64,000 nucleotides of DNA, from contig CAIIXF020000002.1 of the NCBI GenBank assembly GCA_903813345.2, positions 31,738,926-31,802,925 of the forward strand, read 5' to 3'. Below the pieces are notes generated by a model, which was not told the origin of the DNA, ran no database searches, and was given only the letters and a program-made list of their open reading frames with translations. The DNA is from Owenia fusiformis (Eukaryota; Annelida; Polychaeta; Sabellida; Oweniidae). Below are positions 1 to 64,000 of the stretch, piece by piece. The position numbers were made by a program, and so were the translations under genes. How positions within the stretch are numbered: the first letter of the stretch is position 1; each line of letters starts with the position of its first letter.

Positions 1-283
1 TATCAATGAATTTTTCACTTAAATTGCAAAATGTATAACTTTCAGTTTTAATCCAATTAAAGAAATTCTGTTTTAAATTGTGCTGTAATATGAGTAGGAA
101 AGATTGAGCAGAGTATCACTGTATTATATTCATGTATATCAAGCATTATGTTAAAAACTGAAAAATGCTTCATTTCAAACCCATTTTAAAGCTTGAAAAT
201 TAAAACATGAAGTATAAGAGTATAGAAGGTATAACCAAAGAGGAGATCTCAGAAAATATCTGTATGTATGTTCTCATTTGTAG

Positions 284-2332
284 ATTGATGCATCGAAACA
301 AGCTGTAAAACGTACTGCGCCTATCAAACTCTCCCTATCGCTACAGGCCCCCACTACTGTCAGTACAGGGGGACAGTTGACAAGCCCACAGCCAACTGAC
401 TCAACATACAGTAAGTGGCTGATCTTGAATCTTATTTGCATACAAATTATTCGCTCATGAATACATTCATTTTTATTTGTATTTTCATAATGGCTATTTG
501 TCTTCTAATGGCAATTTTTCAATTATGATTTTTGGGGAAATAACGATTTTGACACATTCACATTTTCATCATGTATATCTAAATATAAGATCAGTGTCTA
601 TTACTTTTTCTCTTTCCATGTGGTGGCAAATTGTCATGTTAAAACAATCATATTTAAAGTGTTTTAGAAAGATAAGGAGATGATGACTCTCTATATCTAA
701 TTTTATGATACAATTTAATACATATAGTACATGCTACATGGAACTACTGTAAAACAGATTAAACTGGTGGACACCTTGAATTTTTGTATATTCATGTGAG
801 TGTAAAATCCTGAATCCAGGATTCCACTTTAAATTGAATTCCTGGCATTACTTGAGGCACTTGCAAAAATCATGCAGACATGAGTATGCACAAAGAAACA
901 AATGTACAATTCCCCGAAAATTACTCCGGCAAATTCAATATGTTTTACAGTACTTTGACTATGAAGTAGACAGGTCTGATCAAAGAATTTTAATTCTAAA
1001 GTTTACAATTTTCAGGTTCGAACGCAGTCCCAAATGTGAATGTTGCTCAGTTTTCCCAGCAACAGTTACAACAACAACAATTACAACAGCAACAATTACA
1101 ACTTCAACAGCAACAACTCCAGCAACAATTACAACAAAAATCACAGACAATACAACAACAGAAACTGACTCAAGTACAACAAATGACACCCCAACAACAG
1201 CAACAGCTACAACAATTGCAGCAAATACAACAACAGAAATTACAACAGCAACAATTACAACAGCAGCAACAGCAACAAAATATGACTCAACAGCAACAAC
1301 AAAATATGAGTCAGCAGCAACAACAACAGCAACAACAACAGCAGCAGCAACAGCAACAACGTTTACGCCATTTAGGATCATACAGGCCCCCCAGTACACC
1401 AAGCCCAGCTACCACTCCCACAGGAACACAACGTAAGTTGAAACAATGTTTTTTATTACACTGTCATTATGAGCATTTTATCAGAGGTGGAAAAGGATTA
1501 AAAGAGGTGGGGGTTTCTGAGCTGTAAATAATGTAATGACCCTTGATAGCAAGTTGCTACTACAGTCCAGCTGTAGTGACTTAAGCATTTATAGCTCAGT
1601 CGGTAGAGCATCAGACTTTGGGCCCAAGGGTCCTAGGTTCGATTCCCACACGGGGCATTGAATTTAGCACACTTTCTTTCAATTTCTTTATCTGGCTTGT
1701 TACACTATGCTCGTTAGTTAGTCATTCCCCTGGGGCGCCGTTGGGTCAATACAATAATTGTGTTTTCCATTATTCAAGGATGATGGCTTACCCGAAACAC
1801 ATATAACGTAATAAGTAGTAAGTACGCTGTCTCCTAATGCTGTAATAATCATTCAGGCCTCCAATGCTCTCCAATATTCCCCATTGGATTACAAGCAAAG
1901 AGTTAGGCTACTATTTATTATTATTTATTACATATTGTTTTAATTGGTAGATAAATTGTCATCCTCTACTTCCATCTTACACATCTTTTATTTTAGCAAT
2001 GTTGCCTAGTTACAACCAAGCTGTGGGTCAGGTTATGCAGCCTCCTACCCCCTCTGCGACCCCACCCCGTACCCCCACTCCTAATACAGTACGACGTCAG
2101 TCCCTGAATGAATCTGGATCCGTCAATGTGACATTCAACCAATCACAAAATATCACACAGCTGCAAGGTAAGTGGATGACGTGCATCCTCCGAACACAGT
2201 TTTCCAGAACTCATACCTCCTTCAGCGCTTGCATTAGGTTAGAAAATTTGTGAGTCCAAAGGACGCAGTTTTTTAAAAAAAAGTGTGTCCTTTGAAAAAA
2301 AAGTGTGTCCCCTATTTCTAGCCTGTTTTGAG

Positions 2333-2374
<42 letters not shown>

Positions 2375-5300
2375 CAAGTAATAATTTAATACAATTCAAG
2401 TACAAGCTTCATTAAATACAAGTAGTTCTTTCATATAGATATATGTACTATGTCTATAAATCATTTTTAAATAGTAATAATAACACAAAATTATTACATG
2501 ATCTTACTGACTCCATTCACACCCATTCATTACGTTCGTGCATGCATTCATTCACCCACTATTCATACATTGACTATGACACAAATTTGTAAAATAAGAA
2601 TTTATTTGTTTATTCATAAAAGTCTATATAAAGCATGTATGTCTACACCCTTTTGATCAAGCAGCTTAACACTGTTCAAATATATTCTCAGATAATTGGT
2701 AAATTTGAAAAAGTACGGTAATTCATTTTCTAAAAAAGATTTGTATATGACATATTTCATAATTAGTATGCACAGATTTAGTTCTGCCCCTTTTTCTCTA
2801 TTCCCGATAATACCTAATAAAATATCATTTTCAGTTAGATTTAATTCTTTATTTAGTTTTAGTTTCCACCATTCAATAAATTGCTTCCATATATCTTTTG
2901 TTATTCTACACTTCACCAGCAAGTGCTCCATGGTATGAGTATCATCACACCATGGACATTTGTCTGTCTGTGAAATGTTCATCATTTTTAATTTACGGTT
3001 GCACGCTAGTGTATTCGTAAGTATTTTGTACTGAAAGCTCCACATTTTAGTTTCATATGTAACCTTTTTTGCAAGTGTATAATAGTATTTCATGTCATTT
3101 TCATTTACATTGTTATTTTGTATCCACTTTGTTAGTGATGTGGGTTTCTCGATTTCTTTTTCAAGGATTTTGTTGTAAATAGCTTTACACGACAATTGAC
3201 TAGGGTTAGGAACATTTTTCTTTGAAGGGTTGTTTTTCAATGTGCTATTTTTAAGAGTTTTCCATTTTTTGGGAATAGCACTGAGTATGCTGGCATACTT
3301 TAAAAAGTCTATAGGAATGTTGAATTTTCGTTCAAGTTCTGTCAGGGATAAATAGTTATTATCTCTGTCTAGGATGTCATAAATTGTTGCAATACCTGCT
3401 TGATGCCATGTTTTATAGTACACCATTTTATTATTGACTAAAATGTTTTTATTATTCCATATAACTTCATCTTTAACATCATTCCAATTATTGACATCAT
3501 GATGGGTTACTTCAGCCCATGTTCTAAGCATTGCTAAGTAAAATTTGGGAATTGCTTTATAGTTTTCAAAATACTTTATGTCATAATTACACTGAGAGAG
3601 AAGACCAATTCCACCATGTGGTTCAATGAATAAACTTGGAATTTCTTTCCATGCTGACTGCCCTTTCTCTAACAATCGTTTTATCCATGTGCATTTTAGT
3701 GATTGATCCATAATATCATAATCTTTCATTTTTAACCCCCCTTGTTCAATTTCAGCAATAAGTGATTTTCTTTTTACTTTTGGTGGTTTCTTTTTCCACA
3801 CAAATTCGAAAATAATTTTGTTTATTTCTTGTAAAATTTGGGGTGGTATATGCATAACTGAACTAACATATGTTAGCTGAGAAATACCTAAAGATTTAAT
3901 AATTTGAATTCTACCTATTAGTGTTAAGTTTCTCATATTCCATAATTTTATTTTATTTTTCATTTCATCAATTTTCTTTTCAATATTCAATTTTGTTCTA
4001 TCATCTATATCATAAGTAAATGTTATTCCCAAAGCTTTTACACTGGTTTTTGATTTAATTCCATTTATGTCTTGTTTGTTTCCTTTATCTCTTCCGATCC
4101 ACATTATTTCAGTTTTGTCTTTGTTAATTTCTAAGCCAGAGCATTTACCAAACTTTTCCACTAATTCTAAGGCATTATTTGCAGACTCTTGATCATTTAA
4201 AAATATAGTAGTGTCATCAGCATACTGACAAAGCTTGACTTCATATTTATCCTTAATAGGAATTCCTTTTACATTTCGATCAGATCTAATTGCAATACTT
4301 AATAATTCGGCAACAAGTATAAAAATTACCCCAGAGAGTGGGTCACCTTGGCGAACTCCCCTTTCTAATTGGAACCATTCAGATGTGTATCCATTATTTA
4401 TGACACAACTCTGTGGTTTTGCATATATCGCATTAACATAATTTATAAGTGTTTCCCCAAAATTGAATTTTTCTAGTGTTTTTATCATAAACTTCCAGTC
4501 AATGCTATCAAATGCTTTCTTATAATCAATTAAAAGAAGAAGACCTTTAATGTTGTTTGTCTTTGTGTAATCCAGCATATCATAAATTAGTCTTATACTT
4601 TGTCCTATATATCTGTTTTTAACATACCCAACTTGGTCACTGTGTATCAGTTTTGGTAAAATATCTCTGAAACGTTCACTAATAGTTTTTGTACATATTT
4701 TATAATCCACGTTTAAAAGAGTTAATGGTCGCCAATTTGTGAGATGTTGCCTATTTTTCCCCTTTTTTGGAATAAGAGAAATAATTCCTCTATTTTGCGA
4801 AATTGAGAGTTCTCCTTTTATAAGTGAATAGTTGAAGCTATCTGTCATTTCTAGTTTAATCTCATCCCAAAAGATACAATAAAATTCAGCTGTAAGACCA
4901 TCTGTCCCTGGCGTTTTATTCTTTTTAAAAGTTTTTAACGATTTATAGCATTCTTCACATGTAATTCTCTTGTCGCAATTTTCTTTATCAATATTATCAA
5001 TTGTTGGAATTTCATTTTGAAAAAATATGTTTGAATATTTACCATCCGGGTCATTATTCTTTTTACTATATAAATCTTTGTAAAATGATTCTTCTGTTTG
5101 TAATACTTGTTTGGGGTCATTAACTAAAACACCTCTTTTATCATAAATAGAATTTATCACTTTATTGGAGTAATTATGCTTTTCTAAATTTAGAAAGTAT
5201 TTGCTTGATCGTTCACCATACTCACACCACCGTGCTTTGGATCTCATTATACTACTTTGTGTTTTTCTGTCCTGTATTAATTCTACTTTAAGTTTGCATG

Positions 5301-8300
5301 TATTATATTTGTTAACAGTTTCAATATTATTATTTCGGTCAAGTGCTACCTGAGCTTCGTTTAGGTCTTTCAGTGCTGTTTCCTCTTCCAGTTTATGTTC
5401 CTTTGCCTTTGTCTTACAATATCTCTTACAGACTGATCTGATATCCATTTTAATAAGATCCCATTTTAACCCCAGATCTTGAGTATCTTTGTGTTTTTCC
5501 TTAGAATTTTTAATCTCCTCTCGTATTAACTTTTTATATTCCACATCATTATCCCACAATGAATTATATTTCCAGAACCCAGGTCCCCGTTTTTTAAAAT
5601 TTTTCGTTTGAAATGTTATAAATGCCGCATTATGATCAGGAGACGGACCAAATCCTATTTCAGAGCTAACCTGTTGATTTAAATCTGTTGATATTAACCA
5701 ATAATCCAGCCTGCATTGTATTTTACAATTGTTATTTTGCCAGGTATATCTATGTTCTAGAGGGTGCTGATAGCGCCATATATCTTGTAAATTATTAGTA
5801 GTTTTTAAGGTTAAAATCTCATTGATTACTTTGCTTTTGTCTTGTACTGATTTTCCTCCATTTTTGTCCTTTTCTGTAAGTGCACAATTAAAATCTCCAG
5901 CGCAAAAACAATAATTTGTATCAACTGAATTTACCAATAACTGGTTCAATGTTTGAAAAAAGGTTATCTGTTGGTTTTTATCATTAGGCGCGTATATATT
6001 AACAAAACAATATGTATCGCCATCTATCTCAACATTAAGTATTATGTAACGACCATTTTTATCCACTGTTTTATCAATTATATTAGCATCAACTTTTTCT
6101 GATATCAGTATAGCTACTCCTTTACTATGACAGGTTCCGTGCGAAAACACTGAAATACCTTTCCACTCATTCCTCCATTGATTTTCTATTTTTGTGTGGC
6201 TGAAGGTCTCTTGCAGAAATGCTACACCTATATTTTGATTATTTAACCATCTAAAAGTGTTTATCCTTTTCCTTGACTTGTTAAGTCCTCTAACATTTAG
6301 AGTTACAGCTTTAAATCTTACTCCCATTCAACAATCAGTAAAATAGTTTTATTGTTTATTTCAAACAAGAATATATCAATACAGACCTGTTCATACTTAC
6401 CTGTTGTGCAATATACATTGTATCAATTTTAAGGATTTGCCAAAAGTCAACCAACATGTACTCCATCATCACACACATACACACACATACAACACACCAC
6501 ACATTTGTACATCCTACAACAACAAACATCAGTTTATTTCAATTTACCTATACACACTTGTTGTTTAGATGTACAGGTACAATTTACCTGTTAATTGCCA
6601 CGCGGTTTTGATTCTGAGCTGGCAATTAAAAAAAATAAAAATAAAATAAAATAAATGGCGCTAAAAAGGCTCATGTTTTTAATAATGAAGTATCTACTGG
6701 ACTTCGGTGGTCAAATCATACGTCTTCTTTAGGATTCGCTATTACTAAATGTAACAAGACATACTGTATATACGTTTATGTTTTGGTTCCAGTATCTTGT
6801 ATCTTTTCACATCCAGAGCACCCCCCATTAAACGGCCGGACGCCAGGCTACCGCGTTGACCCGTAACCGCAACAGGCCCAATGCTCTGGAGTTGTTTTGA
6901 CTTTTTTTTAATGTTACATTTGCATGACATGATATATGCAATTGAGAGATTATTCATAATGTTCTAACACACATCTTAAAATATTGTGCATTTTGAATTC
7001 AAACAAGACGTCACCTAAACTTCAAACACCAGAAAAACACTACACAAAACCTGTAGTTTTATCAATACACATTCCCATATGATGGATGGATATAAGTGAG
7101 ATCATGTTTAAAGGTAACACATAGTTATTTAAAACTGTTCAATTGATTCAGCCACTATATACGTATACCAGTTTTATGACTTGGACTTGGGTCAAAGAGC
7201 ACATATGTCTACATGATAATAACTTAGCTATCTGGGCACTGAATAAGTGCCTTTAAAAGTTAACGATGTTTTGAGGTATAACGTTATTTTAAAAGCATTT
7301 TTTACCAAAACACCTTTCAGTTTTTGATTTCTTGCCGCGAATTTAAAACGGAAGTAAACGTTTAGTACGGACTGAATAAATGCACGTTCGTTCATTCGAC
7401 AGTGAATACATTTTATTTCATGACTAATATTTGTTTCTGAATAGGAAAAACTGTGGCGTGTCATGGTTTCAAATCTAAAAATAAACAAAGTCGAAAAAAT
7501 TCGAGAGAATCATGATTATTTGTAAATATTCAACATGTTGAGCCTTATTTACGATTCAAATAAAGGTGAGAGATCATAATTATTTGTTTTTGTTAGGTAT
7601 CATTGTAAACACATTGTAGTATTGACCAAAAAAATTTTGCATCCAAAAAATTGAAATATTTTCAATTTTTGCGTCCTCCAAATTATTTTTGTGTCCTTAA
7701 CATGTACAGGACGCCATTAATGCAAGCCCTGCCTCCTTCCAAGAATAAGGAAGGAATATAGTGGATGATAGCTCTGGAGCCCTGCATGTGGAGGATGGAA
7801 TGGGTGTGGTTTTCATTGTAATATTGTATGTTTATTTAAAATGAATCAATTCGAGAGATTGACCCCAAGGGCTGTACCGGCTGTACCAAATATGTGTAGC
7901 TGCTTAATACATGGTATTTGACTAAATGACAGGGTAACAAATGACTCACATAATATTGTACAATACATAGAAACTGTCAGTTGTCCGTGTCATTGTCAAC
8001 ATTTGAGGAATTACAGTTTTTCAGGGCACTATTAAATCATTGCTGGCCAAAGCTATTTTGGAGATTTTCTGCTGGTGACTTGCCATTTTTTAAGAATGAG
8101 TACGAGGAATCCCAGCCTACTGAAAATGAAAATGGCATGTTTCTTAAGATTTCCATTCTAACAGCAGCTACTGTATATTCAGTATCTTTAACACTAGTAT
8201 GACAAATGTTTCTTGAGGTCGAATTTACCTTTAGATAATGGTAAAATGAATAATTGTTTTGCTCTGTTTTGGAGATTCTTCATCGATTGCAATACTCGGC

Positions 8301-11300
8301 ATTTCAAATTGTTCTTCTGAGCTAGATTGTATTTTGAGACTATTGATTTAGCTTTTAATTTTTTATATTACTGTTTATGCACCAAAGATCAATCTCCATT
8401 GATTTTTAGATGAATGCCCCAATAACAATGAAGAACACTATGAAGAACTTTATTTTATATTATATATTATTTATTTGCTTTCATTTTTGAAACAGTTGCA
8501 TTAATACACACATGAGCATTTATAGTATTATATACATATACCGTATTCACCATAAAAAGGGCCCAGGGCGCTTTTGAAATTGAAATTCCCATTGTAACCC
8601 ATTGTATGGCCCTTAATGAGTCCAGGGTTTCTATTGAAAGATCCTTTGAATTGATGTCTATCTTACATAATCATAAAACGTTTTGGAGCATGATATGTTT
8701 ACTGTCTTTACTTTGAGAACACTACGAGGGGTGATCCAAAAGTTGGACGCCCTGCTCTAATTTTGTTGGTTTTTGATAAAATTACTTTAAACTTTCCAAT
8801 AATAAAGACCAACAACCTAACTACTTTGTGTATTAATTTCATGGAAAAATGATATATTTTATGTAGCTTTCTAGATAGTTTTCAATATAGGGACCCTGCC
8901 ACCCGGAACGGTATTCGCACATGGCAACTTTCAGCCTTAAATGTTGCCGCTATTTCACTTGCTTCGCAAGTCTTGACCACTATCTTTCTTTGAATTTTGA
9001 ATGTTAAACCATGTTAATTTACTTCCTTTGTTATTAGGCAACCAATTAATTGTGTTTTAGTTATAGTGTCACATATGACAATGGCCGTATGTCAAATTCT
9101 AAGAAAATGACATCAGACAAGCAACCCTCATTCTGGTATCATTTTTGCTGCAAGATGGCTGCTGAAATGCAGAACATGAAAGAAATCAAAGTGGAACAAA
9201 GAATACTACAAGATATTTTCACTATTATTGACCTTGAGCAGCTACCATATGCACGATACAGTCTAGATATGGATCCGTGTGATTTTCTTCCTTTTCTCCA
9301 GAAAAAAGGAGGGTTGAAAGAATTTTTTTATTACTGATTGTATGAGGTTTAGAGTTTTTTTTTATTATTATTAATGATTTTATTTCACTTATTGAAAACA
9401 ATATAAACAATTACATATAAAAGCATACCAATCGCCATGTGGCATTACAGGTTGCTTTAAGTAAATTAAACATAGTTTTCATGTGGCTTTAGATATCACA
9501 AAACAGAAAGTAAGTAAAATATTGTAAATAAAGTAGATAAACAATATAAGTTTTTATTTTATTTTATTTGGGTCCAGGAGGTTGAGAGATGCTATATGAG
9601 TCAAAGTTTTAACTTTAAATTCTAGTTGGGTGTATATAACACGTTCCAACAAAGTCAGTTACTATGTCAATGAGGGTATTTTGAGAATCTCGACAGAGGG
9701 TGTTTTCAAAAATAAGATATTCTAATTGGTCATTTTGATTTGTACATGTGTTTGTATCATAAAGTAGGTTATTTTGTCTCAGTGCAGCCAACATATCAAT
9801 TCTTTCATTTATATGGCGTGGGCAAGATAGGAGAAAGTGTTTTGTACTTTCAGGGGATCCACAAGGACATTTGTTATCATTAACTCCTGTAAAATTGTGA
9901 GAGAAAAAATGATCTTTTAACATGAAATCAACCCTTAGTCTATTGATGATTTTCTCCTTATTCCTTGAAAGTTTGAGCTTGGTTGTTGGGATAAAATTCA
10001 TATTAGGAAGTATTAATGAACGAACAGCATTTTTGAAACTAGAAATGGTTGGTAAATCTCTTACAGGTTGGCTTAGGTTGTTCCATTGCTTTATAAGGTT
10101 TAGGACTGGTGCATTGAGAAATCTAGTTGTAACTTGAGTGGGTATTTTAAATGGTAAAGAGTGTCTTGTTGTCCTAGTGGCGGGGTTTTTATATATATCA
10201 AAAATATCAGAAATGTATTTAGCTACCATTTTTCTATTTATTTTGAACATTATTCGAAGATTTTTTTCTTTTCTTCTTTCACTCAGGGTCTTCCAGTTTA
10301 GGCACTGGAAAACTTTGGATGTGTTAGACCCATGGAGGACTCCAGCACATATAACACCTGCTTGATAGTGTAGTTTATCAAGTTTAGCTAGCAAAGCTAA
10401 CGAGGCTGACCCATAAATTGCACTGCAATAGTCAAAGTTTGACGCTACATAGGAGTTATACATTGTTTCGAGGTGATTTGATTTAACACTGTTTGATAAG
10501 TACTTTAGTGGATTGAGCAATTTTTGAACTTTTTGGGAAAGATAATTGATGTGGTCTTCAAAGGTCAAATTTTCATCTAAAATAAATCCCAGATGTTTAT
10601 GGGAGGTTTTACATGGAATAACTACCCCGTCAAAATAGAGCGGTGTTTTTTGAAGATTTTTGATCCGGTTTGAATGGAATATCACTTGTGCACTTTTGGA
10701 CGGTTTAAATTTTAGAAACCATTTCTTTGACCATGAGCTAATTGTATTTAGATCATTTTGGATTTGCCCAACTTGGTCGTTAGATGGGTGAAAAAATGAA
10801 TATAAAGATGTATCGTCAGCATAGATATAGGTTTCTGAGTCTAGATTGTCAGGAAGATCATTTATATAGATTAGGAACATAAGGGGGCCTATTACAGATC
10901 CCTGAGGAACACCAGAGTTTATGAAATCATCATTAGAGAATTTTGACTTGTGATCTTCGATTGAAACGCAAACTTTTCTATTTCTCAAGTAAGAATTACA
11001 AAGATCAGCTGTTTTACCATTTATTCCATAGGATTTCATTTTGTGAATCAGAAGTGAGTGCGGGACGGTATCAAACGCAGCCGAAATATCAAGATACACT
11101 GAGTTAATACAATTTCCTAGTTCCATTTGTTTATAAATATAATCCGTAATTGCTAAAAGTTGAAGTTCAGTGTTATGGCCAGGAAGGAACCCTGACTGAA
11201 ACTTGTATAACAGGTCATTTTCAGAAAGGTGTTTCATAATTCTAGCATGCACTACTTTTTCAAAAATTTTGGAAAATGTGCTTAATAAAGTGATTGGCCT

Positions 11301-14300
11301 ATAGTTTTCAACATAAGACCGATCAGATTTCTTGTAAATAGGAATAATATTTCCTAATTTCCAACAGAGGTTTAGAGTGGCACTCCAGCAGCATTTGTAT
11401 CACATAAGCAATGGTGGTTTCATAAATGTCTTCCATTCATTGGTAAAGCGGTATGAAAAATATGTTCAAATTCATGGAAAATATGTTGAAAAGTAGGTCT
11501 TAATATGTGAAGATGATGATGGTAGATGACACTCAGTATGAAAATCGGTAATTCTCTCATATCATGACTGGTGTTAGGTTGTGCACCTGCCCCTAAAGTA
11601 TTTGCCATATTATAACAGTTGTGACGTGATTTGCTATATTTAAATACCGTTCCGGGTGGCAGGGACTCAGTATTAAAAAATATTTAGAAAAGTAGCTAAA
11701 ATATATTATTTTCTGTTGAAACTTATACACAAAGTTGTTAAGATGTTGATCTTTAATATCTGAAAGTGTCATGTAATTATATTAGAAAATAGCAAAGTTA
11801 GAGCGAGGCGTCCAAGACTTTTGGATCACCCCTCGTATTAGTATTTTGTTTTGTTTAATTAACATAGTAAATGTGGATTCATTCTTACATCATCCTCCTA
11901 AGCAGGTATCCAGAATCCGTACCTCCTTCTTACCCCTGCTATAACCAATTTGGAAGCGCCTGATTAAACTGAGTCATGTGATCTAATTATGCACCAATGA
12001 CGTACACATGATTGTTGTTGCAGTGTTGCGACAGCGAATCAAATTGCGAGTTCTTCATCAGGGATATGCTCACTGCTTATAGCAGGGTGTAAAAAGAAAG
12101 AAGATATTCTGGATTTTGAAGCCCTGTGATCGGAGGATGGGTTACAGTATACTTGCAATTCATTTACATCTAGGTTGGTGGTGTATTTATTTTTGATATT
12201 ATGTTTTTGAAAATACAGGAGTGGATGAAATACTTTTGTCAACAATTTTAAATTGTTAAGAAATAACATATTGTTTATCTTTTGTAATGAAACTCAATAT
12301 TGTGCACTTTATCAAAAATACATACAGGGTGGGTAAAAAAGCGGATCTTTAGAATGTTAGAACTATGCAAGGGTGATATACCATTAGATAGACAAAACAG
12401 TTCCAATTGCAATAGCAAACAATTCCCAATTTGAATGAATGACCAAAGGATAGGTATCGATATGGTGAACTGAATTTCAACAATGCTGTTCACTTAAACC
12501 AATTATTGAAAACATTTTGTAAAAAACATGGTCCTTTATGTAATGTTGACTGATTGGCAACAATTTAATGCAAAAATTATATATATATATTTTTTAACTG
12601 TTTTTGTTAACATTTTTATTTTTTTTAGTGCAATTGTTTTTTGTTCCTTAATACAAATTCTTGACAATGAAATAAAATTTCTTTCCGAACCTTGTTGGAA
12701 CAAAATACACAGTGCCCATGTCAAGCTGCACTGAGGCGCGCAGTTTGTTTCGATCACAAACTGCGTGCCTAAGAACACTGCATCATTTAAGTTGGAGTCT
12801 GTATTTTGAAACGTAATTTAAAGACATTTATCCTGCATTGTTTTCTTGTTCAATGCGTTCATTCTGTGGCGAATATACGAATCTTGCAAATACTAGCAAA
12901 AACTATGTGCAAATGAATCTAAGTTTTAAAACATAAGCAGATTAATGGCATTTTCGTCACTGATTTAACGGGAATTTATACGTAAATCGATCTAGCACTT
13001 TAAACATAAATGACAAATACTTTAGACTCGTTTTATATTTAATTCCTTACACATTTATCATGTATAATTCAAAATATTTCGAGATAAAACAGATAATCAG
13101 GAGGTTAAAAAGAAATAAATCACAAACTGCGCGCCTATTTTAGCCAGAAATTACAAACTGTGCGCATACACTATTAAAACTACATATTATCATTGGAATT
13201 TCTACAGAGGCACGTGTAGGTGTTTTTCATGTAGCTTTGGAAATTTTGCTTTATCGTCAGATTTTATGAGATTTTCATATTGAAAGTCAAAATGTATAAT
13301 TGAAGTGACAATTAATTTGGGAAACGAAAAAAACTTTTATTTTCAGATCACCATCTTGGTGGATGGACTCTCATAGTGTTTCAATTATGGGGTTCTACTA
13401 TTAGACACATATGTGCCTTGTATGGCGCTTATGTTTTCTAATAATACAATACAAGCTTGGATAGGCACGCAGTTTGGGAAATACATGTGCATATAGGCGC
13501 GCAGTTTGACAAGAAAAATGTTTAAATCACGTTTATGGCGTATTATCGTTATGAACACAAACTTTGCTGATTTAATCAGATGGAGTGATCCTATATATTC
13601 TAGCATACACAGACACAATGGCTGAATAAACGGCAAATGACGATAAAAATACATAGATATAACTTTACACTGTAAATTTTGAACACAGAAGTTACTTAAG
13701 ACCCTTATATTGAGATAACTAGGTTTACATCGGGAAAAACATTGAGTACTATGAGTAAATTAAGTTCATCTTCACAGAATGGTACTATCTTTAGAACGAG
13801 ACTAACCTTGTATTTTTCGTATTTTGGCTCTTTTTGGGAGTCGTGTCCTCCCCGTCTCACATTTTGAAATATGCGCGCAGTTTGTCAGAGTTTCAAACTG
13901 CGTGCCTAGTAGGCACGCTGCTTGACATGGGCATCGTGAAATAGCACATACAACATTTTCGTATACCTCTCAATATTATAGTTATACAAAGGAAATTTTG
14001 GTTGATTTTACAAAAAGTATGCAAAAACTTAAAACAAAACCCCCCAAAATAGATAAAAATTAAGATAAACCTTTTATTTCATTAACAAGATACTTTTTAT
14101 AAATCCACCATGGGAAAAGGCGATAGACAACACAAATATAAACTGGAAAAGCAACTACTGTAGAATATACATAACAACAAAGGAAACAAAACTGAGATAT
14201 TTCCAATATAGAATATTACTTCGAACAATATTTTTCAACAAAATGCTACACAATATGAAAATCAAAACAAGCCCACAATGTGAATTGTGTAAAGTAGACA

Positions 14301-17300
14301 AACAGGATACCATAGAACATGGTCTATACGAATGTATAGCTGTCAAACCATTCATAGATATGGTCACCCAACTGTGTCAAATACAAAACCTGACAAGAGC
14401 AAAATACTTCCTAGGAGAGAACACCAGTTTGGGAGAAAACCTGACGCTACTCTTGGTTAAACACTACATCTATCTCAACAAATTAGACAATAAACCACCA
14501 AATATGACAGGCCTCAAGAAATATGTTGAAGCCCAGGAAATCATAAGCAGAAGCAATGCAGAGAAGAATAACAAGTTAGAAGCCCATGACAAAGCATGGA
14601 AAACTGCTCAAAAGATATTCAAGCAGTAAATAAAAACATTGTAGATCCCTTTACAACATATAGTAAACAGCATCAAAATAGGATAGGAAAGCACACCCCT
14701 TGCATTGGTTTTACATACATTTTATTCTTACTCATTCTTTTATCAATCAACAATCAACAACAATTGCAATTTTATTCAACATTCATTTAGTCAACATACA
14801 TTTACAACATAACTATAAGTATATTTTTTTGTCTACGTAAATTTTATTTATATTATTAATTGCATTACATTTACATGTACATATTTATATTTACATTTAC
14901 ATGTACATAAATAAGAATGAAGGGATAAAAAAAAAACAAAAAAAAAACTATCCTTTGTACATTTACAACATTGAGAGACCTAAACACGTTGTGTTTATGT
15001 CATTTTGTTCCAATGCGGTTCGAATAGATTTCCGATAGAATTCCGAACATATGATACCAAGAACAAAAGAAGTGTCCGATGTGTTTTCTAAAACAGTATA
15101 GAGAAAAGTATATATATATATATTTCAAATTATAATGTTACCATCCAAAAGATGACCATTAAATTGACGATGTGTAAAATTTTCAGAATGTTTTGATGAC
15201 TGGTTTAAGAGAAACGCATGTTCAAAAAGTTCACCATATCGATACCACTCCTTTATATTGAATATTACATGATAAGCAGTGAACTCGTATCAGTAGTAGC
15301 CATGATAACCTCTTAGTTGATTTATAAGGGGCATCGTCGGTGTGATGGCTAAAAAAGAACACGTTTTCATGATTACAGCTTATGAAATGTATATGTATGA
15401 AACATCGTGAATTAACTTGAATAAGTGTGATAACTTTAGAACAACTTTTGATATAAAATAATCAAAATATAACATGGAATAGGGCAAATTATTTTGTGTT
15501 CATTTTAACTGTTCATTTAAATAAAAGATGGAATATTTTTCAGAAATAGATTAATTTTCTAGTTTAAAACTAACATTATAAACAACAACTTCCTTAACTT
15601 AAGTCTCAAAAATGTAGATTTTTCGTTACTTGTGAGGCAAAACAGGCTTTTAACATGCCATTCATGAAATCTGATTGTTGTTGAACCAATCAACTCCATA
15701 AAATAGCATAACATTGCTAACAAGTGATAATCATTTTGATCACATGCTGTTATCATTCATTGGCATTTTTGGGTATTTGGCACTTATTAATGTATGATGC
15801 TGAAACTTCAGGATATAACAGATAAAACTTCAATTGTTATATTCACCAAATTTCAGCTAATTGAAGAAATTTGAAGAAAGTTAGAGCATATAGTGCATTA
15901 CTTCTTGGACAACCCTCGATTCAATGGAATTGTTTGATATTTGGCATTTATGCATAATGCTTTTTTGACCCACCCTGTTGTTAACCTCATCATGTTTGTA
16001 AAAGTTCAAATCTTGCATGTTGCTATGCAAAGCCCTTGAGGAAACTAAAACGGATGTAAAATGAGTAAAAATGTTTGAAGTAATTATTTCAAAATTCACA
16101 CAATTTCTTCCTTGCCATCTTAATTTTATTTTCTACAAAGTTCAGATATCTGATCAAAAGTACGGAAGATTTAAGATGCCGAAATGTGCAAATTCATTAT
16201 GATTGAGAAAGGGATGTCTCCTAAAATGTTACTGTAGGAATATTTGCTAAATGTCAATTAACCTGATGAAGCCCGCCTTACTAGAAATTTATAGATTGAT
16301 TTCTTTAAATGTGTCTCATTCTTCTATGGTTTCAACACATTGATGCGTTCCTTTAAATACAATTTACACATACATAATGTTGTCCCTTACAGTGTATTCA
16401 CCTTTCCACAAAGTCAGCTCATGAATATTATAATGAGCCGCTTAAAAATCTGTGACGTCAATGGGAGAAACTTTTTCCCGCGAAAAACAAATGCAATTGA
16501 GTTTACATGTAAATTCTCGGTTGATTGCTGTAAGTTTTACCTCTTCAAATGTGCAAGTAATCAGTAAATTATTGACGGATTTTTATTGAACGTCAAATTG
16601 ACATTTATTTACGCCTTCTAAGCGATTTAAATATTAAGTTTCTGTTCATAATGGAGTAAATAATTTGAAGAGAATAACCGTCCCGGTCAGTTTACAATCA
16701 TGATAGGAACTGGATGTGAACAGGTGAAATTATCATAATCATTAGTTCACCAACATTATAATTAACATGTCCCCCATGCATAAAAATATATAGATAGACA
16801 ATCTATTAAAGTTAATCTTCAGTGTCATTTGATGAATGACCTGTTCAAATCAAAAACATTTGCTCTTATTCATTATATCATTGACATCACTACTCCCATA
16901 GTTCAATGAACTAAACGATTACTTCCTATTTATTTCTGCAAGTCATATCAGATCGTATCTTGAAAATATTATACTTGAAAACATCGGAATATAGAATTGA
17001 TATCTTGGAGGAGCGTGCCCTAATATGTATGTACATGTATATATATTCCAATGTATATGTCACATATTTAACGCTGCGTATCTCCCGATCCAAATATTCC
17101 CGAGGAAATTTTTTTTTATTCAGTGTTGAAACAGTCAATTTGTCAAAATATCTTGCTAAAGCAAAACTGTCAAAATAGATCCAGCAGACCGTAGAATTTT
17201 TCTTAACCAAAATGATGCTTGATTTCTCGAAAATAATGAGAATGAGAACGCTTAATAGAAAACAAACCTGGTTATGCGGGGTGTCCTGAAACTTCACTTG

Positions 17301-20300
17301 TGCAACCTTGTGCACTTTTTCATAGGATAAATAAGTTGTGATGATCAGTTTTGAATAATGATCACTGGGAAGATTTCAGGGAAAGAGCGTATATCATATA
17401 GTTTATTGATAATATGTTGACATTGCTGATCGTTATTGAAATCGCTGATGGCGAATAAATACCAAAAGGTAACGCTTTGCGCGAATGTCACTCGTGGTGA
17501 ATTTCTGATGGAACTTCTTATACGACATAATAACCATTTAACAGGATATTGTATGACCACTATCAGATAATTAAACCAAGCTGTTTGTAACTTCATAATT
17601 TACATTTTTGTTTACAATCGCACGAGACATGTGAGCCCGGGTATGTGAGGCTGACCTGAAAAGTCTTAATAAACAATAGTTCTGTCAAAAAATGATTAAA
17701 TCAAATTACATGAGATTCGGAATGAAAGTGCCCCGTCCATATCTTATATTTGATTAAAAATAATTAGTGCATTGGGCAAATAGAATCATTTTTATTGCAG
17801 TCAATTCAAAATATTCCTATGCTGGCTGTACTAATTCTTCAAAACTTTCTACCATTGACGTCATTGATTTGACTCATTTGCATACAACCAATCAGCGCGC
17901 CGGAAATTATCGATTTTCTTTACTTTGTGGAAAGGTGAATAGGATGACCATATCTGAAGATCCTCAATGAACAGACAGCCTGATTATGAAGTTAATTTAT
18001 TTTTGATGAATTTAGTAGAGGTTCTGAATACTGAATTTTGGCATTTGGTTGTTTGTGTATCTTGACAATAACTCAAATAATAACCCATTAACAGATTTTG
18101 GTCAACTTTTACAGACTTATAGGCATATGGCCTCTGCTTAAGAAGGAATTTTCAGTATAACTGCTTGATTAAAAAGACCACCATTTTACATAAAAAACAC
18201 TTTTTAATATTCTTAAATAGCAGTTACAGCTATTTGGTTTGGTTCTAATGTTATACGCTGATAACTCAAAATAAAATAGAAGCCTTATTTCTATTTCTCA
18301 TGAATTTTTTTTTTTTTTTAATGACGCAACCAATCATCAGATTTAATCCAATTACGCTAATGCTAAGGAATTTAATGTCAAATCATATCCTGGGTGTAGA
18401 TTTTGCCAACAGGAGAAAAAACTTCTATTATATTTAATTATTTCTTTGTTATTTCATGTAATTTCCAAAATATCTAGGAACTTGATAAAATATGTTTTGT
18501 TCGATGGGATATGCTATACTGTGGAGTTGGTGATTTTGAGATCTCGATTTCTAGTTTATAATAATAATGTTTTTAGTTTAGTAATAATAGGACTATCATT
18601 TTCATCCTATAATCCATTAATTACTTACTTGTATACTTTAGAGGACAAATATACAAATATGAACACAAAACAATTAAAACATCTATTACCTTTACCTTTT
18701 ATTAACATTCTGTTATGCAGCACCATAATTTCTGATTATATACCATTGGAAAGAGGAGTTTCAAATTGATAAAAATCTTGTTACAAAGCATGTCTAACCA
18801 GCCATAAACAAATTGTCCAAAAAAGCTTAAATTATTAATACTTAACTTATTTAAAAGTTCTGGTTAACAACAATGGGCTATGTAGCATTGGCATCAGAAA
18901 GGGGAGGGCGTTGGGGGCGACAGTCCCCCCCCCCCCTTTCTAAGATTTTTTTAGATTTGAAACCGAGCCTATAGAATTGAAAGCTCTTGAGAGCTAATTA
19001 AAGTCAAAGTGTAATGATATCAGAAATGATTCTATGTCATTATCTAGTCTACATCAAGCACAGAAGATCTCATTTCTCATATTATATTCAATTCTATACC
19101 ATAGTTTCTCAGGAACCCATACAGTATGTAAATACTTTGAAGAATAAGTGTAAAATGTATATTTTAGTAAAATTCAAAGTTTTTTAGTCAAAGTGAATGT
19201 GAATATATGATTTTAATATCATAGAATATTAACGACTCATGGGATTATGATGATTTATATCAACAATAGAAGACCCCTTTTAGATGTTACTTTTATAAAT
19301 ATTTGCATTGAATTTTGATCAATAAAGTAGAATAGAGGTAAAAGTGTATACCATTATACCTGGATCACATTTAATTGCACTCATTACTACAAATTAACAC
19401 TATCAGAATTATGAAGAAATATAATTTATGAATTTTATGATATTGAAACTACAGTGAACTACTTTGCAATGGTGTATTTAGAAATGCTGACTAGGTTTAA
19501 AATAGAAATAATGCAATTACTTAAAAGTATAGGATAATCTAAATAACATACACTTCAAAATTACATAGGAGTAGAAGATTTATAGATTTCTGGAAGTTCA
19601 AATTATTGTATTTATTACCGCATTAGTATTCAAGAATTCAGAGGATTAGCTTAGCAGTTTATACAGCACTGGATCAACATGGGAATAGGCCGCTATGGCA
19701 AGTTGTGTCGAATCGGAGCAGTCACCGTGATGGTGTACTTTTTATTCCAATATTTAATCATTATTAAGACACAAACAAATAAGGTAAACAATATGTTAGA
19801 TGATGGTTTAGGACATACGGAAGGAATTATTATAAAGAGGAAGTGTGATGACATTGCTACATCGAGAACTGAAATGTTACGAAGAAGGGATGTTCTTAGG
19901 AAGCATTGCCCCGTGGTAAAACCAAAACCTGACCCTCATTTGGGACTCTTAGTCAGTGACAAGCATAAAGTATTATTCTGTGATGTTGCCAAAATTGGAA
20001 GCACATTTCTGAAAAAAATGTGGTATATATTGGAGAACAATTTGCCAGAAAAAGATCCTATGAATATGAAGAAAAACATTTTTTCAGTACATTTTCCACG
20101 TTTGGCAGATTTCAACATAACAGAGAGGACAAAACGAATTAATTCATACACGAAAATGATCTTCACCCGAAATCCATACAGTCGATTATTTTCCGCCTAC
20201 CAGAATAAATTTGTGACAGTCAATCCGAGTTATTGGTCTATTGCTAAGGGATTTATCAAAAGACATCGCAAAAATCCCAAAGACCTTTCCATTCTTTGCG

Positions 20301-23300
20301 GACATGATTTGACATTTGAGGAATATCTCTCAATTGTCAGTGAAAATCCCCGAAATACTCGTTATATGGATTATCACTGGAGACCGCTGTCCGCATATTG
20401 TGACCCGTGCTCAATTGATTATGACATCATCGGCAAAATGGAATCATTTAATGAAGATCTTCAACATTTTTTGTGTAAAATTAATGCTGAAGATAAAATT
20501 AATCTGCCGCATGTCAATCCACTGGCTCTTCGAAAATTCAATGTTAAACTGGAAATTTCGGATTCAGTCGGAAACATAAAAAAAATTGATGAAAAGTGTA
20601 TCCCAAAATCAGAGCTGGTCAATAGGGTGGTTCAGAATATGGTAAACCATGGCTACATCGAACCCATTGATAAGATTCACATGGCAGATATCCCGATTAA
20701 TTACACACAGAAAGACTTAGTGGAGTTTATAGGCAGACACATGAACAAGTCTACAACTGAAAAATTACTCAGTTTACCCAAGTTAATCCAGGATAATTCG
20801 TTCCATGATGTTTCACCTGATGTTTTGAACAAAATAAAGAAACTTTATGGAGAGGATTTTATAATGTTTGATTATAACATGTCTGAGTACTAACTCTATT
20901 GATTCCAAATAGAATGTTAAAGGATCTTTACCCATTAGTGAATTTAAAAGCCATATATAATGATAAAATGACATTTTTTTAAGGAAACTCAATGTTAATT
21001 GGTCATCCATAATTTCCTCACTTAACCTGAAATTCTGTATAGTAAAGGTATGTAATCCAACCAGCCAAAAGTGTTCAGATTAGCAGGTGTTCACATTTCA
21101 AGGTTTGTAAACAAACATCTACCGTGTAATTCAAAATTCAAAATACACATCACGACAATCCAATACTAATTTTACCAAAAAAAATTAAAAACAAAATGTC
21201 TAACTAGAACAGGTGATGTGTATATTTATAGTGTTGTAATTCAAATGAGTAAAAATTGTCACAAAGATATTTATAAACGATTTCAAACTAGTGAAATACA
21301 TTTAAAAAACAACTGAAAAAGTATAACAAAAGTGTTACTCTAAATTCATGATATAACAAGCACACAAAGTTATAAGACAAAGATACCAAAGTTATTAAAG
21401 GCATTAAACAAAAACAGTTTCAAGAGCTTTAAATATATCAGACATAACTGTAAGCATATTATTTAGATAAGAGTTAGTTAGTGTTTTGTATATATGTGTA
21501 CAATGCTTTATCAGTGAATAATAAATCAACATTATCAAAAATTATCATGAAAATGTGATAACATGAAAATATTGGCGGTTTGGATTGTGAATTATTATTA
21601 TATAATATTATATTATAAGTATTATTATAAGTAGGGCTAAAGGTTTACTATAATCCATATCTTTCTCATTAGTGTACAATTGATTTTTGTACTTATTTAC
21701 AAAGATCAGTTACCTGGCAGAAGTCTTGTGAGCTTCTTGTTCCCACACATGCTCTATAGTTCCAACATATATCAACAAAGTTGATTTGAATATACATGCA
21801 ATTACGTATATTAAAGGCCCACTTCATAGTATGTCCAATGTATTGGTAAGAATCCTATCTTTCATTTGACACCAACAGCAGCTCAAACAGACCACATCAA
21901 AGCTTACAATAAATTATTAAAAAATATTTCCGATCCGTCAAACTTTATACCTATAGAGCAATATTGTAGTTAACAGTACAAAAATTGGTCTAGTGATAAT
22001 AAAATAAATACTGGATGACCATGAGGTGGATATGCCAGATTATCCTACACTTAGTGTACTAAATGTATAATAACATGAAAAAATAAATTTGATATTTATT
22101 GGCAAAATGAATATCCAGAGGATATCGTTACGATATACTCCGGGCGGAGGATATCGTGACGATATACTCCGGAAACCCCAATATGCGGAGGATATTGTGA
22201 TGATATACTCCGCTTGTTGATTTCCCGCCAAATTGACTCTATTTGGCATGAAATTCATTTTACAATGATATTATACATTCAGTACACTCCTTGTAAGTGT
22301 AGGATAATAAGAACATCCTATGATTTTTTTCAGAATATCATTTTAATCTACTCGGTGATATTGATATATGCACTCGTTCGCTTCGCTCTCTTGTGCAGAT
22401 ATCAATATCACCTCGTAGATAAAAATGATATTCCTCAAAATCATAGGATATCCTATAAATACATATCCGAGGAAAAAAATACTAGGCGAGGCGAAGCTGA
22501 AAATTAATAATTTCTATTTATTGTACAGTATTGTTTAGTTAATAATGTATCTAAATGACTTTCTGAAGAATTATTTTATTGTTACTCTGACCCAATTATA
22601 AGTTCCATATGCCACTGCTGTAAATGTAATTTGGCTTTGTGTAAAAACTTAATACCCACATATATAGTAGATATAGTATCTAGATATTACGTCCACAACA
22701 CAGTCTTCCCAGGGATCAATTTGTACAATTAAAACAACAACTAAATTCCAGGCTCATGCTCAATTATTTTAGGCCATACTAACTAGAATATTAAATAGAA
22801 CCATATACTCGTTTGCTACATTTAACAATGATTGTCTCATTAATTGCGCCTATTTTTGAAAGAAAAGGAACAAAAAATTATTTGAGACATGTCACTCACA
22901 CAGTCAATCAAATATGATAAAATCTTTAATTTGGGATAATACTGAAGTGAAAAAAAAATTACTCGCACAGAAAACGGCATTTGAAGTTCAGAGATTGAAA
23001 AAAGTGAATTACCACTTTTCAGAAAGTGTATGTTTTAAATAACTCTTGGATTAAAAGATGGCGTGTGCTTGAAAATCCTATCAAAAATGAATGGATAATC
23101 AATGCAAACAACAATGCCATCTTTCTATGGCATTGCTAAGAAATTGACACATATAAATTGATAGATCAAAAATATTTTTTCATGATCTAGTGTCAACTCT
23201 GATGTGGTCTGTTTGAGCTGTTTTTGGTGTCAAATGAAAGATTGGGTACTTATTAATCCAAAAATACAATTGATCATTCTTGATAATGCATTAACATATT

Positions 23301-26300
23301 CCTCATATATGTTTTCGTTACCTGAAATATTTGGGAACGATTTAGAAAGTTTTAAGCAAAATTTCTTGCTAATATTATTGATGATTAAACCCTGCAAAGA
23401 TTTATCAATGATGTAGTATGTGATTAAGTTGGAATGCGAGGAGGTCTATCATATTTTTATAATTATTATTTTTTATGATTATTAAAATGATTAGTGTAAT
23501 AATTAGTGTCACTAATTACATTTTATTTGTGTAATAATTAGTGTCACACAATGGTATACAATTTGTACAAATAAATCAATCAGATTCATGGTAAAATACA
23601 ACCAGCTGACAGGTGTCTGCGTGCTAAAACACTGGACTTGTACATACAATTGATATGGGCGAACAACTACAATTCAGCTTATCATACATATTGCAGAGAA
23701 TACCTCCACACGTAAATAATACAAATGATTGTTATGTTGCATGTCACTATAAATAATGACTAGATTATAGAATACAAAAGGAATAAAGGTGCATCCAGTT
23801 ATCACGTATTAATCATTTTGCAGTGAACCATTCAAAGTCAAATTGTCTTTTCATAAATACATGTACTAGCAGGCCCATAGTCAGGATTTGCCAAGGGGGG
23901 TTCAGTTTTCAAACATTTCTAGGGGGGGGGGTTCACTGCATGATTTTGAAAGAATTTTTGGCCAGGGGGGGTTCGCCCGAACCTTACGAACCCCCCCCCC
24001 CCCCTGGCTACGGGCCTGACAAGTACATGTTTTGTATAAAAGAGAAACCCATTGTAGCTTGATTGCTTTCGAGTGCATGAGGCTTATAAACTCATAGTCA
24101 CTTATTTTCACATATTGAAGACTGATTATGAATGAACTAGCATTGTGTTTTAGGCAAAATTATAAAAAGGATATAATGCTGTTAACATACTTTTTACAGT
24201 TTCATGAAAAAGTGGTCTGAATATTATTTAATTCAGTAAGATTTTGATGAGGTATTTACTAAAAGTGTCATGGGTCAGATATTTTTCGGGTCGGATTGAG
24301 CCCAAAAAAGTATGCAGGTTGAGTAATTTCGGGTTGGGTCAGAAGAAAACAGAGAAATGAATTCAGAACTAGCAACTGAAACTACTGGGTAGATTAACAG
24401 CACATTATAAGCCTGTTTCAGCCTGCAATTTTGCATATTATGCTTTGATAAAGGAAAACTGATAAAACTTAGCAATAAATCGTTTGGGAAGAATCCTAAA
24501 TTGTTTTCGTTCATAATTATATGTATACAAAATGATACCTCTAGTATTTACCTCGCCTGCCCATGGCCATGGCTATATAATGCAACCTAACCTCTCTGAT
24601 TCAGTTCATTATACAATCTTACCAATGCAATACTTCCATGTATTTATCCCTATGTGTAGCCACTGTCCCATTTATCTGTTGTAGGTCTGATAGTGAGTGG
24701 TGCCAATACACAAGTGCCAAGTGCACCCCCTACACCCAGTAACAACAGTGGGCCAAGCACCCCTACTGCACCAGCACAGTCAGGTAGGTAATACTTGCTA
24801 ATACACAAGTGCCAAGTGCACCCCCTACACCCAGTAACAACAACAGTGGGCCAAACACCCCTACTGCACCAGCACAGTCAGGTAGGTAATATTTGCCAAT
24901 ACACAAGTGCCAAGTGCACCCCCTACACCCAGTAACAACAACAGTGGGCCAAACACCCCTACTGCACCAGCACAGTCAGGTAGGTAATATTTGCCAATAC
25001 ACAAGTGCCAAGTGCACCCCCTACACCCAGTAACAACAGTGGGCCAAACACCCCTACTGCACCAACACAGTCAGGTAGGTAATATTTGCCAATACACAAG
25101 TGCCAAGTGCACCCCCTACACCCAGTAACAACAGTGGGCCAAACACCCCTACTGCACCAACACAGTCAGGTATGTAATACTTGCTAATACACAAGTGCCA
25201 AGTGCACCCCCTACACCCAGTAACAACAGTGGGCCAAACACCCCTACTGCACCAACACAGTCAGGTAGGTAATATTTGCCAATACACAAGTGCCAAGTGC
25301 ACCCCCTACACCCAGTAACAACAGTGGGCCAAACACCCCTACTGCACCAACACAGTCAGGTAGGTAATATTTGCCAATACACAAGTGCCAAGTGCACCCC
25401 CTACACCCAGTAACAACAGTGGGCCAAACACCCCTACTGCACCAACACAGTCAGGTATGTAATACTTGCTAATACACAAGTGCCAAGTGCACCCCCTACA
25501 CCCAGTAACAACAGTGGGCCAAACACCCCTACTGCACCAACACAGTCAGGTAGGTAATACTTGCTAATACACAAGTGCCAAGTGCACCCCCTACACCCAG
25601 TAACAACAGTGGGCCAAGCACCCCTACTGCATTAGCTCAGTCAGGTAGGTAATACTTGCCAATACACAAGTGCCAAGTGCACCCCCTACACCCAGTAACA
25701 ACAACAGTGGGCCAAACACCCCTACTGCACCAACACAGTCAGGTAGGTAATACTTGCTAATAGACAAGTGCCAAGTGCACCCCCTACACCCAGTAACAAC
25801 AGTGGGTATATTCCGTATATGTACGGTCGTAATTCATGTAATCAAACTTGAAGATAGACCCAGAAACCCCTCCTTAAAGGAGCCCTGTGTTCTGTGTTCT
25901 CAGCTACTGCTAAGCTACACGGGTGGACTATAAACCTTGGGTAAATCTTACTACAATCCTTTATATTACTGTATAGTACATGTATGATACAGTATGAATA
26001 TAGAGTGATGATTATTTTTTTTATATATGCTCGGTATTTGGTGGTTGTTTTCCATAAATGGCAGGTGATGACATTCCACATGTTAATGTCTTGTCTCTGT
26101 ATTCTAGAGAAGATGCCCAGTCAGCCAACAGTGCATCATACAGGCATTGCTACATCACAACCACAATCTGGTAGTATTACAAGTCTTCCACAAATGGCAG
26201 GTAGTGACATTCCACATGTTAATGTCTTGTCTTTGTATTCTAGAGAAGATGCCCAGTCAGCCAACAGTGCATCATACAGGCATTGCTACATCACAACCAC

Positions 26301-29300
26301 CATGTGGTAGCATTACAAGTCTTCCACAAATGGCAGGTTGTGACATTCCACATGTTAATGTCTTGTCTTTGTATTCTAGAGAAGATGCCCAGTCAGCCAA
26401 CAGTGCATCATACAGGCATTGCTACATCACAACCACATTACAAGTCTTCCACAAATGGCAGGTGGTGACATTCCACATGTTAATGTCTTGTCTTTGTATT
26501 CTAGAGAAGATGCCCAGTCAGCCAACAGTGCATCATACAGGCATTGCTACATCACAACCACAGTCTGGTAGCATTACAAGTCTTCCACAAATGGCAGGTG
26601 GTGACATTCCACATGTTAATGTCTTGTCTTTGTATTCTAGAGAAGATGCCCAGTCAGCCAACAGTGCATCATACAGGCATTGCTACATCACAACCACCAT
26701 CTGGTAGCATTACAAGTCTTCCACAAATGGCAGGTGATGACATTCCACATGTTAATGTCTTGTCTTTGTATTACAGAGAAGATGCCCAGTCAGCCAACAG
26801 TGCATCATACAGGCATTGCTACATCACAACCACCATCTGGTAGCATTACAAGTCTTCCACAAATGGCAGGTTGTGACATTCCACATGTTAATGTCTTGTC
26901 TTTGTATTCTAGAGAAGATGCCCAGTCAGCCAACAGTGCATCATACAGGCATTGCTACATCACAACCACAATCTGGTAGTATTACAAGTCTTCCACAAAT
27001 GGCAGGTTGTGACATTCCACATGTTAATGTCTTGTCTTTGTATTCTAGAGAAGATGCCCAGTCAGCCAACAGTGCATCATACAGGCATTGCTACATCACA
27101 ACCACACTCTGGTAGCATTACAAGTCTTCCACAAATGGCAGGTGGTGACATTCCACATGTTAATGTCTTGTCTTTGTATTCTAGAGAAGATGCCCAGTCA
27201 GCCAACAGTGCATCATACAGGCATTGCTACATCACAACCACCATCTGGTAGCATTACAAGTCTTCCACAAATGGCAGGTGGTGACATTCCACATGTTAAT
27301 GTCTTGTCTTTGTATTCTAGAGAAGATGCCCAGTCAGCCAACAGTGCATCATACAGGCATTGCTACATCACAACCACCATCTGGTAGTATTACAAGTCTT
27401 CCACAAATGGCAGGTTGTGACATTCCACATGTTAATGTCTTGTCTTTGTATTACAGAGAAGATGCCCAGTCAGCCAACAGTGCATCATACAGGCATTGCT
27501 ACATCACAACCACAATCTGGTAGTATTACAAGTCTTCCACAAATGGCAGGTTGTGACATTCCACATGTTAATGTCTTGTCTTTGTATTACAGAGAAGATG
27601 CCCAGTCAGCCAACAGTGCATCATACAGGCATTGCTACATCACAACCACAATCTGGTAGCATTACAAGTCTTCCACACAATATAGGCCTCCAGAATCTTG
27701 GAGTGGGGGGTCTGCAGAATATGAACATAACAGGTCTACAGGGCTTACAGAACATATCAGGTAGATATGTTTATTATAGGTTTTATTTTATTATTCAAAG
27801 CGTTGATCATGATTACAAATAATTCCCAACCCTCTGGTGTTTGAAAAATGAAAATACTTGGGTGTTAATCCATAGATAATCCTTGAAAATGAGAAATATT
27901 TTTGGGGATTATTATGGTGCAATCTTATAGTTAATAAATTGCTTTAAAGTGTAAGAAAAAGGTTTTATGTTAACATAAAGTTGTCACTGATGTTGTTGAT
28001 GTGTAATTCTCCTATAAAGAAAGAGGAGGGAAAACCCCAGAGCTTTAGAGATAACAGACATAATAACATCTCTTACTTACCACCTTCGTTTGTTTGAATT
28101 TTCACTGGCTAGTTTCCAAATACTACATTTCGATGTTTTATTTGATGTCGGCATATTCCGTACACCTTTCTTTACCTTGATCTGAAATAAGAAGCCATGA
28201 TATTGGTTAACACGCCAGAAAGGAACATAATATTATTTGAACTGTATTTCGAAAATTTTGAAACTGCCATTGATGACATCATTTGTTTTGTCGATTTTTG
28301 ACCAATCAGAGATGTATGTCATCTCAATACAGGTTCACATTATAAGCGTATGTCATCTTTGAACTCTGGGATTATTTCCCTTCTGTATAAAGACAAGGAA
28401 GATTGGCTCCCAGGGTTCTTGATATTCTGCCATATTTGGAGTCACATCTTGATTACAAGGTTGAATATTGAGTTGGAGTTCTGGGAGCCAATCCTCCTTG
28501 TTATTCCTCAGAAGAGAAGAACTATACAGGAAGAGTGCTGCCATCTTTTTATGAACATTCTTTCACCTACAGTACATGTTCTTTATTGTTCTTGAATATT
28601 ACAAGTCTGCACTTTGCAGGTGCATAGCATGTTTATATCCCAAGAATCCAAGCCCATGTTCATAATAGCAAGTACATCAAACACCCCTACCACATTAGCA
28701 CCGTACTTGGGGATTTAGTAACAAGATATGAAAAGTTACGGCTTATGAATAGGATCATAGTATATTCCACGCCATCTATTTCTAACTGAAGTGAATTTTT
28801 TGTCCTTTATTCCACTTAAAGTTAAAGTTTAATTCAGATATTCTCAATGTTCTATATTTTAGATTTAATACAACTTCACCTCCCCTCCTATTGTAAAACC
28901 ATAAACGTAAAATTTCAAGGGTCATTCACCTCCGATCCTCCTATGGTAAAACTATAAACATTCTTGTTTGGTATGAAGTATGCCTAAAGATGTTCTAGAA
29001 CTCAGATAGTGCAAGTGCATTAAGATTAGCAACACTTGAATTTCAATTTATTTATCCAGATCATCAAATCTAATCTGCCTACTTTAATTATATTTTCAGT
29101 GTCTGTGACACCAGGTGGTACACTGCAGGTTCCAGTGCCCATAACAATGATCAACACCTCTAGTAATCTTATTAGTAGCCCTAGTGGCATAATCCACCTA
29201 GGTTCAGTGCCCACTGTACAGTCTATAAGCACATCGACCAGTAACACTTCAACCCTTGGAGCTAGGCTACAGGTACACTGTTTATTTTACTTATAGTTTT

Positions 29301-31866
29301 AATTTGGGATACCTCCATGGCCCTTAACCCATTCTAAAGAGTTTTGAAACTTCAACCATGTAGATAAGAAATAATTACAGTGAAACCTGTGAAGTGGAAC
29401 ACCTTTAGAAGTGGAACACCATTGTAATTGGAACACTTTTCAGAGTCCCAAAACCAACTGAATATACATTAAATCAACCTCTGTAAGTGGAACATCTCAC
29501 AAGTGGATCACTTTTTAGAGATGTTCCACTTAGACAGGTTTTACTGTACCTAAAGTTTGAAGCCTTATAATGGGTTTTACACAAACAATCGGCAGCACAT
29601 CTGACTGATAGATTAATATACGTTCATCTTCCTATTCGTGTATCGGGATGTGTTTATCTGAATAAATAAATTCACACAATTTTTTATAGACAAGCCAATC
29701 AGGGATGGTTACCATGGTGACAGGGTCTAATCAACAAGTCAGTGGACAAACATCACAACTTATCACCACCCAAGGTAGGATAACATCAAGTAGTCATTTA
29801 TATTATTTTTATATTATTAAGGGCCTCTAAATAAATTGCATGATCATTGACTACTGAAAGACAAAAATAGAGCACGTAAGGCTTGCATGGCAATACGTGG
29901 TTTTGAACTTTAGGTTGTACCATGTGATGCGGGTGTCTCTCTCTTACCACTAGTCTTAGGTCTTAGTCTCAACAACTTACAATCGCTGTATGCATGCTTC
30001 ATTTAAATCATGCTCTGGTGCTTTACCAAAGATATTTCCAGCCATGGGACATATATATTCTTGTGACTCTTCTATCCAATGCAGATACCTTGAACAGAGG
30101 AAATTTACATATTACTAACTTGTACTATGAAAATTGATACTCTGTAATGTGTTTTACTGCAGTTGTGTTTTTTCATTATTTTATGTGATAAATTCATTCA
30201 AAATGAATCTTATCCAGGCAAGCAGGGTACAGCTCCCACTACTATGCTCTCTGTACCCATCAACATGGCAGGGAGTATAGGCCAGCTAATGCAGGCAGGT
30301 CTAAAGAACAATGTAGGTCAGACCATACGTCAAGGGACCCAGTTACCTGTTCTTCAGGTGAGTGAATTTGTATATTGAACTAAAAGGTATTTTGATGATA
30401 GAAAATTGCTCATTGTCAATATTTTTATTGCAATATTCCGACTTGTATTTTGTTTTGCTCTTTTGATTATTTTACTTGAATTATTGAAAGTTCAATACAA
30501 GATCAATTATCAAGATCAGGTAATAAAGCCTGCCCCCTATCCGTTATGGTGCCATTGTTACAATTTTAGAAAGGAAATGGGATGAACTTAGCTAATTTTC
30601 AAAAACTGGGAGATCCAACGTTTATTCAATTTATTCGTACCATCATTCACAGTAGTTAACAGGTGGTACCAAAATTAAAAAACTAAAAAAGAAAAAATAA
30701 TTTTTATTATTCTAATTTGTTGATAGATTCAAGGCCAACAGGGTATCCAGCTACTGAGTGCTACTATTCCCCAGCAGAGACAGGGGACCCCTATCAAGAT
30801 AACTAACCAATCAGGCCAGATCACAATCACTTCAGGTAGATTATATATTACTCTTAAGATTGTAGAGATTTGTTAAAGCCTCAGTCACATTTGCTCTTGG
30901 CCTACTGCAGTCCAACAGCGGGTGTAGCTTCATAAAATCGATATAGAAAATCTACATCGTACTGCTTATCCCTATATTTTATGCTGTATATTTCTCTCGC
31001 TTTTGGGAAGCCACGGCCACCATATTACGGTTGCTGTAGATCAAATGTGACTGAACTTTTAGTCCTGAGATTCTTTTGGTAAAAGATTGGGTAGACGTGT
31101 AGATATTGTTATATCAGCGATAAGGGATGTGAACATTTTATATGAAATATATGTCCAAGATTTTATCCTCAGTCTAAAAATCGATAAACACCAATACAAT
31201 AGCTTGATAGATAGTTTCCCAATTAATGTTATTAAAACGACCTAAAGTTAATATTTAAAAACAGCTGTACATATATCATAAAAAAGATACATTTAAATTA
31301 GCTGTCGCAATTTAGCTTGCATATGATATGAACGATTTATGGTTATCATAACTTGTAAAACAAGTTGAAGTATTATAGAGCCTGCCCCATTTGCAGTATG
31401 TCGTCTTGTTGTGTATGTGATCCAGGTTTGACTCCCAGTATGGTTAAGGTGTTTGCTATGTATTATAAAACAAGGCATTAACATGCAAAATGTTACCACC
31501 TGCCATTTGTTACAGATACAGACTGCCAAACGCTGAACACTAACCACTGAACACCATCCTCAAATAAGTTGAAGACTATAACAATAAAATATATGACTGA
31601 GTCGTCCAAAATTCATATAAAAGGCTTATTTACTTTCAGGACAATTACTAAGTCCACAAGGGGTTCTCTCACAATCAGTTGCATCCATGACGCAGTTTCC
31701 AAATACAGTAGTAGCGGGTCAGAAGCAACAGGTCCCCCAACAACAACAGCAGATCCAATTACAACAAATTCAGCAGCAACAGTTACAACTAGCTTTCCAA
31801 CAACAACAATTACAACAAAAGGCTAAGACTAAGCGACGGACTACACCAACGCCACCTATGCCATAA
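284..31866 (+). CDS. SUPT20H: SUPT20H (SPT20 homologue), C-terminal part, multi-exon, 5' end outside window
   Basis: SPT20 is a scaffold subunit of the nuclear SAGA histone-acetyltransferase co-activator. In-phase exons: 284-410, 1016-1432, 1997-2167, 24685-24783, optional tandem exons 26108-27549, 27593-27760, 29100-29272, 29690-29774, 30218-30357, 30727-30835, 31640-31866 (TAA). Without the tandem exons they give 571 residues. Recognition rests on the family's low-complexity C-terminal half: a basic-proline start (VKRTAPIKLSL, like the vertebrate KHRPPPIKL segment), Q-rich tracts, an LMQAGLKNN segment, and the very end KAKTKRRTTPTPPMP, which parallels the vertebrate KSKMKRGTPTTPKF tail. The conserved N-terminal SPT20 domain must lie upstream of the window. 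The phase-1 intron at 2168-24684 is 22.5 kb and filled with transposons. AATAAA near 33073 is a plausible polyadenylation signal. Identification is from remembered family similarity and was not searched. Confidence 0.85.
411..1015. other. SUPT20H intron, no recognisable feature
   Basis: AT-rich intron between two in-phase SUPT20H exons. I see no repeat, RNA gene or coding signal in it. Confidence 0.6.
1016..1432 (+). CDS. SUPT20H: SUPT20H polyglutamine exon
   Basis: A 417-nt exon, acceptor ttttcag and donor gtaagt, in phase with its neighbours. It encodes about 110 residues dominated by Gln and Leu (CAA/CAG runs with interspersed TTA), ending in a Pro/Thr segment. Vertebrate SPT20 carries comparable Q-rich tracts. 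The CAA/CAG purity between 1230 and 1360 makes it likely to vary in length between individuals. Long open frames in the other two + frames and on the - strand are by-products of the repeat. Confidence 0.85.
1584..1656 (+). repeat. tRNA-derived SINE head or tRNA pseudogene
   Basis: It carries a textbook internal A box (TAGCTCAGTCGGTAGAGC) and B box (GGTTCGATTCC) at tRNA spacing. The expected acceptor and anticodon stems do not pair: the 5' GCATTTA does not match the 3' CGGGGCA, and the anticodon arm is replaced by TTGGGCCCAA. It is therefore not a functional tRNA. The D-arm resembles tRNA-Lys. The unique sequence that follows to about 1810 may be the SINE body. It lies in the SUPT20H intron 1433-1996. 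Confidence 0.65.
2337..7266 (-). mobile_element. Near full-length L1/Tx1-like LINE with poly-A tail and target-site duplication
   Basis: The element runs on the - strand. Its 3' end is a 38-39 base poly-A tail (T run at 2336-2374); its 5' end is at about 7266. A 13-base direct repeat (TGTTTTGAGGTAT) is at 2324-2336 and 7267-7279, the target duplication of target-primed reverse transcription. The single long frame is uninterrupted. About 940 bases lie upstream of it, without a convincing ORF1, so the 5' part may be UTR or a degraded ORF1. A perfect duplication plus an intact frame imply a recent insertion. Confidence 0.9.
2614..6327 (-). CDS. LINE ORF2: AP endonuclease and reverse transcriptase, intact (1237 aa)
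   Basis: Non-LTR retrotransposon polyprotein. The N-terminal apurinic endonuclease domain (about residues 1-240) opens with KAVTLNVRGLNKSRKR, then LQETFS, the GDFNCAL motif near residue 145 and SPDHNAAFI near 229. The reverse transcriptase occupies roughly residues 460-760; it has the finger motif NWRPLTLLNVDYK, RGVRQGDPLSGVIF, and the catalytic YADDTTIF near residue 700. A C-terminal CCHC-type zf-RVT motif (CPWCDD...EHLLVKC) is near residue 1125. The start is the first Met before the endonuclease core. The endonuclease opening and total size fit the L1/Tx1 group. No frameshift or stop is seen, so it may still be mobile. Confidence 0.92.
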   Translation of the reverse strand: MGVRFKAVTLNVRGLNKSRKRINTFRWLNNQNIGVAFLQETFSHTKIENQWRNEWKGISVFSHGTCHSKGVAILISEKVDANIIDKTVDKNGRYIILNVEIDGDTYCFVNIYAPNDKNQQITFFQTLNQLLVNSVDTNYCFCAGDFNCALTEKDKNGGKSVQDKSKVINEILTLKTTNNLQDIWRYQHPLEHRYTWQNNNCKIQCRLDYWLISTDLNQQVSSEIGFGPSPDHNAAFITFQTKNFKKRGPGFWKYNSLWDNDVEYKKLIREEIKNSKEKHKDTQDLGLKWDLIKMDIRSVCKRYCKTKAKEHKLEEETALKDLNEAQVALDRNNNIETVNKYNTCKLKVELIQDRKTQSSIMRSKARWCEYGERSSKYFLNLEKHNYSNKVINSIYDKRGVLVNDPKQVLQTEESFYKDLYSKKNNDPDGKYSNIFFQNEIPTIDNIDKENCDKRITCEECYKSLKTFKKNKTPGTDGLTAEFYCIFWDEIKLEMTDSFNYSLIKGELSISQNRGIISLIPKKGKNRQHLTNWRPLTLLNVDYKICTKTISERFRDILPKLIHSDQVGYVKNRYIGQSIRLIYDMLDYTKTNNIKGLLLLIDYKKAFDSIDWKFMIKTLEKFNFGETLINYVNAIYAKPQSCVINNGYTSEWFQLERGVRQGDPLSGVIFILVAELLSIAIRSDRNVKGIPIKDKYEVKLCQYADDTTIFLNDQESANNALELVEKFGKCSGLEINKDKTEIMWIGRDKGNKQDINGIKSKTSVKALGITFTYDIDDRTKLNIEKKIDEMKNKIKLWNMRNLTLIGRIQIIKSLGISQLTYVSSVMHIPPQILQEINKIIFEFVWKKKPPKVKRKSLIAEIEQGGLKMKDYDIMDQSLKCTWIKRLLEKGQSAWKEIPSLFIEPHGGIGLLSQCNYDIKYFENYKAIPKFYLAMLRTWAEVTHHDVNNWNDVKDEVIWNNKNILVNNKMVYYKTWHQAGIATIYDILDRDNNYLSLTELERKFNIPIDFLKYASILSAIPKKWKTLKNSTLKNNPSKKNVPNPSQLSCKAIYNKILEKEIEKPTSLTKWIQNNNVNENDMKYYYTLAKKVTYETKMWSFQYKILTNTLACNRKLKMMNISQTDKCPWCDDTHTMEHLLVKCRITKDIWKQFIEWWKLKLNKELNLTENDILLGIIGNREKGAELNLCILIMKYVIYKSFLENELPYFFKFTNYLRIYLNSVKLLDQKGVDIHALYRLL
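7739..8724. other. SUPT20H intron, no recognisable feature
   Basis: AT-rich intronic sequence between two composite transposons. A 73-codon open stretch at 7981-8202 has no family signature. Nothing else is supported. Confidence 0.5.
9356..11366 (-). mobile_element. 5'-truncated non-LTR retrotransposon (CR1/jockey-type RT)
   Basis: Flanked by an exact 12-base duplication (GAGGTTTAGAGT) at 9344-9355 and 11367-11378. Read on the - strand it begins inside the reverse transcriptase, so it is 5' truncated by about half. It ends in an A-rich tail (T-rich 9356-9366 on the + strand). The inferred order of events is a mariner insertion followed by this LINE. Confidence 0.88.
9615..11252 (-). CDS. Reverse transcriptase C-terminal part of truncated LINE (545 aa from first Met)
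   Basis: The frame is open from the truncation point near 11363, so the first Met is not the native start. Upstream of it are RT fingers (NYRPITLLSTFSKIFEKVV), followed by FQSGFLPGHNTELQ, SAAFDTVPHSLL, SGVPQGSVIGPLMFLIYIND and the catalytic YADDTSLYSF. The C-terminal part has CPCGSPESTKHFLLSCP, a zf-RVT-like end. These motifs place it near CR1/jockey-type LINEs and far from the L1/Tx1 element at 2614-6327. No stops are seen, but endonuclease and ORF1 are absent, so it is dead by truncation. Confidence 0.85.
   Translation of the reverse strand: MHARIMKHLSENDLLYKFQSGFLPGHNTELQLLAITDYIYKQMELGNCINSVYLDISAAFDTVPHSLLIHKMKSYGINGKTADLCNSYLRNRKVCVSIEDHKSKFSNDDFINSGVPQGSVIGPLMFLIYINDLPDNLDSETYIYADDTSLYSFFHPSNDQVGQIQNDLNTISSWSKKWFLKFKPSKSAQVIFHSNRIKNLQKTPLYFDGVVIPCKTSHKHLGFILDENLTFEDHINYLSQKVQKLLNPLKYLSNSVKSNHLETMYNSYVASNFDYCSAIYGSASLALLAKLDKLHYQAGVICAGVLHGSNTSKVFQCLNWKTLSERRKEKNLRIMFKINRKMVAKYISDIFDIYKNPATRTTRHSLPFKIPTQVTTRFLNAPVLNLIKQWNNLSQPVRDLPTISSFKNAVRSLILPNMNFIPTTKLKLSRNKEKIINRLRVDFMLKDHFFSHNFTGVNDNKCPCGSPESTKHFLLSCPRHINERIDMLAALRQNNLLYDTNTCTNQNDQLEYLIFENTLCRDSQNTLIDIVTDFVGTCYIHPTRI
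11840..12320. other. SUPT20H intron, no recognisable feature
   Basis: No gene, RNA or clear repeat structure is seen; short open stretches on the - strand have no signature. Confidence 0.45.
12708..13938. mobile_element. DNA element with CGCGCAGTTTG subterminal repeats
   Basis: The ends match as CACAGTGCCCATGTCAAGC (12708) and the inverse of CACGATGCCCATGTCAAGC (ends 13938). The 11-mer CGCGCAGTTTG or close variants recurs in both orientations near 12737, 12760, 13125, 13150, 13465, 13495, 13875 and 13900. Clusters of short subterminal repeats like this are transposase binding sites in CACTA-like and related elements. No transposase frame and no clear target duplication are seen. Confidence 0.55.
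14110..14948 (+). mobile_element. 3' fragment of an L1/Tx1-like LINE
   Basis: The + strand open stretch ends at 14629. It encodes a zf-RVT tail (CELCKVDKQDTIEHGLYEC) preceded by a KLRYFQYRILLRTIFFNKML segment, the layout of the end of ORF2 in L1/Tx1 LINEs. About 320 bases of 3' sequence follow, to an A-rich tail at 14929-14948. It is heavily 5' truncated, and a different subfamily from the intact LINE at 2337-7266. Confidence 0.75.
15000..19600. other. SUPT20H intron / upstream of sulfotransferase, nothing recognised
   Basis: AT-rich sequence with only short open stretches. A fragment near 18498-18550 (gttcgatgggatatgctata) resembles the right end of the element at 46336-47069, so it is probably a degraded copy. 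A C homopolymer lies at about 18928-18941. Confidence 0.4.
19679..20893 (+). CDS. Carbohydrate sulfotransferase (Sulfotransfer_2 / CHST8-14 type), single exon, 404 aa
   Basis: Type II Golgi enzyme predicted to move sulfate from PAPS to a glycan (chondroitin/dermatan or HNK-1-like acceptors in this family). A short cytosolic tail is followed by a membrane segment at about residues 12-29, then the lumenal domain. The 5'-phosphosulfate-binding motif is CDVAKIGST (101-109); the 3'-phosphate-binding motif is TRNPYSRLFSAY (about 162-173). The later block HWRPLSAYCDPCSIDYDIIGK, with paired Cys, is typical of the family. Length is normal. The gene is intronless and lies on the same strand inside the 22.5-kb SUPT20H intron. 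The start is the first Met ahead of the membrane segment. Acceptor specificity cannot be told. Likely poly-A signals are near 21519. This looks intact and functional. Confidence 0.9.
   Translation: MGIGRYGKLCRIGAVTVMVYFLFQYLIIIKTQTNKVNNMLDDGLGHTEGIIIKRKCDDIATSRTEMLRRRDVLRKHCPVVKPKPDPHLGLLVSDKHKVLFCDVAKIGSTFLKKMWYILENNLPEKDPMNMKKNIFSVHFPRLADFNITERTKRINSYTKMIFTRNPYSRLFSAYQNKFVTVNPSYWSIAKGFIKRHRKNPKDLSILCGHDLTFEEYLSIVSENPRNTRYMDYHWRPLSAYCDPCSIDYDIIGKMESFNEDLQHFLCKINAEDKINLPHVNPLALRKFNVKLEISDSVGNIKKIDEKCIPKSELVNRVVQNMVNHGYIEPIDKIHMADIPINYTQKDLVEFIGRHMNKSTTEKLLSLPKLIQDNSFHDVSPDVLNKIKKLYGEDFIMFDYNMSEY
20894..21835. other. 3' flank of the sulfotransferase, AT-rich
   Basis: Probable 3'UTR and intron. 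AATAAA near 21519 is a candidate poly-A signal; nothing else is recognised. Confidence 0.4.
22113..22213. repeat. Three copies of a near-palindrome (GGAGGATATCGTGACGATATACTCCG)
   Basis: A roughly 26-base near-perfect palindrome occurs at about 22114-22139, 22144-22171 and 22185-22212, with small substitutions. Each can fold on itself. Function unknown; a dimeric protein site within a transposon or a hairpin series are possibilities. Confidence 0.8.
22316..22450. repeat. Long hairpin with about 55-base arms
   Basis: TCCTATGATTTT...AATATCATTTT...ATCTAC...GGTGATATTGATAT is followed, after a loop containing tcgttcgcttcgctctc, by its inverse ending at 22447. It looks like a small MITE. A related fragment is near 48470-48545 (gctgcgctcactcg..gatatttttttcaaaccatagg). 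Confidence 0.65.
23861..24031. mobile_element. G-rich MITE
   Basis: Inverted ends acatgtactagCAGGCCCATAG and, inverted, CTACGGGCCTGacaagtacatgt, with runs of G on the left (aggggggggg) and C on the right. Compact, non-coding. Confidence 0.6.
24685..25806 (+). repeat. 95/98-bp tandem array carrying an exon plus its splice donor
   Basis: The first unit contains the real 99-nt SUPT20H exon (acceptor gttgtag, donor CAG|gtaggt, phase 1 on both sides). About 11 further units repeat nearly the whole exon sequence and its donor. Donor GT positions: 24784, 24882, 24980, 25075, 25170, 25265, 25360, 25455, 25550, 25645, 25743. Two of these are gtatgt, the rest gtaggt. Units 2 onward lack the original acceptor; reading through a donor gives an in-frame stop (GGT AGG TAA). 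Units differ by a 3-base AAC indel and a few substitutions. So the splice donor has been amplified while only the first need be used. Confidence 0.92.
26048..27592 (+). repeat. SUPT20H: 136-bp tandem array of complete exon plus 43-nt intron
   Basis: Eleven consecutive units precede the terminal exon 27593-27760. Each has acceptor TATTCTAG or TATTACAG, a 93-nt exon and CAG|gt, then 43 nt to the next acceptor. Exons: 26108-26200, 26244-26336, 26380-26461 (82 nt, shortened), 26505-26597, 26641-26733, 26777-26869, 26913-27005, 27049-27141, 27185-27277, 27321-27413, 27457-27549. Each full exon is 31 codons, phase 1 to phase 1, so any number can be included without shifting the frame. The 43-nt introns hold tgttaat as branch-point candidate and a pyrimidine-rich tract. 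Donors vary (gtagtg, gttgtg, gtggtg, gtgatg) and are weaker than consensus. A partial unit (26048-26107) carries what was the original intron end. Confidence 0.9.
27593..27760 (+). CDS. SUPT20H: SUPT20H exon following the tandem exon array
   Basis: A 168-nt exon, phase 1 on both sides. Its first about 83 nt match the repeated 93-nt exons; it then continues into unique sequence (HNIGLQNLGVGGLQNM...) up to donor CAG|gtagat. It is therefore the parental exon from which the array was copied. Confidence 0.88.
27761..29099. other. SUPT20H intron with a short inverted repeat
   Basis: Mostly featureless. A 19-base inverted repeat (aaggaagattggctcccag at about 28395-28414 and its inverse at about 28481-28500, one mismatch) may be the core of a small MITE around 28340-28540. 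Confidence 0.45.
29378..29546. mobile_element. 169-bp MITE with pogo/Tigger-like ends
   Basis: CAGTGAAACCTGTGAAGTGG at the left and its inverse form ending GGTTTTACTG at the right, with TA on both sides. The interior repeats the motif AAGTGGAACA several times. A partial relative lies at about 34020-34100. Lies in a SUPT20H intron. Confidence 0.7.
30881..31054. mobile_element. MITE, copy 1 (TCAGTCACATTTG ends)
   Basis: Inverted ends TCAGTCACATTTG and CAAATGTGACTGA bound 174 bp in a SUPT20H intron. The interior pairs as well (gtagcttc..aaaatcg / ..gaagccacggcc). A second copy is at 34113-34284. Confidence 0.65.
31395..31545 (+). repeat. SINE-like dispersed repeat related to the tandem mini-introns
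   Basis: It includes a B-box-like AGGTTTGACTCCCA near 31426 and a body whose - strand reads acaaatggcaggtggtaaca...catgttaatgc. The same body, inverted relative to this copy, is at 32832-32875 and 35385-35435. It closely matches the donor and intron of the 136-bp array units. No convincing A box, so the SINE label is tentative. Confidence 0.5.
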
Positions 31867-33090
31867 AGTGAATTACTTATATTGTGGTTGTTGGATTGTT
31901 TAAATTATGGGTTGAGAATGTCAGTATAAATGAGTAAAATGCACCATGGGATTCAGTGGCTTCATTGAGGTATTACCCTATCATGGTCCTCAATTACCCA
32001 AGTGCGAGTAGGTAGTTACCAGTTTCACCACCAGGTGGCTGATTCGGGTCAATTAACATGGCAGGTATATAAGAAAATTCCCTTAAACTTGAATATTATC
32101 AATTTAAGTGGCTCAATTTTCATATAACCCATATGTGTCTGATACTTATACTTATGAAAATATGTCCAGTAAAGCAAAATATTATCAGTCCACTAAAAGA
32201 AAGGATATTTCATATTTGTGATTTTATAGCATGGGTCTATGGGGAATCTCCCCGAGCTAGAAGTCACATTTTCAAAGAAAATTAATTTTTCAAAGTTGAT
32301 AAACACTTTTTAAAACCACATTTCTAGATGTAATTTTACATGTAGATTTCAAATATGATATTACTTTGACCGAATTTTGAATTTTTAATGACCTAAATCA
32401 AGATTGTTTCTACTCGCATCTGGGTTATTAAGGACAAATTGTTGCATCTATAAATACATTTACCACCAATAAAGCAGAATTTACTATGTAAGTACGATGA
32501 CTGCAAACTGCAACATACTTTTAAAGCCATTGTCTTGCAACTAGACCTGGTCCACATACAGTAATACTTTGTTTTTCCACCCGAGGTATGTTTATGTTAG
32601 GGGGATTCCCAAGGTCTAAATTATGTTTTAGAGCAAGGTGAATGAAGTTTTATTTTTTAATGTAAATTATAAATGATTTTATATTTAAAGTCTATATGTT
32701 TGTTAATGAGTTTGCAGGATATCTGTAAAACAATTACATAATGTGTATTTTATGTCACAATTGTAAAAGGTGGCGTATTGTTATAGTCTCCAACTTTTTT
32801 GTGACAAATGGTGGTTGGGGTTCGCTATCTGTAACAAATGGCAAGTGGTGACATTTTGCATGTCAATGCTTTGTATACATCTGTACTGTAGTAGCAGAGT
32901 AGTACACAAGTCTTTTTATCAATAGTTTTCTGTAAGTTGAAATGAATGATGATAAGAATTCAGCATTCTGGAAATGGGATCAAGGCTAATTCTGTCAATG
33001 CTCTGAGAAAATGGAAAACTTGGAGGAGCGTTATATGTGTATGCTACATATACTGTACTTTTGATACTTACAAATAAATAAATGGTACTG
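31867..33090 (+). other. SUPT20H 3'UTR and flank
   Basis: Non-coding sequence after the TAA. A dispersed repeat copy (gtaacaaatggcaagtggtga) is at 32832. AATAAATAAATGG near 33073 is the likely polyadenylation region. Confidence 0.55.
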
Positions 33091-33148
33091 AAATATAATG
33101 ATATAATGTGTTTCTATTTTTTTGCTATTATCAATTGTATGAAACATA

Positions 33149-33943
33149 TTGGGTGTCCCAAAAAAGTGAGACATTTTGACAAGTATTTTCTCAGCAATTG
33201 GACAACCAAATTCAATGAAAATTTGTTCAAACTACCCTAAGAGTATAATTAGCAGGTTGTAAAAATATAAGAAAGATATATGTAATGTGTGGACTAAGAA
33301 ATTCTAAATAGCATGTCAAAAAATCCCATATTGGAGCTTTGTGATGATACCTTCATAGTGTTTGTGCAAGCTATCAGGTGATAGCATCAGTCAAAATAGC
33401 TTGTCAGTGTTATGTCTTGTTAATTCGTTTCATTGTTCTTAATATCCAAAATATATTCATTTTCAAAACTCATTTGATAGGTGATATTGTTAGAATAAAT
33501 ATGGAAAAGTATTTTCCTGGAAATGTATTAATAAGTGACCTTTAAATTGATATTGGTTACTTTGACATACTGTTTTAAATTAAACAATACTAACATAATA
33601 CATTTAATATGTAACATATCTCTTACATATTCATAGCATTAGCTGAAGATACCCTGAACTGTCCCAAGTAAAGTTTTGAATGAATTTGGCTTATCTGTTG
33701 CTCAGAAATTACTCGTCAAATCACTTCTCATTTTTTGTTGCAAATGCTCTTTGCATTGCTCCGGTATGGGGTCTTTTGATCTTGATTTCTAAGTAATCTA
33801 ATAATATTTTCTTGATATTTTTTATATTTGAAACTTGCTAACAATTCTCCTGGGCTACTTTGTAAAAATCTTCAGGGAATTTGGTACATCAATTGTTGAG
33901 AAATTACTTGTCAAAAAGTGTCTCACTTTTTTTGGACACCCAA
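33149..33943. mobile_element. Non-autonomous element with TTGGGTGTCC ends
   Basis: TTGGGTGTCCCAAAAAAGTGAGACA at the left and its inverse (tgtctcactttttttggacacccaa) at the right; subterminal regions match for over 60 bases (tttctcagcaattg). Mariner-like in style. No transposase. Intergenic between SUPT20H and WBP4. Confidence 0.7.
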
Positions 33944-34112
33944 TTAAGTCCACCCGTATAGAGCACATATTGTATAAGGCGTTAATTACAACTGTGTATA
34001 TATGGGATATACCTAACATCTTAGTGGAACACTGTCCCAAGACCAACTGATGTTATGTAAATGAACCTCTATAAGTGGAACACCTCCCAAGTGGAGAGGT
34101 ACCCAACTAATG

Positions 34113-34284
34113 CCTACATCACATTTGATCTATGGCAACTGTACTGTGGCTGTAGCTTCCCAAAATCGAGTGAAATATGTGGCATAAAATATAGGGATCT
34201 GGATAAATAATATTACCAGGTATTCTACATCATTTTGTGAAGCTATGGCCACCGTACGACTGTTATAAGCAAATGCAACCAAGG
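34113..34284. mobile_element. MITE, copy 2 of the 30881-31054 family
   Basis: It shares with copy 1 the order acatttgatc.. gtagcttc..aaaatcg..atatagggat..ctac..gaagctatggccacc..gtt. Its ends are more degraded. Confidence 0.55.
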
Positions 34285-34847
34285 CTTAAGATCCCATCAT
34301 GATAGCTCATGCAACTTGCATGTACACCCTCTTATATCCTGATAGCATTGGTTCAATCAACAGGAGGTCAGAATTTACTGGATAGGTACTGCTCTAATTA
34401 ATTGTCCTGATCTTAGTGCTGGGAATGTTTTAGTTGTTAACATGTTGGTTGATAAAACAAGTCTAGTTTGTATATAAACTATTTTTTTATTTTTCTTAAA
34501 AATCTTAAAATATATCAAAATCGTTTACAATGAAACTTATGGAGCTTAAAGGGCTAAACTGCTCAACTGGCCACTTTCTCAAAACAAATATCTGTTGAAG
34601 TTCATACTCATAGGAAGGCTATTGCTATCATTGACAGTTCAAGTTCAGCTATTTTAACAAGAAATTGACTGACCCAAAAAGACTGCTAAAATTCCAATTT
34701 ATCCATACAATTTCTTTAAATTCAAATATACTAATACTGAAGACCATTCCTATAAACCATGTTAAGCAACTGTTGGTCTGTTCCAGTTCTTAATACAATA
34801 TTGAGATGCATTTTACTTGGAGTAACACTGTATCATAGTAAACGTTT

Positions 34848-34997
34848 AAAGGCCCTATTACAGTGGAATATTTGATGATTAAAAATATCAACTTTTGAAA
34901 AATAAAAAGCTGAAAACTTTTTTTCAAAACATTTTTTTTTCAAAGATCTCTACAATAAGTCATGAACAATAGTAAACTTTGTATGGGGCCTTTAACA
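34848..34997. mobile_element. Small MITE with TTTAAAGGCCC ends
   Basis: TTTAAAGGCCCTAT at the left and GTATGGGGCCTTTAA at the right form an inverted pair about 150 bp apart. Non-coding. Confidence 0.5.
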
Positions 34998-35490
34998 TCC
35001 AAATAATAAATTTGATGTATATGATGATACTACTACACACTTTCACAAAAAAAGTTGAAAACAAGAAATAGAGGAAGTGTCATTTTAAAATTTAATCGCA
35101 ACATCATCACCTTGAATTATGTATTCTATCAGTATATGTGCAAAAATCCAAATGAAAACATGATATCACCCCCAAAATGCAATCTGATTTTCGACCAAAT
35201 TTTGGTGTCGAAAGGTTTGCCGGAACGGTGCCGAAACGGTGATGGAACAGCAGTGAATTTTTTCAATGCCGAATCGGCGCCGGATTATATTGGCTGTGTA
35301 TATCAGCAATTTTATCATGTCACTTCCACAAGAGGTGACATATTGTTATGGTCCTCAGCATTTTTGTGGAGAGTGTTCGACAGCTGGCATTTGTAACAAA
35401 TGGGAGGTGGTGACACTTTGCATCTTAATGCATTATTAGTTTGATTCTCACCATTCAGACAGTCATGCAAATCCTAAATATTATATCTTA

Positions 35491-38400
35491 TCAAGAATCC
35501 TCTGTCCGAGTTTTTAAACTGCGAGCGCCACCAAACTTTCGCTTTTTGAAAGAAACTGCACCTGAGCTAGAGTCATTACTGAGAGAAGAAACAGTTTTTT
35601 CTTTGAACTTCATTTTTTTGGGTTCCGAGTGCATAACTATCGGAGCTGCTATTTCTTCACTCTCCTTTGTGACTGGTAACTGCAAATCAACATACTCCCT
35701 GGAAGTAAAAAAACATATAACTTAAAACATGTAAATCTACTCTGGTGACAACTCTACGATACAGAACAAGGCACAGGACGTGAACGAGATCACACCATCA
35801 AATAGGCAGACACTATGAACCAGGAAAACTGTTCTCCTATTATGTTAACAAATTCCAAGGACAAGAAAACAAGATGGCCGTCCAAAAGTTAATCAGCTCT
35901 AGTAAGGAAATCCGATGAGCGCTTTTCCTGAAATGGCGATGACAAGATTTTTCGAAAAACCTTCAAAATGGCCACCAGAAAACAAGATGGCCGCCCAAAA
36001 TATAATCAGCTCTAGTACTTGATATCCTCTATCATGTGTGTAAATTTGAAGGAAATCCGATGAGCGGATTTTCTGAAATGGCGATGACAAGATTTTTCGA
36101 AAAAATCTTCAAAATGGCTGCCAGAAAACAAGATGGCTGCCCAAAAGTTAATCAGCTCTAGTACTTGATATCCTCTATCATTTGTGTAAATTTGAAGGAA
36201 ATTCGATGAGCGGTTTTCCTGAAATGGCGATGACAAGATTTTTCGAAAAACCTTCAGAATGGCCACCAGAAAACAAGATGGCCGCCCAAAAGTTAATCAG
36301 CTCTACTACTTGATATCCTCTATCATTTGTGTAAATTTGAAGGAAATCCGATGTGCGGATTTTCTGAAATGGCGATGACAAGATTTTTCGAAAATCTTCA
36401 AAATGGCTGCCAGAAAACAAGATGGCCGCCCAAAAGTTAATCAGCTCTAGTACTTGATATCCTCTATCATTTGTGTAAATTTAAAGGAAATCCGATGAGC
36501 AGTTTTCCTAAAATGGCGATGACAAGATTTTTCGAAAAACCTTCAAAATGGCCGCCAGAAAACAAGATGGCCACCCAAAAGTTAATCAGCTCTAGTGCTT
36601 CATATGCTCTATCATCTCTGCGAATTTGGAGAAAATCTGATGAGCAGTTTTCCTCAAACGGCGATGACAAAAAGCGGGACGATCACGGTCACGATCACGA
36701 CCACGATCACGATCACGACCACGATCACGACCACGATCACGACCACGATCACGACCAGTATGACGACTATATCCCACCGATGGTGTGATTAAATTAAAAA
36801 TGGCCTTTAATTTAGGAAATTACCCAATGAACAAAAAACCTAATCAGATCTTGGAACTTAGCTCAAGCGCCTGTACAAATTCAAGATCAGATGAATGGTT
36901 TCTAGCTATCTTGATAATTACAACCCTAATTTTGTACTTATTCTTGAAAACATTTATCATATGAAAATGTCAGATCAAGTTTTACAACGTACGGTTCAGT
37001 ATAAGTGACAGTCTCCCATTGCCCATAAGCCTGCGGTCTGGCTGGTCTTTTAGTAGCATGCTTCACTGGGGGCTTCTTCTCTTGGGGTAGTGGAATCTCA
37101 TGGGTAGGCACCTCCTCTGCTTTTTGAGTATTCTGACTGGATTCCTGTAAAAATATGTTGGATTGATCAGTCTAGAAGAATGCTAAAAATACTGAAGTAT
37201 ATGTATGAAAACTGATGCACACAAATACAGTAGGTTATGACTGTAGTAAAAAGCTTCAGGCAAAGTTTGAAAGTATTTCTATCATTGATTCACGATCCAA
37301 CATTCTCTCATACAGAAAGTTGGTTCATGAATTATGAAAATGCAACTTTTATAGATACGAGAGAAAAAATGTATTATCTTCACATTGAAATTGAAACAGT
37401 TATCATCATATGTCTCACATCATTATTTTGAGTTATATAAGATATAAGTCAAAAGATACAGCATTGGTTTAATCAGAGCTAATAAATACATATACAACAT
37501 CATTCATCATTATTCGGGTGGATTGTAGTACTACCAACCCCCTGCTCCTCTCACAGGCCTGTACATTATATAACACACAGGCACTAATTTTTGTAATCTT
37601 GGTTCTAAAACGTGACGAACCTTGGTCTTTTCTTCAGGTGAAGGCTTCAGTCTGTCTGAGGGTGACACATAACCCTCAGGCTTTTCCCATGTAGTCTCTG
37701 GAAAAACAAATTGGACATGTTTCAGTAAAATAGTGAGCCAATATACTAGTGACAATTATAAAATTACTGGACTTCTATCTGAAAAAGTAACTGTTTCAAC
37801 TCAAAATCATTTACTTGTTCACAAATATTTGCATACAGTAAATATTTCTTTCTACCTCCACTTTCTGTATGCCAGTAGTATGTGTGGCCCTCTGGTGACG
37901 TAGTTTCCTCCCACATTGTGGGGTCAACCTCAGGTTTAAAGCCAGGGGGTGGCAGGCTCGGACCTTGTAGAGGCTCATATGATGGCTTAAACTCTTCTTC
38001 TGAAATATGGAGAATTTAAATATACTTTACATTACACTATTGCCGTTGCCTTCCATAAATTCCAAAGAATGACAAAAATATTATGATGTCCACAAACTGG
38101 TCTAAGTTTTACAATATAAAATTTTTAGTTGTGGCCTGCAGTCAGCATTTGTTCCTTAGATCTAATATTCCTGATGACATTCCACATTGACTCTTTTGAT
38201 GTTCCTGGGAATTATTTTTAGTTTGCCTCTGTATTGTGAACTCTCTGGCAATGAGAACTGATTGTTTCAATCTATAGAACAATTTGGCCTTTCTATTTTC
38301 AAGCCATCTTACTCACAACCTTTTGCTATACTACCTTTTTTCTTTGGCTTTTCTTTAACACCGTATTGGGCAGCTAGTTCAGGATTTGATGCGAGATCTT

Positions 38401-39998
38401 TCTCGAAGGCTGCCAGTGCTGCCTTGATAACATAAAGATCAATACATTTATTTGGATTCTAACTATTTCACAGTGATTGATCAAATAACAAGGAATTGTG
38501 TCTGTTTTAAACATGTACACTGGTGGAATATGGATCTGTTTTTATTTGTAAAAATAACTTAATTACTGGAAACATCTTAAAATGATAAGCTGTATCAAGT
38601 GCTGTTGCCAAATCTTAAATAATGTAAATTATGTAGAGATCTAATTAAATTTATTACTCTCTCCATTTCTTTAAAAGCATCTGAGTCTTCTTGTTTCTTT
38701 TGTGCCGTTTTAGCACCTTGCTTACGAATGTCTGCAAGCTTCCGGGTGACATTCTCCTTGTGCTTCTTTCCACCTTCATGAAAGTTTACACTCTGAAGAA
38801 AATAGCATGTTATATGATATGTATGAATGTATTATCATCTATGTGTCATGTTTCTCAATCTGTGAATGGGGGAACATGTCTCACATTACATAAATAAAAT
38901 ATACAATAATATGTAATGTCGTTAGTATTAGTTAATGAAAACACAGAATGAAATCTGTGCTAAAATAGTATTTGAATAATGTTTTTGCTCAATAAAGATA
39001 TATTAATTACACAGAAAGTTTGTGACTAATAAAGGCTATTTTACTTTAGTTGGTTCAAATGTAAAGATGTATAATATTGCCATGCCTACCTCACTAAGAT
39101 GCTGGACAACCAAATGCCAACCACTAAAAGGGTGGCTTATATTCTTGATGGGGACAGACATAATTAAAATTGAATGACAAAAATGTACTCACAGCTTTAT
39201 TATCAGCAATCCAGCATTTGCAATATTCACAAAACTTCTTTGCCTGAGACACCCAGTATTCTGCCCTGCAAATCAATATATTTTGGTATTTTGCTGTTAT
39301 TATCATGGTGATCAGAGCTGAATTTTGGAATTGACTTCCGAATAGAACAACATGGTTTCATTCCAGCAAACATATGAAATGCAGGAAGGTCGGCTCTGGT
39401 TACTCGAGTCTCTAGCTTACAGCTAGATGTGACTTCATTGATTTCGTATGTAATCTAGAAAAAGTGTCACACGCACCTACAGTAGAACTCCTATTTCATA
39501 ATTCTTATAAATATTATAAGAATATTAATTATATTTAAGTTGAAGCGTTTCTTGTCTGGAAAATTTCATTTTGAAAATAACCTCAAACTCAACGGATCCG
39601 CCATTTATACAGCATACTCAGCAGAAAAATGGAAGCCATTTTGAAATGAAATTCCACTTACCTAGATTAAAATATATATAACAATCAATTAAGACGGGGA
39701 TATGAGCTGACATTCTGCAAATGTATGCATACAGGTATGTTTCATATAATTATGCCGTAACAACTGTGCGTGTGTCACCATGATTTATAAATATTGAGTT
39801 ACTGCTGAAACTGAGCTAAGATTGCACAACTTGAAGCTAATGAGAGTGCACAGCGTTCACAATTTGGCGATCAAGCCGAATAATTGGCAAGAGACTCAAG
39901 TAAATCTAGTCAATGTCAAAGAGTGCAAAGATTCGGGGTATCATGGCAGTTTCATCTCAATAAATATCAATTGAACAGACAACTGAAGTTACTTACAT
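35491..39998 (-). CDS. WBP4: WBP4 / FBP21, spliceosomal U1-type zinc finger and WW protein
   Basis: A spliceosome-associated protein that binds proline-rich splicing factors. Exons from 5' to 3' on the - strand: 39997-39998 (AT of the start codon), 39193-39265, 38658-38792, 38335-38422, 37856-37999, 37555-37697, 36993-37144, 35491-35698. All joins keep phase, giving 314 residues. The N-terminus MAEYWVSQAKKFCEYCKCWI with HEGGKKHKEN is the WBP4 C2H2 matrin/U1 finger. One WW domain follows (W..HTYYWHTESGETTWEKPEG); human WBP4 has two. The C-terminus (KMKFKEKTVSSL..SFKKRK) matches the conserved end that contacts the spliceosome. The 37555 donor (CCT|gtgaga) has an alternative at ACCAAG|gttcgt, also in phase. 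The gene is tail-to-tail with SUPT20H and head-to-head with the MBT gene. Confidence 0.9.
35867..36665. repeat. About 145-bp tandem array in the last WBP4 intron
   Basis: Roughly six units. Each holds AACAAGATGGCCGCCCAAAA, atcagctctagtacttgata and aaatggcgatgacaagattt. The first unit is shortened by about 30 bp. Open stretches across it on the - strand are repeat by-products. It lies between the two final WBP4 exons and is presumably transcribed and spliced out. Confidence 0.85.
36676..36760. repeat. GATCAC/GACCAC microsatellite
   Basis: Alternating hexanucleotides built from CACGAT and CACGAC, directly after the 145-bp array. In the WBP4 intron. Confidence 0.9.
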
Positions 39999-40478
39999 GA
40001 TTTATTGTTCAATTCTCTGTCTATTCAAGTGTCAAGTCTGAAAAATGTTTCAAAGGACACGTGACTCTATATCTGCATCTAAATTGCACACCAATCTATT
40101 TTACAGTAGTAGCTGATTTGAAAATATCATTGTCAATCGTTAAAAGTTACAAGAGAGAACAATATTGAAGAAAACGTCAAATCTTTGTAAAATTTACTTT
40201 CAACCGGATATCAAATTTTCTCAAATAGTCAAACCAAACTCTAAACAAAAGACAAAATATGATTGGTCCAAATTTTTATTTGACACAGAACTAAATGTTA
40301 TGAACCAATCAAAATTGATTTGATGTTTACGCTTGATCCTAGCGCACTTGCGCACAACGTGGCTATTGTTGTTGATAAAAAGTTGTGACAACTTTTGTAA
40401 ATTTTTAACACAAAAGGTCCTTTTATGCAGCTGTGCACTCATAGATTGACAGAGTGAAGTGTCAGCTTCAAAGCGACC
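39999..40478. promoter_or_regulatory. Candidate bidirectional promoter between WBP4 and the MBT gene
   Basis: Only about 480 bp separate the two divergent start codons. It holds two CCAAT boxes in opposite orientation (ATTGG near 40262, CCAAT near 40306) and a GC-rich palindrome GCGCACTTGCGC at 40342-40353 that loosely resembles an NRF-1 site. No TATA box stands out. Paired CCAAT boxes and short spacing are usual in divergent housekeeping promoters. Transcription start sites are not known. Confidence 0.6.
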
Positions 40479-53097
<12,619 letters not shown>

Positions 53098-55290
53098 CAC
53101 TGGCCAGTGAGCGTCATGGCAACTCACATCTTTATCTCAAACAAGCATTCAAATTATACAAATCATTGTAAATATGTTACATACTTAATAGTTTAAAGTT
53201 AATAGAAGGTGAAAGGTATAAATGGATTTATGGAGGTCAAACTTCATATTTTGAATACAAGATGGAGAAGAAAAGGGGAGGTCACTGATAATACATACAG
53301 AAATGTAACTTAATTATATACGGCTCGTAGCTTTATGCAATATTGAAGGATTGTTAGAACACTGTTCCTGCGAAATGATAGACACGTATAAAAGCATTCA
53401 ATCCATATCTCATTGTCAGATTCATGGGCTCATTTTAAGGAAAACCAAAAGGGATCACTTCAAAATACCTCTGTATGTGATGCAATGAAGTTAGTTCCAT
53501 TTTGACTTAACACGCTTTCTCCATGTGGCAGAAAGGAATAGAGGGTGTACAATGTATGAAGCGATCTTTTTATTAAACACATCTATGTTCCAATTATACG
53601 AAATTCAATATCTGATGTGTAAAATGCAATATGAATTGCTGTTTTTATACAATCCTGGTTAGGTAGCTTGAACTTTTATGAATAAATAGAAGAAAATATG
53701 AGATGCATGTTGATTTTCCAAATGTCTTTCAGATGTGCATTGTTTGTATACTGTCTGTCGTTATCAGTGGATTCATTCAGCTTTATGTTAAAGTGTGCCT
53801 TTAAAGTCATGGTCAATATGTATTCGTTCATAGTTATTTAACACCCATTAATCCATTGTAACATTATGGCTTTATGTAGGAGAATTTAGTTTTTTGTTTG
53901 TTAAGTTTAATAAACCAAGCTTCTCGTTTAACTCTACCTACCTTTAATACCAAGTGCCCTACTTCCCTTATGGGAACTGTGAAGTAGAACTTTGAAGTTC
54001 AAATTGTATTGCCAAAAAAGGTCAGTAGTCTGTCATCAAAACCTTTAATTGTTCCTCAAGTCTCTCAAAACTAGGACTGGGGAATATATAATGGAGGGTG
54101 TGCAGGAGAGATTTGATGCAAGACTTTATGAGTGTTATTTGTATGTAAAAGTATATCAGTTATTTTTATGTTACATTGCATTGTACAATCTCATGTCATT
54201 ATTCTACAGTATCATAGCCTTTATTAGGGAGGCTAACTTACACATTTTTAAGATAACTTGTACACGAATGTGTAGATCAGCTCTGTCCTTCATATTCTTT
54301 ACTTGTCTGGTTTACTTTGAATGAATAAGGAAAAAGTTGTCGTTAATTACCTGGAAAAACCAATTGATAGGGTGACGGTTATCCCTGGTGGTCATAATAT
54401 GATGTGTTTTTGTACAAGTTCTCTTAAAAACATGTAACTTAACCTCCCTATTGTCACTAATAACTGAAGAATATTATTATCCTGTATTGTTAAGTTTGTA
54501 TATAATTGTTTATGTGTATAGTAAATAATATTTATATTGTTAAAGGTAACTGGTGTTTATGATTTAAATAGGACCCAGATTGTGATGAATTGTATTTTCT
54601 ACAATGGAGTTCATATGCACTCCATGGAGCATGTCATTGTCTGTGACTCCACTTTACATCATTGTAAGGAAGAATATTGAATTATTAGAGAGGTTTCTTA
54701 CAACAGGTTATAGCTAAAATGTATCCACAACAGCACTCGTTTTAATTGAGCTTCATAAGCATAAATCTGGTGTTAAATACGTTGAGCTTAAAACGTGAGA
54801 AACCTCTCTATTTATTGATGTGGGCCTGAGACCTCAATTATGACCTTTCGATTTGATTCTGCCATCTTTTGGTACATCAAAGATGATCTTGGACCATATA
54901 ATATTGGCCAGTCTCAGGATATTATATTAAATAAGTTCAAAATTTGGCAGTTACAGAATTTTGTGTTATATTACCTGATTCTACGTTGATTAATGGTGTA
55001 AGACAATAAATATTGTCAGTTTGGTATACAATTCTATTTTATTACTGAAAAATGTTTCAAAATGTTTATTATGACGATTTTGGAAATAATGCAATATGTA
55101 CTTGTGTTTTTTCAGCATACATGTGTTTTGGCATGATTTTTTTCCAAATTCTGTGATAACCCTACTATACTAGTAGTTTTTTATTAGAACCTTGATTGTA
55201 CATATTGAAAATGAAATATCAACCATGTTATATGGACATAAATACCTTAATAGATTTTAACATATCTATGATTTAAAATAAAACTGTTTT
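53098..55290 (+). other. 3'UTR and flank of the MBT gene
   Basis: Non-coding, AT-rich. AATAAA signals occur near 53682, 53909 and 55276, so alternative 3' ends are possible. No other feature recognised. Confidence 0.5.
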
Positions 55291-56424
55291 GTGGTGTTTT
55301 TATTTGTACAGTGTACATTTAAATCAGAAATCTGTCATACTTCTTTTAACAAACTCTATACTACTTGGATTTTATTCTTGATAAAATGACATCATGTACA
55401 AAGGTATGATTTAGAAAACTGTCAAATCACAGATAAGTAAGGCATTTGACAGAAAAATGAAAGAACTCATTAATAATGATAACACTTTTTCATACATCTT
55501 CTCATTGAGTCTCAAAACCGTTTAGAGGACATTGCCTTGGTATTTACTCTAGTAGCTCATGCTGGTTGAGTATGCACTTCTATGTCCAGAGATTTTCTCT
55601 TCAGAAATCATCTATGTGAAGGTCATTGATCAATTTTGGCTTGGTAACATATTTGCCACAGAAGGCGAAATAGGTCAAATGGCCACGCCCTTTTCTACGC
55701 GAATACTCCCCCCCCCCCCCATTTTTGCATCTCCGGAACCGTTGGACATAGAAGGTTGTGTGACCACTCAAAATGTCCGGAATGGCCACATTATAGGGGG
55801 TCAATAATACATATGTGTTTGAAAAAGTCAATGGTTTTCAAGATATTTGCCAAAAACTGATTTTAGCATGTTACGCACAACAGTTTTCATCTATCCTGCA
55901 TCATTTAAGACTGGATCCGCAGCCTCTATCTAGTCAGATCAGCGAAGGAAACAAACTTTTTTGGTTGTTGAGTTGGCCAAGAGGTCTTAGGTGAATGGGT
56001 ACCCTAAACCACGAGGTTGCGAGTTTGAGACACGTGTGCTCCGTATGTTCATTCTTTTATGAGTACCATATCTAGTATCTACAAGGGATGCTGATGTATT
56101 ATGAGTATTGAATATCGATTGAGTTTAATTATAAACCACGAGGTTGTGAGTTTGAGACACATGTGCTCCTTGTACAATAATTGTGTTCATTCTTTAATGA
56201 GTACTAGATATAGTATCTACAGGGTGGTCCAAAAAAAATTGGAACATTTGTTAATTGAACACAAAACCTTTATTTTTCCTCTAAAATGCACCAAAACTTT
56301 ACTGAGCATAGTTCCGTCACTTATCTCTCTGATGTAAAGTTTATAGGTGCAAACCAAAAAGTTAATGTATTAAACTAATCAATGTTTGATATGACCCCCT
56401 TTGTTATGCGGTAAACACGATACA

Positions 56425-57020
56425 AAAATATGTCATATTCCGCAACGAATATGGCATATTCACTTGTGGTGTATGACAGATTCACCTGCGGTATATGGCA
56501 TACACACTAACCAATGAGAACGTGATGCGGAAGTACGCAATTGTCAATTGCATCGATTGAACGAACAAGTAAAACGTTATAGATTATTATAATGATTATT
56601 GAATCAACAGTACTGTATATCGCATATATTAACTTAGCAGAAGTATCAGTCATCAATCTCGCGTAATAAACTTACTCAATCAATCCAGGATTCATATATT
56701 AGTACTCATCGCACTAAATATATTGATAATCCAGCGTATAGTTTTACATTTAGAGTTGATTCTCGCAACCAATCAAACCAACGCTTTCTGTATCACGTTT
56801 TCACCTGCGGTATATGTCATATTCACCTGCGGTATATGCCATATTCCGCAAGTGAGTATGACATATTCCACAGGTGAGTATCGGGTATTCACTGAAATCA
56901 ATGTATCGCATATTCACTGCGGAATATCGCAAACTCACTTGCGGAATATGCCATATACCGCAGGTGAGTATGGCATATTCACCTGTATCACAAATACCGC
57001 GCAACCATGAATGTATGCCC
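56425..57020. repeat. Cluster of short palindromic repeats (TTCACCTGCGGTATATGNCATA)
   Basis: The motif and its inverse (TATGCCATATACCGCAGGTGA) and variants occur at least ten times, in both orientations and irregular spacing. Spans most of the left interior of the big element. Possibly many transposase sites. Confidence 0.75.
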
Positions 57021-57462
57021 TATACCGCGTAACACCCTTTTCTTAAATATACACTTGTCAATTTCGCAGCTACTTTTACATATATTCTTTATTTAAAAGC
57101 TTTAATGAACATGTTGATTGCTATACACATTTTATAAATCATATTTAGTTGACATGAAGAATTAACATCTATGGTTTACTGGAAAAGGATTATGTTATTG
57201 TCAACTTAAGAATACCCCAAATCATTATTATTTAAGAGTAGGAAAGAAAGAACATGTCAGAGGTGAGTGATTGTATAACCCATATAGCTACTAAACTGAC
57301 AAAATCATTGTTTCCACTTTTCAGTAGAGGGGAAACTGACCAGTTATTTACAAAGCTTTATCAAGGACCACCTCTAAGCACATATAATATAATATAATAT
57401 ATCATTTGTGTTCTGGGAAACTCCTTTATGATCATTGATATACATACAGTATATTGATGTAT

Positions 57463-57810
57463 TTCATACTTGAGTGGGTTTGGGGTAGATATCACCCGGG
57501 AATATATATCATATCTGAGGAGCGGGCAGGATATATTGTATATGTCCCGCTCTAGGCCAAATGCGGGCAGATATCCATCCCGCTCCCGGGAATTTTTTCA
57601 AAAGTTTAAAAAAGTTTAAAAATTTTAAAAATTTAAATTTCAGAAGTTTAAAATTTTTCAAAAAGTTTAAATGTTACAATTCTATTGTATTGAGCTGAAG
57701 GAATATTATGAAAATGTTACATATAAATTGTGCTTTTAGGCCTATCTTGTCATTTGAAAAAGGTGGTAAAGGTTATATCTACCCCTAACCCACTCAAGTA
57801 TGAGATACAC
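57463..57810. mobile_element. MITE with CATACTTGAGTGGGTT ends
   Basis: CATACTTGAGTGGGTTTGGGGTAGATAT at about 57465 and its inverse at about 57776-57806; the interior has cccgctc/gagcggg inverted pieces. Confidence 0.65.
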
Positions 57811-57811
57811 C

Positions 57812-57950
57812 AGTTATGTACGGTCGGTTTTGGATACAGTGTTTATCCAGCGGGAAATATGTGTATCTCCCTCGGTCCCTGCGGTCCCTCGTGAGATACA
57901 TGTATTTCCCTTGGGATAAACCCTGTATCCAAAACCTCCCAGTACATCAC
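57812..57950. mobile_element. Hairpin MITE next to the preceding one
   Basis: gttttggatacagtgtttatcc...gggaaatatgtgtatct pairs with agatacatgtatttccc...ggataaaccctgtatccaaaac across a short loop (ccctcggtccctgcggtccctcg). Confidence 0.65.
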
Positions 57951-59647
57951 CCTTATATATTCAATGAATATTATTCATATTAGAACAAGGAGGGGGGGTC
58001 ATTTAACAGTCAAAACAGACTGCCCTGGGCTCTTTTTGGAGAATATTCAATCAGTAATATAACCAACAATAGCCATCAAAATATGCTTGATACCCATCAA
58101 TTTGGGTAAAAAAATGTTGAATATGTTCATATATTTGATCTTCCAAGGCAACATATAAGTAGTTTGTTCAAGCTGAATTTTTTAATCAAGATGGCTTGGA
58201 CAAAATCGCACGAGCAGAAGAGTGAATGAATCATTTCAAAACTGAGTCCCAGGCTTCACTTGTAATTCAGGAGAAAGGGGGTCATATCAAACATTCTTTA
58301 GTTTAATGCATTAACTTTGTTGTTTGCACCTATAAACTTTACATCAGATAAATAAGTGATTGAACAATACTCAGTAAAATTTGGGTGCATTTTAGAGGAA
58401 AAATAAAGGTTTTGTGTTCAATTAACAAATGTTCCAATTTTTTTGGACCACCCTGTAGATACTAGTACTCATTAAAGAATGAACACAAGGAGCAAATGTG
58501 TCTCAAACTCACAACCTCGTGGTTTATAATTAAACTCAATCGATATTCAATACTCATAATACATCAGCATCCCTTGTAGATACTAGATATGGTACTCATA
58601 AAAGAATGAACATACGGAGCACACGTGTCTCAAACTCGCAACCTCGTGGTTTAGGGTACCCATTCACCTAAGACCTCTTGGCCAACTCAACAACCAAAAA
58701 AGTTTGTTTCCTTCGCTGATCTGACTAGATAGAGGCTGCGGATTCAGTCTTAAATGATGCAGGATAGATGAAAACTGTTGTGCGTAACATGCTAAAATCA
58801 GTTTTTGGCAAATATCTTGAGAACCATTGACTTTTTTAAATACATATGTATTATTGACCCCCTATAATGTGGCCATTCCGGACATTTTGAGTGGTCACAC
58901 AACCTTCTATGTCCAACGGTTCCGGAGATGCAAAAATGGGAGGGGGGGAGTATTCGCGTAAAAAAAGGTGTGGCCATTTGACCTATTTCGCCTTCTGTGG
59001 CAAATATGTTACCAAGCCAAAATTGATCAATGACCTTCGCATAGATGATTTCTGAAGAGAAAATCTCTGGACATAGAAGTGCATACTCAACCAGCATGAG
59101 CTACTAGAGTAATTGTGAATAGAAAATTTCAATTCTGAAAAGGTTTCAAAATTTTATAATTCAAGGTTGAATCAGTTCAGATTAGGAACCGTAAAATCAT
59201 ATGCACCATTAGTGTAGAAAATACTATATTTCATGTATCATGATTTCTCAAAGAGGAGTTTTCTATTTTTAAATAAGTTCTACATAACGGTAGCAATGAG
59301 TACATTAATATTGTAAAAGAATTGCTCAAAAACAATGTCTCTCAATGTATGGTACAATACAGATGTCAAGAAGGATCGGTCAGGTAAATGATAGAATCCT
59401 TTCAAGTCCTTTCAACTAAACCAAGATGTCATTGTAAAACTGCCCTGCAAATTTGAATTCCTTTAAATGTAAACAACCAACACAACTGGGCCATTTGACC
59501 AGATTTCAACACATATGTTGTAAGAGTTTGAAATCTTAAACTTGTACTCCCTCGACATTCTTTGGAGAATTTGGATATCTTACTGGTTCATTTTTTTTTA
59601 GTCTAGAATAATATATTCAACCTTTACCCATACCGTTTATCCACAAC

Positions 59648-59860
59648 CACACTGTGGACACTGGTCCACATAGCCACACTATGGACAATGGTCCACATAG
59701 CCACACTATGGACAATGGTCCACATAGCCACACTATGGACAATGGTCCACATAGCCACACTATGGACAATGGTCCATATAGCCACACTATGGACAATGGT
59801 CCACATAGCCACACTATGGACAATGGTCCACATAGCCACACTATGGACAATGGTCCTTAG
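59648..59860. repeat. 27-bp minisatellite
   Basis: About 7.5 nearly perfect units of CACACTATGGACAATGGTCC with ATAGC. Because 27 is a multiple of 3, several frames stay open; none is likely to be coding. Confidence 0.95.
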
Positions 59861-60086
59861 TTTGTCCAATGTTTGTACTGGATGTGTTTTGCTGTATATA
59901 AATAATGGCACCATAATGATTCACATTTTTCATTTTTGACAGTAATTTTTACGTTTGTGATTTAACATGGGATAGTTCAGGACCAGACACATCAATCTAA
60001 AACAGTTATAAAGTTATTATGTGTACTTTTTTCTTATTTCATGCATGTAATGGATGTATACAATGTATATCTTTATATGAATAAAG

Positions 60087-61975
60087 ATAGACATACATAC
60101 GCAATCAAATTACCTCTCCAGGGTGAATCCAATAGAATAAGAACACATATATTTAGTATTTTATGTGTACTTTTTCTTATTTCATCTAATATATACACTG
60201 AATACAGTGTATCTCCTTTTCATGAAGGGCAGTAAAGATATACATACATACGCTATCAAATTACCTCTCCAGAGTGAATCCAATAGAATAAGAACACACA
60301 TATTTAGTATTTTATGTGTACTTTTTTCTTATTTCATCTAATATATACACTGAATACAGTGTATCTCATTTTCATGAAGGGCAGTAAAGATATACATACA
60401 TACGCTATCAAATTACCTCTCCAGGGTGAATCCAATAGAATAAGAACACATATATTTAGTATTTTATGTGTACTTTTTCTTATTTCATCTAATATATACA
60501 CTGAATACAGTGTATCTCCTTTTCATGAAGGGCAGTAAAGATATACATACATACGCTATCAAATTACCTCTCCAGAGTGAATCCAATAGAATAAGAACAC
60601 ACATATTTAGTATTTTATGTGTACTTTTTTCTTATTTCATCTAATATATACACTGAATACAGTGTATCTCCTTTTCATGAAGGGCAGTAAAGATATACAT
60701 ACATACGCAATCAAATTACCTCTCCAGAGTGAATCCAATAGAATAAGAACACACATATTTAGTATTTTATGTGTACTTTTTTCTTATTTCATCTAATATA
60801 TACACTGTATTCAGTGTATCTCCTTTTCATGAAGGGCAGTAAAGATATACATACATACGCAATCAAATTACCTCTCCAGAGTGAATCCAATAGAATAAGA
60901 ACACACATATTTAGTATTTTATGTGTACTTTTTTCTTATTTCATCTAATATATACACTGAATACAGTGTATCTCCTTTTCATGAAGGGCAGTAAAGATAT
61001 ACATACATACGCTATCAAATTACCTCTCCAGAGTGAATCCAATAGAATAAGAACACACATATTTAGTATTTTATGTGTACTTTTTCTTATTTCATCTAAT
61101 ATATACACTGAATACAGTGTATCTCCTTTTCATGAAGGGCAGTAAAGATATACATACATACGCTATCAAATTACCTCTCCAGGGTGAATCCAATAGAATA
61201 AGAACACACATATTTAGTATTTTATGTGTACTTTTTCTTATTTCATCTAATATATACACTGAATACAGTGTATCTCCTTTTCATGAAGGGCAGTAAAGAT
61301 ATACATACATACGCTATCAAATTACCTCTCCAGAGTGAATCCAATAGAATAAGAACACACATATTTAGTATTTTATGTGTACTTTTTCTTATTTCATCTA
61401 ATATATACACTGAATACAGTGTATCTCCTTTTCATGAAGGGCAGTAAAGATATACATACATACGCTATCAAATTACCTCTCCAGAGTGAATCCAATAGAA
61501 TAAGAACACACATATTTAGTATTTTATGTGTACTTTTTCTTATTTCATCTAATATATACACTGAATACAGTGTATCTCCTTTTCATGAAGGGCAGTAAAG
61601 ATATACATACATACGCAATCAAATTACCTCTCCAGAGTGAATCCAATAGAATAAGAACACATATATTTAGTATTTTATGTGTACTTTTTCTTATTTCATC
61701 TAATATATACACTGAATACAGTGTATCTCCTTTTCATGAAGGGCAGTAAAGATATACATACATACGCAATCAAATCACCTCTCCAGAGTGAATCCAATAG
61801 AATAAGAACACACATATTTAGTATTTTATGTGTACTTTTTCTTATTTCATCTAATATATACACTGAATACAGTGTATCTCCTTTTCATGAAGGGCAGTAA
61901 AGATATACATACATACGCAATCAAATCACCTCTCCAGAGTGAATCCAATAGAATAAGAACACATATATTTAGTCA
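60087..61975. repeat. 151/152-bp satellite, about 12.5 units
   Basis: Tandem units holding agatatacatacatacgc, tccaatagaataagaacaca and a small hairpin TACACTG-AATA-CAGTGTA. Units differ at few positions (T-run length 5/6, aga/ggg, acgctatc/acgcaatc). Repeated 73-codon open frames are a by-product. Confidence 0.95.
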
Positions 61976-64000
61976 GTGCCAGTTCGGAAACCTTTTTGAT
62001 CAAATGTAGTTCCCAATGCAAACACCTAGCCGCGTGAATACTGAGCTGAACCAAGCAGTGTTCACATTCACATTTGACAGGTTCACTGTGTTTGTAATTT
62101 AGATGTCAACTTATTCTAGGTTCACTCGTTTATTATGAAAAGTTTAAAAACACAGATTTTGACATTAAATATATACAGGTAGGATGATACAAACAAGGAT
62201 GCTATAAAATTATAAAAAAGGAAATATGTGTAGGTGATCTCATTTACATTGAATCAACCGGGTCCTGAGAATTTGAAAATTATTTTGCAATTAAAAACAT
62301 GTTGAAGGGCACTTTGGATTTAGTTTAGTGCCATTTCCTAGTCATTTGCCCCCCCCCCCCATTTGGGTGAAAAACCTGAGAAAACAGTGGATGTAGAATT
62401 TGAATAATTCACGTGTATTTTATCAAAGTTGAAACGGAGAATACATGTTCGCAGCTAAACCTGCCAAAAGTGACATTTCCTTGAATTGACTTAAAGTTAT
62501 CATTTTGAAAGATGTTCGCGTTCAAAGTTCATTAAGATAAGTCACTGAGATCAACACATCAACTAAGGGAGAGAAAATATGTTTACTTTAAAGAATTGTT
62601 TACAGGTTTAAATGTAATGCGTCATGGTTCATTCAGTAACCCCTGTTTGACAACTTGTTATTTTAAACTAAAATGTATCAAGTTATAAATGAACGTGTAT
62701 GAACCAAACCCTTTACTATTCTGGGCGGAAATAAACCATTTAAAGAAATGACCAATTATCCAAAATAAATTTGCTTAGCATGCTTAAATCTAAAAAAATT
62801 GATGGTTAGAATTTTTCGCACTGAATAGAACTTGACTTGAGAGACGTTGATGCGAATTCTACAGTGAAAAGAGGACGTTATTGCCCCTTAGAAAAATGTC
62901 GGTCTATTGATACATAAAAATTTCAAAAAACAGTTTCATAGAAAAGTTATTGCGTATGATGAATCATTAAGGGCAGGTTTGAAATATTGATCCATGTTAA
63001 AATATGCATATGCAAAAAGCTTGACTTTGGAATGATTTTTTGAATTTTTTTCCAAGGTGATGTTGTTCTTCAAGTAAGAAACCTGTTTACCTTTGACATG
63101 TGTACACACACTTTGAGAAGTTGGTAAATATCGCCAGCCCAAAATGTGCCACATTCTAAAAGATCATGTGCGATGTAGAATCTAAATTGAACCAATATTC
63201 AAACAAAAAATCCTTTCAAGACCAACTCTCGCAAAATGTTTATATTTTTCCGAATTTTTATTGGGTAAAATTACGTCATTTGAACTCCTGAACTTGTTGT
63301 ACTTAATTACTATATCACCGTTTTTATCTCAAAAATGAAGAATGTTCATTCGCATTTGATTTTAAGAGAAAGTTAATCAAGTAATTTTGTAAGAGTTTAT
63401 CCAGTGTTAACCTATCATGAACAGTTTTTGAGGGTGGGGTTAATAAGATTCATATTCTTGGTGGTTAGTTGAAGAAGTGCAAAGGAAGGCCATTCAGTGA
63501 TTGGATACTGCATTCAAAATAACAAAAACTCAAATACTAGATATTTACAATTGACGTCTCGGGTCGGATGACGTGATTTGATTAAACAAAACTTTGGATA
63601 TAATATCTATTGATTCAAAAGAAACATAATTTTGTGTTTTAAACAAACACAGAACCCAGGCGATGGTCTTATTCTACGCACAGCCAGACGGTAGTACGGT
63701 GTAGATTGTCAAAAATTTATTTACTTATTCAAAAAGACTTGTATATACAAAGGCGTTTGAGGACACTCCCGTTATAGAAAAAACAGCCTCTGAAAAGAGT
63801 TTTAAACCTGCTAGGAGCTATATTATCAATAGGATAAAAAAGGACTATTAATAGAAGCTTGAGTTTATAAGAATTTTTAACATATTTGCTCGGAACATTA
63901 AAACTTGGAGGTTATAAAAAGGAATATGTAAATATGGTAAAAGAAACAACAAGTAAATAACATAAATTAAAAACAGAACTATCATGTCGACATTTGACTC
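61976..64000. other. Intergenic, nothing recognised
   Basis: AT-rich. A C homopolymer lies near 62349. No exon, RNA gene or clear repeat can be supported. Confidence 0.4.

Follow-up and report, generated by a model that had tools for sequence, protein, structure and literature searches.

Results

We analysed a window of 64,000 nucleotides (nt) from the genome of the annelid Owenia fusiformis (G+C content of 34%), which carries a gene on its plus strand. Predicted exons at positions 1016-1432, 1997-2167, 24685-24783, 27593-27760 and 29100-29272 share one open frame when joined. A later part of the gene, at 31640-31866, is open in a different frame, and therefore an exon is probably missing between position 29272 and this part. 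An earlier note on this DNA had assigned the gene to SUPT20H. Searches of Pfam and the PDB with the open reading frames (ORFs) of the gene and with its joined exons gave only weak, uninformative or no matches, and none of the ORFs searched showed the Spt20 domain, the feature that would decide the assignment; this domain probably lies outside the window. A search against Rfam returned no match at the gathering threshold.

Closer inspection of intron 24784-27592 revealed that it carries a minisatellite across each of its two splice junctions, as these junctions are predicted from the sequence (Table 1). Array 1 covers the donor junction and had been omitted from the earlier note. It comprises 12 unit starts, the final unit being truncated, and a donor is found in 11 of the 12 units (nine GTAGGT and two GTATGT, including the real one), while the acceptor of exon 24685-24783 is not part of the unit. 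When donors 2 to 11 are used, a stop follows just past the normal exon end in all ten cases, and array 1 is unable to yield in-frame products. We also considered array 1 as an intron/exon ladder of its own or as a series of zero-length exons for recursive splicing. Both were set aside because the candidate acceptors are weak (−3.0 to −4.2 on a coarse matrix, compared with 0.5 to 6.8 for six predicted real acceptors); this scoring covered seven sites of two types.

Table 1. Positions of the two arrays, the flanking exons and related features within the window
Feature	Position	Strand	Description
Upstream predicted exon	24685..24783	+	99 nt, phase 1-1; acceptor TTGTAG; ends CAG/GTAGGT; open when joined to its neighbours
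Array 1	24701..25806	+	95- to 98-bp units, 11.5 copies (TRF); each unit duplicates the 3′ part of the upstream exon together with the donor
Spacer between the arrays, within the intron	25807..26046	+	Outside both TRF arrays
Array 2	26047..27677	+	136-bp units with 12 acceptors; 11 exon-like copies lie within the intron, with a 43-nt spacer after each
Intronic part of the unit, left edge of array 2	26056..26107	+	CAG/GTGATG, branch-like TGTTAAT, pyrimidine tract; resembles a dispersed repeat
Exon copy 3	26380..26461	+	Shortened to 82 nt by an 11-nt deletion, which puts it out of frame
Downstream predicted exon	27593..27760	+	168 nt, phase 1-1; the repeat covers its first 84 nt

Array 2 covers the acceptor junction of the same intron and was delimited by TRF at 26050-27677 (period of 136, 12.1 copies, 96% matches). 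A 33-nt core of its unit occurs 12 times against 0.00 expected, and the repeat is therefore not due to chance. There are 12 exon starts, from 26108 to 27593, and the last of them belongs to the predicted true exon. Each of the 11 intronic copies is preceded by TATTCTAG or TATTACAG, ends at CAG/GT and is separated by 43 nt from the next copy; these 43-nt spacers all have GT...AG ends, the branch-like motif TGTTAAT and a pyrimidine tract. Ten of the 11 copies are 93 nt long with an open frame, copy 3 being the exception. The anatomy put forward in the earlier note, namely a 136-bp array in which an acceptor, an exon copy and CAG/GT recur at 43-nt spacing, with all but one copy measuring 93 nt and with phase-matched flanking exons that join in an open frame, was thus borne out.

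The window as a whole is rich in arrays, with 43 TRF rows, some of which overlap. When array units were placed at random, both ends of one intron were struck in 0.15% of the trials and at least two junctions of any kind in 4.1%; these figures are rough, as seven hand-picked units were placed against 25 hand-inferred junctions and both lists are incomplete. The joints between units were examined by eye. In array 2, the end of the exon part (...TCTTCCAC) meets the beginning of the intron part (AAATGG...), with TTCCA in both flanks, and the joint of the array 1 unit lies at a shared TGC. Each array probably started as a tandem duplication between short matching stretches, followed by amplification and homogenisation. 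The intronic piece of the last 136-bp unit further matches two other places in the window, positions 31510-31456 on the minus strand (E value of 1.6e-9, up to the acceptor) and positions 32834-32874 on the plus strand (E value of 3e-5, over the first 41 nt), which read CAGGT and CAAGT, respectively, at the position of CAG/GT. The piece that holds CAG/GT hence resembles a dispersed repeat, and the apparent donor is probably older than array 2, having come in as part of this repeat. Searches for relatives of a LINE and of the dispersed motif gave no match among viral contigs, and of five stretches in genome contigs that fitted a pattern, none was confirmed.

The earlier note had called the exon copies splice-competent, and we compared their splice sites with predicted real ones. 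The upstream acceptors of all 11 copies scored 5.0 to 6.8, within the range of the six predicted real acceptors. Donors were scored with an approximate weight matrix, on which 12 predicted real donors reached 4.1 to 12.5. The copies carry GTGGTG (4.7, four copies including copy 3), GTAGTG (4.8, one copy), GTGATG (7.2, one copy) and GTTGTG (0.8, five copies), so that six of the 11 fall within the real range and the five GTTGTG donors lie below all 12 references. None of the 11 has G at position +5, a base that is also absent from six of the 12 predicted real donors. By U1 pairing energy, in contrast to the weight matrix, every copy (−6.4 to −8.2) is inside the real range (−5.6 to −13.4). Together with the good acceptors, this means that each copy stays eligible on the U1 measure and that some inclusion is possible. 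Splice competence is therefore supported in part: all acceptors and, by U1 energy, all donors score like predicted real sites, and five donors score below them by the weight matrix.

To judge how readily such a donor arises, random 52-nt intron pieces were scored for an in-frame donor that leaves an intron no shorter than 40 nt. A score of at least 0.7 was reached in 8.6% of the pieces, at least 4.6 in 1.6% and at least 7.0 in 0.4%; when introns down to 20 nt were admitted, these figures became 14.6%, 3.1% and 0.9%, in turn. A fair in-frame donor is an uncommon coincidence, and it counts in favour of the exon reading given in the earlier note. Its weight is lowered by the fact that this one unit was picked from array-rich sequence. 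These trials superseded a simulation of acceptor-spanning duplications, in which an in-frame donor had arisen at rates of 56%, 18% and 4% for thresholds of 0.7, 4.6 and 7.0; its outcome differed greatly from junction to junction, ranging from 0.1% to 56% across nine of them at the threshold of 4.6.

Joining position 24783 directly to position 27593 gives a frame that stays open through the exon that follows, 29100-29272. According to the earlier note, inclusion of any subset of the copies would also keep the frame. This did not hold, since the 82-nt copy 3 shifts the frame and only 1024 of the 2048 subsets are open through exon 29100-29272, which is the number of subsets that lack copy 3. Use of any of acceptors 1 to 11 with read-through leads to a premature stop (11 of 11). 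Besides the deletion, the exon copies vary at 4 of 93 sites through five distinct changes, three of which are nonsynonymous, compared with 74% of all possible changes. In this tiny sample the variants look neutral, and nothing suggests that the copies have been retained as coding sequence. The 43-nt spacers vary at 5 of 43 sites, two of them within the donor, and the comparison of variable sites between exon copies and spacers did not reach significance (Fisher p = 0.14).

The earlier note had regarded the splicing of 43-nt introns as the key question. A donor paired with the acceptor two copies downstream defines introns of 168 nt (1 of 10) or 179 nt (9 of 10); therefore the lower limit of intron length is not decisive, and a ladder of non-adjacent copies is possible whatever the minimum intron size. 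Excision of the 43-nt spacers themselves, with adjacent copies joined in succession, is extremely unlikely in our judgement. The GT...AG ends, branch-like motif and pyrimidine tract found in every spacer would permit it, and a 43-nt intron is spliced in human ESRP2 (PMC4463651). However, both that intron and its enhancer are rich in G; the ultra-short introns described are conserved and often G-rich (PMC4463651), and the spacers here resemble them in length but are rich in T, their branch-like motif being an ordinary one. Moreover, the presumed branch A lies approximately 21 nt from the donor by hand count, less than the 27 nt between donor and branch in the 56-nt intron of HNRNPH1 (PMC8363638).

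Discussion

The closest published counterparts of this intron are the mirage minisatellites of lancelets, tandem units that span an exon-intron boundary and carry AG/GT signals in many copies. In the globin gene BflGb6, units of 150 to 160 bp lie across an acceptor, with six units in one haplotype and three in the other, and in BflGb9 the 3′ boundary of exon 2 is duplicated; the signals occur in many, not all, of the repeats, and RT-PCR suggests regular splicing (PMC3087553). The same paper cites Canestro 2002 for Adh3, somatic instability included. The PGBD5 gene contains two arrays, with units of 60 and 108 bp, and Adh and TnC are cited as similar cases (PMC3902484). An exon of 57 residues was predicted inside the PGBD5 repeats without EST or mRNA support, and normal splicing is the inference of the authors (PMC3902484). 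That exon prediction is the same step as the one taken in the earlier note from exon-like copies to an exon ladder. Outside lancelets, no junction-spanning minisatellite was recognised from the titles and abstract openings among the matches listed.

Both arrays of intron 24784-27592 agree with the lancelet arrangement, in which the units measure 10 to 72 bp in Adh3, 150 to 160 bp in the globins and, as stated, 60 and 108 bp in PGBD5. In each, the tandem unit spans a predicted exon-intron junction; the outermost copies, joined from 24783 to 27593, are intact and in frame; and splice signals occur in many, not all, copies, with an acceptor in 12 of 12 units of array 2 and GT in 11 of 11 intronic copies. 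What sets this intron apart from the lancelet cases is that both of its ends are arrayed, with 11 donors and 12 acceptors, and that its exon-like copies are mostly in frame. We therefore favour, with good though not complete confidence, the reading that the intron carries a pair of mirage minisatellites and is spliced out via its outermost sites. The reading is supported by the arrays at both junctions, the match to the published form, the premature stops, the neutral-looking variants and the weak donors; it is weakened by the acceptors and most donors that score in the real range and by an in-frame donor event of 0.4 to 1.6%. The lancelet precedent may also not be transferable to this host.

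If the intron indeed carries such a pair, the spliceosome would mostly join 24783 to 27593. These outermost sites would be preferred under exon definition, because the exons they delimit are 99 and 168 nt long, whereas internal donors, or internal acceptors that are read through, would lengthen the exon and bring in a premature stop. The resulting RNA would be degraded, and the 93-nt copies would act as pseudo-exons with low-level inclusion at most. Individuals may plausibly differ in copy number, as the two haplotypes of BflGb6 do, and such variation would be expected from these arrays.

The graded set of SPT20 isoforms proposed in the earlier note, in which a varying number of 93-nt copies is spliced in and each adds 31 residues, rests on an anatomy that proved largely right; as an account of the intron it is unlikely, and the mirage pair is favoured over it. 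Ten open copies of 93 nt, the acceptors, the donors within the real range, the skip-one introns and the precedent of ESRP2 all speak for it, and the array shares with tandem exon duplications and cassette exon arrays mostly phase-matched exon-like copies that each have an acceptor and GT. However, the unit consists of a piece of exon and a piece of intron rather than of a whole exon, the intron piece that supplies CAG/GT resembles a dispersed repeat, copy 3 breaks the frame, five donors are weak by the weight matrix, +5 G is missing throughout (as from half of the references), codon constraint leaves no sign in the tiny sample, and lancelet mirages are reported or inferred to splice normally (PMC3087553, PMC3902484). 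Furthermore, the sister array at the donor end cannot be coding, which indicates that such arrays form at this locus regardless of coding use. Were copies spliced in, the likeliest form would involve copies 1, 4, 5, 8 and 9, which are in frame and have the better donors, with introns of approximately 300 to 450 nt between non-neighbours and not with 43-nt introns. A broader version has a similarly small chance of being right: a tunable ladder in which array length sets the length of the protein, approximately five better-donor copies are spliced in across introns of approximately 170 to 450 nt, the donor lies in a fragment of a dispersed repeat, and, in addition, a local mutational process may favour both junctions of one intron.

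Two further readings concern the future and the assembly of the locus. The copies might represent an intermediate of intron gain or exonisation, a mutational stock for a later exon or intron position, as proposed for lancelet globins (PMC3087553). The published model starts from such an arrangement, and the copies here are mostly in frame and phase-matched; however, this looks forward only, nothing here shows use of a copy, and we regard it as quite unlikely. An artefact of assembly is very unlikely to account for part of the copy number or of the arrangement. Tandem arrays of nearly identical units pose difficulties for assembly, and one lancelet mirage was aberrantly assembled in the draft genome, according to the authors of PMC3087553, but the copies here differ in their combinations of variants, and both arrays would be present whatever the exact number of copies.

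A mirage pair at this intron would provide a clear case in which both ends of one intron have been amplified. The internal tandem repeats of human segmental duplications are comparable in that minisatellite expansions modify exons and introns and mostly keep the frame (PMC2812944); those repeats lie in human paralogues, and none in the part of the paper covered involves both ends of one intron. Such an intron would also show, as an experiment of nature, which sites the spliceosome selects when 11 donors and 12 acceptors of nearly equal quality are on offer; exon definition predicts the outermost pair. If copies are spliced in, a minisatellite would set the length of a protein; judged by the lancelet cases, the locus is probably a curiosity rather than a new protein-making system. 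Repeats of the mirage type may nevertheless become false exons in gene prediction.

Repeats and other features around the arrays

The 3′ end of the intron at 24784-27592, whose two minisatellite arrays each span an exon junction, seems to be formed by a relative of the dispersed repeat ACAAATGGCARGTGGTRACATTTTGCATGT..., and the match between the minus-strand copy of this repeat and the intron piece extends up to the acceptor. Three further long-unit arrays in the window overlapped none of the exon junctions inferred by hand from its sequence. The inferred splice sites of the MBT gene were used for comparison.

The large upstream intron (2168-24684) contains both reverse transcriptase frames as well as the sulfotransferase frame; the LINE-like frame encodes endonuclease, reverse transcriptase and zf-RVT domains. 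The two similar frames in opposite orientation probably constitute an inverted repeat pair.

Features located in the window
Feature	Position	Strand	Basis
LINE-like frame, 1237 codons, uninterrupted	2614-6327	-	domain matches
Second reverse transcriptase frame	9615-11399	-	RVT_1 match
Single sulfotransferase frame	19655-20893	+	Sulfotransfer_2 match
Dispersed repeat copy (ACAAATGGCARGTGGTRACATTTTGCATGT...)	31456-31510	-	sequence match
Dispersed repeat copy (ACAAATGGCARGTGGTRACATTTTGCATGT...)	32834-32874	+	sequence match
Long-unit tandem array, period 145	35904-36670		TRF
Long-unit tandem array, period 162	44568-45440		TRF
Gene with two MBT repeats detected	49242-52180	+	domain matches
Frame closely similar to 58798-59100 (-)	55556-55807	+	
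Frame closely similar to 55556-55807 (+)	58798-59100	-	
Long-unit tandem array, period 151	60082-61973		TRF
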